From Verrucomicrobiota bacterium (GTDB lineage Bacteria; Verrucomicrobiota; Verrucomicrobiia; Limisphaerales; UBA9464), in the NCBI GenBank assembly GCA_017309115.1, contig JAFLEF010000001.1, positions 62,001 to 126,000 on the forward strand: DNA of 64,000 bases, written 5' to 3'. Below are positions 1-64,000 of this stretch, piece by piece. Under the pieces are notes generated by a model, which had not been told where the DNA came from, did not search any database, and saw only the letters and a program-made list of their open reading frames with translations. Both the position numbers and the translations under genes were made by a program. Each line of letters opens with the position of its first letter. Within the stretch, counting starts at the first letter, position 1.

Positions 1-762
1 AAGGACTTTCAGTCCACGACCGCTGGCGGCGTGGCGGGTACAATCACGGGCCGTCGCGTTCTCGTGGGCAAGCCCGCCTTCCTCCGCGAACACGGCGTAG
101 CGGACATCCCCACGCTTGAAACCATTGCCTCGCCGCACGAGGCCGAAGGGGCGACCGCCATCTACGTGGCGATTGACGGCCGGGCGGCGGGCGTTTTGAC
201 GGTTGCCGATCCCGTGAAGTCCACCACACCCCAGGCGCTCGCCGAGCTGCGCGAGCTTGGCATCAATGTCATCATGCTCACCGGCGACAACCCGCGCACC
301 GCCGAGGCTGTCGCGCGCAAGCTGGGCATCGCTGATTTTCATGCGGGCGTCACACCGCATGACAAGCACGAGAAGGTGAAGACACTCAGAGCGGCGGGCC
401 GCGTCGTCGGCATGGCCGGCGATGGGATCAACGACGCTCCCGCGCTCGCCGCCGCCGACGTGGGAGTTGCGATGGGAACAGGTACGGACATCGCGATGGA
501 AAGCGCGGGGGTGACGCTCGTGAAAGGCGACCTGCGCGGCATCGTGCGCGCGATCCGCCTTGGCCGCGCCATGATGCGGAACATCCGGCAGAATCTTTTC
601 TTCGCCTTTATCTACAACGCGCTCGGCATCCCGATCGCGGCGGGCGTGCTCTATCCCGTGTTCAATGTCCTGCTCAGTCCCATTCTCGCGGGCGCGGCGA
701 TGAGCCTGAGTTCCGTCTCCGTCATCGCCAACGCGCTGCGGTTGCGCTCCACGAGATTATGA
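1..762 (+). CDS. copA: Cu(I)-translocating P1B-type ATPase, C-terminal part (5' end outside window)
   Basis: The frame is open from base 1, so only about the last 253 residues of this ATP-driven copper exporter of the inner membrane are present. Visible parts are the end of the N/P domain, the TGDNPRTAE segment, the hinge [10 protein letters not shown], and the last two membrane helices. The helices carry YN (YNALGIP) and MSxxS (MSLSS), which together with the terminal NALRL are the signature of the Cu+/Ag+ subgroup P1B-1 (established family knowledge). The phosphorylated DKTGT and the CPC motif lie upstream of the window. Its stop codon overlaps the next gene's start as ATGA, so the kinase gene is probably translationally coupled to it. 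Confidence 0.93.
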
Positions 763-2180
763 AGACCGCTGCGCACGTCACACCAGAAAGCGAACTCGCC
801 GAGCTGAAGGCGGCGCTGGACGAACACGCCATCGTGGCCATCACCGACGCGCAGGGCAAAATCATTTACGTGAACGACAAGTTCTGCGCGATTTCCAAAT
901 ACCCGCGCGAGGAACTGATCAGACAAGACCATCGCATCATCAACTCCGGCCACCATCCCGAAGCGTTCATGCACGAGCTGTGGACGACAATTGCGCACGG
1001 CAAGGTCTGGCGCGGGGAAATCAAGAACCGCGCAAAGGACGGCAGTTTCTATTGGGTGGACACGACCATCGTTCCGTTCCTCGACGCCCAGGGCAAGCCG
1101 CGCCAATACATCGCCATCCGCGCCGACATCACGGAGCGCAGGCGGATGGAGGAGGCGTTGCGCGAAAGCGAGCAACGGATGCGAGCCATCGTCGAGACCG
1201 CCGTCGAAGGCATCATTACCATTGGCGAACGCGGCATCGTGGAGTCCGTGAATCCGGCGGCGTGCGGCATGTTCGGCTACGCGCCGGAGGAAGTGATCGG
1301 TCGCAACGTGAGCCTGCTCATGCCATCGCCACATCGCGAGCAGCACGGCGATTACCTTGCCAGCTTTCTTCGCACGGGACAGGCGAAGATCATTGGGATC
1401 GGGCGGGAACTGGAGGGTCAACGAAAGGACAGCTCGGTGTTCCCGATGGAGTTGTCCGTGAGTGAAGTCCAACTCGGCGGACGAAGGCTGTTCACAGGCT
1501 TGATCCGAGACATCTCCGATCGTCGCGAACTGGAACAAGCCGTGGCGACCGCGGGCGAGCAGGAACGGACACACATCGCGCGGGAGCTTCACGACGGACT
1601 CGGCCAGCAAATTGGCGGGCTGCTCTTCTTGATGAACGGACTACACCGCGACTTGCAGGCGGCGAATGTTCCCCAGGCGGAAACCGTCGGCCAGCTTTGC
1701 GCCGAACTTGGGACGGCGCTCACCCAGGCGCGGCGGCTCGCCCACGACCTTTACGCTGTTTCGCCAACACCGGAAGGCTTGGTGGAGGCGCTGGAAAATC
1801 TCGCGGAGCGCGTAAACTTGGATCGGGGGATCGAGTGCGGGTTCGGCGGAGAAAAGTCCGTCCGGGTGCAAAATCCGGCGGCGGCCAGTCACGTTTACCG
1901 AATCGCCCAGGAGGCGACCCACAACGCGCTCAAGCACAGCCAGGCCACGCGGATTAACATCGAACTGCGTCGCGTCAACGCGGGACTGGAACTCCGCGTG
2001 CGCGACAACGGCGTTGGCTTTCCGGCGGAGCAAGCGACGCACGGCCTTGGACTGCGCACGATGGAACAGCGCGCCCGGCTGGTTGGCGGGCGGTTGAAGA
2101 TTCACCCACAGGCAACTGGCGGCGTGGAAGTGTTGTGTACCGTGCCCAAGGCCGTTCTGGAACGAACCATCGCTACCTGA
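759..2180 (+). CDS. PAS-PAS sensor histidine kinase with a FixL-like PAS domain
   Basis: A 473-residue kinase with no obvious membrane helix, so probably cytoplasmic. PAS 1 spans about 20-127. PAS 2 (about 140-255) closely resembles the haem PAS of FixL, with [14 protein letters not shown] followed by [16 protein letters not shown]; His196 falls where FixL has its haem-ligand histidine. The HisKA_3 dimerisation helix follows with [11 protein letters not shown] (phospho-acceptor His278), then an HATPase domain with DNGVGFP and [11 protein letters not shown], the NarX/DegS type. It starts on ATGA overlapping copA and ends on TGATG shared with the response regulator. Oxygen or NO sensing is inference from the PAS similarity. 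Confidence 0.9.
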
Positions 2181-2872
2181 TGCCAAAAGGACCGACCGAG
2201 CCCAAAGATTCGAAGCCGAAGCGAATTCTGCTCGTGGACGACCACCCGCTGATGCGTCGCGGCCAGGCCGACCTGCTGAATCGCGAGCCGGACTTGGAAG
2301 TGTGCGGCGAGGCGGGCAACGCGCGTAAGGCGATGGAGGCGATTGCGAACCTGAAGCCCGACCTGGTGTTGGTGGACATTGGCTTGCCGGACAAAGATGG
2401 CCTAGAACTCATCAAGGACATACATGCACTGCACGTCGGATTGCCCGTGCTGGCGATGTCCATGCAGGACGAGTCACTCTACGCCGCGCGCGTCCTGCGG
2501 GCCGGCGGTCGCGGCTATGTGATGAAGCAGGACGGCCCGGAACGGCTCGTGGCGTCAATCCGCACGGTATTGGGCGGCCGGGTCGCGCTCAGTGCGCGCA
2601 TGTCCGCGAAGATGCTCGACTCGCTCGTTGGCGGCACGGGCAAGGCTGATGCCGATCCCGAGGCGAAGCTGACCGACCGCGAACTAGAAGTGATGCGCCT
2701 ATTCGGCGAAGGCTGGAGTACGGACGAAATCGCCCAGCGTCTGCATCTCAGCCCGAAGACCGTGGACGTGCATCGAGGCCACATCAAAGAGAAGCTCGGC
2801 TTCAAGACGACGCCGGGATTTACGCGTTTCGCCATCCGCTGGGTCGCCTCGCAGGGCGGCCCGCAAGCGTAG
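2180..2872 (+). CDS. NarL/LuxR-family response regulator
   Basis: A 230-residue transcription regulator, the cognate partner of the preceding kinase. The receiver domain has acidic residues at 20-21 and Asp66 (VLVDIGLP) as phosphorylation site; the output domain is a LuxR-type helix-turn-helix (LTDRELEVMRLFGEG...LSPKTVDVHRGHIKEKL). The start at 2180 overlaps the kinase stop as TGATG; a longer in-frame start at 2135 lies inside the kinase gene and is unlikely. Targets are not visible, but the position between copA and the cus genes suggests metal or respiratory control. Confidence 0.92.
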   Translation: MPKGPTEPKDSKPKRILLVDDHPLMRRGQADLLNREPDLEVCGEAGNARKAMEAIANLKPDLVLVDIGLPDKDGLELIKDIHALHVGLPVLAMSMQDESLYAARVLRAGGRGYVMKQDGPERLVASIRTVLGGRVALSARMSAKMLDSLVGGTGKADADPEAKLTDRELEVMRLFGEGWSTDEIAQRLHLSPKTVDVHRGHIKEKLGFKTTPGFTRFAIRWVASQGGPQA

Positions 2873-2887
2873 GCACTCGCGCCCAGA

Positions 2888-2920
2888 CACGTTCGCGTTC
2901 AATCCGTGAATTGAAACGTG
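2888..2920. terminator. Hairpin downstream of the regulator gene
   Basis: Nested inverted repeat: outer arms CACGTT / ACGTG and inner arms TTCAAT / ATTGAA around a 6-base loop, with a small bulge. There is no clear T-tract after it, so it could be a terminator or a binding site. The surrounding 265-bp gap (2873-3137) shows nothing else recognisable apart from the upstream region of the next gene. Confidence 0.35.
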
Positions 2921-3137
2921 GCAATCTTGGCTTAATTCCTATCTGCGCTTGTCCGGACCGCCAAACATTCGTTGGTGGCTCGCATAAGCATTTTCCTTAT
3001 CGGCCGCGTCTTCACAGCCCTATGCGCGGTCGACTTTCCTGCTAATGCCACACGCCCTAATCACGGCGATAGTTAGCCCGTGTGAATGAAAGCGCAGCAC
3101 CCACAAACTTCAACCACCGGACATCGGTCACTGAAGC

Positions 3138-3530
3138 ATGAAGATTCGTGTGTTCGTCGTTGAGGACCATCCGCTGATGCGTCGAAGTCTCATCGAGGCC
3201 ATTGAGCGCGAGATTGATCTGACCGTGTGCGGGCAGGCCGAGGATGCACAGGCGGCTTACGCAGGCGTGGTGTCCGCGCGGCCCGACATCGTGCTCACGG
3301 ACATCCAGCTCAAGTCCTCCAGCGCCTTGGAATTTATCAAGGCGATTCGTGCCTACGCCCCGGCGCTGCCCATCGTCGCCACGACTATGTTCGACGTGCA
3401 ACGCACCGAACGGCTGGCTCGCGCGGCGGGAACTTCGGCGTTCGTCGCCAAGCAGGACGGGCCGGAGAAGTTAATCGCCACCATTCACGAACTACTGCGA
3501 GTAGCTAAGGACAAGCATCCACAAACCTAA
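3138..3530 (+). CDS. Stand-alone response-regulator receiver domain
   Basis: A 130-residue receiver domain with no output domain. Asp9/Asp/Glu-type acidic pocket (VVEDHP), phospho-acceptor Asp55 (VLTDIQLK) and Lys in AKQDGPEKL are present. It is clearly a paralogue of the receiver half of the regulator at 2180-2872: both have DHPLMRR near the start and a KQDGPE(R/K)L element near the end. It may compete for phosphoryl groups from the upstream kinase or act as an intermediate, which is inference. It has its own upstream gap and is not overlapped with its neighbours. Confidence 0.88.
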   Translation: MKIRVFVVEDHPLMRRSLIEAIEREIDLTVCGQAEDAQAAYAGVVSARPDIVLTDIQLKSSSALEFIKAIRAYAPALPIVATTMFDVQRTERLARAAGTSAFVAKQDGPEKLIATIHELLRVAKDKHPQT

Positions 3531-3605
3531 AGGATTTCGCGTCAACACAGAGTGTTGGCGTGGCGAAAAGCACAACCAACAGACTAAAATTAAATAGAAC
3601 GACTC

Positions 3606-4088
3606 ATGAATAGCACTAAAAAACTCAGCAAAACTATCCTCGGAACGAGCACCGTCTTCGCTCTAGCGATTGCGCTACTGGGAGCTGGGTGTGCTTCCAA
3701 CTCAAGCACCAGCCAGATGAAGCCAATGAAAGGCGGCGAACACCTGCTGATGCTCCAAGGAATCAGCACCGCGCAGGAAGCGAATGCGCTTCAATCTAAC
3801 GACAGCATTGCAATGGTGTGCGGTAAGTGCCAAACCGTTTGGGTTAGCCGTGCGAAGCAAGGCGTGAAGGGTGCACAGCTCTTGACGGACGGCTTCGAAC
3901 CTAAGGAGCTGATCGGCACCCACGCGTGCGCCGGTTGCAACTCGACCCTGACCGTCGTCGGCCACGCCAAAGGCGACATCACGGAACTCAAACACTCCTG
4001 CACGGCGTGTGGCGACGACTCGGCCTTCTGCTGCGCAACGAAGCCCGCCAGCGTGGCGACGAAGGGTATGGAAAAGGACAAGAAATGA
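3606..4088 (+). CDS. Cys-rich lipoprotein with zinc-ribbon-like CxxC pairs
   Basis: A 160-residue protein beginning with a lipoprotein signal (hydrophobic stretch, then LLGAGC, Cys29-30 region). The mature part carries CGKC, CAGC, CTAC and a final CC, which is a pattern expected for binding of a soft metal such as Cu or Zn. I do not recognise a named family. Its location between a copper ATPase/two-component system and the cus efflux genes supports a role in metal binding at the outer face of a membrane. A strong hairpin follows it. Confidence 0.75.
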   Translation: MNSTKKLSKTILGTSTVFALAIALLGAGCASNSSTSQMKPMKGGEHLLMLQGISTAQEANALQSNDSIAMVCGKCQTVWVSRAKQGVKGAQLLTDGFEPKELIGTHACAGCNSTLTVVGHAKGDITELKHSCTACGDDSAFCCATKPASVATKGMEKDKK

Positions 4089-4101
4089 TATGTGCTTCGT
4101 G

Positions 4102-4136
4102 CCGAAGCGGCGCGTGACCCATCACCGCCGCTTCGG
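4102..4136. terminator. Strong hairpin, probable terminator
   Basis: Perfect 11-bp inverted repeat (CCGAAGCGGCG ... CGCCGCTTCGG) separated by 13 bases, starting 13 bases after the lipoprotein stop codon and followed by TTCC. It is the best terminator-like structure in the window, although it lacks a long T-run. The remaining gap to 4324 shows nothing else clear. Confidence 0.55.
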
Positions 4137-4324
4137 TTCCCCGCCGCTCCTTCCTGGCGGAAGCAAAATCAGGGCAGTGCCGAACAAAAAACAGTCGAGG
4201 GAAGTGAAATGCCAGCGGCGTATGAAGGGGGGTCCGCGAGAACTTCGCGAGAAGCAGACAAACAAAAAAGCAAACGAATCGCATCAACACCAAATGGTCG
4301 CGCAATGATCCAACTGAACTCGCC

Positions 4325-4735
4325 ATGAAAACCAAATCCAAATCGGCCGCCAAGGGGTGCGTCCGCCTGCGCCTGACGCACCTCGCCGCGCAGCAAGTCT
4401 GCGTCGCCGGCTCTTTTAACGACTGGCACCCGACCGTCACCCCGATGATTCGGCTCGACGACCGCCAATGGGCCAAGGAACTCGCGCTGCCGCCCGGCCG
4501 CTACGAATACCGATTCGTGGTGGACGGAGTGTGGGTGGACGACCCGGAGGCTACAGAACTCATCCCGAATCCATTTGGCAGTGCGAACGCAGTGCTCGAA
4601 GTGCGCCCGGTCGCACCAGCGCCGTCCGTTCGTTCTGATTCGCCGGGCCGCAAGACCCGCAAGACCACACTGCCTGCGGCAAGGGTATCCGGCGGTCGCG
4701 GTGTATTAACAGGTGGAGTGGTGGTGAGCCGGTGA
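4325..4735 (+). CDS. Orphan CBM48/AMPK-type glycogen-binding domain protein
   Basis: A 136-residue protein that is essentially one CBM48 (isoamylase N-terminal/AMPK1-CBM) domain. It contains VCVAGSFNDWHP, a W-containing strand (DRQWAKELALPPGRYEYRFVVDG) and the closing NPFGSANAVLEV, all characteristic of the family. There is no catalytic domain and no signal peptide. Such domains bind glycogen or starch-like chains. Its presence in a metal-resistance cluster, together with the glucan phosphorylase fragment at 13.6 kb, hints that the ancestral cluster also carried glycogen genes. The Arg/Pro-rich tail after residue 100 is probably unstructured. Confidence 0.85.
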   Translation: MKTKSKSAAKGCVRLRLTHLAAQQVCVAGSFNDWHPTVTPMIRLDDRQWAKELALPPGRYEYRFVVDGVWVDDPEATELIPNPFGSANAVLEVRPVAPAPSVRSDSPGRKTRKTTLPAARVSGGRGVLTGGVVVSR

Positions 4736-4776
4736 AATCATGCGGCAAACCACTGCCCCAACTGAGTGAGGCAAAC

Positions 4777-5064
4777 ATGAAAACGAAAAGTACACGCTTC
4801 AACCGCATCCTTCTGGGAAGCGCATTGATGCTCGCAACCGGCGGGATGAGCCAGGCCGAACCGAGCCCCGAGCTGATGAATTCCATATCGAGAATGCGTC
4901 TCGAAGCTCAAAAGCGCGACAGAGCCGCTGTTGCTACTTTCAATCCAGTGTCCCCCTTTCGCACCCATTGGAATTGGTCAGACACCCGAAACATCACGGC
5001 GGGGCAAAGCAGCGTAGCCGTCCCCCGATGGCAGCACACGGATGTAAAACCTGTAAGCAAGTGA
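4777..5064 (+). CDS. Small secreted protein of unknown function
   Basis: A 95-residue protein with a typical signal peptide (MKTKSTRFNR, hydrophobic core, SQA-E cleavage). The start at 4777 is chosen because it places the signal peptide at the N-terminus; a GTG at 4732 overlapping the CBM48 stop would add 15 unrelated residues. The mature part is short and basic with no recognised domain. Its first residues (MKTKS) match those of the proteins at 4325 and 5109. Located in a run of four small genes leading into cusCBA. Confidence 0.6.
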   Translation: MKTKSTRFNRILLGSALMLATGGMSQAEPSPELMNSISRMRLEAQKRDRAAVATFNPVSPFRTHWNWSDTRNITAGQSSVAVPRWQHTDVKPVSK

Positions 5065-5108
5065 AACCAAGATGACGTGTAAACGCTGTAGCAATGAGAA
5101 AGAATAAT

Positions 5109-5555
5109 ATGAAAACGAAAAGCAAATGGTATCTGGTCGCGGTGAGTGCCGCAGCCCTGGCCCTGAACGTCTCGACAAGTTCCGGCCAGATATTCAGCCC
5201 CGCCGACGCCTCGAACAATCGTGCCGTCGCGGCCAGCCCGCGGGCGAGGGAAACTTTCCCCTGGCTGACGCGCACTGCCGTGCCGCGAACGAAGGCGTGC
5301 TGCGCTTCGAGCACCTTGGAAGAGGTGAAAAAGAATCGGGCCTTCGCCGCCAGCCCGCGCATGTTGGAGCAGTTCCCTGAACTGTCTCGCCAGGCTCGAA
5401 CTCAGCCTGAGTTCACTATCGCGCCGCTCGTCGAGAAGAACGCGGCGGTCGTGTCCAGTCCTCGTTATCGGGAAAATCACCCCGAAGTTTCGCGAGGCAC
5501 GACCACGGGCACGGCCAAGGGCGGAGCCTCCAAACTGATGGAGTTGGGCAAGTGA
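5109..5555 (+). CDS. Secreted protein with three SPR repeats
   Basis: A 148-residue exported protein (signal peptide ending near SSGQ). The mature part consists of three copies of a 19-residue motif: NRAVAASPRARETFPWLTR, NRAFAASPRMLEQFPELSR and NAAVVSSPRYRENHPEVSR, coded at about 5217-5273, 5334-5390 and 5439-5495, with a single CC pair between copies 1 and 2. I know no named family with this pattern. The start at 5109 is preferred over 5094 because an AGAAAG element precedes it and the neighbour also begins MKTKS. Function unknown; association with copper efflux genes is positional. Confidence 0.7.
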   Translation: MKTKSKWYLVAVSAAALALNVSTSSGQIFSPADASNNRAVAASPRARETFPWLTRTAVPRTKACCASSTLEEVKKNRAFAASPRMLEQFPELSRQARTQPEFTIAPLVEKNAAVVSSPRYRENHPEVSRGTTTGTAKGGASKLMELGK

Positions 5556-5571
5556 AGATGCGAGGTCGCGT

Positions 5572-5937
5572 ATGAAACCAAGACTCATCCCCCTCACGGT
5601 CGCGGCGGGACTGCTGTTCGCCGCGACCGATCATGGCTGGGCGCTCCCGCCGCTTCAGCACTCGGTGTCCGGCGTCATCAAAGCCATCAACTACGACGCG
5701 CACACGATCAAGCTGGATACCGACAAGGGCGACCAACCGCTCACCTTTGTGTGGAAGGATTACACGCGCTTCTCGCAAGGGTGGAGCCGCATTTGCCTTG
5801 GTGCGCTGGAACCTGGCCAGTCCGTGCGGATTTGGTATCGCCGTCAAGTGGGCCAGTTGGTTCCGCGCGAAGTCAGCCTTCCGACCAAGACGGCGACGCG
5901 CTGCACAAGCGGCGGGTGCTGCGCCAAAGGGAGTTGA
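5572..5937 (+). CDS. Small exported beta-rich protein, paralogue of the protein at 25704-26066
   Basis: A 121-residue protein with a signal peptide (cleavage near HGWA). The mature part reads like a small beta-barrel: SVSGVIKAINYDAHTIKL, then QPLTFVW, then LEPGQSVRIWYRR. The C-terminus has CTSGGCCAKGS, a possible metal ligand set. The second metal operon encodes a protein with the same arrangement (VVVIESVDLQSRTLHA, QPLALRW, LRPGQMAVIRHR). Two metal clusters each keeping a copy suggests a periplasmic accessory role in efflux, which is inference. Confidence 0.6.
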   Translation: MKPRLIPLTVAAGLLFAATDHGWALPPLQHSVSGVIKAINYDAHTIKLDTDKGDQPLTFVWKDYTRFSQGWSRICLGALEPGQSVRIWYRRQVGQLVPREVSLPTKTATRCTSGGCCAKGS

Positions 5938-5996
5938 GATTCCATGAGCGGGTTCGCGGCGGTTAGCTTGGTAGGCCCTGAAAACACAGAGCGAGC

Positions 5997-7409
5997 ATGA
6001 TATTCACACGCGCATCCGGCCCAGGGAAGACTCTACGAACCGCCACGGGAATTGGAGCCGTAGCGCTCGCGGTTGTCCTCTTGGCCGGGTGCAAAGGAAT
6101 TTCAACGCCAGGCGAACGCAAAGCCCAGGCAGACTTGGGAAACGTGGAAAAAGCTTTCCGGCCACAGGATCAACGCCCCGTGCTGCCGACGCTGCAAACG
6201 AACTCCGGCCTGAGCAACTTTCTTCACTTCGCCGTTTTGAATCAGCCGCGAGTCGAAGCGGCTTACTTCGATTGGGCGTCGGCGGTGCGGCGCATCACGG
6301 TGGAACGCTCCCTGCCTGACCCCCGGCTCACGTTCGAGTCGGACATCGCGGACGCCATCATGTCGGCAGTCCCCGGCCTAATGATGGATTTTCCAGGACC
6401 CGGCAAACTCAAGGCAGCAGCCAACGTGGCGACGGCGGAAAGCGAGGCGAGATATTTCGTGTTCGAGTCTGCGGTTCTCCAAACGGCCTTTGCCCTCAAG
6501 AGGGCGTATTACCAACTCCACTTCCTTGATGCCAAAGTCGAAGTAAACCGCCAGACGCTCGCGCTGGTCGCCGACTTGGAACGACTGGCGCGCACACAGA
6601 ACGAAGTGGGCAAGGTCACATTGCAGGACGTGTTGCGGGCGCAAATTGAGCATGACCGGCTCACCACGGAAATCGCGAACCTCGAAGACTCGCGTAATCC
6701 GTTGACCGCGCAGTTCAAGGCGGCTCTTGGTCTGTCTGCGGAGCAACCCGACCCGCCGGTGCCTGTTCAGTTCGAGTCCACGCCGCTCGATTTAACCTCA
6801 GACCATCTGTTCACCCAGGCGCTCGTACGCAACCCGCGCTTGAAGGCGATGGAAGCCGAGGTGAGGCGAGCGGAGTCTTCGTTGCGGCTGGCCTACAAAT
6901 CGCGCGTCCCGGACTTTAACCTCGGCGTGGAATTGAACGCGAAGGCGTCGCCAGTGTTTGTCACGCCGCAACTCGGAGTCACGCTCCCGATTTGGCGCGA
7001 CAAGATTGCCGCCGAGATTGCCAGCGCGCAGGCGGGCAAGCGGGCGGCAGAGGCGAGGCTGTCCGCCGAGCAGATCGTGCTGGCGGTCGAGTTCGCGGAG
7101 AAGTCCTTCATGTTCCGCGAGAGCAGCCGCAACCTTGTGCTCTTGCAGGAGCGGCTACTGCCCAAGGCCCGGCAGTCGGTCGAAGTTGCCCGTGCCGCTT
7201 ACCTCTCTGGCCAGTTGGACTTCCTGAATCTAATCGACGCGCAGCGCACCCTGTTCGGCTTCCAGCTTTCCGAAGTCGAGGCCCGCACGCAGCGCGAGTT
7301 GGCGCTCGCCGAACTGTCACTTCTGATTCTCGGACAGCCTCCGAACGGTGCGCCTTTCTTGAACCGGGCCGGCGACTCCACGTCGAGAGTTGCTCCCACA
7401 CCCCGTTGA
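5997..7409 (+). CDS. cusC: Outer-membrane efflux lipoprotein (CusC/TolC family)
   Basis: A 470-residue TolC-family channel. The signal ends in a lipobox (LLAGC, Cys32), so the protein should be lipid-anchored as in CusC. Two repeated coiled-coil halves are seen, with family elements such as NPRLKAMEAEVRRAESSLRLA and VEVARAAYLSGQLDFLNLIDAQRTLF. It lies 6 bases upstream of the adaptor gene and is the first gene of a cusCBA operon. The outer-membrane channel completes the tripartite pump that moves Cu(I)/Ag(I) from the periplasm to outside. Confidence 0.9.
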   Translation: MIFTRASGPGKTLRTATGIGAVALAVVLLAGCKGISTPGERKAQADLGNVEKAFRPQDQRPVLPTLQTNSGLSNFLHFAVLNQPRVEAAYFDWASAVRRITVERSLPDPRLTFESDIADAIMSAVPGLMMDFPGPGKLKAAANVATAESEARYFVFESAVLQTAFALKRAYYQLHFLDAKVEVNRQTLALVADLERLARTQNEVGKVTLQDVLRAQIEHDRLTTEIANLEDSRNPLTAQFKAALGLSAEQPDPPVPVQFESTPLDLTSDHLFTQALVRNPRLKAMEAEVRRAESSLRLAYKSRVPDFNLGVELNAKASPVFVTPQLGVTLPIWRDKIAAEIASAQAGKRAAEARLSAEQIVLAVEFAEKSFMFRESSRNLVLLQERLLPKARQSVEVARAAYLSGQLDFLNLIDAQRTLFGFQLSEVEARTQRELALAELSLLILGQPPNGAPFLNRAGDSTSRVAPTPR

Positions 7410-7415
7410 CTCGTT

Positions 7416-9155
7416 ATGAAGCTTACCCGTTCCAAACTCATCGTCGCGCTGGTCATCGTTGCGCTGGCAGTGGTCGCGACATTGTTCGTCGTGAACCAAC
7501 GCCGAGACGGCGCCAGCCATGCGTCACAGTCCGACCAGCTATACACCTGCGGAATGCACCCGCAGGTGATTCAGAACAAGCCGGGTAACTGCCCCATCTG
7601 CGGAATGAAGCTCACGCCGGTTCGCAAGCAGCCGGACGCGAAAGCGGGTTCGACGAACGCCACAGCCTCAGGCACCAACGGTGAGCGCAGAATCAAATAC
7701 TACAAATCCACCATGCTGCTCGGCGAAATCAGCCAGTCGCTCCGCAAGGACAGCATGGGCATGGACATGGTTCCGGTCTACGAGGACGAAGCCGCCGACA
7801 CGTCCACTATCTCGATTGACCCGGTGACGACGCAGAACATGGGGCTACGCACGGGCGTTGTGACGAAGGGGCCTTTGCGCCGCAGCATTCGCACGGTGGG
7901 CGTGGTGGATTTCGACGAGACGACGCTGGCCGACGTGACGACCAAGTTCAAAGGCTGGATTGAAAAGCTTTATGTCGATTCGACCGGCAAGCAGGCGCAC
8001 AAGGGCGAGCCGCTGTTCGAGATTTACTCACCGGAGCTCCTCAGCGCCCAGACGGAATATCTGCTGGCGCTCAATCAAACCACCGGCACGCCGGGGACGG
8101 AATCCCTCCGGGCCACGGCGCTGACCAAGCTGAAGTTCTTCGACATCTCCGACGAGCAAACTGCGGAGTTGGAGAAGACGCGGGCGGTAAAGAAAACCTT
8201 GCGAGTGACCACCCCTCGCGACGGCATCGTGGTCGAGAAAATGGCCGTTGAAGGCCAGATGGTGGACGCGGGGATGAAACTCTACCGGCTGGCCGACCTC
8301 GGCATCGTGTGGGTGCAAGCGCAGGTGTTCGAGCAAGACCTCGTCTTCGTGCGGCTGGGACAGGAGGCGACGGTGAGCCTGTCGTATTTGCCCGACCGGA
8401 AGTTTCGCGGGCGCGTCACCTACGTATATCCGACCGTGGACGAAAAGACGCGGACGGCTCGCGTGCGGATGGAGTTCCACAACCCCGGCTACTTTCTTAA
8501 GCCCGGCATGTTCGCCACGGTCGAGTTGCAGGCGGAACTGGCGGAGTCTGCCATCCTCGTGCCGGACATGGCCGTGTTGCGGAGCGGCGAGAAGAACACG
8601 GTGTTCGTCGCGCTGCCGGAAGGAAAATTTGAGCCGCGCACGGTGACGCTTGGCCCGCGTTCGGAGAACAACCTCTATCAAGTCCTGAGCGGGCTGAGTG
8701 AAGGCGAGCGCGTCGTGACTTCCGGCCAGTTCATGCTCGATTCGGAAAGTCAATTGCGCGAGGCGATTCAGAAGATGCTGCAACCGGGCGACGCGACGGC
8801 GACCAACGAACATGCCGGTCACATTGCCACTCCGACCGACGCCACGACCGCAGCCGCATCATCCGACATCGCCTACATCTGCCCAATGCCGGAACACGTC
8901 GCGCTCAAGTATTCCAAGCCGGGGCCGTGCCCGCTCTGCGGGATGGCGCTCGTGCCGGTGTCGGCGGAGTTGCTGGCCAAGATTCAGCCCGGCGGTCGCG
9001 TCGAGCACTACACCTGCCCGATGCCGGAGCACAGCGACGTGAAGCTCGACAAGCCCGGCAAGTGTCCCCGCTGCGGAATGACACTCATCCCGATGATGCA
9101 AACACCGCCGCCCGTGACCGTGAAGCCGTCCGCGCCCGAAGGACACCAACACTGA
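7416..9155 (+). CDS. cusB: CusB-type membrane-fusion protein with several heavy-metal-binding domains
   Basis: A 579-residue periplasmic adaptor. After an N-terminal membrane anchor it has a heavy-metal-binding domain (YTCGMHPQV...CPICGMKLTPV, about 43-69), then the Met-rich CusB-type segment (KDSMGMDMVPVYEDE), the lipoyl/hairpin/beta-barrel adaptor core, and two more metal-binding domains at the C-terminus (YICPMPEH...CPLCGM, about 487-515; YTCPMPEH...CPRCGM, about 532-560). Most CusB proteins carry at most one such domain, so the C-terminal pair is notable. It stands 7 bases before cusA. Confidence 0.92.
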   Translation: MKLTRSKLIVALVIVALAVVATLFVVNQRRDGASHASQSDQLYTCGMHPQVIQNKPGNCPICGMKLTPVRKQPDAKAGSTNATASGTNGERRIKYYKSTMLLGEISQSLRKDSMGMDMVPVYEDEAADTSTISIDPVTTQNMGLRTGVVTKGPLRRSIRTVGVVDFDETTLADVTTKFKGWIEKLYVDSTGKQAHKGEPLFEIYSPELLSAQTEYLLALNQTTGTPGTESLRATALTKLKFFDISDEQTAELEKTRAVKKTLRVTTPRDGIVVEKMAVEGQMVDAGMKLYRLADLGIVWVQAQVFEQDLVFVRLGQEATVSLSYLPDRKFRGRVTYVYPTVDEKTRTARVRMEFHNPGYFLKPGMFATVELQAELAESAILVPDMAVLRSGEKNTVFVALPEGKFEPRTVTLGPRSENNLYQVLSGLSEGERVVTSGQFMLDSESQLREAIQKMLQPGDATATNEHAGHIATPTDATTAAASSDIAYICPMPEHVALKYSKPGPCPLCGMALVPVSAELLAKIQPGGRVEHYTCPMPEHSDVKLDKPGKCPRCGMTLIPMMQTPPPVTVKPSAPEGHQH

Positions 9156-9162
9156 GAGAATC

Positions 9163-12100
9163 ATGCTCAAGGGCATCATAGATTTTTCGCTGCGGAACAG
9201 GTTCCTAGTTCTGCTGGCCACGCTCGCGCTGGCGCTCGGCGGCCTGTTCGCGCTGCGGAACATTCCACTCGACGCCATTCCCGACCTCTCGGACACGCAG
9301 GTCATCATCTACACCGAATGGCCGGGGCAAGCGCCGCAGATTGTCCAAGACCAAGTGACCTATCCCATCACGACCAAGATGCTCTCGGTGCCGAAGTCGA
9401 AGGTCGTGCGTGGTTACTCGTTCTACGGGTTCTCGTTTGTGTATGTGATTTTCCAGGACGGCACCGACCCGTATTGGGCACGGAGCCGAGTGCTGGAATA
9501 CCTCAGCGCCATCGGCGGGCAGTTGCCCAAGGGCGTCACGCCATCGCTCGGCCCGGACGCGACCGGCGTGGGCTGGGCCTTCATGTATGCCCTCAACTCG
9601 ACCAACCGCAGCCTCGCCGAACTGCGCTCGATGCAGGACTGGTATTTGAAATACCAACTCACGTCGGTTGAGGGCGTCGCCGAAGTCGCCAGCCTCGGCG
9701 GGTTCGTGAAGCAGTATCAAGTGACCGTTGACCCCACGCGGCTCCGCGCCTACGGCCTTTCCATTTCCGACGTGAGCTTGGCCGTGCAGCGCAGCAACGG
9801 TGAAGTCGGCGGGCGCTCCATCGAGATGGCGGAGAAGGAATTCATCCTGCGCGTGCGCGGCTACGTTCAGTCGCTTGATGATTTGAAGAAGGTCGTGCTG
9901 GGCGTCGGCACCAACGGTGTGCCGATTCTGCTGGGCGAAGTCGCCAACGTGCAGTTCGGCCCGGACATGCGGCGTGGTATCGCCGAACTCAATGGCGAAG
10001 GCGAAACGGTCGGCGGCATCGTTGTCGTCCGATACGGCGCAAACGCCCGGCGGGTGATTCAGGACGTGAAGAAGCGTCTCGACCAAGCAATGAAAGGCTT
10101 GCCCGCTGACGTAAGCTACACCGTCGCCTACGACCGCAGCGCCCTGATTCAACGGGCCGTCAGGACGCTCGAAGAAAAGCTCATTGAGGAGAGCATCGTC
10201 GTCGCGCTCGTCTGCATCGCGTTTCTGCTGCACTTCCGGAGCGCCCTCGTGGCCATCCTCATCCTGCCCATCGCGGTGCTGATGTCGTTCCTCGTCATGT
10301 ATGGGCAGGGCATCAGTTCCAACATCATGTCACTCGGCGGCATCGCCATCGCCATCGGCGCGATGGTGGATGCGGTCATCATAATGATTGAGAATGCGCA
10401 CAAGCACATCGAGCACGACGGCGGCAAAAAGCCGCACTGGCAAATCATCCGCGACGCATCCATCGAGGTCGGGCCGACACTGTTTTACTCGCTGCTCGTC
10501 ATCACGGTGTCCTTCATTCCGGTGTTCTCGTTGCAGGCGCAGGAAGGGCGGATGTTCAAACCGCTCGCGTTCACGAAGACCTATTCAATGGCGGCGGCGG
10601 CGCTGCTCTCCATCACACTTGCGCCGATTCTCATGGGCTTTTTCATCCGTGGAAAGGTGCCGCCAGAAGAAAAGAATCCCATCAACCGCGCTCTCATCTG
10701 GCTTTATCATCCGCTCATTGATTGGGTCATCCGCTGGCGCTGGCAGGTCATCATTGGCGCGGCGGCGGTTATCGCGTGGGTGTTCTTGCCGTGGAATTGG
10801 GCGGTGACAAACCGTTTGTCGGAAGGGCGGGCGAAAACCGTTGCTGCGGCAGTCGGCAAGGCGTTCCCGTTCCAGAATCTCGGCTCCGAGTTCATGCCGC
10901 CGCTTTACGAAGGCGACTTGCTCTACATGCCGACGACGTTCCCCGGAATCTCGCCGACCAAGGCGAGGGAGCTTCTGCAACAGACGGACAAAATCATCCG
11001 CTCGTTCGCGGAAGTGCATCACGTCTTCGGGAAGATTGGCCGCGCCGAAACGGCGACCGACCCGGCTCCGTTCGACATGGTGGAGACGACCATCATGCTC
11101 AAGGACGAGAAGGAATGGCCCGTTGTGGATATCAAGGACGCCAGCGGCAAAGTGGTCGCGCACCGCCGCCGGACATCCGACGAACTGGTGGATGCGCTCA
11201 ACGCCGCCATCCAAATCCCCGGCCTCAACAACGCATGGACAATGCCCATCAAGACGCGCATCGACATGCTCGCGACCGGCATCAAAACGCCGGTGGGCAT
11301 CAAAGTCGCGGGCGCGAGCCTTGCGGAGTTGGAGCGCGTGGCTTCGGAGATTGAAGTGGTGGTGCGACAGGTGCCTGGCACATCGAGCGTGTTCGCCGAG
11401 CGCGTCATGGGCGGCAACTACATCGAGTTCCACATCAACCGCGACGAAATAGCCCGTTACGGACTAACGGTGGGCGCGGTGCAGGACGTTCTCGAAGTGG
11501 CGCTCGGTGGAATGCCGCTGACCACGACCGTCGAGGGCTTGGAGCGTTACACGGTGAATCTGCGCTACGACCGCGACTTCCGCGAGAACCTCGAAGCGTT
11601 GCGTGAAATCATCGTGCCGATGCCGACCGGAGCGCAGGTGCCGCTCGGCCAGTTGGCGAAGGTCGAAGTCGTCCGTGCTCCAATGGGCATCAAGAGCGAA
11701 GGCGCGGTGCCCAATGCTTGGATTTACGTGGACGTGAAAAACATCGACGTGGGCACCTACGTCCAGATGGCGCAGCGGGCGGTGAACGAAGCCGTGGCCA
11801 ACGGCACGGTGAAGTTGCCCAACGGCTTCAACATCTTTTGGAGCGGCCAATACGAATACATGCTCCGCGCCAAGCAACGGCTGATGATGGTCGTGCCTCT
11901 GACGCTGCTCATCATCGTGCTCATCATCTACCTGAACACGCGCTCGGCCATCAAAACCGCCATCGTGCTGCTGGCCGTGCCGTTCTCGCTGGTGGGCGCG
12001 TTCTGGATTCTCTACTTGCTCGATTACAACCTCAGCGTGGCGGTCTGGGTCGGCATCATCGCGCTCGCGGGACTTGATGCCGAAACCGGCGTTGTTATGC

Positions 12101-12453
12101 TGTTGTACCTCGACCTCGCTTACGAACAGTGGACGAAGGACGGCAAGATGCGACACGTCACCGACCTCCGCGACTCCATCTATCACGGTGCGGTCAAGCG
12201 CGTCCGACCGAAAGCCATGACCGCAAGTGTCATCATCGCGGGTTTGTTGCCCATTCTCTGGAGCCACGGCGCGGGCGCGGACGTGATGAAGCGGATCGCC
12301 ACGCCGATGATTGGCGGCGTCATCACGTCCACGGTCATGGAACTGGCCGTCTATCCCGCCATCTTTTTCCTGTGGCGCTCGCGCCGTTTCAAGACCTCAT
12401 CAACCCAGACAACCCTCGCCGCAACCTCTGAACCCCGAAAGGAGATTGTATGA
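9163..12453 (+). CDS. cusA: CusA-type heavy-metal RND efflux pump
   Basis: A 1096-residue inner-membrane proton-driven pump with twelve expected helices. The N-terminus (IPLDAIPDLSDTQVII) and the TM4 region (GGIAIAIGAMVDAVIIMIENAHKH) are of the CusA/SilA type, pointing to Cu(I)/Ag(I) rather than divalent cations. Length is normal to slightly long for the family (about 1040-1060). The stop overlaps the start of the following small gene as ATGA. Works with the CusC and CusB proteins encoded immediately upstream. Confidence 0.94.
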   Translation: MLKGIIDFSLRNRFLVLLATLALALGGLFALRNIPLDAIPDLSDTQVIIYTEWPGQAPQIVQDQVTYPITTKMLSVPKSKVVRGYSFYGFSFVYVIFQDGTDPYWARSRVLEYLSAIGGQLPKGVTPSLGPDATGVGWAFMYALNSTNRSLAELRSMQDWYLKYQLTSVEGVAEVASLGGFVKQYQVTVDPTRLRAYGLSISDVSLAVQRSNGEVGGRSIEMAEKEFILRVRGYVQSLDDLKKVVLGVGTNGVPILLGEVANVQFGPDMRRGIAELNGEGETVGGIVVVRYGANARRVIQDVKKRLDQAMKGLPADVSYTVAYDRSALIQRAVRTLEEKLIEESIVVALVCIAFLLHFRSALVAILILPIAVLMSFLVMYGQGISSNIMSLGGIAIAIGAMVDAVIIMIENAHKHIEHDGGKKPHWQIIRDASIEVGPTLFYSLLVITVSFIPVFSLQAQEGRMFKPLAFTKTYSMAAAALLSITLAPILMGFFIRGKVPPEEKNPINRALIWLYHPLIDWVIRWRWQVIIGAAAVIAWVFLPWNWAVTNRLSEGRAKTVAAAVGKAFPFQNLGSEFMPPLYEGDLLYMPTTFPGISPTKARELLQQTDKIIRSFAEVHHVFGKIGRAETATDPAPFDMVETTIMLKDEKEWPVVDIKDASGKVVAHRRRTSDELVDALNAAIQIPGLNNAWTMPIKTRIDMLATGIKTPVGIKVAGASLAELERVASEIEVVVRQVPGTSSVFAERVMGGNYIEFHINRDEIARYGLTVGAVQDVLEVALGGMPLTTTVEGLERYTVNLRYDRDFRENLEALREIIVPMPTGAQVPLGQLAKVEVVRAPMGIKSEGAVPNAWIYVDVKNIDVGTYVQMAQRAVNEAVANGTVKLPNGFNIFWSGQYEYMLRAKQRLMMVVPLTLLIIVLIIYLNTRSAIKTAIVLLAVPFSLVGAFWILYLLDYNLSVAVWVGIIALAGLDAETGVVMLLYLDLAYEQWTKDGKMRHVTDLRDSIYHGAVKRVRPKAMTASVIIAGLLPILWSHGAGADVMKRIATPMIGGVITSTVMELAVYPAIFFLWRSRRFKTSSTQTTLAATSEPRKEIV

Positions 12454-12686
12454 GTCAATTCGATGCCAGCAACGCCAACTGCGAATACGTCCAGTGCGCC
12501 GTCTGCGAGAAAACTATCACGGGCGGCAAATGGTTCGCCCGCCTCAAACACGGAGAGTTCATGGTCGCCCTGTGCTGTCCGCTTTGCACGGAAGCTTTCG
12601 AGTCCAAGCCAGGCGCCTATGTGCGCCGGATCGAAACTCTTCAATTCATACGGGACGCACAATCTCAGTCGCCGCTGAACGAGTGA
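12450..12686 (+). CDS. Small TRASH/YHS-like metal-binding protein
   Basis: A 78-residue protein with CAVC near residue 14 and CCPLC about 25 residues later, the spacing typical of TRASH-like treble-clef metal-binding domains. It overlaps cusA by ATGA and is therefore co-translated. A role as cytoplasmic metal chaperone or sensor for the pump is plausible but inferred from context. No signal peptide. Confidence 0.7.
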   Translation: MSQFDASNANCEYVQCAVCEKTITGGKWFARLKHGEFMVALCCPLCTEAFESKPGAYVRRIETLQFIRDAQSQSPLNE

Positions 12687-12711
12687 TAATCGATTGCAAA
12701 ACGATCCGTCT

Positions 12712-13581
12712 ATGGGCCACGAACCAGTCAAAGAACCTCCGTCCGCCGCGCTAGAACCGGAACTGCCTCTCACGCGTGGGCCAGCTTGCGCGTGCAGCGG
12801 GGCGGATCACCGGATGCTCGAAGGGCCGCGCTCGCGGACGAGCGAGTTCGTCCAGTTGTTGCATGTGATGCGCGACTTCCTTCGCGGCTTTCGTGTCCTG
12901 CATTTTGTCGGGCCGTGCGTCACGGTGTTCGGCTCGGCGCGGACACGCGAGTCCGACCCACATTACGAACTCGCCAAGCAAATGGGCGCGGCCCTCGCCC
13001 GGCTCGGCTTCACGGTGATGACGGGAGGCGGACCGGGAATCATGGAAGCGGCCAATCGCGGGGCAAAGGACGCGGGCGGTCGTTCGGTCGGGTGCAACAT
13101 TGAACTTCCTTTCGAGCAGCAGCCCAATGCCTACCTCGACCGGTGCGTGACGATGCACTACTTCTTCGTCCGCAAGTCGCTGCTCGTGAAATACAGTTAC
13201 GCCTTCGTCGTTTTTCCCGGCGGCGCGGGCACGGTGGACGAACTTTTCGAGGCGCTCACTCTCATCCAGACCGGCAAGATTGAGAGCTTCCCCATCATCA
13301 TCATGGGCACCGAATACTGGCGCGAACTGCTTGGGTTTCTTCAGAAAATGGCCCGTGCCGGAACAATCAGTCCGGGTGACCTGGGGTGTGTTTACGCGAC
13401 GGACTCCATGGATGACGCCATCGCACACATTCGAGAGAAGGCCATCAAACCGTTCGGATTGAAATACTCGGTCCGTCGCCATCGGCCCCTGCTTGGCGAA
13501 TGTGGCCTCTGCCGAACGGAGCGGTGCGGTTGCGGTGAGTCGCCACGGGTGCCGGGCAACCTCCAATCCACTTCACCATGA
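12712..13581 (+). CDS. LOG-family (TIGR00730-type) Rossmann-fold nucleotide-processing protein
   Basis: A 289-residue protein of the lysine-decarboxylase-like LOG family. Both hallmark motifs are present: [14 protein letters not shown] and [12 protein letters not shown]. Members hydrolyse nucleoside 5'-monophosphates (cytokinin riboside phosphohydrolase activity in some), but the substrate here is unknown. The start at ATG 12712 is chosen over TTG 12694. The C-terminal tail is Cys-rich ([15 protein letters not shown]), which is unusual and may bind metal. It ends ATGA into the broken phosphorylase gene. Confidence 0.87.
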
Positions 13582-13730
13582 GCGAGCGCAGCGCCACCGC
13601 GCCACCATCGCCTACTTCTCGATGGAAAACGCCCTGGAGCCGGCGATGCCGACCTACAGCGGTGGTCTCGGAATGCTTGCAGGCGACACGATTTGCTCCG
13701 CCGCCGACCTTAAAATGCCAATAGTCGCTT
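13578..13730 (+). pseudogene. Truncated alpha-glucan phosphorylase fragment (N-terminus only)
   Basis: About 45 residues of the family's N-terminal signature are readable: [20 protein letters not shown], then [20 protein letters not shown]. The ATG at 13578 overlaps the LOG stop, but a one-base frame change near 13590-13600 separates it from the conserved part. After about 13730 all similarity is lost and the sequence becomes the end of a different, opposite-strand gene. A complete phosphorylase would be more than 500 residues, so this is a remnant of a deletion or rearrangement. Confidence 0.75.
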
Positions 13731-14014
13731 TGAGGCCGCATCAACACGATACCACCGCCGTGAAAGCGTTCTTCTTCCATACGGATCTTCCACTCTTGCT
13801 CGGACGAAAGGTGGTACTCGGCCCGCCACGCGGACAGTGTCCTCCCGAGCCTGGCTTCATGGGTGAAATGAAGCTCCAGAGTCACAGTGCGAACGAATAG
13901 GGCCGCAACCAAAAACAGTTCCATCACCAGCCAAAGCCGTTCGGTCCGTGTCCACACCAAGCGCACGGGGTGTCCGGGCTTGGGCTTCGGCGCTCTTTTG
14001 CCCCGTTGCTGCAT
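13731..14014 (-). pseudogene. Truncated CnrX-like membrane protein gene
   Basis: Encodes about 95 residues: a basic N-terminus, one membrane helix ([13 protein letters not shown]) and then [20 protein letters not shown] followed by RFHGGG. It matches the intact protein at 23270-23719 (WRQEYHLSEDQVRAIRAEEE, then HYHGIG) and stops matching near 13731. The reading frame stays open to 13445 only because it runs antisense through the phosphorylase fragment and the LOG gene. It is the last gene of the downstream czc operon, cut by the rearrangement. Confidence 0.7.
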
Positions 14015-14036
14015 TCAGGAGCTTGCGGTTCGTAGC

Positions 14037-14510
14037 TCAGTGCTCGCAGATGCAGGCGTATTCGGCCCGCTGGCACTCGTCGCAGGTTTTGAGGTCGAGC
14101 GGGAAGCGGAAGTTCTGCGGTTTGGCATCAGGCTTGGCGCGGACCTGCACCACCAGGTTGTAGCCGTCACCCTCGGGCAGCTTGGTCTTGCTCTTCAGCA
14201 CGTCGCCGGACTTCTCAAACTCGACCTTGGTTTTGCCGGCTTTGGCCTCAGCAATAACGGTGACCACCTGTTCGGCGAAGGGCACGGGCTTCAAGTCGTC
14301 GCTGTAGAAGGTGACGGTAATGCTCTTGTCCTTCTCCACAAAGAACTCGGCGTGGGGCTCAGTCTCAAGCAAACGGCCGCCTGTGGGTCCGCCCTTGTGC
14401 TCGTGCTTGTGTTCCGCTTTGTCGCCGGCCTTCTCAGCGGCGATCATTGTGAAGGCCAGTCCGGCGCAAAGCGCCGCAGCCAAGGGGAGGAGACTCAGGT
14501 TTCGTTTCAT
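14037..14510 (-). CDS. Secreted metal-binding accessory protein with C-terminal CxxC/CxC
   Basis: A 157-residue exported protein: signal peptide, a His/Lys-rich segment (KAEHKHEHKGG), a motif GGPTGGRLLE, a beta-rich body and the end TCDECQRAEYACICEH. The protein at 26084-26551 has the same plan (PNGGRILEL ... CSACKKPEWVCACA). The start at 14510 is chosen because it gives a proper signal peptide; the longer frame to 14624 would overlap czcA. Both copies follow a czcA gene, so a periplasmic metal chaperone or sensor is likely, although I know no established name. Confidence 0.75.
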   Translation of the reverse strand: MKRNLSLLPLAAALCAGLAFTMIAAEKAGDKAEHKHEHKGGPTGGRLLETEPHAEFFVEKDKSITVTFYSDDLKPVPFAEQVVTVIAEAKAGKTKVEFEKSGDVLKSKTKLPEGDGYNLVVQVRAKPDAKPQNFRFPLDLKTCDECQRAEYACICEH

Positions 14511-14527
14511 TGGTGTAGGCAGTGTTG

Positions 14528-17721
<3,194 letters not shown>

Positions 17722-17727
17722 GGGAAA

Positions 17728-19965
17728 TCAGGGGGATGGAGCGCGCAGGAGACGGAGCGAGTTCGCAATGACGACGAGCGTCGCGCCGGTGTCGGCCAAG
17801 ATGGCGAGCCACAGGCTGGTGTGGCCGGAGAGCGCCAGCACGAGGAAGACCGCCTTGATCGCCAGGGCAAAGCCGATGTTGAACTGGATGATGCGCATGG
17901 TGCGGCGGCCAAGCTGGATGGCATCGGCGACCTTGCTCAGGTCGTCCTGCATCAACGCCACGTCCGCCGTCTCGATGGCGGTGTCCGTTCCGGCTCCTCC
18001 CATCGCGATGCCGACGCTGGCTGCTGCCATCGCCGGCGCATCGTTCACACCGTCGCCAATCATCCCGACGTGGCCGTGCTCGGCGAGCAACTGGCGCACG
18101 CGCTCGATCTTCTGGTCGGGCAGCAGGTCGCCGTGCGCCTCGTCAATGCCCACCTGTTTCGCAATGGCGTCCACCGTGCGCTGGTTGTCACCGCTCAGCA
18201 TGACCACCTTGCGGATGCCCGCGGCGTGGAGCGCACGGATGGCGGCGGCGGCTTCGGGACGAACGGCATCGCCCACGGCGAGCACGCCCAGGACTTCACC
18301 GGCACAGTCGCCGTGCGGCCGATGACCCACGACCACGACGGACTGCGCGCGGGACTCGATTTCGGTGAGCGTGCGTTCGACGGCCTCGGAGCAGACCCCG
18401 AGTTCGTGGGCGAAGCGGTGGTTGCCCACGAAATGGCTGTGCCCGTCCACCTCGCCCTCCGCGCCCTTGCCGGTGCGGGCCTGATAATTGATCGCGCGGG
18501 TGATCGGGACTTTCTTCTCGCGCGCCGCTTCGACGACGGCCTTCGCCAACGGGTGTTCCGAATGGTCGTCAATCGCCGCCGCAATCCGCAGGACATCGGC
18601 TTCGGATTTCGCGGCGAAGGTCACGACCTGCGTTACGCGCGGGCGGCCTTGGGTGATGGTGCCGGTCTTGTCCACCGCGAGTGCCCGGAGCTTGCCCAGC
18701 GCCTCCAGATGAGCGCCGCCCTTGATGAGCACGCCCCGTCGGGCCATGGCGGTGAGGCCGGACACAATCGAGACCGGGGTCGAGATGACGAGCGCGCAGG
18801 GACAGGCAATGACCAGCAACACGAGTGCGCGATACGTCCACACCGCCCACGCCGCGCCGAACAGCAGCGGCGGCACGAGCCAGACGAGCAGCGCCACCGC
18901 GAACACGGCGGGGGTGTAGTAGCGGGCGAAGGTGTCCACGAAGCGCTGCGCCGGTGCCTTCTCTGCCTGGGCTTCGCTGACCAGGTGGATGATGCGTGCA
19001 ATCGTTGAGTCACTGGCGGGTTTGGTGACGCGGACTTCCAACGAGCCTTCGCCGTTGATGGTGCCTGCGAACACGCCGTCGCCGGGCTGCTTCTCGACCG
19101 GCATGGATTCGCCGGTGATGGGGGCCTGGTTCACCGCCGACGTGCCCGTGACGACTTCGCCATCGAGCGGCACGCGTGAACCGGACTTCACGGCGACGAC
19201 GCTGCCGACGCTCACCTGGCCGACGGGGACTTCACGGAAGGACTCGCCGTCCTTGAGCAGCGCCGTTTCGGGCGTCAGTTCCATCAACGACTGGATCGCC
19301 TGCCGCGCCCGCGAGACGCTGAACGCCTCCAGCAATTCGGAGACGGCGAACAGGAAGACGACCGCCGCGCCTTCGCTCCACTGCCCGATGGCCAATGCCC
19401 CGGCCACGGCGACAGTCATCAGCACATTCATGTCGAGTGACCGCCGGCGCAACGCACCCAGCGCCTTGGGTGCGATGAACCAGCCGCCCGCGAGGATGGC
19501 GACGCCAAACGCGCCGAAGCGCAGCAGGTCCGGCTCAACCCTGAGCCATTGCAGCAGCAGGCCAACGCCGGTGAGGACGCCCGAGAGAGCAACGGAAATC
19601 ACCCGCCACTGCTGGCCTTCACCCGGCGTCTCGGCCCTGGACTCCGGCGTGGCCAGGATGGCCCGCAAACTGGCCTTGCCGAGTGCTGCGATCAGGTCGT
19701 CGGGGCGTACCTCCGATCCATGCGTTACGGCGACGGTCCCGGCCATCAGGTTGACTTGCACCTCACGTACGCCGGGCAGCGGCTTCAAGGCACGGTTCAC
19801 CGCCTCAATTTCGTCCGCGCAGTCCATCCCGCCGACGCGGAAAACGGTCGCCCCGACCAGGATTGGTGAAGCCGGGGGCACAACCGATGCCTTGCCAACG
19901 CAGCAATGGCTATCGCCAGCGGAGGGGTGGTCGTGATCGTGACTCATGGCGGTGGCGCAGGCCAT
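17728..19965 (-). CDS. zntA: Zn/Cd/Pb-type P1B-2 ATPase with HMA domain
   Basis: A 745-residue metal-exporting ATPase. The order is a His/Cys-rich N-terminus (HDHDH, CC), an HMA metal-binding domain (GMDCADE, about 46-52), the actuator TGES, CPC (388-390), DKTGT (432-436) and GDGVNDAPA. The last helices carry K (KAVFLVLAL) and DTG (ADTGATLVV), the P1B-2 markers for Zn2+, Cd2+ and Pb2+. It lies between the short adaptor and czcA in the operon. An alternative start at 19947 (MSHDHDH) is possible. Transports from cytoplasm to periplasm, feeding the RND pump. Confidence 0.93.
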   Translation of the reverse strand: MACATAMSHDHDHPSAGDSHCCVGKASVVPPASPILVGATVFRVGGMDCADEIEAVNRALKPLPGVREVQVNLMAGTVAVTHGSEVRPDDLIAALGKASLRAILATPESRAETPGEGQQWRVISVALSGVLTGVGLLLQWLRVEPDLLRFGAFGVAILAGGWFIAPKALGALRRRSLDMNVLMTVAVAGALAIGQWSEGAAVVFLFAVSELLEAFSVSRARQAIQSLMELTPETALLKDGESFREVPVGQVSVGSVVAVKSGSRVPLDGEVVTGTSAVNQAPITGESMPVEKQPGDGVFAGTINGEGSLEVRVTKPASDSTIARIIHLVSEAQAEKAPAQRFVDTFARYYTPAVFAVALLVWLVPPLLFGAAWAVWTYRALVLLVIACPCALVISTPVSIVSGLTAMARRGVLIKGGAHLEALGKLRALAVDKTGTITQGRPRVTQVVTFAAKSEADVLRIAAAIDDHSEHPLAKAVVEAAREKKVPITRAINYQARTGKGAEGEVDGHSHFVGNHRFAHELGVCSEAVERTLTEIESRAQSVVVVGHRPHGDCAGEVLGVLAVGDAVRPEAAAAIRALHAAGIRKVVMLSGDNQRTVDAIAKQVGIDEAHGDLLPDQKIERVRQLLAEHGHVGMIGDGVNDAPAMAAASVGIAMGGAGTDTAIETADVALMQDDLSKVADAIQLGRRTMRIIQFNIGFALAIKAVFLVLALSGHTSLWLAILADTGATLVVIANSLRLLRAPSP

Positions 19966-19971
19966 GCTGAC

Positions 19972-20778
19972 TCAGTGACTGTGTCCGCCACCCTTCACTG
20001 CGCGGAGTTCGACCAGGTACAGGGCTTCCACTTGTTTCGTGACCACGGAATCGCCCTCCAGCAATCCATCGGTGATTTCGACCAGACCATCCGCTTGAGC
20101 CCCGGTTTTGACCGCGGTGCGCTGGTACGCCTCACCATTCACCACGAAAACGAACGTTCCTTCGGCCGTCCGCAGCACGGCACTTCCCGGCACCACGACG
20201 GCACCCTTCACCTCGGGCAGCGCCACGGTGGCCTGCAGGAAAGTAACCGGGCCGGCGTTGGTTCCTGGCTGGGTGAACTCGACGACGACGACCCCTTCGC
20301 CGTGCAGGTTAAGAAGGGATTCGTCCAGCAGCTCCACCCGCCCCGTGAAGGATTCGCCACCGTTCGCGTGCAACGCGACTTCCTGCCCGACTCGCAGTTC
20401 AGCAATCTGTCCTGTCGGCAAGGTTCCGGTCGCCCGCCACCGAGGCATCGCTTCCCCGGTGCCGAGGCGGAACGCCTGAGTCGTGAACTCAAGTTTCCGC
20501 GCCAACGCCTGCCCGGTGACTTCCGCTGTTTCCAGACCAAGCAATTTCTTGGTCTCGTCCTTCACGCTCACACCCTGACCCTTTTTGTACGAAGCACCGC
20601 TCGAGGGCTCGGCTTCCTCCTCGTGACCGTGGCTGTGCCCGTGCGCGTCGGGCTTGCCTTCCTCGGCGGCGGCGTGGCCATGGCGAGCCTCCCCGGCTGA
20701 ACCGGATTCGGCGGTTCGCTTGCAGCCGGTGAGGCTGAACACCGCGAGCCAGGCCACCAACCAGTGAAGTGATTTCAT
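19972..20778 (-). CDS. Short RND periplasmic adaptor (CzcB-like) lipoprotein with His-rich linker
   Basis: A 268-residue adaptor with lipobox LTGC and a His-rich stretch (HGHSHGHEEE). The rest corresponds to the beta-barrel and membrane-proximal parts of membrane-fusion proteins (LRVGQEVAL...FTGRVELL, VVVPGSAVLRTAEGTFVFVV). It is well short of the usual 370-400 residues and appears to lack most of the lipoyl/coiled-coil hairpin. The start at 20778 overlaps the stop of the outer-membrane factor gene as ATGA. Whether it can bridge pump and channel by itself is unclear. Confidence 0.8.
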   Translation of the reverse strand: MKSLHWLVAWLAVFSLTGCKRTAESGSAGEARHGHAAAEEGKPDAHGHSHGHEEEAEPSSGASYKKGQGVSVKDETKKLLGLETAEVTGQALARKLEFTTQAFRLGTGEAMPRWRATGTLPTGQIAELRVGQEVALHANGGESFTGRVELLDESLLNLHGEGVVVVEFTQPGTNAGPVTFLQATVALPEVKGAVVVPGSAVLRTAEGTFVFVVNGEAYQRTAVKTGAQADGLVEITDGLLEGDSVVTKQVEALYLVELRAVKGGGHSH

Positions 20779-22124
20779 GGCTGGGTCGCGACGGGTCGAG
20801 TAGTGACGAGCGGTTCGGGCAACCCGGTGAGCAGTTCCAATTGCTGTGCGGCTTCCAAGGCTTCTCGCTTCGTGTCGAGCAATCCCTCGACCGCATCGAG
20901 GTACTGCTTCTGCAATTCGACGTAAGTGGCAATCGGCACCGCGCCGAGCCGGTAGTGGCGGTCGGCGACATCCGCCGCCTCCCGGAAGTGTTCCACGGAA
21001 TCGGGCCGCCACTTCGCCATTTCGCCCAGTTTCGTTTCGTAGGTGAGCGCGGCTTCAATCACCTTACGCTCTACCTCGCGCTGGGTGACGTAGAGCGATG
21101 CTTCGGCCTGAACCTGACGCGCGGAGGCCGCCTCGATGCCGCCCTTGTTGCGGTTCCATAACGGCAGCGGCAGCGAGATGCCCACTCCGATGATGCGTTG
21201 CTCCTCGGTGCCCGCCTTCTGATCCGAGTACCCTGGCCCGACGCTGATGGCCGGGAAACGCTCGTTCTTCGCTAGATCCACCCGGAAGCCCTGCTGTGCC
21301 AGTTCCACCGCACGCACGCGCAATTCGAAATTGTTGGTACGTGCGAGCGCAACCAGGGTGTTTCTGCCTTCCGGTGGACGGAAGACGGGGCTCGTCCGGT
21401 CGATGGACAGGCGGGCCTCCGACGATGCGCCGCGCAGTTGATTGAGCTCTAGCAAGGCGGCCTGGGTGAGGAGCATGGCTTCGCTGGCCCTTCGTTGCGC
21501 GTTCAATTCGGTGGCTTCGATAATCCGGGTTTCGAGCAGCGGTGTGAGGCCGGCCGGATCGCGTTGCAACAGTACTTCGCGCAGCGCCTTGAACCGCCCG
21601 GCCACTTCGGCGACTGCGGCCGACTTTTCCTGTGCAGCCAGCACGCCGAACGCGAGGGATCGCACCAGATTAGTCAGCGCGGTCTTGAATCGTTCAAAGC
21701 CGAGTTGCGCCAGTTCAATGTCTTGATTGGCAATGGCCTTCCGAAGACCGATGCGCCCTGGCCACTCGAACGGTTGCAGAACGGACACCGACCACGCGAC
21801 GCCTTCGCCGCTCAGACCGCCGAACCTCTGGCGGTTATGTCCGGCAGTGCCGCTGAGCTCTGGATTGGAGAACTGTCCCGCCACCTTGTGCCCCGCCTTC
21901 GCCGCGGTGATCTCGGCGTCATAGAACCTGAGTTCAGGATTCATCAACAACGCCTCGGCCACGAGCGCATCCAGCGTGTACGATGCGGTTGGACTGATGT
22001 CAGGAGTGGCGTTTGTGGTGGATTTCTCCTGGGCACGGGCCGGAGACACCGCCAGGAGGACGGCCAGCAACGCCACAGCGAATTGGCGACGCCCGGGAAT
22101 TGACTGCCGTGAGTTGGACTTCAT
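20775..22124 (-). CDS. czcC: Outer-membrane efflux protein (CzcC/TolC family)
   Basis: A 449-residue outer-membrane factor with a cleavable signal peptide (AVSPARA-Q) rather than a lipobox. Family features include LVAEALLMNPELRFYDAEI near the N-terminus, WSVSVLQPFEWPGRIGLR, and the second half beginning NNFELRVRAVELAQQGFRV. The start at 22124 gives the signal peptide at the N-terminus; longer frames are not supported. First structural efflux gene of the downstream czc operon, ATGA-coupled to the adaptor. Confidence 0.88.
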   Translation of the reverse strand: MKSNSRQSIPGRRQFAVALLAVLLAVSPARAQEKSTTNATPDISPTASYTLDALVAEALLMNPELRFYDAEITAAKAGHKVAGQFSNPELSGTAGHNRQRFGGLSGEGVAWSVSVLQPFEWPGRIGLRKAIANQDIELAQLGFERFKTALTNLVRSLAFGVLAAQEKSAAVAEVAGRFKALREVLLQRDPAGLTPLLETRIIEATELNAQRRASEAMLLTQAALLELNQLRGASSEARLSIDRTSPVFRPPEGRNTLVALARTNNFELRVRAVELAQQGFRVDLAKNERFPAISVGPGYSDQKAGTEEQRIIGVGISLPLPLWNRNKGGIEAASARQVQAEASLYVTQREVERKVIEAALTYETKLGEMAKWRPDSVEHFREAADVADRHYRLGAVPIATYVELQKQYLDAVEGLLDTKREALEAAQQLELLTGLPEPLVTTRPVATQP

Positions 22125-22546
22125 GAATTCAATGGGATTGGAGGATGGACGTCTTTGCGCAGACCCTATTGCCATGGCCATTCGAGGTCTTGGGTGTCCG
22201 GAGAACGAGCAAGCAGGAGGATCTTCGGTCGGTTAGGATGCGGAGTGTCGGTGCCCGGTGGTGCGGGACACCGATCGGATCGGCGATTGCTCTCGAAGGC
22301 TTTCGGCCGGCCTCCGAATGAAACTGAAGGGCTGGCGCACGGATCCGTGCAGGCGGTGCGGAGATGGCATGGATCTGGGCACGCACTGTCGGCGCGGTGG
22401 GATTGGATGGGCAAAATCGGCGAGGAAACCAGGGCATTATCGGAACAGGCGACGGGTGTTTACGGACGTGTCCGCTGGACGCGAAGTCGGCCCCGCGGTA
22501 CGAGGATACCGGGGCGATAGGCGCTGCGGTTCCCGGATGGGAACCG
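22125..22546. other. Intergenic spacer with a GC-rich hairpin
   Basis: 422 bp without a convincing gene on either strand, between the Cys-rich protein gene and czcC. A hairpin lies at 22248-22274: TCGGTG / CACCGA plus CCCG / CGGG with one bulged base and a six-base loop. No T-run follows on either strand, so it may be an mRNA processing or attenuation element rather than a terminator. The length of the spacer is unusual within otherwise overlapping genes. Confidence 0.35.
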
Positions 22547-22948
22547 TTAGCTCACCGCAGAAGGAGCGCGCGGAGGCAACGCAGCGCGTTCAGCGAACCG
22601 CCAGGGAGGCGGCAACTCGGGCGGGGGGATGGCCCGGAGAGACGAACCGTCCGTCGCAGGAGCTGAAATTACAAATTCTAGGCGAACCAGCAGCCAAGAA
22701 ACGGCCAGCAATGGCTTCGCACTCACCGACTGGTCCTGCTTGATGTAACCGCCCGACTCCACTGCCGAACAGGTGTGGCAGTCCCGACAGGGGTCGGAAG
22801 AATGGGAACTACGCGGGTTCTGATTTGCCTCGGAGCGGGTGCAGCAATCGAATAGAGAGACCCCGGCAGCCTCCAGGGAGCAATGCATGGTGCAGGGCAG
22901 CCACAGGGCCAACACCAGCAACCACAAACGTTGGGCTAATCGACTCAA
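22547..22948 (-). CDS. Cys-rich membrane/exported protein heading the czc operon (DUF2946-like)
   Basis: A 133-residue protein with an N-terminal hydrophobic segment ending LPCTMHC, a Cys-rich middle (DCCTR, CRDCHTC) and the C-terminus RAALPPRAPSAVS. The start is probably TTG at 22948, with AGGAAG five bases upstream. The protein at 32318-32710 has the same layout and also begins 23 residues before the HC motif, which supports the start. It resembles the DUF2946 type of metal-cluster proteins; function unknown. First gene of the downstream operon. Confidence 0.6.
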   Translation of the reverse strand: MSRLAQRLWLLVLALWLPCTMHCSLEAAGVSLFDCCTRSEANQNPRSSHSSDPCRDCHTCSAVESGGYIKQDQSVSAKPLLAVSWLLVRLEFVISAPATDGSSLRAIPPPELPPPWRFAERAALPPRAPSAVS

Positions 22949-23269
22949 CACCCTTCCTATAGACCGTGGTCGTTGCGATTGCAATCTCCACCCACTAGGC
23001 ACACTAGGCACCCGATGCCAGTCCTTCGGATGTGGTGACACTCTCCGTGCACAGTCTCTTGAAGAGGTCGATTTGCATCAGATCACGGGCTCACATGTTT
23101 CGCGTCAGGTTGATGTCCACCGCTCAGGCGAGACCGGCACCAACAACGGCCAAGGCATCTCCAAGGCACTGCGATTTCAAGACGCCTCAGGAAGGAACCG
23201 CTGGCTCCGCCAGACGCAGTCAGCGCCACAACGTTCGCCACCTGGCCCGCAATCCCTCGGCCTCGATTT
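22949..23269 (-). promoter_or_regulatory. Probable promoter region of the downstream czc operon
   Basis: 321 bp without a gene between two metal operons transcribed in the same direction. A perfect 10-bp palindrome GATTGCAATC at 22977-22986 includes TTGCAA, followed on the minus strand 17 bases later by TATAGG at about 22956-22961, right next to the Shine-Dalgarno-like AGGAAG. This could be a promoter with an almost leaderless transcript, or a metalloregulator site. Pure sequence inference. Confidence 0.3.
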
Positions 23270-23719
23270 TCACGGGGATCGTGTCTCGTCACGGGAACCC
23301 GCTGCGGGTCCGGCACCTTGAACTGCTTGATCAGCTTGGCGCTTCAAATAGAAAGCGCAAAATCGAGCGCCATCTGCAGGGCTCATGATCCGGCTGATCA
23401 AGACCACATGGGCATCTGCCTCAGCTCGAGTACGCTTCTGTCCGCTCAATCGATTGCCAATCCCATGGTAATGCTCCTCTTCCGCCCGAATTGCCCGCAC
23501 TTGATCCTCTGAGAGATGGTATTCCTGCCGCCATTTTTCAAGCCTTGGGCGGAGTCGAACTTCGCGGTTCAGGTTCAGCTCGAACCAAAGCAGTCCGGCG
23601 GTGAGCAGCAAGCTTCCCGCCACAAGTGAGATTATCCAGAATCGTTCCCGACGCGATAGTCCCGCCGGGTGCGAATCCTGCTCCCTTCGCTGTTTCCGGT
23701 TTCCTCGAATCAAGCTCAC
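23270..23719 (-). CDS. Single-pass periplasmic protein, CnrX/metal-sensor-like
   Basis: A 149-residue protein: short basic N-terminus, one membrane helix (WIISLVAGSLLLTAGLLWF) and a helical periplasmic part WRQEYHLSEDQVRAIRAEEE, with HYHGIG and later DAHVVLISRIMSPADGARF. The pattern L-x-x-x-Q...E-E-x-x-H plus a terminal conserved helix recalls periplasmic heavy-metal sensors of the CnrX/metal_resist type, but the match is loose. It starts at GTG 23719 overlapping the ATPase stop (GTGA). A truncated paralogue ends the other operon. Confidence 0.55.
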   Translation of the reverse strand: MSLIRGNRKQRREQDSHPAGLSRRERFWIISLVAGSLLLTAGLLWFELNLNREVRLRPRLEKWRQEYHLSEDQVRAIRAEEEHYHGIGNRLSGQKRTRAEADAHVVLISRIMSPADGARFCAFYLKRQADQAVQGAGPAAGSRDETRSP

Positions 23720-25707
23720 ACACGCGTCTCCCGAATCGGTTGCAACAACCTCAGTGCATTGGCAATAACCAGCAGTGTGGCCCCGGTATCGGCGAGAATC
23801 GCCAACCAAAGGCTGGTGTGGCCGGTCAGAGCCAGGGCGAGGAAGACCGCTTTCACCAGCACAGCGAAGGCGATGTTAAACTGGATGATGCGAAGGGTTC
23901 GGCGCCCCAGCGCAATGGCCTCCGCCAACTTGCCGAGGTCGTCTTTCATTAGCGCTACGTCGGCAGTTTCGATGGCGGTGTCGCTGCCAATGGCCCCCAT
24001 GGCGATCCCCACGGTCGCGAGTGCAAGCGCCGGCGCATCGTTGACGCCATCGCCAATCATGCCGACGGAGCCGTTCGCCGCGAGGAGCCGGCGAATTTGA
24101 ACCACTTTATCCTCGGGGAGCAAATCACCATGCGCTTCCGTGAGGCCGGCTTCCTTGGCGATGGCCTCCGCCGTCCGCTGATTGTCGCCGCTGAGCATGA
24201 CGATGGGGGTGACGCCCAGTTCGCGCAGCTCGGCGAGCGCGGCCGGCACTTCCGGACGAAGCGTGTCGCCGATTGCCAAGACGCCCAAAACCTCGCCTAC
24301 ACAGTTGTCGTGCGGCGCATGACCAACGACCGAGAGCGACAAACCGCGGCATTCGATGGTCGCCAGCGCGGCTTCAAGGTCCGACGTGCAGAGACCGAGC
24401 TCATGCGTGTACCGGTGATTGCCGACGAAATGCAGATGCCCTTCGAACAACGCCTTCGCGCCCCGTCCGGTGACGGCCTGATAGTCGGTGGCTTCGCGCC
24501 AGCTTAACTTCCGCTCACGGGCCTCCGCGACGATTGCACGGGCAATGGGATGCTCCGAGTACGCGTCAATGGCGGCGGCCCGAAGCAGAATTTCATCCTC
24601 CGTGAGGGCCGAGCGCGAAATGATTTCACGAACCCGCGGCTGGCCAGCGGTGATCGTGCCGGTCTTGTCCACGGCGAGCGCGCGGAGCTTCCCGAGTGCT
24701 TCCAGATGTTCGCCGCCCTTGACGAGGACGCCCCGCCGCGCCAGCGCCGTCAGGCCCGAGACAATGGACACGGGCGTGGCGATGACGAGGGCGCACGGGC
24801 AAGCAATGACGAGCAGTGCTAGCGCGCGGTAGATGCATTCGTCCCAAGGACGGCCGAGGGCCAGCGGCGCAAACAGAGCCGTGGTCAGCGCCAGTCCGAA
24901 GACGGCCGGCGTGTAGATGCGGGCGAAACGGTCCACGAACCGCTGTGTCGGCGCCTGGGACTCCTCCGCGGCTTCGACCAAGCGGATGATGCGGGCGAGG
25001 GTCGAGTCGCCGGCGAGACGGGTGACGCGCACGGTGAGCGAGCCTTCACCATTGATGGTCCCGGCGAACGCGGCGTCGCCCGGCCCCTTCTCCACCGGAA
25101 TGGATTCGCCGGTGACGGGTGCCTGGTTTACGGCCGAATTCCCGGCAACTACTTCGCCATCCAAGGCGAGTCGAGCGCCGCTGCGGATGAGGATGCGGTC
25201 ACCGACTTGAATTTCGCCCACGGGCACTTCCTCCGGCTGACCGGCGGGGCCGAGGCGGAGGGCGGTGGCGGGCGCCAGTTCGAGCAGTTTGGCGACGGCC
25301 CGGCGTGCCCGGCTGACGCTCCAGCTCTCCAGCAGCTCGGCCAGTGCAAAGAGGAAGACCACGGCCGCGCCTTCCGCCTGTTCACCGATGATCCAGGCGC
25401 CCGCCACCGCCACGGTCATCAGAACGTTCATGTCGAGCCGCCGCCGGCAGAGCGACGCGAGGGCGCCGGGCAGAACGAGCACCGCGCCGGCCAGGGTAGC
25501 GGCTCCGAACAGCAGGAGCCGCAGCCCGGACGGACCCACTCCGGTCCATTGCATCAGAAATCCGAGCGCCAAGGCCGTTCCAGACACGCCGACGAACCAC
25601 GCTTGGCGGGCGGAAACGCCCCGGCTGTGGTCATGCCCGTCCGCGTCGTGATGGTCTTCGTCCTTTTGGGAGGGACGCGGCGCTTCTGAACAGCAGGCAG
25701 CACTCAT
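23716..25707 (-). CDS. Zn/Cd-type P1B-2 ATPase lacking an HMA domain
   Basis: A 663-residue metal ATPase. Instead of an HMA domain the N-terminus has CC and a His/Asp-rich stretch (DEDHHDADGHDH). It then shows TGES, ACPCALVIATP, DKTGTIT, GDGVNDAPA and the P1B-2 last helices (VKAVFLALAL, ADTGATLLV). Strongly paralogous to the ATPase at 17728-19965. The start at 25707 overlaps the upstream stop as ATGA; the longer frame to 25755 would run into the upstream gene. Exports Zn2+/Cd2+ or related ions to the periplasm. Confidence 0.92.
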   Translation of the reverse strand: MSAACCSEAPRPSQKDEDHHDADGHDHSRGVSARQAWFVGVSGTALALGFLMQWTGVGPSGLRLLLFGAATLAGAVLVLPGALASLCRRRLDMNVLMTVAVAGAWIIGEQAEGAAVVFLFALAELLESWSVSRARRAVAKLLELAPATALRLGPAGQPEEVPVGEIQVGDRILIRSGARLALDGEVVAGNSAVNQAPVTGESIPVEKGPGDAAFAGTINGEGSLTVRVTRLAGDSTLARIIRLVEAAEESQAPTQRFVDRFARIYTPAVFGLALTTALFAPLALGRPWDECIYRALALLVIACPCALVIATPVSIVSGLTALARRGVLVKGGEHLEALGKLRALAVDKTGTITAGQPRVREIISRSALTEDEILLRAAAIDAYSEHPIARAIVAEARERKLSWREATDYQAVTGRGAKALFEGHLHFVGNHRYTHELGLCTSDLEAALATIECRGLSLSVVGHAPHDNCVGEVLGVLAIGDTLRPEVPAALAELRELGVTPIVMLSGDNQRTAEAIAKEAGLTEAHGDLLPEDKVVQIRRLLAANGSVGMIGDGVNDAPALALATVGIAMGAIGSDTAIETADVALMKDDLGKLAEAIALGRRTLRIIQFNIAFAVLVKAVFLALALTGHTSLWLAILADTGATLLVIANALRLLQPIRETRV

Positions 25708-26066
25708 GGCGGGACATTGGGCTGGGTTGGGATTCTCATCCAAGTCACCCGCCAAGGCCCGATTAGCGGCTGACGGTGCCGGATGACGGCCATCTGACCT
25801 GGCCTCAGTTCATCCGGCTTAACCGGCCCGGCCGCGGTGTATATTGGCAGCGACCCGTGCCAGCGAAGCGCAAGCGGCTGGTCATGCCCACCAGAGCCAC
25901 GGGCGTGGAGGGTCCGGGACTGGAGGTCTACCGACTCGATAACTACCACGCACTGATGTTGCCGCGGACTCGCGGCATCAGAGCGCTGCAAGACCAGCCC
26001 CAGTCCCATGAGGCCAATCGCAGCGGCGAGCCCGCTGCTGCCGCCGGTTAGTCCCGTGGGTTGCAT
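25704..26066 (-). CDS. Small beta-rich protein, paralogue of the protein at 5572-5937
   Basis: A 120-residue protein with an N-terminal hydrophobic segment (LAAAIGLMGLGLVL) and a mature part with VVVIESVDLQSRTLHA, QPLALRW and LRPGQMAVIRHR, then WRVTWMRIP. The same arrangement occurs in the small protein before cusC. It is ATGA-coupled to the ATPase gene. No named family recognised; a periplasmic role is inferred from the hydrophobic N-terminus and its operon. Confidence 0.55.
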   Translation of the reverse strand: MQPTGLTGGSSGLAAAIGLMGLGLVLQRSDAASPRQHQCVVVIESVDLQSRTLHARGSGGHDQPLALRWHGSLPIYTAAGPVKPDELRPGQMAVIRHRQPLIGPWRVTWMRIPTQPNVPP

Positions 26067-26083
26067 TGTCGAAGCCGGGAAGA

Positions 26084-26551
26084 TCACTTTTTTTTGTCGC
26101 TCGGCTTCTCGTTCTCCTTGGCGGCGCAGGCGCAGACCCACTCCGGTTTCTTGCACGCCGAACAGGTCGTGGCGTCATAGGTCATGCGGGCGATGACCAC
26201 CTTGGCGCTCGGGCTCTCCTTGAACTGGAATGCCAGCGGGTATTCATCGCCCTGGAGCGCCGGGAACACGAAGTGGTTCCCCTGCTTCTCAACCTTGGGC
26301 TTTTTCGGATTGCTCCGGTCGCCACCCGTGACGGCCAGGGATTGCTCCTTCAGTTCAACGGGCTTCATGTCCCTGTCGAGCAGGGCGACGTGGAACACGC
26401 CGTTTACCAAGGTGACTTCGCCATGCATGGTTTCGTTTTTGCTTAACTCGAGAATGCGTCCGCCGTTGGGTCCGAGTTGGACATCACCGTGGGCCAGCGC
26501 GGAGAGCGCGAGCGCGACGGTGCCGAGGAGGCTGAGCAGGGTGGTCTTCAT
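26084..26551 (-). CDS. Secreted metal-binding accessory protein with C-terminal CxxC/CxC
   Basis: A 155-residue exported protein with signal peptide (cleavage near ALA-H), QLGPNGGRILELS, a beta-rich body and the end TTCSACKKPEWVCACA followed by a Lys-rich tail. Same family as the protein at 14037-14510. It follows czcA directly in both operons, which argues for a conserved function in periplasmic metal handling. The start at 26551 is the one giving a signal peptide; the longer frame to 26716 would lie inside czcA. Confidence 0.75.
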   Translation of the reverse strand: MKTTLLSLLGTVALALSALAHGDVQLGPNGGRILELSKNETMHGEVTLVNGVFHVALLDRDMKPVELKEQSLAVTGGDRSNPKKPKVEKQGNHFVFPALQGDEYPLAFQFKESPSAKVVIARMTYDATTCSACKKPEWVCACAAKENEKPSDKKK

Positions 26552-26597
26552 ATGTATCTGTTGTTTTGTTTTTGTTGTTGCTGCGAGGTGAAAAGCG

Positions 26598-29500
26598 TCA
26601 GTGCGAGGCGGGTGCCTCATTCTCGATGGCCTTGGCCGCGGCTTTACGACCAAAGGTGAAGAAAACGGTCGGCGTGACCCCGAGGCCGAGCAGGGTCGAG
26701 GTGACCAGGCCGCCAACGATCACGACGGCCACCGGGTGGAGGATTTCCTTGCCCGGCTGGTCGGCGGCGAGGACGAGCGGGATGAGGCCGATGCCCGCGC
26801 TCAGGGCGGTCATGAGAACCGGCACAAGCCGTTCCTTCGTGCCGCGGATGACCATCGCCTTGGTAAAGTTCTCGCCCTCGTGCTGCATGAGGTGGAGGTA
26901 ATGCGAGAGCAGCATAATGCTGTTACGCGCGGCCACGCCGGCGACGGCGATGAAGCCCACCAGGGTGGCAATGGAGATGTTGTCGATCTTGATCCAAGTC
27001 AGGAATAGACCGCCCACCAGCGCGAGCGGGATGTCGGTCAGCACCTGGAAGGCGAAGAACGGCGTGCGGAAGTAGCCGTAGAGAAGAAAGGCGATGACAA
27101 TCAGCACGACACCGCTCAGGAGGGCAATGCGCGCAGAAGCCTCCTTCTGCGCCCGGAACTCGCCCTCGTAGCTGACGAAATAACCCTCTGGAAGCGTCAC
27201 TTTCTCCTGAACCTCCCGCTGAAGCTGCTGGACCAGCGTCCCGACATCCCGAACGCTCGGCTTGATGGCGAGGGCAAAGCGGCGCTGACTGTTTTCCCGG
27301 AAAATCACGTTGGGTCCCTTGGCCTCGCGCAGGTCGGCTACCAGCGATAACGGCACCCGTTGCACAGTATCGCCGTCATGCACCTCGATGGGCAGTTCGG
27401 CGAGCCGCTCGGGCGATTCGCGCCATGGGAGCGGCAGCCGGACCACCAGATCAATCGCCCGCTGGCCCTCACGCAGCTCTGCGACAGCCTTGCCGCCGAC
27501 GAGAGTGGAAAGAGTCTCGTTGAGCTTACCCGGAGTGACGCCGTAGGCGGCGGCCCGGTCGCGGTCAGCCTCAATGCGGAGCTGCGGGATGACCGACTGC
27601 TGGTCGAGCTTGGTATCAGCGAAGCCCGGGATCGCCTTCGCCACGGCCTGAATCTCGGTGCCGATCTGGCGAAGTTTCTCCAGGTCGGGACCAAAGACCT
27701 TCACCGCGACCGGCGCGGAAACACCACTGAGCATGTGACCGATGCGATCAGCGAGCGGGCCGGTTACCACGCTGAATGTGCCGGGCACGGCGCGAATCCG
27801 GGTTTTGATGTCGTCGAGAATTTCGGCGCGGGTCCGAGTGTTCTTCGCACCCGTCGTCTCGCGGAAGTCCACGTCGAACTCCGCGGTTGAGACGGGCACG
27901 ACATGGTCGCCGCGTTCGGCGCGGCCGAGGCGACGCCCCACCTTTCGCACCTCAGGGACCTTCAGCAGCTCGAGTTCAATCACGTCCGAGATCTTGTTCA
28001 TCTCGTCCAGCGATGTGCCGGGCGCCGCCGTACTGGAGATCAGCGCGGTCTCCTCCCGGAAGGCGGGGAGAAAATCCTTTCCCATACGCGGATACAGCGA
28101 GAAAACGCTGATCAACAGCAAAGCCACCAGCCCAAACAGGAGGTAAGGTTGACTGAGGCCAAAGCGCAGCAGTGTGTTTTCCAAAGCCCACTTCAGTCCG
28201 CGGACGACAGGACCGTCCCGATGTTCCTGTCCCTCCTTAGGCCGAAGCAGCAGCGAGCACAACACCGGGATGGCGGTCAACGAGACGATGAACGACGCCA
28301 CCATGCTGATAATGGTGGCGATGGCGATGGGCGAGAAGAGCCGTCCCTCCACCCCGCTCAAGCCGAGCAGAGGCAGGAAGACCAGAATGATAAGGAGCGT
28401 GGCGTAGAGGATCGAGTTCCGCACCTCGCCCGACGCCTGGGCGATGACTTCGAGCCGCGGACGCGGCTGGGCCCGCGCGGCGTTCTCCTGCAGGCGACGG
28501 AAGACGTTTTCGACGTCCACGATGGCGTCATCCACTACCATGCCGATGGCCACCGCCAATCCGCCCAGGGTCATGGAATTCACCGAGATGCCCAGCCACT
28601 TGAAGGTGAGCAGCGTCATGGCAAACGATAGCGGCATCGCCATGAGCGTGATGAAGGTGGTACGGAAATTGAGTAGGAACAAGAAGATGACGACCGTCAC
28701 CATCACCGCGCCTTCGACGATGGCACTCTTCAGATTGCCGATGGCATTGGTGATGAAGTCCGCCTGGCGAAAGAGGACCACCGCCTCCACACCTTTGGGC
28801 ATGGTGGGCTGAAGATCGCGCAGTGCGCTTTCGATTTTTTCCGTCAGTGAAAGCGTATCAAATCCCGGAGCCTTGGTGATGCTCATGATCACCCCGCGCG
28901 TCCCGTTTACGCTGCCGTCCCCCCGCATCGGCTCGATGCCCCACTCCACCGTAGCCACGTCGGAGATGAGGATCGGCCGATCATTGACCCGCTTGATGAC
29001 CGTGCGCGCGAGGTCCTCCAATTGCACCGTCATGGCTAGGTTGCGGACCATGATCTCCTGCGGACCGGTGTTGAGAAATCCGCCGGTGGTATTGCCCGCC
29101 GCTTCACGCGTGGCCTGTTCCAGTTCCTCATAGGTAACGTTGAAGGCCTGCATCCGCACCGGATCCGGCTGTACCTGTACCTGCTTGATGCCACCACCCA
29201 TGTTCAGAATCTCGGCAATGCCCGGAATACTCTGAAGGCGCGGCCGCACCACCCAGTCGGCGAGGGTACGAACCTCGCGGGGCGGCACCGCCTCGTTCGT
29301 GCTGCGCAGACCGACGAGCAGAATTTCGCCCATCAGGGAGGCAACCGGCGTGAGAAACGGCTCGACGCCGGCCGGCAGCGTCCCGCGAACCCCCTGAAGC
29401 CGCTCCTGCACGAACTGGCGGGCGCGGTAGATGTCTGTGCCCCAGCCAAACTCGGCGTACACCAGCGACAGGCTGACGTCGGAATTGGACCGCAGCCGGG

Positions 29501-29738
29501 TGAGGCCAGCCACACCCATGAGCGCCCGCTCGATGGGAATGGTGACATTGGCCTCGACTTCTTCGGGTGCCAGACCTGCGGCTTCGGTGAGAATGATAAC
29601 CGTGGGCTTGGTGAGGTCGGGCAGTACCTCGACGGGAAGTTCGCGGGCCACCTGCACCCCGGCGAGCAACAGCAACAGGGAAAACCCAATGACAATGACC
29701 CGGTTGTTGAGGGCCAGCCGGATGAGCTTGTTAAGCAT
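26598..29738 (-). CDS. czcA: Heavy-metal RND efflux pump (CzcA-like), intact
   Basis: A 1046-residue RND permease. Start at 29738 (MLNKLIRLALNNRV) overlaps the adaptor stop by 8 bases. Family elements are ELPVEVLPDLTKPTVIILTE, the TM4 segment AIGMVVDDAIVDVENV and the late AGVAARNSIMLLSHY. The TM4 sequence differs from classic CzcA (DFGLIVDGAVV), which is found in the broken copy, so the two pumps are probably of different substrate subtypes. Length is normal. Second pump of the paired operons and the only intact one. Confidence 0.92.
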   Translation of the reverse strand: MLNKLIRLALNNRVIVIGFSLLLLLAGVQVARELPVEVLPDLTKPTVIILTEAAGLAPEEVEANVTIPIERALMGVAGLTRLRSNSDVSLSLVYAEFGWGTDIYRARQFVQERLQGVRGTLPAGVEPFLTPVASLMGEILLVGLRSTNEAVPPREVRTLADWVVRPRLQSIPGIAEILNMGGGIKQVQVQPDPVRMQAFNVTYEELEQATREAAGNTTGGFLNTGPQEIMVRNLAMTVQLEDLARTVIKRVNDRPILISDVATVEWGIEPMRGDGSVNGTRGVIMSITKAPGFDTLSLTEKIESALRDLQPTMPKGVEAVVLFRQADFITNAIGNLKSAIVEGAVMVTVVIFLFLLNFRTTFITLMAMPLSFAMTLLTFKWLGISVNSMTLGGLAVAIGMVVDDAIVDVENVFRRLQENAARAQPRPRLEVIAQASGEVRNSILYATLLIILVFLPLLGLSGVEGRLFSPIAIATIISMVASFIVSLTAIPVLCSLLLRPKEGQEHRDGPVVRGLKWALENTLLRFGLSQPYLLFGLVALLLISVFSLYPRMGKDFLPAFREETALISSTAAPGTSLDEMNKISDVIELELLKVPEVRKVGRRLGRAERGDHVVPVSTAEFDVDFRETTGAKNTRTRAEILDDIKTRIRAVPGTFSVVTGPLADRIGHMLSGVSAPVAVKVFGPDLEKLRQIGTEIQAVAKAIPGFADTKLDQQSVIPQLRIEADRDRAAAYGVTPGKLNETLSTLVGGKAVAELREGQRAIDLVVRLPLPWRESPERLAELPIEVHDGDTVQRVPLSLVADLREAKGPNVIFRENSQRRFALAIKPSVRDVGTLVQQLQREVQEKVTLPEGYFVSYEGEFRAQKEASARIALLSGVVLIVIAFLLYGYFRTPFFAFQVLTDIPLALVGGLFLTWIKIDNISIATLVGFIAVAGVAARNSIMLLSHYLHLMQHEGENFTKAMVIRGTKERLVPVLMTALSAGIGLIPLVLAADQPGKEILHPVAVVIVGGLVTSTLLGLGVTPTVFFTFGRKAAAKAIENEAPASH

Positions 29739-30915
29739 GTCCAGACCCTCCGGGCTTGGGTTGGCTGATCGGAGAAGCGTCATCACCCTTCGAGCGACGG
29801 ACAGCAGCTACGGCCAACAGCACGAGCAGCACACCATTGGCAATCAGGGAGACCCAGGTCAGTCCAGAGAGGCGCGATGGAGTGGAACCGTGGTCATGAC
29901 CGTCCTCATCGGTTGGCACGTTTGCCGCACCCCCTTTGGGTAGTTCTCCACCGTCGGCAGCGTGCTCGTGCCCGTGGGCTGCGTCCAGCGCCTCCTTGAG
30001 TGACACGTTGCCCTTGCCGGCATAGCCCAGCGAGTAGGCACCTTCGGTCACGACTTTGTCGCCGGGCAGCAGGCCCTGTTTGATTTCGACAAAGCGGTCG
30101 TTCATTGCGCCGGTGATCACCGGCACCTTTGTGAAGGCAAACGGGAGTTCCAGGTTCGCGACGTACAGAAAGCGATTGGAAGCCTCCCCTTGGAGCGCTT
30201 GGCGGGGAACCGCCAGCACGTTTTCCCGCTTGCCCAACACCACCGAGAACTCAGCACGCATGCCCGGTCGAATGGTCAGGTTCGGGTTGGGAAGCTTGAA
30301 AATGGCATCTACGGTACCGTTCGCCCGGTCAGCCGCGGTTCCAAATCGAAGCAACACCCCCTCGAATTCTTCTCCCGGCAGCGCAGTAATGCGGATGTGG
30401 GCGAGCGTGCCCGACTTCATCGCGCCCGCCAAATGCTCGGGAACGCGCGCCACGGCAAACACTTCAGTCAGGTCAGTAATTTCGAGCAATGCCTTATCGG
30501 GTCCCACCGGGTCGCCAAGTCGTACATCGGTTTCGGTCACCAGTCCGCTCATCGGGGCCTTGAGAAAGATCACCGGCGGAGGATCTCCCGGCTGTCGGCT
30601 TTCCAGCTTGGCCACCGTTGCGCCCTCCTTCACGGCTTCGCCCAGTACGGCTTCCAGCGCAACCACCCGTCCGGAAACCCGACTGCTGACCGCAGCTCGG
30701 CGTTCGGGAATGACTTCAATTCGCCCGAGGGCGAAGACGGTCTCCTCAAACTCCTGCTCGTCAGCCTCAACGGTCTGCAAGCGCAGATTTTTAACTGCCG
30801 TTTCGTTCAGGATGACGGTGTTGGCCGCCAGTTCAGCTTTGGCCAACTTGGCGTCGGCAGCCAGGAGCGCCGTTGCCGACAGAAGTACTGCAAGAATTGG
30901 AATCGACGGATTCAT
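29731..30915 (-). CDS. czcB: RND periplasmic adaptor (CzcB-like) with a C-terminal membrane helix
   Basis: A 394-residue membrane-fusion protein with signal peptide (ALLA-A), a barrel/lipoyl region (VSSRVSGRVVALEAVLGEAVKEG, APMSGLVTETDVRLGDPV) and a His/Asp-rich segment (AAHGHEHAADGG, DEDGHDHGS). It ends with an extra hydrophobic helix (WVSLIANGVLLVLLAVAAV) and a short charged tail, which is unusual for this family, normally anchored only at the N-terminus. Start 30915 gives the signal peptide. Confidence 0.88.
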   Translation of the reverse strand: MNPSIPILAVLLSATALLAADAKLAKAELAANTVILNETAVKNLRLQTVEADEQEFEETVFALGRIEVIPERRAAVSSRVSGRVVALEAVLGEAVKEGATVAKLESRQPGDPPPVIFLKAPMSGLVTETDVRLGDPVGPDKALLEITDLTEVFAVARVPEHLAGAMKSGTLAHIRITALPGEEFEGVLLRFGTAADRANGTVDAIFKLPNPNLTIRPGMRAEFSVVLGKRENVLAVPRQALQGEASNRFLYVANLELPFAFTKVPVITGAMNDRFVEIKQGLLPGDKVVTEGAYSLGYAGKGNVSLKEALDAAHGHEHAADGGELPKGGAANVPTDEDGHDHGSTPSRLSGLTWVSLIANGVLLVLLAVAAVRRSKGDDASPISQPKPGGSGHA

Positions 30916-30952
30916 GAAAGATACTTTCGAAAGGTTGAAAATTGGGGCGAGC

Positions 30953-32212
30953 TCAACGAACATGTGATTCAGGAACGATCATCCCGGTGGCGGCCTCCAA
31001 GCGAACACGAGCGCGATGGAAATCGCGTCGAGCGTCGAGGCGGATGGATTCCATTCGAAACCGCCGCTCCCGTGCGCGTAACACCTCGGTCAACGTTGCC
31101 TGCCCCTCCGATCTAAGTGTCTCCAGGCGCTCCTCCAGTTTTGCAGCGTTCGGCAGCAGGGTTCCGGACACCTCCATATCCAGGCGAGCGGTCGTCGCCA
31201 TCTGCCGTTGGGCAGCCTCCACTTCGGAGTGGATACGCACGGCGAGAGCTTCGGATTCCCGCTCCGCCCGCTGCACCGTCGCAGCGGACTCCTGAATCCG
31301 CCCCTGATTGCGGTTCCAGAATGGAAGCGGCAGGGAAATCCTAAGGCCGACAAAGTTGTCATTCACCACCCCGAGAGGGTCGTCCTCCTGCCGTTGCAGC
31401 TCCCCAAAAACGCCTACCCCGATATCCTGCCAACGGTTGGCTCGGGCCAGCGCGAGCGCTCGTTCTGCGGTTTCCCGGCGGGCGAGAGCAGCTTGGTAAT
31501 CCGGACGACTGGCGAGCGGCATCTCCCCGGTCGCTTCCGCGATGCGCGCTGGTGAAAGCTCGCCGGCAATTTCAATGGTGTCGGATGCGACCACCCCCAA
31601 CAGCGGACGCAGTGAACCGACCAGTTCGGCTCGTTCAGTCTCCAACTGAATCCGTTGGACGGCGAGTTCCTGAGCCTCCAAATCAAATTGGGCGGCCTCG
31701 ACTCCTGAACCTTCACCCATCGTGGCGGACTTGCCGGACACAGCCGCGAGTTCACGGCTGTTCGTCAATTGGCGTTCCTTGAGATTTCGTTGCGAATCAA
31801 GCGCCAGCAAACCGATGGCTCCTGTCAACGCCTCCGCGGCTAGCCTGCGTTCGGCGTCGCGTACTTCGGCGCGGGCGACCGCGAGAACGGCGCGAGAGAC
31901 CTCCTTCTCCAAGCGCAACCGCGCGGTCAGCGGAAACCGCTGAGTAAAGCCAACGGCCAAAACACCCTGGGCACCCAGTCCACCCAAATTGACCTGCGGC
32001 TTAACCTCCACCTCCAGTTCCGGATTAGTCAGCCGACCGGACTGCACCTGGCGGCCCTGGGCTTCATCAATGGCGAGACGCGCGGCCATCAAATCGGGAT
32101 TCTTAGCGACGGCGGTGGGAACGATGTCCGCCAGCGTGAAAGAGGCACCCATTGCCACGGGCGCGAGAACCATAAGAGAACACCAAAAGCCTAGGGAATA
32201 TTGCAGCTTCAT
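30953..32212 (-). CDS. czcC: Outer-membrane efflux protein (CzcC/TolC family)
   Basis: A 419-residue outer-membrane factor with a cleavable signal (APVAMG-A). Typical elements: LADIVPTAVAKNPDLMAARL, TQRFPLTARLRLEKEV, ISLPLPFWNRNQGRI and the late RTLRSEGQ-like turn (ETLRSEGQATLTEVLRA). Homologous to the protein at 20775-22124, which shares SLPLPLWNRNKGGI. Starts at 32212; the longer frame to 32251 lacks support. It precedes the adaptor with a 37-bp gap. Confidence 0.88.
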   Translation of the reverse strand: MKLQYSLGFWCSLMVLAPVAMGASFTLADIVPTAVAKNPDLMAARLAIDEAQGRQVQSGRLTNPELEVEVKPQVNLGGLGAQGVLAVGFTQRFPLTARLRLEKEVSRAVLAVARAEVRDAERRLAAEALTGAIGLLALDSQRNLKERQLTNSRELAAVSGKSATMGEGSGVEAAQFDLEAQELAVQRIQLETERAELVGSLRPLLGVVASDTIEIAGELSPARIAEATGEMPLASRPDYQAALARRETAERALALARANRWQDIGVGVFGELQRQEDDPLGVVNDNFVGLRISLPLPFWNRNQGRIQESAATVQRAERESEALAVRIHSEVEAAQRQMATTARLDMEVSGTLLPNAAKLEERLETLRSEGQATLTEVLRARERRFRMESIRLDARRDFHRARVRLEAATGMIVPESHVR

Positions 32213-32317
32213 AACGGATCGAGGACCGAATTGGGGCACGAAAGTACCCATTTAGGAGACGGGAGCATCGGACGAGAAGGGTCCGACGTTACGGTGAGCC
32301 CTCAGACGAGGGACCGC

Positions 32318-32710
32318 TTAGGAAGCCGACGAAGGAGCGCGTGGCGCGAGGGCCGCTCGCTGAAGAAACTGCCAGGATTTTGGGGAAAACTCCCGAGCTG
32401 GCCGTGGTGGCGAGTCCGCAGAGTGACCAACCTCATCAGCAGAAATCAGCAGATCACCAGGGCCAAAACTGAAAACTGGAAGCAGAGCCGGTTTGAAATC
32501 GAGGTTGCTGGCGGAAGCATTGACCACCCCGCCGTCAAATGTCTGACATAAGGAGCAGTGATCACAACCAGGAGTCGAAGAGGGGTGACCAGAACAGTCC
32601 CGGGAATGTTCACCAGCCAGACCGAGAATTTCCGATGCTTCACAGTGCAGCGTGGCCGGCACCCAAAAAAGTGCCAACAAACCGCAAAACATGGACAGAA
32701 CCAATCTCAA
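32318..32710 (-). CDS. Cys-rich membrane/exported protein heading the upstream czc operon (DUF2946-like)
   Basis: A 130-residue protein with a hydrophobic N-terminus ending VPATLHC, a Cys-rich middle (GCDHCSLCQT) and a C-terminus WQFLQRAALAPRAPSSAS. It is the counterpart of the protein at 22547-22948. The start is TTG at 32710 (an ATG lies at 32692); in both paralogues exactly 23 residues separate the TTG from the Cys of the HC motif. First gene of the upstream czc operon. Confidence 0.6.
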   Translation of the reverse strand: MRLVLSMFCGLLALFWVPATLHCEASEILGLAGEHSRDCSGHPSSTPGCDHCSLCQTFDGGVVNASASNLDFKPALLPVFSFGPGDLLISADEVGHSADSPPRPAREFSPKSWQFLQRAALAPRAPSSAS

Positions 32711-32789
32711 CCGCTAAGGAATAACGGACCACCTCATCCCACGCAAACTCTATTTGCGCCGGCTTGATAATGGGGATGATGGGGAGGGG

Positions 32790-32825
32790 AAAGTGTCAGG
32801 GAAAGTGTCAGGGAAAGTGTCAGGG
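32790..32825. repeat. Three tandem copies of a 12-bp unit
   Basis: The unit AAAGTGTCAGGG occurs three times without spacer and a fourth partial copy follows (AAACG). A related string (AGGGAAACTGAGAGGGAAAC) occurs near 44066, also beside a tRNA-like fragment. Too short and unspaced for a CRISPR; could be a slippage-prone tract or iteron-like binding sites. Confidence 0.85.
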
Positions 32826-32923
32826 AAACGCAGCGATAGAGTACGGACGAGCAGTGGCAGATTTCGCTTGATTCGGGCCAAAAACGTGAAGAATTGGCGC
32901 CAGAAAATCGCATCGGATAGGCG

Positions 32924-32946
32924 CGAGTCCTACCTCTGGAGCCAAC
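32924..32946. repeat. tRNA 3'-end-like repeat, copy A
   Basis: The sequence from CGAGTCC through GGAGCCAAC corresponds to bases 56-76 of a tRNA (second half of the T-loop, 3' strand of T-stem and acceptor, discriminator G, CCA) plus two flanking bases. No matching 5' half precedes it, so this is not a tRNA gene. The same core recurs at 34814, 36306 (partial) and 44190. The stem composition fits tRNA-Asn best (recalled from known tRNA-Asn sequences). Such fragments are typical traces of integration at tRNA 3' ends. Confidence 0.65.
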
Positions 32947-33247
32947 TTCAAAACCCCAGTAAACCTGAGGTTTTCGATCCGCCAGAACCCGATTTTTACC
33001 CCAAGTGAGTGGTAAACTGAGAGGGAAGCGCTCCATCCGGGGCTACCCTGGGGGAATCTGACCCACCCCTCCTGCAATCCTGTAATCGGTCCAGCCGCGC
33101 CGTTTTTTGCCTGATTGATTGAGGCTCTTGTGACGCAACGGAGGCAGCGAACCAGGCGAGCGCGAGCAGGCAAGACGGGCATTGCGACACTTTTCCGCAA
33201 ATCATGATCACTTGCGCAAAAGTGTGTAGGTTTTGTAGGATTTCGAG

Positions 33248-34012
33248 ATGGCAGATCGACTCCAGCGAACTTCACGGGCGCTCGCTCGCCGGTTTGCCCT
33301 GCTCAGAACCCGCGATTTTGAGCGCAATGGCATCCCGCGGCACATCCTCAAAACTCTAGTCCAGAATGGTTCCTGGGAGAAAACCGGGCGCGGACTCTAT
33401 CGCTCGGTACAGCATTCGCCCGGGCCGAATCATTCCCTTCTCGAAGTCGCGCAGATGTCTCCGCTGGCGGTGGTGTGCCTCCTCTCCGCACTGCGTTACC
33501 ACGAACTGACTTCCGAAAAACCGACCGAGGTGTGGATCGCGCTGCCACGAAATGCCTGGACGCCGCGTCTATCAACTCTCCGGCTCAAGGTTGTTCACCT
33601 CTCCGGTGATTCTTTCAACCAAGGGATTGAGGAGCACCGAATCGAGGGGGTACCCGTCAGGGTTTACTCGATCGCCAAGACCGTGGCCGATTGCTTCAAG
33701 TTCCGGAACCAGATTGGAACTACCGTTGCCGTGGAGGCCCTCCGGGACGCATGGCGTTCGAAAAGAGTCACCGTCGATGAGCTGTGGCACCACGCCAAGA
33801 TCTGCCGGGTATCCAACGTGATTCGCCCTTACCTTGAGTCTATCGTCCAATCAAGAAGCCGCTCCACAATGTGGCCGCTTCGGTTAGGGATCGCTTGCTC
33901 AAGTTGGCCCACACCTCGGGCGTCCCGAACGGTGAGTTGCTCGACCGCTATTGCATTGAGCGGATGCTCTACCGCTTGTCGCGTTCGCCCCATCGGGACT
34001 GATTCATTCTGA
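33248..34012 (+). pseudogene. abiEi: AbiEi-type antitoxin/regulator with lost stop codon
   Basis: Residues 1-201 form a complete AbiEi-like protein: N-terminal winged-helix part, then GRGLYRS, ALRYHELTSEKPTEVWIALP and a C-terminal domain ending VIRPYLESIVQ. In this family the protein is the antitoxin and autorepressor of a type IV toxin-antitoxin pair. Here the expected TGA at 33851-33853 reads TCA, so translation runs on to 34012 through the start of the toxin gene in another frame. The duplicate at 36.3 kb has TGA at this place. The antitoxin domain itself may still be functional with a 53-residue foreign tail. Confidence 0.8.
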
Positions 34013-34031
34013 AGGGGGCGATGCTTATCAC
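33777..34031 (+). repeat. 255-bp direct repeat, copy 1 (AbiE junction)
   Basis: Identical without gaps to 36313-36567 except for two positions (33852 C versus 36388 G; 34000 T versus 36536 C). It covers the 3' end of abiEi and the first 60 codons of abiEii. The distance between copies is 2536 bp. Both differences fall on functionally decisive codons. Confidence 0.93.
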
Positions 34032-34767
34032 CGCCTGGGGCGGCGGCCTCCCTCAGCGGGCAACCCGCGACGCCGATCTTCTCGGCTTCGGTGACAGCTC
34101 GATTCCGGTCGTGATCCAGGAGTTCCGCGAAATCTGCGCAACCCAGGTCGAGGAGGACGGTGTCCTGTTCGACCCCAATTCCATCCGGGCTGAAGAAATC
34201 CGGGCGAGAGAAGAGTACGCCGGCGTTCGCGTGGAGATCTTGGCAAAGCTCGGCGCTGCCGTTGTTCGGGTTCAAGTGGATGTCGGGTTTGGCGACGCGG
34301 TTCGCCCGACCGAAATCATCTTCCCCTCCCTCTTGGATTTCCCGCGGCCATCTCTGCGGGCCTATTCCCGCGAGAACTCCATCGCCGAGAAATTCGAGGC
34401 CATGACCAAGCTGGGCATCGCGAACTCCAGGATGAAAGACTACTTCGACATTTGGCATCTCTCGCGTTCCTTCGATTTCGACGGCGTGACTCTTGCCGAG
34501 ACCCTCTACGCGACTTTCGAGCGTCGAGCAGTCGATTTACCACAGTCTGTCCCCCTAGGGCTCAGCGACGAGTTCGCGCAGGACAAGGTGAAACAGATCC
34601 AGTGGCGTGCCTTCTGGAAGAAAGCGGTTCGCCGCGAACCTGTGCCCGATCTCCCCGAGATCGTGACGGCAGTTTCCACATTCCTCCTCCCGGCTGTCGT
34701 CCGTGCGAAGCGGCAGGAGGCCTTCGCCGAAAAATGGCCGGCCGGCGGTCCCTGGATTCCCGTTTAG
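33850..34767 (+). pseudogene. abiEii: AbiEii-type nucleotidyltransferase toxin, start lost and nonsense codon
   Basis: About 305 codons of an AbiEii/AbiGii-type nucleotidyltransferase toxin. The normal ATG is ATC here (33850-33852), and codon 51, CGA in the duplicate, is TGA (34000-34002). Downstream the frame is clean from ATG 34021 to 34767, with the catalytic-type DADLLGF, VRVQVDVGFGD and the Lys-containing SIAEKFEAMTKLG motif that the family needs. A shortened protein from 34021 (248 residues) would keep these motifs but lack the N-terminal helix bundle. The changes look like inactivation of the toxin. Confidence 0.85.
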
Positions 34768-34780
34768 GCCCAAAACGGTC

Positions 34781-34822
34781 AGCGCACGTTTGCGAAGAAC
34801 CGAAAACTGGATTCGAGTCCTA
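34781..34822 (+). repeat. 42-bp direct repeat, copy 1 (duplicate at 36272-36313)
   Basis: AGCGCAC, one variable base, then TTTGCGAAGAACCGAAAAC and TGGATTCGAGTCCTA. In copy 1 it lies just downstream of abiEii and leads into the tRNA-like repeat B. In copy 2 it is joined directly to the abiEi/abiEii repeat (36313 onward). So the order of the two elements is reversed between the two places. Confidence 0.85.
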
Positions 34823-34940
34823 CCTCTGGAGCCAACCTTCAAGTCGTTGAAGTTAAAGGGAGCAACTCCCTCGGAAGTCGCCAAAGCCCTCAACTGTCTG
34901 GGAAAGAGCCAAGGAACCGCGACTCACGGACGACTCACTG
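34814..34940. repeat. 127-bp dispersed repeat, copy B, beginning with a tRNA-like 3' end
   Basis: Begins with the tRNA-like core (CGAGTCC...GGAGCCAAC) and continues with TTCAAGTCGTTGAA and a short hairpin GGGAG/CTCCC, ending ACGGACGACTCACTG. The copy at 44190-44316 has the same length with no gaps; by eye about 110 of 127 positions agree. The extended similarity past the CCA suggests the two copies derive from the same tRNA gene flank. Confidence 0.8.
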
Positions 34941-35387
34941 CCACCGCTGACGCCAGTTCTGGCCCCCCTTAGCATTAGTTGACCGAAATCCACACGCCTC
35001 GCCAAACTGGCAGACCCCAGCAGTGGCCCACAGGATCGCCGAAACACGGACCGCAGAGAAGGAACAGATTTGAGGGGCGCAAGGCGACGAAGCCAACCAA
35101 GCACCCAACTTCCCGGACAGTCCGTCAACTTTTCGAGGCAGCGGAATCTATACGCCCCCCCGAGCGAGAGGAGGCAAGGCGGGCGGCCGAAGAATTGGCA
35201 AAAAACCGAGCGGGAAGAGAGTTCTCCTCGGGCGCGACGCTTGCACGAGCTTTCCCGAAAAATTCCCCCGCCCGCTGCTCCTGGACCTTCCTGAGATCGC
35301 CACGCGAAATCAGACACATCCCGAGTTTGTCGAAAGGGCGAAAGGGCCGGTCCTTGACTAAATATCGCCACCGCTTACCACTCGGCC

Positions 35388-35621
35388 ATGACCGTGGTGC
35401 TGAATCAAAGCGGCCAGATTGAGATTCCTCGCGAGCTTCGAGAGCAACTCGGTTTCCAACCCGGAAACGTTCTCGAACTCCAGAACCAGGCGGGCACCCT
35501 CGTGGCCTGGAAGAAAGTCGAACCAGACGTGTTCGAGAAATGGCGGGGGCGGGGCTCGCTCCCAGCTGGAACCAGTACCGATGATTATCTTCGTCTGATT
35601 CGAGATGGTAACAGCCGTTGA
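35388..35621 (+). CDS. AbrB/MazE-type antitoxin
   Basis: A 77-residue SpoVT/AbrB-fold protein: VVLNQSGQIEIPRELREQLG followed by FQPGNVLEL is the swapped-hairpin DNA-binding motif. The C-terminus would wrap the toxin. It overlaps the downstream PIN-domain gene by 17 bp, as is common in VapBC pairs, and would autoregulate the operon by binding its promoter at about 35350-35387. Confidence 0.88.
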   Translation: MTVVLNQSGQIEIPRELREQLGFQPGNVLELQNQAGTLVAWKKVEPDVFEKWRGRGSLPAGTSTDDYLRLIRDGNSR

Positions 35622-35988
35622 TACCTCCGTTCTGCTCGACGTGCTGCTCGACGATCCGCAGCACGCGGGTCATTCCATCGCTGCACTTCGGCAAGCCACA
35701 AACGAAGGTTCGCTGGTGATCTGCGAGGTAGCCTTGGCAGAAATCGCGCCTGCCCTCACTCCCGGTGACGCACCTCAATTCCTGGCCGACTGGAATCTAA
35801 CCTTCGCCCCCTCGTCCCAAGCCAGCGCTCTCCTGGCTGGATCCATGTTTCGCGCCTACTTGGAACGGGGTGGCAAACGTGGACGATTGGTGCCGGACTT
35901 TCTCATCGCCGCCCACGCCCAACACCACGCCAGTCGTCTTTTGGCACGCGACCGCTTCGGCCTAAGGATTTGGCGAGTATCGGCATGA
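35605..35988 (+). CDS. vapC: PIN-domain ribonuclease toxin (VapC-like)
   Basis: A 127-residue PIN protein. Acidic residues expected for the Mg2+ site are present: AVDTSVLLDVL (Asp6), E in EVALAEIAP, D in LVPDFLIAAHAQHHA and D in LARDR. Such toxins cut tRNA or rRNA. The adjacent AbrB-type antitoxin is complete, so this module looks functional, in contrast to the neighbouring AbiE pair. Confidence 0.9.
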   Translation: MVTAVDTSVLLDVLLDDPQHAGHSIAALRQATNEGSLVICEVALAEIAPALTPGDAPQFLADWNLTFAPSSQASALLAGSMFRAYLERGGKRGRLVPDFLIAAHAQHHASRLLARDRFGLRIWRVSA

Positions 35989-36312
35989 TGTTCCGAGCCG
36001 ATTCACCCGCGTTTGGCGAAGTTCAGAAGCACGCCTCCCACGGCTGCCGGCCGCTCCGATGACGGTCGGTTCCTCCGGGGAAGAGCCGCGAAAGCAGGGA
36101 GGAGCGGTGGAACTTAGATTCCCGTGTAGGCCCGCGCCGACCGGGTTCCATTTCCGAAAATTTCCGAAGGGAATTGTTCGCAAGCGTTCGCCTTCATTCC
36201 AAAGGGACAGATTTCCCGGGACTTTATCGGCGCGCAGAATCACCCATGTTTACAGGCCTTTGGCGAACACAAGCGCACTTTTGCGAAGAACCGAAAACTG
36301 GATTCGAGTCCT
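35989..36312. other. Scar region between VapC and the AbiE duplicate
   Basis: 324 bp with no gene. Contains GATTCCCGTGTAGGCCC at about 36118-36134, matching the last codons of abiEii at 34755-34771 (one difference), then about 135 bp of unrelated sequence, then the 42-bp repeat copy at 36272-36313. A small inverted repeat ATCGGC/GCCGAT at 35979-36002 overlaps the vapC stop and may help termination. Confidence 0.5.
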
Positions 36313-36567
36313 ATGAGCTGTGGCACCACGCCAAGATCTGCCGGGTATCCAACGTGATTCGCCCTTACCTTGAGTCTATCGTCCAATGAAGAAGCCGCTC
36401 CACAATGTGGCCGCTTCGGTTAGGGATCGCTTGCTCAAGTTGGCCCACACCTCGGGCGTCCCGAACGGTGAGTTGCTCGACCGCTATTGCATTGAGCGGA
36501 TGCTCTACCGCTTGTCGCGTTCGCCCCATCGGGACCGATTCATTCTGAAGGGGGCGATGCTTATCAC
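36313..36567 (+). repeat. 255-bp direct repeat, copy 2 (intact codons)
   Basis: Second copy of the AbiE junction (see 33777-34031). It keeps the TGA of abiEi overlapping the ATG of abiEii (AATGAAG at 36386) and the sense codon CGA at 36536-36538. It is preceded directly by the 42-bp repeat that in copy 1 lies downstream of abiEii, sharing one base at the junction. Confidence 0.93.
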
Positions 36568-36667
36568 TTCCGGAGATTTTCCAGCGCCCGGTACGGCGAT
36601 TGCCGGGCCTTCTGTAAACACGGATTCAGTTGGTCAGCAGCGCGGGGAGCGATCTGGTCGATCGTAA
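36386..36667 (+). pseudogene. Truncated AbiEii N-terminus (duplicate)
   Basis: The frame from ATG 36386 gives the authentic AbiEii N-terminus (MKKPLHNVAASVRDRLLKLA through FILKGAMLIT, 60 residues). At 36568 similarity stops and 32 unrelated residues follow to a stop at 36667, next to the end of the LysR gene. It lacks the nucleotidyltransferase active site, so it cannot be a toxin. Its value is as a record of the unmutated sequence. Confidence 0.85.
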
Positions 36668-36672
36668 TCCAA

Positions 36673-37578
36673 CTAGATGCCGGGCCAGAGCTGGCCGGCG
36701 GATTCCCATTCCAAAAGCAGCTCGCGGAAACGCCGGGCGGCCGGCGGATCGTCGTCCTCGTGCCACACGAGCACGAGCGGCACGGTGCGTTGTGGGCGCA
36801 GCGGAATGAACTTCAGGGCGGTCGAAGACGACATGACCGAGTCCGTCACGATGCCCACGCCCGCGCCGGATTCCACATACGTCATCACGGTGCCGATGAG
36901 GCTGGGCGTGTGCGCCAGACGCGGGGCGAATCCGGCTTCCCGGCAACCGATCAGCACGGCGTCGTGCAGGCTCATGCCTTCGCGACGCGAGAGAACGATG
37001 AGAGGCTCGGAGGCGATGGCCTGCCAGGCCACGTGGCGGCGATTGGACAGCGAGTGGCTGAACGGAATGACGATGCCGAGCGGTTCGTCCCGCAGTGAAA
37101 AGGTCTTCAGCCCGAGTTTTTCGTTGGCGGCCACGGGTCTTGTGATGCCGAGCGTCAGGCGGCGTTTGCGGACCATTTCCCAGACGCGTTCCGGCGTGCG
37201 CTCCTCCAGATGGACGGCCACGAGCGGATGGCGGCGGCGATATTCGTGAAGCAGGCGCCCGAGGAACGGCTGCGTGGGCGGCCCGATGTAGCCGAGGCGC
37301 AATTCGCCTTCTTCGCCTGCGGCGGTGCGCTTCACGCGGCGCAGCGTCTCCTCGTAGCGTTCGACCAGGGATGCGGTTTCGCGGAGCAGCACAGCTCCGG
37401 CCGGGGTGAGGCGGACATGATGGCGGGACCGCTCGAGGACCGGGGTGCCGAGCACGGATTCCACCTCCTTCACGGCCCGGCTGAGCGCGGGCTGGGCCAC
37501 ATGCAATCGACGGGCCGCCCGTGAGAAGCTGAGCTCCTCGGCGACGGCCTGGAAATAACGGAGATGCCGCAGCTCCAT
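36673..37578 (-). CDS. LysR-family transcriptional regulator
   Basis: A 301-residue regulator of the BenM/CatM-like group: N-terminal helix-turn-helix (MELRHLRYFQAVAEELSFSR, then RRLHVAQPALSRAVKEVE) and a periplasmic-binding-protein-like effector domain. The start at 37578 is chosen because the family begins with MELRHLRYF. It is divergent from the halogenase-like gene at 37703 with inverted repeats between them, the normal arrangement for a regulator of the adjacent operon. The effector is unknown, likely an aromatic compound by analogy. Confidence 0.92.
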   Translation of the reverse strand: MELRHLRYFQAVAEELSFSRAARRLHVAQPALSRAVKEVESVLGTPVLERSRHHVRLTPAGAVLLRETASLVERYEETLRRVKRTAAGEEGELRLGYIGPPTQPFLGRLLHEYRRRHPLVAVHLEERTPERVWEMVRKRRLTLGITRPVAANEKLGLKTFSLRDEPLGIVIPFSHSLSNRRHVAWQAIASEPLIVLSRREGMSLHDAVLIGCREAGFAPRLAHTPSLIGTVMTYVESGAGVGIVTDSVMSSSTALKFIPLRPQRTVPLVLVWHEDDDPPAARRFRELLLEWESAGQLWPGI

Positions 37579-37590
37579 ACAAAAACCGTA

Positions 37591-37627
37591 ATGCCGCGCC
37601 GGCATCACGGATATAGCCAAATGCTAT
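37591..37627. promoter_or_regulatory. Two inverted repeats, probable LysR operator
   Basis: Within the 124-bp gap between the divergent lysR and oxidoreductase genes. The first is ATGCCG-CGC-CGGCAT (37591-37605). The second is ATAGC-CAAAT-GCTAT (37613-37627), which contains the T-N11-A pattern of LysR-type recognition sites. Their position 13-50 bp upstream of lysR fits autoregulation. Confidence 0.55.
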
Positions 37628-37702
37628 TTCCGTCGCCCACCCGAAAGACCTTTCTATGGAGACGAGAAAACGAGGCCATTCGTTTCAGGAACTGCTCGCA
37701 CC

Positions 37703-38992
37703 ATGCATGCTGAAAACTTCGACACCATCGTCATCGGTGGCGGTCCCGCCGGTTCCGCCGTCGGCGCGATCCTTGGCGAATACGGCCATCGCGTTCTCGT
37801 CCTCGAACGCGAGAAGTTCCCGCGCTACCACATCGGCGAGTCGCTGATCCCGTTCACCTTCGGCCCGCTGGAACGTATCGGCATGATCCCGAGGATGAAG
37901 CGGTCTCACTTCGTGAAGAAATACAGCGTGACCTTCGTCCAGCCCGACGGCCAACGCTCGCAGCCCTTCTACTTCTTCAAACGCTACGACCGCGAAACTG
38001 TCGCCCAGACTTGGCAGGTGTTGCGCGCGGAGTTCGACCAGATGCTCCTGGACAACGCTCGCGAAAAAGGCGCCGAGGTCCGCGAGGAGACGACGGCCAA
38101 CCGGCTCCTCAAGGAAGGCGACCGGGTGGTCGGCGTCGAGGCGACCGACCGCAAGACAGGCCGAACCTATGAGGTACGCGCCCCGATCACGGTCGACTGC
38201 ACGGGCAAGGAGGCGTTCACCTCGAACCGACTGGGCTGGCGCATGCGCGACCCCTACCTGAACAAGATTGCGGTTTGGACCTACTACAAAGGCTCTCAGA
38301 GGGAGGCCGACATCGACGAAGGCGCGACTACGGTCGCCTACGTGCCGGACAAGGGCTGGTTCTGGCACATCCCGCAGCATGACGACATGGTCAGCATCGG
38401 TATCGTGGCCGAGGGCAAGTATCTGACGCGTGGCGGGGTCAAGGAACCCAAGGAAATCTTTCAACGCGAGATCGAGGAGAACGAGTGGGTGAAGACGCAT
38501 CTCGCGGTTGGCGAATCGACGGGGGAATACTTCATCACCAGCGAATACTCCCGCCACTCGAGGCATTGTGCCTCGCCCGGACTAGTGCTGGCCGGAGACG
38601 CCTTTGCGTTCCTTGATCCGGTCTTCAGCAGCGGCGTGATGCTCGCCCTTAAGAGCGGCCATCTTGTCGCGGAAACCATCCATGAAGGCCTTGTGGCCGG
38701 TGATCTTTCGCCCGAGCGATTCCGCGAATACGGGCAGACCATCCGCGCTGGGGTCGAGAACATGCGCAAACTCGTCTACGCCTTTTATGATCCCAAGTTC
38801 TCCTTCCGCGAGGTCATCAAGGCGTATCCCGAGGCCGGCGGCCTGATCACCGACTGCCTCTCCGGTGACGTAAACAAGGATTTCACGCAGCTCTGGTCGT
38901 GGATTGGGGAGTTCGTCCCGCTGCCCGATGACCTGCCCTACGGCGATCCGCTGCTTCCCATCCCGGCTACGGCGGGGACCGCGGCCCAATGA
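37703..38992 (+). CDS. Flavin-dependent halogenase-like FAD monooxygenase
   Basis: A 429-residue FAD enzyme. The nucleotide fold GGGPAG is at residues 12-17, followed by the family-wide YHIGESLIPF, and WFWHIP at 217-222 matches the WxWxIP motif of flavin-dependent halogenases. The GDAFAFLDPVFSSGV segment binds FAD. Related proteins include geranylgeranyl-reductase-like oxidases, so halogenation is not certain. It is the first gene of a putative operon with an ABC importer and is controlled by the divergent LysR gene. Confidence 0.82.
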   Translation: MHAENFDTIVIGGGPAGSAVGAILGEYGHRVLVLEREKFPRYHIGESLIPFTFGPLERIGMIPRMKRSHFVKKYSVTFVQPDGQRSQPFYFFKRYDRETVAQTWQVLRAEFDQMLLDNAREKGAEVREETTANRLLKEGDRVVGVEATDRKTGRTYEVRAPITVDCTGKEAFTSNRLGWRMRDPYLNKIAVWTYYKGSQREADIDEGATTVAYVPDKGWFWHIPQHDDMVSIGIVAEGKYLTRGGVKEPKEIFQREIEENEWVKTHLAVGESTGEYFITSEYSRHSRHCASPGLVLAGDAFAFLDPVFSSGVMLALKSGHLVAETIHEGLVAGDLSPERFREYGQTIRAGVENMRKLVYAFYDPKFSFREVIKAYPEAGGLITDCLSGDVNKDFTQLWSWIGEFVPLPDDLPYGDPLLPIPATAGTAAQ

Positions 38993-39052
38993 CCAAGGCT
39001 GCACCCACCAACTACCGGCGGACACGCCAGCCGTGAACCAACTGCATCTCCT

Positions 39053-40108
39053 TTGAAAACCTTGAGACTGGGACCCGCCATCCTTTTATGGACGGCATTG
39101 TGGCTGGCGCTGATCACCGCTCTCCACGGCACCCTCAATCTGCGCTGGTTCGCGCCCAAGACCAGGGGCGCCCGAACGGAAAAGTTTGGCGTCGGCTTCC
39201 TGCCTGTCACGTGCCATCTCACCTGTCCCGTCACCGACTTCATCAACAAGAACGTCGAAGGCGAGGGATTCTTCCAGCCAATGCGTTTCAGCGGCTGGCC
39301 CGAACTGAAGGAGATGTTCATCGGGCGTCCCGAAGAAATGCCCGCGTCGTTCATCCTGGCGCCGATGGCCATCGCGCTGCGGGAACAGGGCGTGAAGTTG
39401 AAGATCGTCTACCTCGGCCATCGCGATGGGTCCGCCCTGATGGTGCACAAGGACTCCGGAATCTTCCAAACCACGGACCTTCGCGGGAAAACGGTGGCCG
39501 TTCCCGGGCGCTACGCCAACCAGCGGCTCATCATCTACCGCGAATTGAAAAAGGCCGGTATGGGCTTCGAGGACATCCAGCTCGTCGAGATGCCCCCGCC
39601 CGACATGCCGGCCGCGCTGCTTTCGAAGGCCGTGGATGCGATCATCTCGGGCGAACCGTTCATGGGCCAGACTGAGCTCGATGGATACGGCCGCGTGCTA
39701 TGGCAGGCCAAGGACGTGTGGCCCGGCTTCATCTCCTGCGTGCTTGCCGTCAGCGAGGACGCCATACGGGACAACCGGGCGGAGATCCAGAAACTGGTCA
39801 ACGGGATTGCCCGCAGCGGCAAATGGATCGACCAGAGTATGGACCACCGCATGGATGCCGCGGAATTTGTCGCGACCGGCTACTACAACCAGAACCCACG
39901 GCTTCTCCGTTTCGTGCTCAGCAAGCCTCCCGACCGGGTGACATACTCCCGCCTGGGTCCGCTGCGTCCCGAGTTCGAGGAGATTGAGAAGCTCGCGAAG
40001 GAAGCCGGAATAATCGACGGCACCGTGAAGTTCGAAGACTACGTGGACGACTCGTTTGCCGCCGAAGCAAACGCACTCACCGCACCCGCGTTCGAGGTAA
40101 GAAAATGA
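39053..40108 (+). CDS. ABC transporter substrate-binding protein (NrtA/SsuA/NMT1-like)
   Basis: A 351-residue binding protein with an uncleaved-looking N-terminal hydrophobic segment, then VGFLPVTCHLTCPVTDF typical of the NMT1/nitrate-taurine group, and later RGKTVAVPGRYANQRLI and KAVDAIISGEPFMGQ. It probably starts at TTG 39053; no in-frame ATG is placed well. It is coupled by ATGA to the permease. The ligand is unknown; nearby oxidoreductase suggests an organic (perhaps aromatic or sulfonated) compound. Confidence 0.85.
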   Translation: MKTLRLGPAILLWTALWLALITALHGTLNLRWFAPKTRGARTEKFGVGFLPVTCHLTCPVTDFINKNVEGEGFFQPMRFSGWPELKEMFIGRPEEMPASFILAPMAIALREQGVKLKIVYLGHRDGSALMVHKDSGIFQTTDLRGKTVAVPGRYANQRLIIYRELKKAGMGFEDIQLVEMPPPDMPAALLSKAVDAIISGEPFMGQTELDGYGRVLWQAKDVWPGFISCVLAVSEDAIRDNRAEIQKLVNGIARSGKWIDQSMDHRMDAAEFVATGYYNQNPRLLRFVLSKPPDRVTYSRLGPLRPEFEEIEKLAKEAGIIDGTVKFEDYVDDSFAAEANALTAPAFEVRK

Positions 40109-40899
40109 GCGTCCCCGCACCTGCCATCCGGCCAGCGGGATTCCGGACCAGTTCCCTGCTGCTTCCACTGCTCGTGGCCGTGGTGTTCTTGGTCGCATGG
40201 CACGTGGCTGTGAAGACTTCCGGCAGCGACATTTTCCCGACGCCTTGGGAGGTCCTACGCGGTCTGGTGGAACTGGCTCAGCAGGGTCTGCTCTTGAAAT
40301 ACATCACGGCGTCCCTCTTCCGTGTGAGCTGGGGATTCACCTTGGCCGTGCTTGTCGGCGTTCCGTTGGGCCTGGTCCTGGGTTGGTTTCGACCCGCATT
40401 CGTGGCCTTCAACCCGTTCATCCAGATCCTGCGACCGATCTCACCCATAGCCTGGATTCCCGTGGCCATTCTCTGGTTCGGAGTGAAGGACACGGCGCCC
40501 GTGTTCCTCATCTTCCTTGCGAGCGTCTTTCCCATCGCCGTGTCGTCCATGTCCGCTGTGCAGAACATGCAGCAGGTCTACCTGCGCGCCGCGCAGAACT
40601 TCGGCCTGAGCGGACTGCCGCTGTTCCGCCGCGTCATCCTGCCAGCAGCCCTGCCCCAGATCATCACGGGCATCCGCATCGCGCTCGGCGTGGCGTGGCT
40701 CGTTGTAGTGGCCGCCGAGATGATTGCGGTGAATTCCGGGCTCGGTTACCTGATCATCGACGCGCGCAACGCGGGCAAACGCTACGACCTCGTCGTCGCG
40801 GGCATGGTCATGATCGGCCTCATCGGCCTGCTGCTCGACCTACTGGTGCGGCGCTTGGAGAAGTTCGACGAAGTTCGCTGGGGCTATGGACAACGCTAA
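40105..40899 (+). CDS. ABC transporter permease (SsuC/TauC/NrtB family)
   Basis: A 264-residue inner-membrane permease with about six hydrophobic segments. The EAA-type coupling loop is recognisable (AAQNFGLSGLPLFRRVILPA, then ALPQIITGIR). The start ATG overlaps the stop of the binding-protein gene (ATGA). Its stop lies 14 bases inside the ATPase gene. Confidence 0.92.
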   Translation: MSVPAPAIRPAGFRTSSLLLPLLVAVVFLVAWHVAVKTSGSDIFPTPWEVLRGLVELAQQGLLLKYITASLFRVSWGFTLAVLVGVPLGLVLGWFRPAFVAFNPFIQILRPISPIAWIPVAILWFGVKDTAPVFLIFLASVFPIAVSSMSAVQNMQQVYLRAAQNFGLSGLPLFRRVILPAALPQIITGIRIALGVAWLVVVAAEMIAVNSGLGYLIIDARNAGKRYDLVVAGMVMIGLIGLLLDLLVRRLEKFDEVRWGYGQR

Positions 40900-41674
40900 A
40901 CCTCTCATTGAAGTCCGCGATACCTGGATGTCGTTCGCCGGAAAGGAAACGGGCAAATCGGTGCATGTTCTGGAACGCGTCGGCTTCGACGTCCGCGCCG
41001 GCGAGTTTGTCTGCATCGTCGGCCCGTCCGGCTGCGGCAAGTCGACCCTGCTCAACATACTCGGCGGTTTCCTGAAGGAGACGCGGGGCGAGGTGCGCAT
41101 CGAAGGCGCTGCCGTAAATGGCCCCGATCCGGGACGCATCTTCGTCTTCCAGGAAAACGGCGTGTTTCCCTGGCTCACGGTGGAGGAGAACATCGGCTTC
41201 GGCCTGCTGAAACGTCCCGCCACGGAACGCGAGGAGCGGGTGCAGCATTATCTCCAGATGGTGGGCTTGTCCGGCTTCGGAAAAGCCTACCCGCGCGAAC
41301 TTTCCGGCGGCATGCGCCAGCGCGTCGAGATCGCCCGGGCGCTCGCAGCCGATGCCCGGGTGCTCTACATGGACGAGCCGTTCGGCGCGCTCGATTTCCT
41401 CACGCGCCTGAAGATGCGGAGCGACCTCGTGCGCATCTGGCAGGCGGAGCACAAGACGGTGATCTTCGTCACGCACGACATCGAGGAGGCCGTCCAACTC
41501 GCAGATCGCGTGCTCGTCATGAGCCGACGCCCGGCAACGGTGCAGGAAGAAGTGGTCATTGATCTGCCCCGTCCCCGCGACCTCGATTCCCCCGGCTATC
41601 TCGAACGCCGCGACCGCATCTTCAAGATCATGGGCATGGACGCCCACGGCGGCGGAGCAGGCGACCCGAGATAG
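40886..41674 (+). CDS. ABC transporter ATP-binding protein (SsuB/TauB/NrtD family)
   Basis: A 262-residue ATPase with Walker A (GPSGCGKST), Q-loop (VFQENGVFPWLTVEEN), signature LSGGMRQRVEIARAL, Walker B LYMDEPFGALD and switch histidine in VTHDIEEA. It overlaps the permease by 14 bp. Completes the three-part importer; the ENGVFPWLTV stretch is typical of taurine/nitrate/sulfonate systems. Confidence 0.93.
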   Translation: MDNAKPLIEVRDTWMSFAGKETGKSVHVLERVGFDVRAGEFVCIVGPSGCGKSTLLNILGGFLKETRGEVRIEGAAVNGPDPGRIFVFQENGVFPWLTVEENIGFGLLKRPATEREERVQHYLQMVGLSGFGKAYPRELSGGMRQRVEIARALAADARVLYMDEPFGALDFLTRLKMRSDLVRIWQAEHKTVIFVTHDIEEAVQLADRVLVMSRRPATVQEEVVIDLPRPRDLDSPGYLERRDRIFKIMGMDAHGGGAGDPR

Positions 41675-41683
41675 ACCCCAGTT

Positions 41684-42082
41684 TCAGGCGTTCGCGGCGA
41701 ACCGGCTTTTCTTGAGCGCCAGAACCAGCCCCGAGAACACCCCGATCAGAACCAGTCCGATGAGGTTCTCGCGCAGCGTCGGCGGAAAGATGAGCACGTA
41801 GCCCGCGTCCTTCACCAACGCCGCAAAACTTGAGACACAGAATGGCATCAGGAAGAGGCGGAAAATCTGCCAGCCATCGAGCTTGGTGGTTCCTTTCGAC
41901 GACGACTGGGTGCTGATCATGAGAGCCGCGCCGATGATGAAGCTCAAACCCAACGACGTTAGCCATAGCCGGGGACGCGCGTCGAAATGGAGGGCGATAT
42001 TCGTGGCATACCAGATGGCGTAACACCACAGGATGATCCGGCCCCGGGTCAAGGTGGCGAAGTAGCGCAGGAGCCGTGTCAT
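41684..42082 (-). CDS. Small four-helix membrane protein of unknown function
   Basis: A 132-residue protein with about four hydrophobic segments (LWCYAIWYATNIAL, LWLTSLGLSFIIGAALM, FCVSSFAAL, LIGLVLIGVFSGLVLAL). No family recognised. The start at ATG 42082 is chosen over a TTG at 42121. It points towards the ABC operon, ending 9 bp after its last gene, so it is a convergent neighbour rather than part of that operon. Confidence 0.65.
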   Translation of the reverse strand: MTRLLRYFATLTRGRIILWCYAIWYATNIALHFDARPRLWLTSLGLSFIIGAALMISTQSSSKGTTKLDGWQIFRLFLMPFCVSSFAALVKDAGYVLIFPPTLRENLIGLVLIGVFSGLVLALKKSRFAANA

Positions 42083-42233
42083 GGCGCTGGGACAATGACC
42101 ATAGCTCCGGCCGCGTTTCAATTCACGGCTCGGCGACGACTCCGTTGCGAAGGCCGTCGAAGACCTCTAATTCGCCCGAGGTGGTCGGTGAAAGTAGTTC
42201 CTTGCCCCGAAACTCCGTCCCACAAAACCCCTC

Positions 42234-43571
42234 ATGAAGCTCACTCGGTACTTAGTGCTACTAGGCCTCCTTCCTCTGGGTCTTCTTGGTTCCCACGATT
42301 GGCCGCAATTCCGCGGACCCGGCGGTCGAGCTATGTCAGACACGGCCAAACCACCCAATGGTTTTGGTAGCAATCTTGTGTGGAAGGTGGCAACTCCCCC
42401 GGGCAATTCTTCACCCATCGTCACGTCCGACAGAATCTTCCTGACCGGGGCTGAGGGGGGCAAACTTGTGACCATTTGCCTCAATTGCCGGAATGGCGTG
42501 GAATTGTGGCGACGAGCAGCGCCAATCGAGAGTCTCAGATCATGGGATCCGATGACCCCCGGGCCCGCGACCCCCACTCCCGTTACCGATGGCGAGTCAG
42601 TTTACGTTTTCTTCGGTTCCTTCGGTCTCCTTGCTTACACGATCGAAGGAGCGGAGCGATGGCGTCAACCCCTCGCCAGTCCAGACTTGGAGGCCAGTGC
42701 TTCGTTAATTCTGATCGGTCACCGTCTTATTGTGGTCTGCGATCGGGACCGGGATTCATTTTTGGAAGCCCGCGACACAAAGGACGGTCGTTCACTCTGG
42801 CGAGTGAATCGTTCAGAATTCAGCCGAAGCCGCGCCACACCGTTTCACTGGGTCCACAGTAAAGGCGAAGAATTGATCGTTCCAGGGTCGTTTTCGTTGA
42901 CGTCCTACAATCCCCACACGGGCGGGCAGAACTGGTACTTCCATGGCACATCTCGGGTGGCCACTAGTTCACCCACGGCGGAAGGGAATCTTCTCATCTC
43001 TTCCAGTTCGAACATCGGCGACAACGATTCGTTCTCGGCGGGCCCTGATGAAGGTGATTCGGGAGATCCAGGCCTTTCTACGGGGCTGATTCCGGAGTTG
43101 GTGCCTACCCAAAAAGAAAGACTTCCCCGCGGCGGAAAAGGACTCCTCGCCATCCGATCCTGTGGACGAGGCGACATCACGAAGTCCCACGTCGCTTGGA
43201 TGAGCACCCGGAGCATACCGTACTCCGCATCCCCGCTCGTTTACCGGGGCCGGTTGTTCACCATCAAGGCGGGTGGCCTTTTGTCCGCTTACGACGCTCA
43301 GACCGGCCGTCCCTTCTATCAGGACGAGCGTCTTGGCAGGACGGGGGATGTGTTCGGCGACTATTACGCCTCGCCGATTGCGGCGGATGGCCGAGTTTAC
43401 CTGCTCTCCGCCGAAGGCATCCTCACAGTGATTGACGCGGGGGCCAATACTCCGGTCGTCTTGGATCAATATAAAATCAGCGACACAACTACCGCTACGC
43501 CGGCACTGGTCGGCAATATGATGTTTGTCCGAACTTCTAAATGGCTCCACGGATTCGGTACCGGCCTCTGA
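42234..43571 (+). CDS. Exported PQQ-type beta-propeller protein
   Basis: A 445-residue protein with a signal peptide and DWPQFRGPGG, the start typical of the quinoprotein-like propellers common in Planctomycetota and Verrucomicrobiota. Repeated blades with GxxLWR/GxxxYF type strands follow (ARDTKDGRSLWRVN, YDAQTGRPFYQD). It has no visible catalytic residues of PQQ dehydrogenases, so a binding or scaffold role is more likely. Stands alone between the ABC operon and the toxin-antitoxin remnants. Confidence 0.85.
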   Translation: MKLTRYLVLLGLLPLGLLGSHDWPQFRGPGGRAMSDTAKPPNGFGSNLVWKVATPPGNSSPIVTSDRIFLTGAEGGKLVTICLNCRNGVELWRRAAPIESLRSWDPMTPGPATPTPVTDGESVYVFFGSFGLLAYTIEGAERWRQPLASPDLEASASLILIGHRLIVVCDRDRDSFLEARDTKDGRSLWRVNRSEFSRSRATPFHWVHSKGEELIVPGSFSLTSYNPHTGGQNWYFHGTSRVATSSPTAEGNLLISSSSNIGDNDSFSAGPDEGDSGDPGLSTGLIPELVPTQKERLPRGGKGLLAIRSCGRGDITKSHVAWMSTRSIPYSASPLVYRGRLFTIKAGGLLSAYDAQTGRPFYQDERLGRTGDVFGDYYASPIAADGRVYLLSAEGILTVIDAGANTPVVLDQYKISDTTTATPALVGNMMFVRTSKWLHGFGTGL

Positions 43572-43821
43572 TGTAACTTGCGGCATTCCTTCGGAGGCGC
43601 GAGTGGCGAAAAGAATCGGGAATCGTCCTTCCGCGGGGCGGCTTTCACTCTCGGTACGTTTCTATCGTTTGCTGGCTCAGCACTGCAAGACTACCCCTCC
43701 GGACCGCCGCCCAGCCGCCGGAGATCGCCAGCAGGAAGAGACCACGCGCGCGCTGGCGAAAGTTAGCCCCATAGACGGCTTGGCCGTTGGTGCGGAAAAA
43801 GCAGAAGGTATCTTCAGCGAG

Positions 43822-43980
43822 GACGAAGACCTGCTCGCAGAGGTCAAGAAGCGTCAACGGAGCGGGAAGCCTTTCGGCGGTGTGATCTACGCCCACCAAC
43901 TTGGGATCACCATCGGGCAGTCGATCAACGCTTTGGAGATTCTCGCCCCGGCTGGGGCGGGCGAAGCTTTCCTGCGTTTG
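43822..43980 (+). pseudogene. Remnant of a PIN-like DUF5615-type toxin, C-terminal part
   Basis: The translation SEDEDLLAEVKKRQRSGKPF, then GGVIYAHQLGITIGQSINAL and EILAPAG, matches my recollection of the C-terminal half of DUF5615/Mut7-C-like PIN proteins (DxDxL...RRQREGxPFxGVIYAHQ...ELIAK). The N-terminal half with its metal ligands is missing. The longer open frame around it (43525-44067) begins inside the propeller gene and has no other similarity. Treated as a decay product. The flanks 43572-43821 and 43981-44189 show no gene. Confidence 0.6.
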
Positions 43981-44189
43981 AGTGATGTCATGGCAGTGGC
44001 GCTGGCGATACCAAGTCATCAGGGGCGAAGAGCCGTATACAGGTGCCTCCAAGAGTGGCAGTGGTAGGGAAACTGAGAGGGAAACAATGAGGTCGGATTC
44101 GGCGGGGACAGGATCGGATTCGAGGTGATTCCTTGCATTTGTAGACGGAGGAGCTGAGAGTTTGCCCACTAGAAACCGTCCTTTCTGCG

Positions 44190-44316
44190 CGAGTCCTACC
44201 TCTGGAGCCAACTTTCAAGTCGTTGAATTCCAAGGGAGCAACGCCCTGGAAAGTCTCCATGAGCCTCAACTGTCAGGGAGAGAGCCAAGGAACCGCGTCC
44301 GACGGACGACTCACTG
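44190..44316. repeat. 127-bp dispersed repeat, copy D, beginning with a tRNA-like 3' end
   Basis: Gapless counterpart of 34814-34940. Begins CGAGTCCTACCTCTGGAGCC, the tRNA-like core also present at 32924, and ends ACGGACGACTCACTG. It lies 35 bp from the end of the vapC gene at 44351. Together with copy A it brackets the toxin-antitoxin-rich segment. Confidence 0.8.
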
Positions 44317-44350
44317 TGCAATTCGACGTTCTGAAAATTACCTTCCGTCA

Positions 44351-44713
44351 TCAGGTGTGAGCGATCCCCAGGATTTTCGCTGCGGCCAACAAAGCGCGGT
44401 CCCGAGTCCAAAGCCGGGCACCGTCAATCCGAGAGGAGGCCAAGAGCAGAAGGTCCGTCCAGCCTAGACCCTTGCCCCAAAGCCGGTGTTCTTCCAGCAG
44501 ATGCATCGCTTCATCGGCGCGACACTCGGATACAACCGGCAAAAGCCGTAGTTCTGCGAGAAACGGGTTCCGATTCTTGAGCGATCCGCAGGCGAGTTCC
44601 CCGATGATCGCTGGATGCGTGCTCACACGGCCTGCCTCAAGCAATCGGACCAGCCTTTGGTCACCGCGGTGGAGGTGATCGATCCAGACTGAGCTGTCGA
44701 CCAGCACCATCAT
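44351..44713 (-). CDS. vapC: PIN-domain ribonuclease toxin VapC
   Basis: A 120-residue PIN protein. Catalytic acids are visible in VLVDSSVWIDHL, ELACG, GLGWTDLLLLAS and TRDRALLAA. It starts at 44713 with ATGATG, overlapping the antitoxin stop as ATGA, the usual vapBC coupling. Probably active. Confidence 0.93.
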   Translation of the reverse strand: MMVLVDSSVWIDHLHRGDQRLVRLLEAGRVSTHPAIIGELACGSLKNRNPFLAELRLLPVVSECRADEAMHLLEEHRLWGKGLGWTDLLLLASSRIDGARLWTRDRALLAAAKILGIAHT

Positions 44714-44913
44714 TGCTGGGCCTTAGCTCCTTTGCGCCGAGGAGCCGCCTTGGCGGCTGGGTCACTCCCGCCCAGAGCGGCCAACCGTCGGGCCGCTGCA
44801 CGTTGAATCAACGCCTCGAGGCCGAGGTGAATCAGTCGGGTCTTGCCAGACTCACCGGTCAACACCCGCGCTTGTTCCAACAAGGATTCGTCAATATCCA
44901 ATGTCGTGCGCAT
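44710..44913 (-). CDS. vapB: VapB-type antitoxin
   Basis: A 67-residue ribbon-helix-helix antitoxin (MRTTLDIDESLLEQARVLTG), the group found with VapC toxins. The C-terminal half is Ala/Arg/Lys rich. It overlaps vapC by 4 bp and likely represses the promoter upstream of 44913. Confidence 0.9.
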   Translation of the reverse strand: MRTTLDIDESLLEQARVLTGESGKTRLIHLGLEALIQRAAARRLAALGGSDPAAKAAPRRKGAKAQQ

Positions 44914-45395
44914 GCAGATTGTAATGCATCAATCATCTGCATCGTCAAGGCAGGGGATAGGCGCCTCCAGGGTCTCCCAGGGTCTCCCAGATCCCCACCT
45001 GAAACGCGTCGATCCAAGGACAATGCTTGAGTACGAAGCGCGCCTCCGGATCCACCGATCCGGACGATTCCAAATGAGTGACGACGCATTTGCAGCGGAG
45101 TTGCATCCGGCCGGGGAAGCGTCGGGGTGCCGGACGGAGCACCGCCACCCAAGTGTTGGACTTGAACGGACTTGAACCCCATGGGATCCTAAAATGATCG
45201 TGCGCGCGGGCTGGGCGGGGATCGTGTTTTCAACTAAGGACTGACCAATGTTGATCTCTGGTCCTCCACCGGCGCAGGATGCCCAATCGAGTTGGGAACA
45301 CCGGCCTGGTCGGAGATTGAGCGGGGCTTGGCATCGCGGGTCACGCTACCTCAAGTGGTCGCCGAACCACGAAAGGCGGGTTTTCATTTCGAATC
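44914..45395. other. Intergenic region before the Rieske/radical SAM cluster
   Basis: 482 bp between vapB and the Rieske gene, read in opposite directions, so it should contain both promoters. It has a short direct repeat GGGTCTCCCA twice (about 44967-44990) and two nearby GGACTTGAAC strings near 45160-45180 that resemble a tRNA T-loop on the minus strand, but no tRNA can be folded. No gene recognised. Confidence 0.45.
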
Positions 45396-46391
45396 ATGGC
45401 GCAGTCCGACCTCACACCCCAGACCGATTCCGCCGGCCTCTCCGAGGCCCCGATCTCATGGCATTATCTGGGCAGCCGCCAGGAACTGGCCCGGGGCCCG
45501 CGCCGTCATGATCTTCCGGGGGGCCAGCGTTTCGTCGGCTTCCTGACCGCTTCCGGCCAACCCGTCGTGCTTGCAGCGCGCTGCGTCCACATGGGGGCCG
45601 ATCTGGCCTTGGGCTCCGTGCGCGGCGATCGCCTTGCCTGTCCCCTTCACGGTTGGGAATACGGTGCGGATGGCCGGTGCGGACATATTCCCTGCCTGGC
45701 GGCACCAAAGATCCCGGCTGAGGCGCGACAACCGACCTTTCCGGTGGCGGAATGCGGCGGCCAGATTTTCTTCTTTAACGCGCCCGAGGCTCGATTCCCG
45801 ATGCCGTTCTTTGAGAACGTCACGCCGGAAGACCTCCAACCCGCACGCGCCTTCGACTTGGAGGACAACGTTCCGTGGTATTTCATCGGCGCGAACGGGT
45901 TCGATCTTCAGCACTTCGACAATGCCCATGATCGCGTCCTGATCGGGCAACCCACCGTCGATTCGCCTCATCCGTTTGCCCGCCGAATCACCTTGGACTT
46001 CAAAGTATCGGGCGATTCATGGGCCGACCGGGTGTCACGCCGTGTCGCTGGAGCCAAAGTACAATGGACCGTGACTTCATGGTGCGGCAGCCTGATTTTC
46101 GTCGTGGCGCGATTCCAACGCATCACCAGCTACGGACTGGTAACGGTGCAACCGCTGGAAAACCTGAACTCCCGGGAGCGCGTCATCGTATGGACTCGGC
46201 GAAGTCGCAGCTCGCTGGGCCGGCGCTTCTTTGATCCCGTGAACGCCGCCATCAGGCGCTCGTTCATTCAGAACTTTCTCCGATCCGATCTCGGCCGAAT
46301 GTCGGGAGCGCGGTATGGGCTGGGCCCGGTACTGGAGATCGACAATATTGTTCGGGACTATATGAACTGGTTACGAAAGGTTCACCGCTGA
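45396..46391 (+). CDS. Rieske non-haem iron oxygenase (KshA-like)
   Basis: A 331-residue oxygenase component. The [2Fe-2S] ligands are Cys63-x-His65 (CVHMGADL) and Cys82-x2-His85 (CPLHGWEYG). The mononuclear iron motif is D170-x2-H173-x4-H178 (DLQHFDNAHD). This pairing is typical of terminal oxygenases acting on sterol, aromatic or alkyl substrates. No reductase partner is encoded nearby. First gene of a large cluster that also has desaturase and radical SAM enzymes. Confidence 0.88.
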   Translation: MAQSDLTPQTDSAGLSEAPISWHYLGSRQELARGPRRHDLPGGQRFVGFLTASGQPVVLAARCVHMGADLALGSVRGDRLACPLHGWEYGADGRCGHIPCLAAPKIPAEARQPTFPVAECGGQIFFFNAPEARFPMPFFENVTPEDLQPARAFDLEDNVPWYFIGANGFDLQHFDNAHDRVLIGQPTVDSPHPFARRITLDFKVSGDSWADRVSRRVAGAKVQWTVTSWCGSLIFVVARFQRITSYGLVTVQPLENLNSRERVIVWTRRSRSSLGRRFFDPVNAAIRRSFIQNFLRSDLGRMSGARYGLGPVLEIDNIVRDYMNWLRKVHR

Positions 46392-46408
46392 TTCGTCCCT
46401 GCCCTTCC

Positions 46409-47023
46409 ATGAAGACATTCATCCTCCTGGCTTCCCTATTTCTGGCCTTGATCGCCCGCAGCCAGCCGACTCCCGTCCCCACGAAGTTGGACGCCACGGC
46501 CGCGATCACCGCACTCCGCACCGGATTGGTCGACAGTTTCGTCAAAGGGGACATCGACCGGTTGCTCACCTACCTTGATCCGGAGGTGGTGGTCACCTGG
46601 CAAAACGGCGAGGTCTGCAAGGGTCCAGAAGCCGTCCGCGCCTATCATCAAAAGATGATGACCGGGGAGGGACGTGTGGTGAAGAGCATCACGGCGAATC
46701 CCGAGATCTTGGGCCGCCACGTGGACACGGACTGGGCGGTTTCCTGGGGGAATCTGCACGACGATTTCACGTTGGCGGACGGCAGTCATTTACCGCTCAA
46801 CACCCTGTTCACCGCCACCATCGCGCGAAGGGGCGATCAATGGCTCGTCACCGGATTCCATGCTTCCGTGAACGCCTTCGACAATCCGATTCTCTCCTTA
46901 GCCCTGCGTCAGACCGCCCTTTGGACCGGCTTGGGGGCGGGCCTTGTCGGCCTCGTATTGGGGGTGGTGCTCACCCGCCTCCTGGCCCGCCGACCGGCCT
47001 CCGGGCCCGCGACCGCACCGTGA
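46409..47023 (+). CDS. Exported NTF2/SnoaL-like protein with C-terminal membrane anchor
   Basis: A 204-residue protein: signal peptide (ALIARS-Q), an NTF2-like alpha+beta barrel (about 30-155, with GDIDRLLTYLDPEVVVTW and GFHASVNAFDNPI) and a C-terminal hydrophobic helix (LWTGLGAGLVGLVLGVVLT) with a basic tail. NTF2-like domains serve as small-molecule binding pockets or isomerases. Tail-anchored on the periplasmic side is an unusual design. The gene is 17 bp after the Rieske gene and ends as GTGA into the next one. Confidence 0.75.
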   Translation: MKTFILLASLFLALIARSQPTPVPTKLDATAAITALRTGLVDSFVKGDIDRLLTYLDPEVVVTWQNGEVCKGPEAVRAYHQKMMTGEGRVVKSITANPEILGRHVDTDWAVSWGNLHDDFTLADGSHLPLNTLFTATIARRGDQWLVTGFHASVNAFDNPILSLALRQTALWTGLGAGLVGLVLGVVLTRLLARRPASGPATAP

Positions 47024-48054
47024 CACCGACCGACGGTGGGAGACCTCCCGGGTGGACGGCCGAGGATGAGGCGCTGCTGGGACACGCCCGTTCCCAGTTG
47101 GCACTGACCGTTTCCGCCGGCGATCTGGACGCCATCCGCCTGGGTGCGTTGGCGAAGGATGCCGGCATCGAAGCCGCCACCGCGCTCTGGTATGCGCGCC
47201 TCACCGGCTCTGCGCCGCATGCTGGATTCATGGCGCGTGTCCGCTGCGGGAAGGACAGCATCCGGCAACGACCCGACCTGATCGGCGTCGTGCCGGGCGC
47301 CTTCCATCGGGAACATCGAGACACCGGGGCTGATGGGGCTCGTCCGTTGGCTATTGCCCGCGAACTGGGTATTCCCGCAGAGCTGGTTCCCGTCGCGAGC
47401 TTCGGCCGACTGGAAGAGAACGCCGCCGTCATCGCGGCTTGGCTGAAGTCTCGCGCGCCGCGACAGATCGCCCTCATCAGCCTGAGCAAAGGCGGTGCGG
47501 ACGTGAAGCAGGCGCTCGCCCGACCCGATGCGACCGCGGCCTTCGCTCACGTCACCACTTGGATCAGCTTCAGCGGAGTGGTCCAGGGCACACCGCTGGT
47601 GAAGTGGCTGAAGGATCGGCCCTGGCGTTGGTGGGGGGTGAGTTTGCTCCTGCGCTGGCATGGGCACCGCATGGACGCCTTGCGGGATCTGCGACACGGT
47701 CGGGACACCCCGCTCCACACTTGGCCAGCATTACCTCCGCACCTTCGGATTGTTCACGTCTGCGGTTGTCCACTGCGCCGCCATCTCCGACACCGGTGGG
47801 CGACCCGGGCCTATGAACGCCTCGCGCCACTGGGGCCGAACGATGGCGGCGGCGTCCTGCTGGGGGACCTCTCAGGAGTGCCCGGAATCGTGTGTCCGAT
47901 CTGGGGTGCCGACCACTATCTCGAACCGGCTTGGGATGCGACGTCGCTCTGTTGCAACATCGTCGCCGCGGCTCTGGCCTTGGGCGAACTTCCCCAAGCC
48001 CACCAATCCGCGACGGCACCAACGACCCCACCCGCCAGCAGGTCCACCGCATAA
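47020..48054 (+). CDS. Alpha/beta-hydrolase-like protein
   Basis: A 344-residue protein starting at GTG 47020 overlapping the previous stop (GTGA). IALISLSKGGADVKQAL resembles a nucleophile elbow (small-x-Ser-x-Gly), and a late ICPIWGADHYLEPAW could supply acid and His. A longer frame from 46840 would lie inside the upstream gene. Substrate unknown. Its 3' end overlaps the convergent PAP2 gene by 139 bp. Confidence 0.55.
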   Translation: MTPTDGGRPPGWTAEDEALLGHARSQLALTVSAGDLDAIRLGALAKDAGIEAATALWYARLTGSAPHAGFMARVRCGKDSIRQRPDLIGVVPGAFHREHRDTGADGARPLAIARELGIPAELVPVASFGRLEENAAVIAAWLKSRAPRQIALISLSKGGADVKQALARPDATAAFAHVTTWISFSGVVQGTPLVKWLKDRPWRWWGVSLLLRWHGHRMDALRDLRHGRDTPLHTWPALPPHLRIVHVCGCPLRRHLRHRWATRAYERLAPLGPNDGGGVLLGDLSGVPGIVCPIWGADHYLEPAWDATSLCCNIVAAALALGELPQAHQSATAPTTPPASRSTA

Positions 48055-48590
48055 TGTTGGCGGGTGGCGATCGTCGCATAAAGCACGGCCAGTCCCCACG
48101 CCACGCCGACGCACCGGAGCGGGACGGAAAGCCGGCGACCGAACAGGCGCCATGCGAGTGCACCTTCGAACACCAGAAAACCCGCATGGAGGGATGGGAA
48201 GGCGTTCAAGATCCCATCGTAGCCAACAATCCACGCCATAGCTCCAAACGGGGGCGCGGACAGGATCCGGGGCGAAGCGACGGGAAAAAACAGGAAGATC
48301 AAGAAGCTGATCCCGCTCAACGCCGCGAAGCCCACGCCGAACCGAAGGAGGCCCGACCGGGTCGGGATCAACCAGGCCAACGGACCAACGACGAGGAATT
48401 GTGAAAGATAGATCCAGGCCCATGGCTCAGGTTGGAATGGGATGACCAGATCGGGCCACAAAAGTGGCGGCGTGCGCCGGGGGAACAACGCGATCCGCCC
48501 GAGGACCGAGTAAACGGTCCAGAACCCGAGGTTGAGTAGGATCGTCAACCGGAGCTTGAGCCCCCAATGCGCCTGGAACCGGGACCACAC
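47916..48590 (-). CDS. PAP2-superfamily membrane phosphatase/phosphotransferase
   Basis: A 224-residue integral membrane protein of the PAP2 (inositolphosphotransferase Aur1/Ipt1-like) type. The catalytic motifs NAFPSLHAGF (Ser133-x-His135) and TRQHYAVDLLAGG (Arg177, His179, Asp183) are present. Such enzymes dephosphorylate lipid phosphates or move head groups between lipids. Starts at GTG 48590 right after the desaturase stop at 48592, so it is likely translated by coupling. Confidence 0.85.
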   Translation of the reverse strand: MWSRFQAHWGLKLRLTILLNLGFWTVYSVLGRIALFPRRTPPLLWPDLVIPFQPEPWAWIYLSQFLVVGPLAWLIPTRSGLLRFGVGFAALSGISFLIFLFFPVASPRILSAPPFGAMAWIVGYDGILNAFPSLHAGFLVFEGALAWRLFGRRLSVPLRCVGVAWGLAVLYATIATRQHYAVDLLAGGVVGAVADWWAWGSSPKARAAATMLQQSDVASQAGSR

Positions 48591-48591
48591 G

Positions 48592-49521
48592 TCAGGGGAT
48601 AAGGTGCCCGGAATGCGGGTTGCGGACCCGGTTGGGGGCCGGACGCGGGCCCCGCCACATCTTGAGGTACGCCAATGGCAGAAATCCCGGACGCGCCCCT
48701 GATTCCGGCTCCGTGTGCGGCAAATGAATCCACGGGACCGAGGGATGTTGATGGTGCGTCAGATGCCAGTTGTGATTGAGCCAGAGGCGGTCGAGTGGAC
48801 CCCAGATCCAGAGGTTGCGCGCCCCGCGGGTCACATGCCGCTCGGTGCCGTAGTGATGGACATACTGCATGGCCGACCACATGAAACCGAAGCCGGCATA
48901 CATCACGAGGTAATGGCCCACCGGGATCCGCAGGCCCCACACCAACCCGACGTGCAGGGCGATGGCCGCCGCACATTCGAGACGGATTACCCGGCGATAA
49001 CTCGGGTTGAGCGATTCCATGAACGCCTTCGAAGCCTGATCCACCTCCCAATAGCGTTTGTCATCCCGAAACGGCATCATCAGAAACACCACGTTCGCCA
49101 GCACCACCACCACCCAATAAAACCCGGTCAGGATCCCGTACCACACCAGGAACCGCCACACCTTGTGATCCCCTTCGAAATAGAAATCAAACGCCTCGTC
49201 GTCGGAACGATTTCGCAGGTGATGACCGAGATGTCCCTGCCGGATCAGGTGGAAGGGCGCGGGGAAAAACAGCGCCAGAAAACTGCCAGTCAGGTCGTTC
49301 CATCGACGGTTCTCGAACAGCATGGCGTGCTCGGCCTCATGGATGGTGGCATAGACTGAATTCATCAGGATGCCGAACCCCAACGCCAGCGCCGCCAATC
49401 CCCAACCCGATTCGACCCGCGACACCGCCCACAGGCACATCGCAATCGCGGCCAACTGGCCGCACACGATGGCTAGGTTCAGCTGGCCGGGAATCGGAGC
49501 ACTCGCGGGGTGGGAAGGCAT
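48592..49521 (-). CDS. Membrane fatty-acid desaturase/hydroxylase-type di-iron enzyme
   Basis: A 309-residue membrane enzyme with three histidine boxes: HEAEH (61-65), HLGHH (97-101) and, near residue 260, HNWHLTHHQHP. These ligate the di-iron centre of desaturases, hydroxylases and ketolases. Start at 49521, 46 bp from the divergent radical SAM gene. With PAP2 it forms a two-gene unit suggesting lipid modification. Confidence 0.88.
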   Translation of the reverse strand: MPSHPASAPIPGQLNLAIVCGQLAAIAMCLWAVSRVESGWGLAALALGFGILMNSVYATIHEAEHAMLFENRRWNDLTGSFLALFFPAPFHLIRQGHLGHHLRNRSDDEAFDFYFEGDHKVWRFLVWYGILTGFYWVVVVLANVVFLMMPFRDDKRYWEVDQASKAFMESLNPSYRRVIRLECAAAIALHVGLVWGLRIPVGHYLVMYAGFGFMWSAMQYVHHYGTERHVTRGARNLWIWGPLDRLWLNHNWHLTHHQHPSVPWIHLPHTEPESGARPGFLPLAYLKMWRGPRPAPNRVRNPHSGHLIP

Positions 49522-49566
49522 CTTGGCACCTGAAATTGACGACCCGGATTTGACGGGTTCACGAGG

Positions 49567-51051
49567 ATGTTGACACGGATTTTCTTGTGCGTCGGATCCG
49601 AGCGGCAAGTATCGGCTCCAGTGCCCGTCGCCCCGTCCAGATTCTCGTCGTCGCAACGTCTGCGCGTGGCTCTGATTTCCCCCAAGGGCCCGCTCTATCG
49701 TCACCGGGGTGGCATCTGGAAGAAGTCGCTGCGCTATCAACCGCTGACCCTCACCACCCTCGCCGCGCTGATCCCGCCGGAACTGCCGGTCGACGTGCAC
49801 TTGATCGATGAAGGCATCGCCGATGTGCCGGACGATCTCGACGCCGACCTTATCGGGCTGACCGTGATCACCGGCACCGCCCGTCGGGCCTACGAACTGG
49901 CGGACCGATTCCGACTCCGGGGCCGCACCGTCGTGCTGGGCGGGCCGCACGTCACGCTCCTTCCCGAAGATGCGCAACCGCACGCCGATGCCATCGTGGT
50001 CGGATATGCCGAGGACACGTGGCCGGAACTCCTGCGCGATTTCGCCGTCGGCGCGCTCCGACCGCGCTACGACCAAGCTCCCGGACTGGAGATCGGCGGT
50101 CGCCCTTTCCCGAGGCGTGATCTCCTGCCCAGTCGACACTATCTCACCAGCAATGTCTTCGAGGCCACGCGCGGTTGTGTGCACGCCTGTGATTTCTGTG
50201 TCGTCCCGACTGCGTGGGGACGAACGCCCTTCCAAAAGCCCGTCGGCGAAGTCATCGCGGACATCCGCCAGCACGGCGCGCGCAAACTCATCTTCATCGA
50301 CCTGAATCTGGTCGCCCACCGCGGTTACGCGCTCGAACTGTTCACCGCGCTGATCCCCCTGCGACTGCAATGGTACGGGCTGGCGACGGTGCTGCTGGCC
50401 GAGGATGCGGAGTTGCTCGACCTTTGCGGCCGCAGCGGCTGTCGCGGATTGCTGATGGGGTTGGAATCGATCTCGCCCTCCAACCTTCGGGAGAGCCACA
50501 AGGGTTTCAACCGCCCCGAGAACTACCGGCGCGTCGTCGAGCAGCTCCATGCCCACAGGATCGCCTTGCAGGGCTGCTTTGTCTTCGGGCTCGACGGGGA
50601 CCGGCCCGACGTCTTTCTGAAGACCGCCGAGTTTGCCGTCGCGGCGGGCATTGACCTGCCGCGGTTCGCCGTGGTGACGCCCTTCCCCAACACCCCGCTG
50701 TATCTCCGCCTGGAGGCCGAGGGCCGGATCCTCACCCGGGACTGGGAATTGTACGACGCCCAGCATGTCGTGTTTCAGCCGGCGCAAATGTCGGTTCAGG
50801 AACTTCAGCAGGGGGTGGAAGCCGCGTGGAAACACGCCTACAGCCTGCGCTCGATCGCTCGCCGCATCCGACATTCGCCCGCGCCTTGGCCGGTAAAACT
50901 CGGCACCAACCTGGGCTACCGCTTCTACGCGCACCACTTGAACCGCTTTTATAACTGCGACTGGATCATCGGCCGCGCGCCCTCCCGGCCCGCTGCGAAT
51001 CCGGCCCCCAACCCGCCGGCCCCGGCACCGAGCCTGGCTTCCCTGGAATGA
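49567..51051 (+). CDS. Cobalamin-binding radical SAM protein 1
   Basis: A 494-residue class B type radical SAM protein. The N-terminal Rossmann-like B12-binding domain covers about 34-165 (RVALISPKGPLYRHRGGIWK, GTARRAYELADRFRLRGRTV, VVLGGPHVTLLP), and CxxxCxxC is Cys204-Cys208-Cys211 (GCVHACDFC). Resembles HpnP/BchE-type methylases or oxidases. It lies 45 bp from the divergent desaturase and overlaps the next gene (ATGA). The reaction is unknown. Confidence 0.9.
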   Translation: MLTRIFLCVGSERQVSAPVPVAPSRFSSSQRLRVALISPKGPLYRHRGGIWKKSLRYQPLTLTTLAALIPPELPVDVHLIDEGIADVPDDLDADLIGLTVITGTARRAYELADRFRLRGRTVVLGGPHVTLLPEDAQPHADAIVVGYAEDTWPELLRDFAVGALRPRYDQAPGLEIGGRPFPRRDLLPSRHYLTSNVFEATRGCVHACDFCVVPTAWGRTPFQKPVGEVIADIRQHGARKLIFIDLNLVAHRGYALELFTALIPLRLQWYGLATVLLAEDAELLDLCGRSGCRGLLMGLESISPSNLRESHKGFNRPENYRRVVEQLHAHRIALQGCFVFGLDGDRPDVFLKTAEFAVAAGIDLPRFAVVTPFPNTPLYLRLEAEGRILTRDWELYDAQHVVFQPAQMSVQELQQGVEAAWKHAYSLRSIARRIRHSPAPWPVKLGTNLGYRFYAHHLNRFYNCDWIIGRAPSRPAANPAPNPPAPAPSLASLE

Positions 51052-52406
51052 GGGTCACCCTCATCCACCCGTGCATCGGCCGCCGGCGCCATGACCGCGG
51101 CTATATCCGCACTTGGCAGATGGAACCACTGCCCGCCGCCACCCTCGCCGGGCTTACTCCGCGTGAGGTCGAACTCCGCTTTCACGATGATCGGATGGAG
51201 GAGATCCCGTTCAACGAACCGACCGATCTCGTCGCCCTGAGCGTCGAGACCTATACCGCCCGACGCGCCTATCAGATCGCCACCGAATACCGGCGACGCG
51301 GGATCCCCGTCGTCATAGGCGGCTTTCACGCCGCCCTCTGTCCGGACGAAGTTGCCCGCCATGCCGAGGCGGTCGTAATTGGCGAAGCGGAGGTGCTCTG
51401 GCCCCGGGTGCTCGACGACGCCCGCCACGGTCGGATGGAAAAATTCTACCGGCAGACGGGACGCCCGTCGCTCGTAGGACTCAAGCCGGACCGCTCGATC
51501 TTCCGAGGGAAGCGTTACCTGCCCGTCGGGTTGGTCGAAGCCGGTCGTGGCTGTCATTTCAAGTGTGACTTCTGCGCGGTGCAGACGGTTTTCGCCTCGA
51601 CCCAGACGCGCCGGCCCACCGACGCCATCCTCGCCGAGTTGGTCGCGCTCAAGGGAGAGAAGAAACTGTTCTTCTTCGTCGACGACAACATCACGTCGAA
51701 CCTCGCCCAGGCGAAGGAGTTCTTCCGTGCGCTCATCCCGTTGGGGATCCGCTGGGTCAGCCAGTCGAGCATTAACGCCGCGCACGATGACGAATTCCTC
51801 GACCTGCTGGTGCGCAGCGGCTGCCAGGGGGTGTTGATCGGGTTTGAGAGCCTGAATGCCGACAACCTTCGGGCCATGGGGAAATCCTTCAACATGATGC
51901 ACGGCGGATTCGAACGCGCCCTCGCCAATCTCCGGCGACACCGGATCCGGGTGTATGGCACGTTCATTTTCGGCTACGACGGCGACACGCCCGAAAGCTT
52001 CGCTCCGACCATCGCCTTCGCCCGGGAACACGCGCTGTATATCGCGGCGTTCAATCATCTGACTCCCTTTCCCGGCACGCCCCTCTATCAGCGACTCGCC
52101 GCCGAGGGCCGCCTGCTTTATGAATCGTGGTGGCTCGACGAGCGGTACAGTTACAATCGGATTCCGTTCCAGCCGCGCGGCATGGACCCGGGGACGCTTC
52201 AACGCGGTTGTCTCGCTGCCCGCCGGGAATTCTATTCATGGCCGAGCATCCTGCAGCGGGGCTTCGACCCCGTGAATCGCAGCAACGCCTTCATGTGGCG
52301 GAATTTTTATCTCATCAACGGAATGCACCGCAGCGACGTCAGCCAGCGCGATCATTATCCGTTGGGCGACGAGGCCTGGCAGGGGCCCCTCCTGCCAGCC
52401 CCATGA
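51048..52406 (+). CDS. Cobalamin-binding radical SAM protein 2
   Basis: A 452-residue relative of the previous protein: B12-binding-like N-terminus (VIGGFHAALCPDEVARHAEA) and CxxxCxxC at Cys169-Cys173-Cys176 (GCHFKCDFC). The C-terminal third (TPFPGTPLYQRLAAEGRLL) aligns with TPFPNTPLYLRLEAEGRIL of the first, so the two arose by duplication. ATGA overlaps at both ends make it part of one translational chain. Confidence 0.9.
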   Translation: MRVTLIHPCIGRRRHDRGYIRTWQMEPLPAATLAGLTPREVELRFHDDRMEEIPFNEPTDLVALSVETYTARRAYQIATEYRRRGIPVVIGGFHAALCPDEVARHAEAVVIGEAEVLWPRVLDDARHGRMEKFYRQTGRPSLVGLKPDRSIFRGKRYLPVGLVEAGRGCHFKCDFCAVQTVFASTQTRRPTDAILAELVALKGEKKLFFFVDDNITSNLAQAKEFFRALIPLGIRWVSQSSINAAHDDEFLDLLVRSGCQGVLIGFESLNADNLRAMGKSFNMMHGGFERALANLRRHRIRVYGTFIFGYDGDTPESFAPTIAFAREHALYIAAFNHLTPFPGTPLYQRLAAEGRLLYESWWLDERYSYNRIPFQPRGMDPGTLQRGCLAARREFYSWPSILQRGFDPVNRSNAFMWRNFYLINGMHRSDVSQRDHYPLGDEAWQGPLLPAP

Positions 52407-53503
52407 CCGCGAGCGCCCACTTCCGACTGGCCACGCCCGACGACGACGACGCGATCCGTCGCCTCTTGCGCGACAATCCGATGCCGGGTGCCGTCACGCT
52501 TTCGTTCGAACGCGAGCCCGACTATTTCCGGAGCGCCGGACTCGCCGGCGCCGACGACCAGACGATTCTGGCCTTCGCCGACCAGCGTCTGGTGTGCGTC
52601 GGCCGTTGCACCGTGCGCCCCGGTTGGATCAATGGGGCGATCCGCCGCCTCGGTTACCTCGGGGAATTGCGTCTGGACGCCACCGCCCACGGAAGATTTC
52701 ACGTGGTGCGGGGCGGCTATCAGTTCTTCCGGGAGCTTCACCGGGCCAATCCGGCCGACTTCTATTTCACCAGCATCGCCACCGACAACGACCGGGCCCG
52801 ACGCCTGCTCGAACGCGGCGTGCGCGGCCTGCCGCGCTACGACCCTCTGGGCGGTCTGATGTCCCTGCTTGTGCCGGTTCCCCAGAATCCCCAACCGCCC
52901 GCCGTCCCTCTGGAGACCGCCCACAACGGGGACCTGGAAGAACTCGCGGCGTTGCTCAACCAATCGGCCCAGCGCCATCAACTCGCCACCGCCTGGACCG
53001 CCCACCAACTCGCCAGCCTCGGCCAGCACGGCCTACCGCCCGAACGGTTTCGACTGCTGCGCCGCCATGGCCGGATCGTCGCGTGCGCGGCGCTGTGGGA
53101 TCAACGCGGGTTCCGGCAGATTCGGGTGCGCGGCTATTCCGGGCTGCTGGGTTGGGCCCGACCGGCCTGGAACCTGGCCGCGCGTCTGTTCGGAACCCCC
53201 CGATTGCCCGCGCCGAAGAGCGTCTTGGCGAACGCCTTCGTTTCACCGCTAGCGTCCGCCGAGGCCGACGAATCCCTCGTGCCCGACCTGGTGGCGGGTC
53301 TGTTCCCGGAGGCCGTCGAACAGGGTCTTGAGTTCCTCACACTCGGCTTGGGCGAAGGGGATCCGCAGATCGCCGCCCTGCGCCGCCGGTTTCCTTGCCG
53401 CACGTATATGAGTCGGATCTACCGGGTCTCTTGGGACGAGGACCCGGACCCGATTGGCGCGCTCGACGGCCGGCTGTTCCGGCCCGACATCTCCTTGCTA
53501 TGA
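52403..53503 (+). CDS. GNAT-fold acyltransferase-like protein 1
   Basis: A 366-residue protein starting at ATG 52403 overlapping the stop of the radical SAM gene. The first 150 residues look like a GNAT N-acetyltransferase fold (FRLATPDDDDAIRRLLRDN, RRLGYLGELRLD, FYFTSIATDNDRARRLLERG). The rest may be a second, degenerate GNAT domain. It could acylate an amine or carry out a peptidyl-like transfer. Substrate unknown. Confidence 0.65.
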   Translation: MTASAHFRLATPDDDDAIRRLLRDNPMPGAVTLSFEREPDYFRSAGLAGADDQTILAFADQRLVCVGRCTVRPGWINGAIRRLGYLGELRLDATAHGRFHVVRGGYQFFRELHRANPADFYFTSIATDNDRARRLLERGVRGLPRYDPLGGLMSLLVPVPQNPQPPAVPLETAHNGDLEELAALLNQSAQRHQLATAWTAHQLASLGQHGLPPERFRLLRRHGRIVACAALWDQRGFRQIRVRGYSGLLGWARPAWNLAARLFGTPRLPAPKSVLANAFVSPLASAEADESLVPDLVAGLFPEAVEQGLEFLTLGLGEGDPQIAALRRRFPCRTYMSRIYRVSWDEDPDPIGALDGRLFRPDISLL

Positions 53504-54228
53504 GCGATACCTCAAGCCGAGAGATCTCCGGGCTGGTGCCGCGCGCCGCGCTGAGTGTCGGGCAGCGGGACGAAATGTTCGCACTGCTCGATCGGCATTT
53601 CAGCGGGGTTACTCGGGCGCAGTTCGCAGACGATCTCGCCGCGAAGAACTGGGTGATCGAACTCCGCCGCGCCGGGCGTCTCATGGGTTTTTCCACGCTC
53701 CTCGCGACCACCTCGGTCTTCGAAGGCCGATCGATCACGGCCTTATACTCGGGCGACACCATCGTCTCGCCCGAGGCTTGGAACAGCCCGGCGTTGTTCC
53801 GGGCGTGGATCGCCGGAGTGAAGCGCATCCGCTCAACCCTGCCCGCTCAACCCTGCCATTGGCTGCTGTTGACGTCGGGCTTCCGGACCTACCGGCTGCT
53901 CCCGTTGTTTTGGCGGGAGTTCACCCCGCGCTTCGACACGCGTCCTTCGCCCATCCAGCAACGGTTGCTGGTACATCTCGCGAACGAGCACTATGGAGCT
54001 CGTTTCGAGGCCGCTGCGGGGCTCGTCCGTTTTCCCCATCCCCAGCGTCTCCGCGCCCCTCTCGCCACCGTTCCAACCGGTCGCATCCGCGATCCCCACA
54101 TCGCCCACTTCCTCCACCTCAATCCCGGTCACGCCGAAGGGGACGAACTAGTGTGCCTGACGGAGATCGACGACGCCAACCTCACCGCCGCAGGTCGCCG
54201 CATGGCGGGTGTGCCGAGCCCGGAATGA
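53500..54228 (+). CDS. GNAT-like protein 2, unknown function
   Basis: A 242-residue protein starting at ATG 53500 (ATGA overlap). Contains a predicted beta-alpha fold similar to acyltransferases (ISGLVPRAALSVGQRDEMFA, NWVIELRRAGRLMGFSTLLA, HWLLLTSGFRTYRLL). No catalytic motif is recognised. Placed between GNAT-like protein 1 and the GH3 gene in the same chain, which implies a shared pathway. Confidence 0.5.
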   Translation: MSDTSSREISGLVPRAALSVGQRDEMFALLDRHFSGVTRAQFADDLAAKNWVIELRRAGRLMGFSTLLATTSVFEGRSITALYSGDTIVSPEAWNSPALFRAWIAGVKRIRSTLPAQPCHWLLLTSGFRTYRLLPLFWREFTPRFDTRPSPIQQRLLVHLANEHYGARFEAAAGLVRFPHPQRLRAPLATVPTGRIRDPHIAHFLHLNPGHAEGDELVCLTEIDDANLTAAGRRMAGVPSPE

Positions 54229-55826
54229 ACCTCCGCTCGACACTCGCCAACGCCGCCTGGCTCGCCACCGGCCTGCCCGCCCGGCGTCGGTTCATTCGCG
54301 CCCTCGAAGAACCCGCCGCTGCCCAATGGCGAGTGCTCCGGACCCAACTCGCCCGCAACGCCGCCAGCGCCTACGGCCGCAACCATGGTTTCGCTGAGAT
54401 TCGTTCGCCGGAAGATTTCGCACGTCGGGTGCCCGTGGTGGGATATGAGGAACTCGAACCCTGGATCGAACGGATCCGGCGGGGCGAATCGTCCGTGCTC
54501 ACTTCTGGACCCGTCACACGACTCATCCCCACCAGCGGTTCCAGCGGGGCCCGCAAACTGATCCCCTTCACGGCTTCCGTGCAGCGTGAATTCAATGCGG
54601 CCATCAGTCCGTGGATGGCCGATCTGGTCCGCCAACATCCCACCGTCCCCTTGGGCCCCGCCTACTGGTCCGTAACACCCATGGCCCAAGTGGACGTCGA
54701 GAAGGGCTCGGCCGTGCCCATCGGGTTCGATGACGACCGCCGTTATCTGGGTGGTACTCGGGCGTGGCTCGTGGAATCCCTGATGGCGGTACCAAGCGCG
54801 GTGCGCCACATCACCGATCTCACCGCCTTCCGTCACGCCGTCCTCCTTTGCCTGCTGCGCCACGCCGACCTGCGCTTGGTCTCCGTCTGGCATCCGTCGT
54901 TCTTCGCCCTGCTGCTCGATGCTTTGCCGACGCACTGGGATGCGTTACTCAGGGACCTTTCCGAGGGGACCTTCCGTTACGCCGACCGGGTGCCTGGGAA
55001 CGTGCTTGCGGCGCTTCACTTGCGCCCGCGGCCACGGTGGGTTGACCGTCTCAAGCGTTGCGCACCGGAGCACCCGGAAACCCTGTGGCCCAATCTGCGC
55101 GTGGTGAGTTGCTGGGCCGACGGTCACGCCGGCGGGGCGGCGAACGCTTTGGGACGGCGCCTCCCGCAGGCCATGATCCAATCGAAAGGTCTCTTGGCCA
55201 CTGAAGCGTTCGTCACGATTCCGTATGAGGGCGCCCATCCGCTCGCCCTTTGCTCCCATTACTTTGAGTTCGCCGACGACGCCGGCGGAATCCATCCCGC
55301 CCAGGCCCTCCGGAGCGGCGTCACGTACGGGGTGATTGTCACGACGGGCGGCGGCCTGTGGCGGTATCGTCTGGGGGATCAGGTCGAAGTCACTGGGTTC
55401 GTCGGTCGGACGCCCTCGCTGCGCTTCCTCGGTCGGGCCGGAGGCGTCTCCGATCGTTGCGGCGAGAAGCTCTCCGAGGCCTTCGTCATCCGGGCAATCG
55501 AAGGTGCGTTTGCGCCAACTCCAGTGCCCGCCTTCGCGATGCTGGCCCCGGAGGAGGGCGCCGACGGTTGGCACTATGTCCTCTACGTCGACGTGCCAAC
55601 GCCCGTTGATCTCGGACCCAGGCTCGACACAGCGCTACGGGCCAATCCGCACTACGCGCTGTGCCGCGATCTCGGACAACTCGGGCCGATCCGGACCTTC
55701 CGCATCGGGTCGGGCGCCTATGAAACCTTTGCAACGGCCGAGATGGCGCGGGGACTACGGCTCGGAGACCTGAAGCCCGCCGCCCTGTCAGCGGAGACGG
55801 GTTGGTCGAAGCGGTTCACCGGTTGA
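54225..55826 (+). CDS. GH3-family acyl-adenylating amide synthetase
   Basis: A 533-residue GH3-type enzyme. Motif 1 is TSGSSGARKLIPFT (ATP binding), motif 3 is LWRYRLGDQVEVTG, and GKLLATE-like and GRAGGVSDRCGEKLSE segments fit the family. Plant GH3 enzymes join an acyl acid to an amino acid through acyl-AMP; bacterial ones are poorly described. Start 54225 overlaps the upstream stop by ATGA. It ends the five-gene chain. Confidence 0.9.
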   Translation: MNLRSTLANAAWLATGLPARRRFIRALEEPAAAQWRVLRTQLARNAASAYGRNHGFAEIRSPEDFARRVPVVGYEELEPWIERIRRGESSVLTSGPVTRLIPTSGSSGARKLIPFTASVQREFNAAISPWMADLVRQHPTVPLGPAYWSVTPMAQVDVEKGSAVPIGFDDDRRYLGGTRAWLVESLMAVPSAVRHITDLTAFRHAVLLCLLRHADLRLVSVWHPSFFALLLDALPTHWDALLRDLSEGTFRYADRVPGNVLAALHLRPRPRWVDRLKRCAPEHPETLWPNLRVVSCWADGHAGGAANALGRRLPQAMIQSKGLLATEAFVTIPYEGAHPLALCSHYFEFADDAGGIHPAQALRSGVTYGVIVTTGGGLWRYRLGDQVEVTGFVGRTPSLRFLGRAGGVSDRCGEKLSEAFVIRAIEGAFAPTPVPAFAMLAPEEGADGWHYVLYVDVPTPVDLGPRLDTALRANPHYALCRDLGQLGPIRTFRIGSGAYETFATAEMARGLRLGDLKPAALSAETGWSKRFTG

Positions 55827-55875
55827 CTGAGCACCTCGGCGTCCAAAAGCCAATTCACAACCCACCTCGCCGAAG

Positions 55876-55925
55876 TCGGTCGCGGTCAAGAGGTCGCCGT
55901 CGAGGGTCGCCCGACCGCCGACCGC
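55876..55925. terminator. Inverted repeat between convergent genes, possible bidirectional terminator
   Basis: GTCGGTCGCGGTC and GACCGCCGACCGC, imperfect arms separated by about 25 bases, lie between the ends of the GH3 gene (55826) and the kinase gene (55966). No T-run. Weak evidence but well placed. Confidence 0.35.
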
Positions 55926-55965
55926 TGATTCAGTTTAGTCCGCCAAGAAAAGTGCGGATTACGTG

Positions 55966-58900
55966 TTACTGGTTCACGAAGGGAGCCTGCCACAAATAGA
56001 CCGGCGCATTACGCGTGGCCTCGGTCACGACCAATTGGGAATCATCGGGCGCGAAGCGGAGGCAATAGATCTTCACCGGCATTTGGATAGTGGCCAACTC
56101 CCGCAGGGTTTCCACATGCCAAAGCTTCACGGTCCAATCGTCAGAAGAGGAAGCCAGTGTTCGGCCGTCACTCGAAAATGCCACTTCAAGAACTCCCGCC
56201 TTGTGGCCATTCAACGTCGCCACCTTTTCACCGGTTGCCACACTCCACAAATGGATCAACCGATCCCAACTCGCCGTCGCCAACAATCGCCCATCGGGTG
56301 AAAACGATCCTCCCACCACCGCATTTCCATGGCCCTTCTTGGACCACCGTGTTTGTCCCGTTTCCAGGTCCACCACCCCGACATCCCCACGGCTCCCCCC
56401 GAGCATCAGCAAGTCATGGACACCCGACATTCGAATCACTCGCGTGAGAAATGGGAACTGGGAACTCCGCTGTCGCTTACCGGTCAGCGTGTCATATACC
56501 TCCATCGACTGCTCCCCGTGCTGGAAGACAATCCTCGCTCCATCCCGGGTTATCTGTTCCCCCCAGATTGTTGCTCCATTCAAACCCTCCAAATGCACCT
56601 GACTCAGGAAGCGGCCCTGCACGAGATCCCAGCGCAGGATCACATCCCGGGCCTCACTAACGGTGACCAATCCCTGGCCATCCGCAGTTACCGCCGCCGG
56701 CAAGTTACCGTCAGGTAGGGAATGGATACGCTTCAGCGTTTTCGCGTTCAGAACATGGACGGCCCAACCTTCTGCCATGACGCACACGTATTTTGAGTCC
56801 GGGGTAAACAAGGGGTAGGACAACGTCCTGCCGCGCTCTATTCCTACTGTCGGCAACAAATCGGTACCCTTTCGTGGCCGGGCGTCCACAGCCCACAATC
56901 TCACGGAATGATCAAACGAAGCCGTGGCCAACGTCTCACCATCGGGACTGAACGCGACGCCCCAAACCTCCGACTCGTGCCCGGCCAAACGCCCGGTCCG
57001 CCGCGCCTTCTGCAAATCCCACAACTCCACTTCATGCAATTGCCGGGATGCAGCCAAGGTTCGGCCGTCGGGGGAGACAGAAATGCCCGTGACGAAATCT
57101 GCCGAAAAATCGCCCTCACCGGGATCGCGGATCCGGCGGACGGATTCGTCCGCAAGGTTCCACTGTAAAATCTCTCCTTGGGCGGTGCTGAGGAACACCG
57201 ATTTCCCATCAACCGCGAACGCCAATCCCATGACCCGAGGAACAGATTTCAGGCGGCGGACTTTTTCGTGCGAACCGAGGTTGAAGACCGAGACTTGCTG
57301 TTGGTAGTTGGCCGTCACCAGCAACCGTCCATCGGGCGAAAACGCCGCGCGATCTCCACTCTCAGGTAGTTTGGCGACCAAAGTCCGCGACTCGGTATCC
57401 CAGAGTTGGACCTCGCCATCGGATTCCGCCCACATGTTTCCGCCAACGCCAATGGCCAGCAGGGGACTCGCCGGAGAGAATACGGCCCTCGGTGAAGCAT
57501 TCGTGATGGTCCATTCCAAAGCACCTCCCGGCACGGTAAGGATGCGGACTTGTGCGTCGTCCGACGCCACCGCCAGTTTCCGGCTATCCGGAGAGAACGA
57601 GAGTGTCGTGACGGGAGCCGCAAGGTTCGACAATTCGGCTACGGGCGCGCCGTTTGCGGTGGAGCGGAGGCGAACGACATCAGCGCCACCTGAAGCGAGC
57701 CACTTCCGGTCGGGCGACCACGCCACGGCAACGACGTTGTTCTTATGATCCCGAAAGGTCGTTTTCTGATCCCCCTGCGTCCGATTCCAAAGGTATCTCC
57801 ATTCAAAGCCCCTGAGATCCTTGCTCCCATTGGTCGGGACTTGAGCGCTCAGCAGCGTTCTGGCGCGTCCGAGATTCCCTTCCTGGATCGACTGGAACGC
57901 CAACTGGATGTCGGCGGCATAGAGATTTCGGTTGGCGACGTCGCGGGCCGTGCGCACCGAGGCCGACTCCTGTTCGGAAACGCGTAAGAGCCTCGCCTGG
58001 TCCGCCTCCACCACTCGAAGCCTCTTTAAGGTCGCGGCGGCCTGCAGGTATGAGGCAAAGGAGACCATGCCCCCGACAAAGAACACGATCAGGACGGAGC
58101 TCAAGGCCACGAAGAGGCCACGATTCCGACGAGCCATCCGTCCCAGACGATAGAGTGGGTTCGGTGGCCGGGCGATGACCACCTCATGATTCAGGAAACG
58201 CAGCAGATCCGCCGACAATCCATTCGCCGTCTCATACCTACGCGCACGCGCCTTCTCGAGACACTTCAGCACGATCCAATCCAAGTCGCCGGAAAGCATC
58301 CGCGCCAACTTAGCGGCGCCCGCGCCACGCGCCGCGGCGACCTTCGCACGATCCTCCGGTGACATCGATTGAACACACGTACTGGGCCGAACCGCTTCCT
58401 GCTCGCGAATCACCCGACGCATCTTGTCCAGACCCGACGAAACCAATTCCTTACCATCAAAGGGAGTGCGTCCCGTGAGCAGTTCATAGAGCAAGACCCC
58501 CAGGGAGTAGATGTCGCTCCGGGTATCGATACCTTCCCCGGTCGACTGCACCTGTTCCGGACTCATGTACGAAGGAGTTCCGATGATCTGGTTCACCTGC
58601 GTATAGACCGTCGCGTCGGTCAACCGACCTTCGACGGCCTTGGCCACACCGAAATCAATCACCTTTGGTACCGGCACATCATTCACGCGGGTCACCAGAA
58701 TGTTCGAGGGCTTGATGTCGCGGTGAATGATTCCTTTCTGGTGGGCATGTTGGATCGCGCCACAAACCTGAATGAACAGGTTCACGCGTTCCGCCAGGGT
58801 GAGATGATTCTGGTCGCAGAAATCCGTGATCTTGGACCCCAACACCAATTCCATCACGAAATACGGTCGCCCCGCCTCGGTGCTGCCGGCATCAAACACC

Positions 58901-59406
58901 TTGGAAATGTTGGGATGATCCATCAGGGCAAGCGCCTGACGTTCCAAATCGAACCGAGCGAGCACCGAGTCGGTATCCATCCCGGGCTTGATGACTTTGA
59001 CGGCAACGCGCCGTTGGACCGGTTCGTATTGTTGAGCGGCATACACGACCCCGCATCCGCCTTCGCCGAGTTTCTCAAGCAACTTGTACCGCCCGATGCG
59101 AACACCTTCCAAAGCTGCGGTCAGACCATCCACCGGCAGACGTTGGGGGGACGAAACCTCGTTGGCGGCTTTGGGATCCTGCCCGGGAGAACCCAACGAA
59201 GCCCGCAACTGGTGGTGCTTCTCAAACAAGCCCGGCAGTACGCCCTCCGTTTCGATCGAGGCTGCCAACAGCGCCTTCAGGCGCGCGGCCGCCACCGGAT
59301 CGGTCGCGGCCAGTCCTTCCAGCATGTCCTGACGCCGCCGCGGATCTGTGGTCGCCATCAACGCCTCATACAAGGCTTCTTCCGAGCTCTCGCGGGGGCC
59401 ATTCAT
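55966..59406 (-). CDS. Membrane Ser/Thr protein kinase with WD40 repeat domain
   Basis: A 1146-residue protein. The kinase domain spans about 107-400 with G-loop GEGGCGVV (114-121), Lys137 (AVKVIK), HRDIKPSN (228-235), DFG and SPEQ. A single membrane helix (FVALSSVLIVFFVGGMVSF) near residue 455 separates it from a C-terminal WD40 propeller; blades such as HESEVWGVAFSPDGETLATA, then ASFDHSVRLW, and KAGVLEVAFSSDGRTLASSS are clear, with at least five recognisable. The N-terminal 100 residues resemble a sigma-factor-associated or death-like helical region common in this phylum. The WD40 part is expected outside the cytoplasm. Confidence 0.93.
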   Translation of the reverse strand: MNGPRESSEEALYEALMATTDPRRRQDMLEGLAATDPVAAARLKALLAASIETEGVLPGLFEKHHQLRASLGSPGQDPKAANEVSSPQRLPVDGLTAALEGVRIGRYKLLEKLGEGGCGVVYAAQQYEPVQRRVAVKVIKPGMDTDSVLARFDLERQALALMDHPNISKVFDAGSTEAGRPYFVMELVLGSKITDFCDQNHLTLAERVNLFIQVCGAIQHAHQKGIIHRDIKPSNILVTRVNDVPVPKVIDFGVAKAVEGRLTDATVYTQVNQIIGTPSYMSPEQVQSTGEGIDTRSDIYSLGVLLYELLTGRTPFDGKELVSSGLDKMRRVIREQEAVRPSTCVQSMSPEDRAKVAAARGAGAAKLARMLSGDLDWIVLKCLEKARARRYETANGLSADLLRFLNHEVVIARPPNPLYRLGRMARRNRGLFVALSSVLIVFFVGGMVSFASYLQAAATLKRLRVVEADQARLLRVSEQESASVRTARDVANRNLYAADIQLAFQSIQEGNLGRARTLLSAQVPTNGSKDLRGFEWRYLWNRTQGDQKTTFRDHKNNVVAVAWSPDRKWLASGGADVVRLRSTANGAPVAELSNLAAPVTTLSFSPDSRKLAVASDDAQVRILTVPGGALEWTITNASPRAVFSPASPLLAIGVGGNMWAESDGEVQLWDTESRTLVAKLPESGDRAAFSPDGRLLVTANYQQQVSVFNLGSHEKVRRLKSVPRVMGLAFAVDGKSVFLSTAQGEILQWNLADESVRRIRDPGEGDFSADFVTGISVSPDGRTLAASRQLHEVELWDLQKARRTGRLAGHESEVWGVAFSPDGETLATASFDHSVRLWAVDARPRKGTDLLPTVGIERGRTLSYPLFTPDSKYVCVMAEGWAVHVLNAKTLKRIHSLPDGNLPAAVTADGQGLVTVSEARDVILRWDLVQGRFLSQVHLEGLNGATIWGEQITRDGARIVFQHGEQSMEVYDTLTGKRQRSSQFPFLTRVIRMSGVHDLLMLGGSRGDVGVVDLETGQTRWSKKGHGNAVVGGSFSPDGRLLATASWDRLIHLWSVATGEKVATLNGHKAGVLEVAFSSDGRTLASSSDDWTVKLWHVETLRELATIQMPVKIYCLRFAPDDSQLVVTEATRNAPVYLWQAPFVNQ

Positions 59407-59694
59407 CGCAAGCGGGCAAAGGGAATCACAGCCCAGCCCAAAAGAACAAACCTCGGCTCGTCACCCTGTATCTTCATGGCGGCGCCGAAAGGCTCGCGAA
59501 AAACGCCGCGCCGATTCAAGCTAAGGATTTGTGTCCGACGCAAATCGGCCGGTCGGTCGAGGGCCGAACTGGTGGGAACCGACCTTCCCAAGTTCCTCTT
59601 CGAACTGGATCTCCGTTGGAGGATAAAGAATTGCGGTCAGCAACTGGCACCGGGCAAGACACCACCCTCGTGAGCCGTGGTGCTGAGGGGAGTG

Positions 59695-62600
59695 TTACTG
59701 GCTTTCCGGCAGCGTGGAAGGCTTGGCTCCGGCGGGCAATTGGGCTTGTTCGCGGCAGCGGTTGGTGAGGGTTTGGGCGGGGAGATCGGCAGGGTTGAGG
59801 GCGAGGACGCCCTCGAAGTGGCGAAGGGCTTCGGCGTAGTGACCTTGGCGGTACAGACGGGTAGCCCGGTCGAATTCGGGGAGCGTTTGCTCCTTGAGGG
59901 CAATGACGGCCGGCGGGTCGGTGTCAAAGACCTCGTAGAGGGTGGTGGGCTGGGTCTTGCCCTGGGCGCGCACGGTGTCAATGACGCGGGTCTTGAACTT
60001 CCAGGGCTCGCGCAGGGCGGTGAAGGTTTCCTGGGTGAGGAGGAGGCTGACTCCGTAATGCTTGGTGAGGCTTTCCACTCGGGCAGCAAGGTTCACGGAG
60101 TCCGAGATGACGGTACTTTCCAGCCGGTTTTCGCCGCCGATGGTGCCGAGGAGCAGGCTGCCAGTGTGGATGCCGATGCCGATGCGGATGGGCAGGCGGG
60201 CGGGCGCGGCGGCAGAGTGCTGACGCTCGACGTTCCAGGTTTCGATGCGGCGCAGCATCGCGAGGGCGGCGTGTACAGCGCTATCGGGTCCGGTATGGAA
60301 AAGGGCCATGATAGCATCACCAATGAATTTATCCACGAAGCCATGTTGGGCGCGGATGCAGGGTTCCATCTGGCGGATGTATTCGTTAACAAAGTCGAAG
60401 GATTCCTGAAGCGTCATTGCCTCGGACAAGGCGGTGAAACCACGCACGTCAGCGAAAAGGAGCGTCATGTGCTTTTGCACCTGGTCGCCGGGGCGGATTT
60501 CGTCCAGCGACTGCTTTTGCAGGAAGCGCAGGAACTCATGCGGCACGAAACGTCCGGCGGCATGATGCATGGTTTTGAGCCTGACGTGATTCCGAATGCG
60601 GACGATGAGTTCGTGTCGCGAAAAAGGTTTGGTGAGGTAGTCGTTCGCACCCGCTTCGAACCCGGCAAGCAGGTCGCTGACCTGGTTGCGGGCGGTCAGC
60701 ATGAGGACCGGGAGGTCGCTCGCGGAGGCAGTTTCACGGATACGCTGGCAACACTCGTAGCCAGTCATGCGCGGCATCATGACATCCAGGAGGATGATAT
60801 CGAACGGGTACGGCGCGGAGCGGATGTGGTCGAGGGCTTCGTGACCGCTGGCGGCCTGGGTGATGGAGCAGCCTTGCAGAGTGAGGGTGTTGTTGAGGAC
60901 CTGGAGGTTGACGGGCTCATCATCCACAATCAGGACCCGCGTTCCTTCGAGTGAGCGGGCAGCGGATGGCGCGGTGACGGCTTCGTCTTCTTCCGGGTCG
61001 TCCTGGCGGGCGGGGCTGAGCGTACGAGCGAGCAACCCGGCCACTTGAGAAGTCGGAGCGGCGACGGGTTCGGGGCGGGATTCCTGGCTGAGGGGAAGGG
61101 TGAACGTGAAAACGCTGCCGCGTCCGGGTTCCGATTCCACGGTAATGGTGCCGCCGTGGAGTTCCACCAACTGGCGCGTGATGGCGAGGCCAAGGCCGGT
61201 CCCGCTGTAGAGGCGGGCGGTCGTGGCGTCGCCCTGTTGAAAGCTCTCAAAAATGGATTCGAATTTATCCGCAGGAATGCCGATGCCGGTGTCGGTGACG
61301 CGGACCGCAATGAGCTCGCCCTGTTGCGTGGCGGTAATATCCACGCGGCCTTCGTCGGTGAATTTGATGCCGTTGCCGATGAGGTTGTAGAGGATTTGCT
61401 GAAGGCGGTTTTCGTCAGCGTGGACGAGGGGAAGTTCGTGCGGGATGCGATTGAAGATGTCGATGGGCTTATTGTGGGTAACAGGGCGGGTAAGATTGAT
61501 GACGATGTCCGTGATGGCTCGGAGGTCAACGGGGCGGCGTTGCAGATCAATGGTCCGGTGGCGGAGTTTGGAGAAGTCGAGGATATCGTTGACCAGATGG
61601 GCGAGGCGACGGGCGGAGGTGACAATCATTCCCAGATTGTCTTCCAGCGCGGGAGTAATTTTACCGGCGGCACCTTCGATGAGGGATTCAGCGACGCCGA
61701 TGATGCCGTTGAGGGGCGTACGGAGTTCGTGGGAGGTGTTGGCCAGGAAGGAGTCCTTGAGTTCGTTGGCGCGGGCCAGCGCATTTTGCGCAGCCTTCTG
61801 GTCGGTGATGTCGTGAGCCAGGATGACGATGCGGTCCGGCTGCCGGCTCGGGTTCGCGGTACGGTGGATGGGAGCCAGCGAAAGGGTAACAGTGGGGCGC
61901 TCGGCCGTGAGGAGCGTGCCTTCAAGGGTTGGGATGGCGGCGGTGGATTCGGCGGGCTGAAGGACGCGAAGCAGGTTTTCCGTAGTCCAGACATGGGGGG
62001 CTTCAGCGTTGGCGAGCGGGGTATTGGGGATGAGGAGTTGGCTGAGCGGACGGCGGAGCAAGGCTTGGCGCGTTTGGGAGAAGGTTTTGACGGCGTGGGG
62101 ATTTAGGTCGGTGACGAGCCACTCGGCGGCAGGGTCGGCCGGACCGGGGGCGATCACCAGCAGGGTGTCGCACATGGAGTTCAGGACGCTATCCACGTAA
62201 TCCTTGGAGACGGTGGTGGAGTGGAGGCGGGCAGCCATTTGGTTGAAAGCGTGAGCCAGTTCCCCGATTTCATCGTGCGAATGAATGGGCAGGGCAATGT
62301 CGGTATGTCCGTGTTGGAGCTGGCGAATGCCGCGAAGCAAGGCGCTGGCCGGGCGGGAGATGGTTCGGGCGACCAGCCAGGCGAGCAGCAGGATGGGAGC
62401 GAGCAGAGCCAGGCTGAGGTACAAAGTGCGCTGCCGGAGAGTCTCCACGGGGGCGAAGGCTTCCGCGGCGTCAATCTCGGAAAGCAGCACCCATTGGACG
62501 TCGGGGATGGCGAGCGGCGTCCAGGAGGAGAGAACGGGCATGGCGCGATAATCCAGAATGATTCGGGTGCCGGAGTTGCCCGCCAAGGCATCGCGCGCAG

Positions 62601-63735
62601 CTTCCGTCGGCACCGGCAAAGCCAGGATGGTGGTGTTGAAGTTGGAAATGTGGTGGAGGGTTTCCGGGGCGATGCCGAGCGGGCGAAGGCTTTCGAGAAA
62701 GGCTCGGGAATTCTCAATCAGGAAGCGGGAATCGGTACGCATGAGTTGGTCCGGCCCGACCAGATAGGTCTCGCCAGTCTGCCCCTGACCCTCGGCAGCC
62801 CATTGGCGGTCGCCGGTCATCACGGTGTTGATTTCGTTGACGGGGACTTGCGCGATCAACACGCCGATCTTCTGGGGACCGTCATAAACTGGCGCTCCTA
62901 TGAAGGCGGCGGGCGCGAGGTAGGACGGCGCGTAGGACTGGTAGTCAGTGAGGGCGCAAAGGCGAGGATCGTCCGAGGCAAGGATACGCCGGAAGAGATC
63001 GGCGATGTTGGAGTCTTTATGAGGGCCGGTGAGGAGGCTGGTGCCGTAGTCGGTCTCCTTGAAGACGGTGTAAACGACGCGTCCATCGCGGGCGTCCACC
63101 AGGAAAAGATCGTAAAAGCCGAAGCGTTTGATGAAGCTGCGGTAGGTCGGATGACTGGCGGCGTGCGCGATGTCGTAGGGAGTGAGGCTGACGGACGTGG
63201 GGGTACCTGGTTGGATAAAGTTATCCTTGCTGCCTACCGGAAACGGGTTGGCGGCGAGGTAACGCGCCTGCCAATGACGAGTCACCGGATCGGTGGGCCA
63301 GAGGGCATCAATATCGGCAGCGGCGGGCGAGTTGGTGGCGACGCGCGGCAGGTATTCGTTCTCGTAGTAGCCGCGCAACAGGGCCTCATCAGCGGCAATT
63401 TGCGCAGCCGTGAGCGGGGTGTTGCGGACGGCATTGGCGAGGTCGCGGAGGGCGGTGCGGGTTTGCTGGGACTCGGCGACCGTGAGAACTTCGTCGCGCA
63501 AAGTGCGGAAACAATTCTCTATCTGGCGTTTCTTGGTGGCGCGCAGAGCGGTGAGCTTGTCGAACGCCATCGTTTTCAACGCATCCCGGCTCACTAGGTA
63601 GGATTGCCAGGCGGAGATGCCGAGGGCGGCCAGACTCACGAGCAGGAAGGCCAGGGTGAGTTTGGTGAAGATGGATGCGCCTTTGCGGAAGGCGTCGGGG
63701 CCTTCGGCGGATTCGCGAGAAGGTTGATTCAGCAT
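59695..63735 (-). CDS. Cache-HAMP-PAS-histidine kinase-receiver-adenylate/guanylate cyclase hybrid
   Basis: A 1346-residue signalling protein. Order (residues from the ATG at 63735): membrane helix about 19-42, Cache sensor 45-436, helix 437-457, HAMP, PAS-like 500-645, HisKA with SHELRTPLNG (His669), HATPase with TGIGIP and GTGLGLAI, receiver with Asp984 (ILLDVMMPRM), class III cyclase with metal Asp1096 (FADVRGF) and Asp1140 (FIGDAIMALF), plus a short TPR-like tail. Combining two-component output with cyclic-nucleotide synthesis in one chain is uncommon. An upstream TTG at 63795 is less likely as start. Confidence 0.93.
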   Translation of the reverse strand: MLNQPSRESAEGPDAFRKGASIFTKLTLAFLLVSLAALGISAWQSYLVSRDALKTMAFDKLTALRATKKRQIENCFRTLRDEVLTVAESQQTRTALRDLANAVRNTPLTAAQIAADEALLRGYYENEYLPRVATNSPAAADIDALWPTDPVTRHWQARYLAANPFPVGSKDNFIQPGTPTSVSLTPYDIAHAASHPTYRSFIKRFGFYDLFLVDARDGRVVYTVFKETDYGTSLLTGPHKDSNIADLFRRILASDDPRLCALTDYQSYAPSYLAPAAFIGAPVYDGPQKIGVLIAQVPVNEINTVMTGDRQWAAEGQGQTGETYLVGPDQLMRTDSRFLIENSRAFLESLRPLGIAPETLHHISNFNTTILALPVPTEAARDALAGNSGTRIILDYRAMPVLSSWTPLAIPDVQWVLLSEIDAAEAFAPVETLRQRTLYLSLALLAPILLLAWLVARTISRPASALLRGIRQLQHGHTDIALPIHSHDEIGELAHAFNQMAARLHSTTVSKDYVDSVLNSMCDTLLVIAPGPADPAAEWLVTDLNPHAVKTFSQTRQALLRRPLSQLLIPNTPLANAEAPHVWTTENLLRVLQPAESTAAIPTLEGTLLTAERPTVTLSLAPIHRTANPSRQPDRIVILAHDITDQKAAQNALARANELKDSFLANTSHELRTPLNGIIGVAESLIEGAAGKITPALEDNLGMIVTSARRLAHLVNDILDFSKLRHRTIDLQRRPVDLRAITDIVINLTRPVTHNKPIDIFNRIPHELPLVHADENRLQQILYNLIGNGIKFTDEGRVDITATQQGELIAVRVTDTGIGIPADKFESIFESFQQGDATTARLYSGTGLGLAITRQLVELHGGTITVESEPGRGSVFTFTLPLSQESRPEPVAAPTSQVAGLLARTLSPARQDDPEEDEAVTAPSAARSLEGTRVLIVDDEPVNLQVLNNTLTLQGCSITQAASGHEALDHIRSAPYPFDIILLDVMMPRMTGYECCQRIRETASASDLPVLMLTARNQVSDLLAGFEAGANDYLTKPFSRHELIVRIRNHVRLKTMHHAAGRFVPHEFLRFLQKQSLDEIRPGDQVQKHMTLLFADVRGFTALSEAMTLQESFDFVNEYIRQMEPCIRAQHGFVDKFIGDAIMALFHTGPDSAVHAALAMLRRIETWNVERQHSAAAPARLPIRIGIGIHTGSLLLGTIGGENRLESTVISDSVNLAARVESLTKHYGVSLLLTQETFTALREPWKFKTRVIDTVRAQGKTQPTTLYEVFDTDPPAVIALKEQTLPEFDRATRLYRQGHYAEALRHFEGVLALNPADLPAQTLTNRCREQAQLPAGAKPSTLPESQ

Positions 63736-64000
63736 AGCGAGCGAGGCCGACCTGCTGGAAATGGTACGGCGAAGGAATGTTATGTTTACCCTCAATCACC
63801 CGAATCACCTCGACGGCGTCGGGGCCCAGGCATTGATTCCTGCACCCCTAGCGATCCAAGGAGTTTTCACGAAACGGGCCGCGCCATGGCTAGTGCCCCC
63901 GCGTCCGCACAGGCTTCCGCACGGGCCTGGAGAGCAAACCGGTCGCAAGATCTGTCCCCACGCCCACCACCGTCCCACGATTATTCATCCCACCAATCAC
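63736..64000. other. Upstream region of the cyclase hybrid gene
   Basis: 265 bp to the window edge, GC-rich, no gene visible on either strand. Should contain the promoter of the hybrid sensor gene. The gap on its other side (59407-59694, 288 bp) likewise shows no gene and probably holds the kinase promoter. Confidence 0.4.

Follow-up and report, generated by a model that had tools for sequence, protein, structure and literature searches.

A conserved gene cluster of B12-binding radical SAM enzymes, GNAT-like proteins and a GH3-family enzyme in a Verrucomicrobiota bacterium and other phyla

Genes of the locus and their families

The window analysed here, a stretch of 64,000 nt from a Verrucomicrobiota bacterium, carries ten open reading frames between positions 45396 and 55826, with four ATGA overlaps linking five of them (49567-55826). 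This agreed with the initial annotation, which had described ten genes in 10.4 kb, five of them joined by 4-bp ATGA overlaps. Its title omits two genes, one for an alpha/beta-hydrolase and one for a SnoaL-like protein that has a membrane helix. The complete set reads as follows.

45396..46391, +, Rieske non-heme iron oxygenase (pathway type); PF00355, E 2.8e-15
46409..47023, +, SnoaL-like/DUF4440 protein with C-terminal hydrophobic helix; PF14534, E 4.5e-9
47020..48054, +, alpha/beta-hydrolase (AB), Ser-Asp-His conserved; profile match to carboxylesterase 5d8m, E 9.8e-13
47916..48590, -, PAP2_3 membrane phosphatase or transferase; PF14378, E 4.9e-13
48592..49521, -, membrane di-iron FA_desaturase-family enzyme (DES; desaturase or hydroxylase); PF00487, E 1.7e-25
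49567..51051, +, SAM1, B12-binding radical SAM enzyme; PF02310, E 2.9e-12, and PF04055, E 7.7e-9
51048..52406, +, SAM2, radical SAM enzyme, probably B12-binding; PF04055, E 4.8e-16, and PF02310, E 3.8e-7, slightly under cut-off
52403..53503, +, GNAT1, long GNAT-like acyltransferase; Acetyltransf_1 matches in relatives
53500..54228, +, GNAT2, GNAT-fold acyltransferase without the usual R/QxxGxG/A loop; Acetyltransf_9 in relatives, structure model and fold match
54225..55826, +, GH3-family acyl-acid amido synthetase; PF03321, E 3.3e-48

By its domains and motifs the GH3 protein is a member of the acyl-acid amido synthetase family, for which amide formation is predicted. Three Pfam domains scored above their cut-off of 23.6 bits each (PF03321 164.9, GH3_M 54.6 and GH3_C 29.1 bits), and residues G105, T326, E327, G377, R380 and D385 were kept in all 58 aligned proteins. 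The nucleotide-binding motifs I-III, as defined in PMC12493201, are present, with K111 in 56/58 and Ser104 of motif I in 45/58. The column of the essential Ser115 of OlsH holds Ser in 45 of these 58 relatives, Gly in 12, which may reflect an alignment shift, and Thr in one. The protein shares fold family and adenylation motifs with the plant acyl-acid amido synthetases GH3.15 (E 1.7e-30) and JAR1 but differs from them in being bacterial and operonic and in having GNATs and radical SAM enzymes as partners. Contrary to the initial annotation, bacterial GH3 enzymes are no rarity.

Among known systems, OlsH/OlsI ornithine lipid synthesis comes closest; its cut-off was clearly missed. OlsH of Singulisphaera acidiphila, itself a bacterial GH3 protein, uses ATP to couple a fatty acid to ornithine, giving N-acyl ornithine, the alpha/beta-hydrolase OlsI adds the second acyl group, and the operon includes the methyltransferase OlsG (PMC12493201). 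The two systems have in common a bacterial GH3 in an operon, putative lipid chemistry in the present case and, at family level only, an alpha/beta-hydrolase (here in 15/80 loci); the present cluster adds two GNATs, two to four B12-radical-SAM enzymes, a desaturase, a Rieske protein and PAP2. Moreover, the window GH3 reached 49.7 bits with the OlsH profile NF052613 (NCBIfam) against a cut-off of 620, so that OlsH identity was rejected, and the best E value of this profile among 58 GH3 members was 6.3e-24. No SAM methyltransferase of the OlsG kind was found by Pfam among the ten window proteins.

SAM1 exceeded the Pfam cut-offs for both B12-binding (46.9 vs 32.1 bits) and Radical_SAM (36.4 vs 29.5). 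SAM2 did so for Radical_SAM (59.8 vs 29.5) and fell slightly short for B12-binding (30.4 vs 32.1); it carries the CxxxCxxC motif, which was kept in 177/177 radical SAM sequences of the set. Two relatives of the same order share 80 and 81% identity with SAM2, and its best PDB match was chain 9ccb. Neither protein passed any NCBIfam function cut-off. We rejected membership in HpnJ (SAM1 62.4, SAM2 84 vs 577.6), BchE (68.9 and 73.1 vs 481.35), the ladderane family rSAM_ladder (52.2 and 60.1 vs 360) and PhpK, where both were likewise far under the cut-off; HpnR was also matched far below its threshold.

Acetyltransf_1 was detected in 23/72 GNAT1 relatives (best E 2.8e-10), the window GNAT1 itself giving no match, and Acetyltransf_9 in 23/65 GNAT2 relatives (best E 9e-8). 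PDB sequence searches with both GNATs returned weak matches only. The predicted GNAT2 structure shows a GNAT fold by model and fold comparison, and no single GNAT family stands out in that comparison, GCN5, Naa, AAC(2') and LasI lying within about 1.5 Z. The usual acyl-CoA loop of the GNAT superfamily is R/Q-x-x-G-x-G/A; it is absent from the GNAT2 consensus in alignment columns 83-105 (65 proteins), where Ser84, Gly85 and Thr87 were kept in 65/65 and Trp94 in 59/65.

Catalytic positions were also conserved in the accessory proteins: S156, D275 and H299 of AB in 14/14 aligned proteins, PSLH, His179 and Asp183 of PAP2 in 15/15, and eight His positions of DES in 24 or 25 of 25. AB had no Pfam match, and a PDB sequence search with the desaturase had no match at E 1. 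Membrane helices are predicted in SnoaL, PAP2 and DES, the SnoaL-like protein showing its hydropathy peak at 170-188.

Conservation of the cluster across genomes

A search with SAM2 yielded 88 relatives, of which the best 80 loci were analysed further. These carry labels of many phyla, and the cluster is not confined to Verrucomicrobiota; phylum assignments are database labels, which can be mistaken for individual MAGs (the SAM2 tree, for instance, places L046, labelled Proteobacteria, with Verrucomicrobia). The full core of five (SAM1-SAM2-GNAT1-GNAT2-GH3) was present in 62/80, at least 44 of these core-complete loci having one order and strand with gaps of less than 400 bases. Among the remaining 18, a contig end lies in or beside the cluster in 12. 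SAM2 stood without the other core genes in four loci, while the complete ten-gene set was found in nine, Chthoniobacter flavus Ellin428 (L038) being one genome that carries all ten genes. The accessory genes are optional: Rieske was counted in 19 of the 80 loci, AB in 15, SnoaL in 25, PAP2 in 31 and DES in 31, counts that admit weak profile matches down to 30 bits and include some truncated loci. PAP2 and desaturase are fused in two loci (L073 and L077), where the fusion is placed between GNAT2 and GH3. A suspected GNAT1-GNAT2 fusion in L144 proved to be a spurious upstream reading frame.

We then surveyed 387 genomes of the phylum. GNAT2 was found in 19, SAM2 in 19 and GH3 in 23, with all three in 17, where about one shared genome would be expected per gene pair (Fisher p 1e-22 to 1e-25, to be taken as a guide only as the genomes are related). 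For SAM2, 48 genomes matched and the 19 counted as orthologs reached at least 430 bits or, in G390, gave two strong partial matches; the 29 weaker matches excluded scored 319.8 bits at best. Distances among pairs of 57 loci co-varied (Spearman) for GNAT2-GH3 (0.83), GNAT1-GH3 (0.69) and SAM1-SAM2 (0.66). One genome (G402) carries Rieske and GNAT2-GH3-GNAT1 without adjoining SAM1-SAM2. Because several members are shared (L042 with L009/G088, L043 with L008/G068, L037 with G388), the sets of loci and genomes are partly dependent; L053 and L054 come from the same MAG.

The cluster genes thus form a conserved unit: scattered homologues, named at the outset as counting against the proposed gene set, were not what the 80 SAM2 loci and 387 genomes showed.

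Rieske oxygenase and the second radical SAM pair

In the Rieske protein the CxH...CxxH cluster and 2-His-1-Asp iron site were found, the Cys, His and Asp ligands being kept in 16/16 aligned proteins, with the last Asp in 15/16. Its nearest solved structures by sequence are SxtDIOX/SxtT and 3-ketosteroid 9alpha-hydroxylase. Some loci carry instead a second B12-radical-SAM pair, SAM3-SAM4, and up to five radical SAM genes occur in one locus (L143). Among the 80 loci Rieske was present in 19, SAM3/4 in 15 and both in none (Fisher p 0.016). Similarly, Rieske was found in 19 and SAM4 in 18 of 50 whole genomes, again never together; these genomes were picked by locus type and most are draft MAGs. 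The Rieske count comprises strong matches of at least 170 bits and leaves out weaker generic ones of up to 144 bits (G505, G520 and G526), and SAM4 was counted from 568 bits, SAM2 itself scoring about 430-510.

Since they were never seen together in these loci and genomes, Rieske and SAM3-SAM4 may replace each other. Alternatively, they could serve unrelated jobs, their non-overlap arising from lineage, contig ends or incomplete genomes, and we give this explanation a substantial minority share of our belief. A p value of just 0.016 for the loci, the choice of genomes by locus type and their draft state are consistent with it, as are a COX1 distribution that fails to separate the two sets and the lack of both in 19/23 carriers in the phylum. 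On the other hand, both sets coincided in 0/50 whole genomes, Rieske changes 11 times and SAM3/4 8 times on the SAM2 tree of the 50 genomes and the window (L080 excluded), and a SAM3-SAM4 locus (L098) and a SnoaL-Rieske locus (L100) are alike in surrounding gene order.

Oxygen use as the divider between the two sets was examined through the COX1 family, which also includes NO reductases and was detected in 19/19 Rieske genomes, 16/18 SAM4 genomes and 13/13 with neither. As COX1 is also present in 16/18 SAM4 genomes, and so does not separate the two groups, we keep the idea of oxygen dependence as a weak one. A known parallel is BchE/AcsF, an oxygen-independent B12-radical-SAM cyclase and its oxygen-dependent counterpart. 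In both cases a B12-radical-SAM enzyme and an oxygenase appear interchangeable in one pathway, and here the two forms did not co-occur in the 80 loci and 50 chosen genomes; the present oxygenase is of the Rieske type, however, the radical SAM proteins are paired and the equivalence of the two forms is hypothetical.

Candidate pathway and product

Whether the ten genes act together in a single biosynthetic pathway towards a modified acyl amide or aminolipid is, in our judgement, evenly balanced; we infer its substrates, step order and product from the gene families. Using ATP, GH3 would adenylate a long-chain carboxylic acid and couple it to an amine, perhaps amino acid-like. With acyl-ACP or acyl-CoA as donors, GNAT1 and GNAT2 would add further acyl groups, and SAM1 and SAM2 could perform B12-dependent radical chemistry on unreactive chain carbons (methylation or C-C bond formation). 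PAP2, the di-iron desaturase/hydroxylase and the SnoaL-like protein (membrane block), together with Rieske and the alpha/beta-hydrolase, would finish the product. Where Rieske is missing, SAM3-SAM4 could stand in, perhaps as an oxygen-independent counterpart.

The initial proposal of a modified lipid or acyl-amino-acid-like metabolite is partly supported. Such a product would fit the largely preserved catalytic residues, the formation of N-acyl ornithine by a bacterial relative of GH3 (PMC12493201) and the predicted membrane helices of three accessory proteins.

The substrate might instead be an isoprenoid, with a prenyl chain supplied by PAP2 and a squalene/phytoene-synthase-like domain and then oxidised by a CrtW/CrtR-like di-iron enzyme and Rieske before GH3 forms the amide. 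A PAP2-SQS_PSY fusion in L068 (SQS_PSY E 2.8e-7, 30.9 vs cut-off 26 bits) points this way, as do the long PAP2 proteins of L100 and L102, which cluster with it, and the match of 11/25 desaturase members to beta-carotene hydroxylase CrtR (best E 2.1e-10; window copy 17.1 vs 475 bits). However, the L102 protein matched PAP2 only, the core holds no prenyl synthase and squalene-hopene cyclase was not found at E 1e-20 in 27/50 carrier genomes, drafts that may miss genes included. We regard an isoprenoid substrate as unlikely.

A small diffusible acyl-amide or lactone, acting as signal or antibiotic and not as membrane lipid, is also a reading to which we assign little probability. The GNATs would then act like acyl-homoserine-lactone synthases. 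LasI, such a synthase, has a GNAT fold as GNAT2 does and is without the usual acetyl-CoA loop, which the alignment also finds missing from GNAT2. Against this, genes resembling transporters or regulators are less frequent than those of the membrane proteins (SnoaL 25, PAP2 31 and DES 31 of 80 loci). Finally, a hopanoid side-chain or ladderane pathway, suggested by HpnJ and other lipid B12-radical-SAM enzymes that share the domain architecture of SAM1/SAM2 and are among their best named relatives by score, is very improbable and was dropped, because the cyclase was not found in those 27/50 carriers, drafts included, and no curated cut-off was passed.

Returning to the acyl amide or aminolipid, no description of a characterised pathway matching the cluster was found in the literature searched, in line with the initial statement that none was known with this gene combination. 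More tentatively, and with real doubt, the cluster might represent a new pathway class, in which a GNAT1-GNAT2-GH3 core with B12-radical-SAM pairs would make novel membrane amide lipids in many phyla, with an oxygen-dependent form (Rieske) and an oxygen-independent one (SAM3-SAM4) that can stand in for each other.

New here are the non-overlap of Rieske and SAM3-SAM4 and the PAP2-desaturase fusion in two loci. The carrier Chthoniobacter flavus Ellin428 is a named strain, so the cluster is testable. If the exchange of Rieske and radical SAM enzymes is true, it would offer a further test case for pathway adaptation to oxygen. When genes stay together across many phyla, their product is usually of high value to the cell; if the product here is a lipid, it would belong to a widespread class that has been overlooked or left unassigned in lipid surveys, and perhaps be a useful biomarker.

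Conservation and spread of the core genes

The core of the window's ten-gene cluster (45396-55826) is SAM1-SAM2-GNAT1-GNAT2-GH3 (49567-55826), where SAM1 and SAM2 are B12-binding radical SAM enzymes and GH3 belongs to the acyl-acid amido synthetase family. Scanning genome contigs with SAM2 gave 88 relatives, the best 80 being kept as loci; their titles cover Verrucomicrobia, Planctomycetota, Acidobacteria, Anaerolineales, Caldilineaceae, Gemmatimonadales and others, together with Halomonas, Thiobacillus, Desulfuromonas, Sulfurospirillum and Elusimicrobia. The complete core was found in 62 of these best 80 of 88, at least 44 of the 62 showing a single order and strand with gaps below 400 bases, and all ten genes in 9/80. 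A contig end lay within or beside the cluster in 12 of the 18 incomplete loci, and SAM2 stood without other core genes in 4/80 (L065, L066, L070, L071). Three of these four are titled Caldilineaceae or Litorilinea, one just 'bacterium'.

Because the locus scan itself selects for SAM2, 387 genomes of the phylum were also examined. GNAT2 was present in 19, SAM2 in 19 and GH3 in 23; the three occurred together in 17/387, about one shared genome per pair being expected (p-values are guides only, since the genomes are related). Among 97 genomes near the window's, its own included, GH3 matched strongly in three others (G068, G088, G092) and weakly in G012. GNAT1-GNAT2-GH3 were adjacent in all three, with SAM2 whole in two and partial in the third, where the stretch is partly masked.

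Distances co-varied most strongly for GNAT2-GH3 (Spearman 0.83, pairs of 57 loci), followed by GNAT1-GH3 (0.69), GNAT2-SAM2 (0.69) and SAM1-SAM2 (0.66), a pattern that hints at separate acyl-transfer and SAM modules. In L142 (genome G402, 5111-13837) GNAT2-GH3-GNAT1 accompany a Rieske oxygenase, an AurF-like protein and two desaturase-family proteins; SAM1-SAM2 are absent beside them, and the best-matching B12-radical-SAM gene of that genome, at 248.6 bits, is some 90 kb from this locus. Rearrangements were also noticed: GNAT2-GH3 is repeated in L068, GH3-GNAT2 and part of GNAT1 are inverted beyond the accessory block's far side in L041, and one MAG holds two copies of the cluster (L053, L054).

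Accessory genes and the possible Rieske/SAM3-SAM4 alternative

Some relatives carry a second B12-radical-SAM pair, SAM3-SAM4, with 41-49% identity to SAM2. On the tree these genes branch apart from the SAM2 clade (support 1.0), and support for grouping SAM3/4 together is just 0.44. SAM3-SAM4 occurred in 15 and Rieske in 19 of the best 80 of 88 loci, both in 0/80 (Fisher p 0.016). Fifty of the 80 carriers were then chosen (19 with Rieske, 15 with SAM3/4, 16 of the 46 with neither); their whole genomes, mostly drafts in which genes may be missed, contained Rieske in 19, SAM4 in 18, both in 0 and neither in 13. The three extra SAM4 genomes (those of L079, L083 and L101) carry it away from the locus. 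Parsimony on the SAM2 tree (50 chosen plus window) required 11 changes for Rieske and 8 for SAM3/4; therefore one ancient split does not account for their distribution. L098 and L100 carry SAM3-SAM4 and Rieske as alternatives inside otherwise similar loci. Among 23 phylum carriers, the window's genome included, Rieske matched strongly in 2 and weakly in G402, SAM4 was in 1, both in 0/23 and neither in 19/23; the step is thus optional. The oxygen-respiration marker COX1 was present in 19/19 Rieske, 16/18 SAM4 and 13/13 neither genomes, so that the predicted lack of oxygen respiration in SAM3-SAM4 carriers was not clearly borne out.

Other accessory genes vary. A single fused PAP2_3-FA_desaturase protein lies between GNAT2 and GH3 in L073 (13304-14878) and L077 (5814-7403); in L068 (3530-5074) PAP2_3 is joined to a squalene/phytoene-synthase-like domain, in a protein cluster that also takes in long proteins from L100 and L102. 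A fatty acid hydroxylase adjoins SAM1 in L009, at the desaturase's place in the window, and an AurF-like protein occurs in 5/80 loci (best 80 of 88). A radical SAM protein without B12 domain recurs next to the core (L143, L147, L149, L154, L040, L099), accompanied by an amidohydrolase in L143, L154 and L040. By eye, L150 resembles these loci. Hydropathy predicted a membrane helix in SnoaL (SnoaL-like), PAP2 and the desaturase, and none in the core five, Rieske or the alpha/beta-hydrolase.

Two flanking ORFs of the window were noted by eye:
44351-44713, minus strand: short ORF resembling the VapC-type toxin (PIN domain) from a toxin-antitoxin pair
55966-59406, minus strand: large putative Ser/Thr protein kinase with WD40-like repeats
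ORFs resembling the latter occur in three other loci (protein cluster 25).

Proposed chemistry

The cluster's enzyme families and conserved residues were directly observed. GH3 enzymes adenylate a carboxylic acid, then hand it to an amine; the main motif residues are kept in the 58 aligned cluster proteins, the motif I serine in 45/58. B12-radical-SAM enzymes work on unreactive carbons. GNAT2 lacks the usual acyl-CoA loop in aligned columns, and its donor may therefore be an unusual one, such as acyl-ACP. A studied bacterial GH3 pathway leads to ornithine lipids, its second acyltransferase being an alpha/beta-hydrolase (PMC12493201). From this we infer the substrates, step order and product: GH3 would join acid to amine, SAM1-SAM2 would methylate or join the chain of the resulting acyl amide, and membrane enzymes would complete it. 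Possibly the substrate is an isoprenoid, or the product a diffusible signal.

Full-text searching, with subscription-journal papers mostly outside its scope, found no literature naming this gene set. The individual enzymes are all of known kinds, and together they appear to form a hitherto undescribed variant of GH3-dependent acyl-amide synthesis. If its product proves new, the pathway would be a new class.
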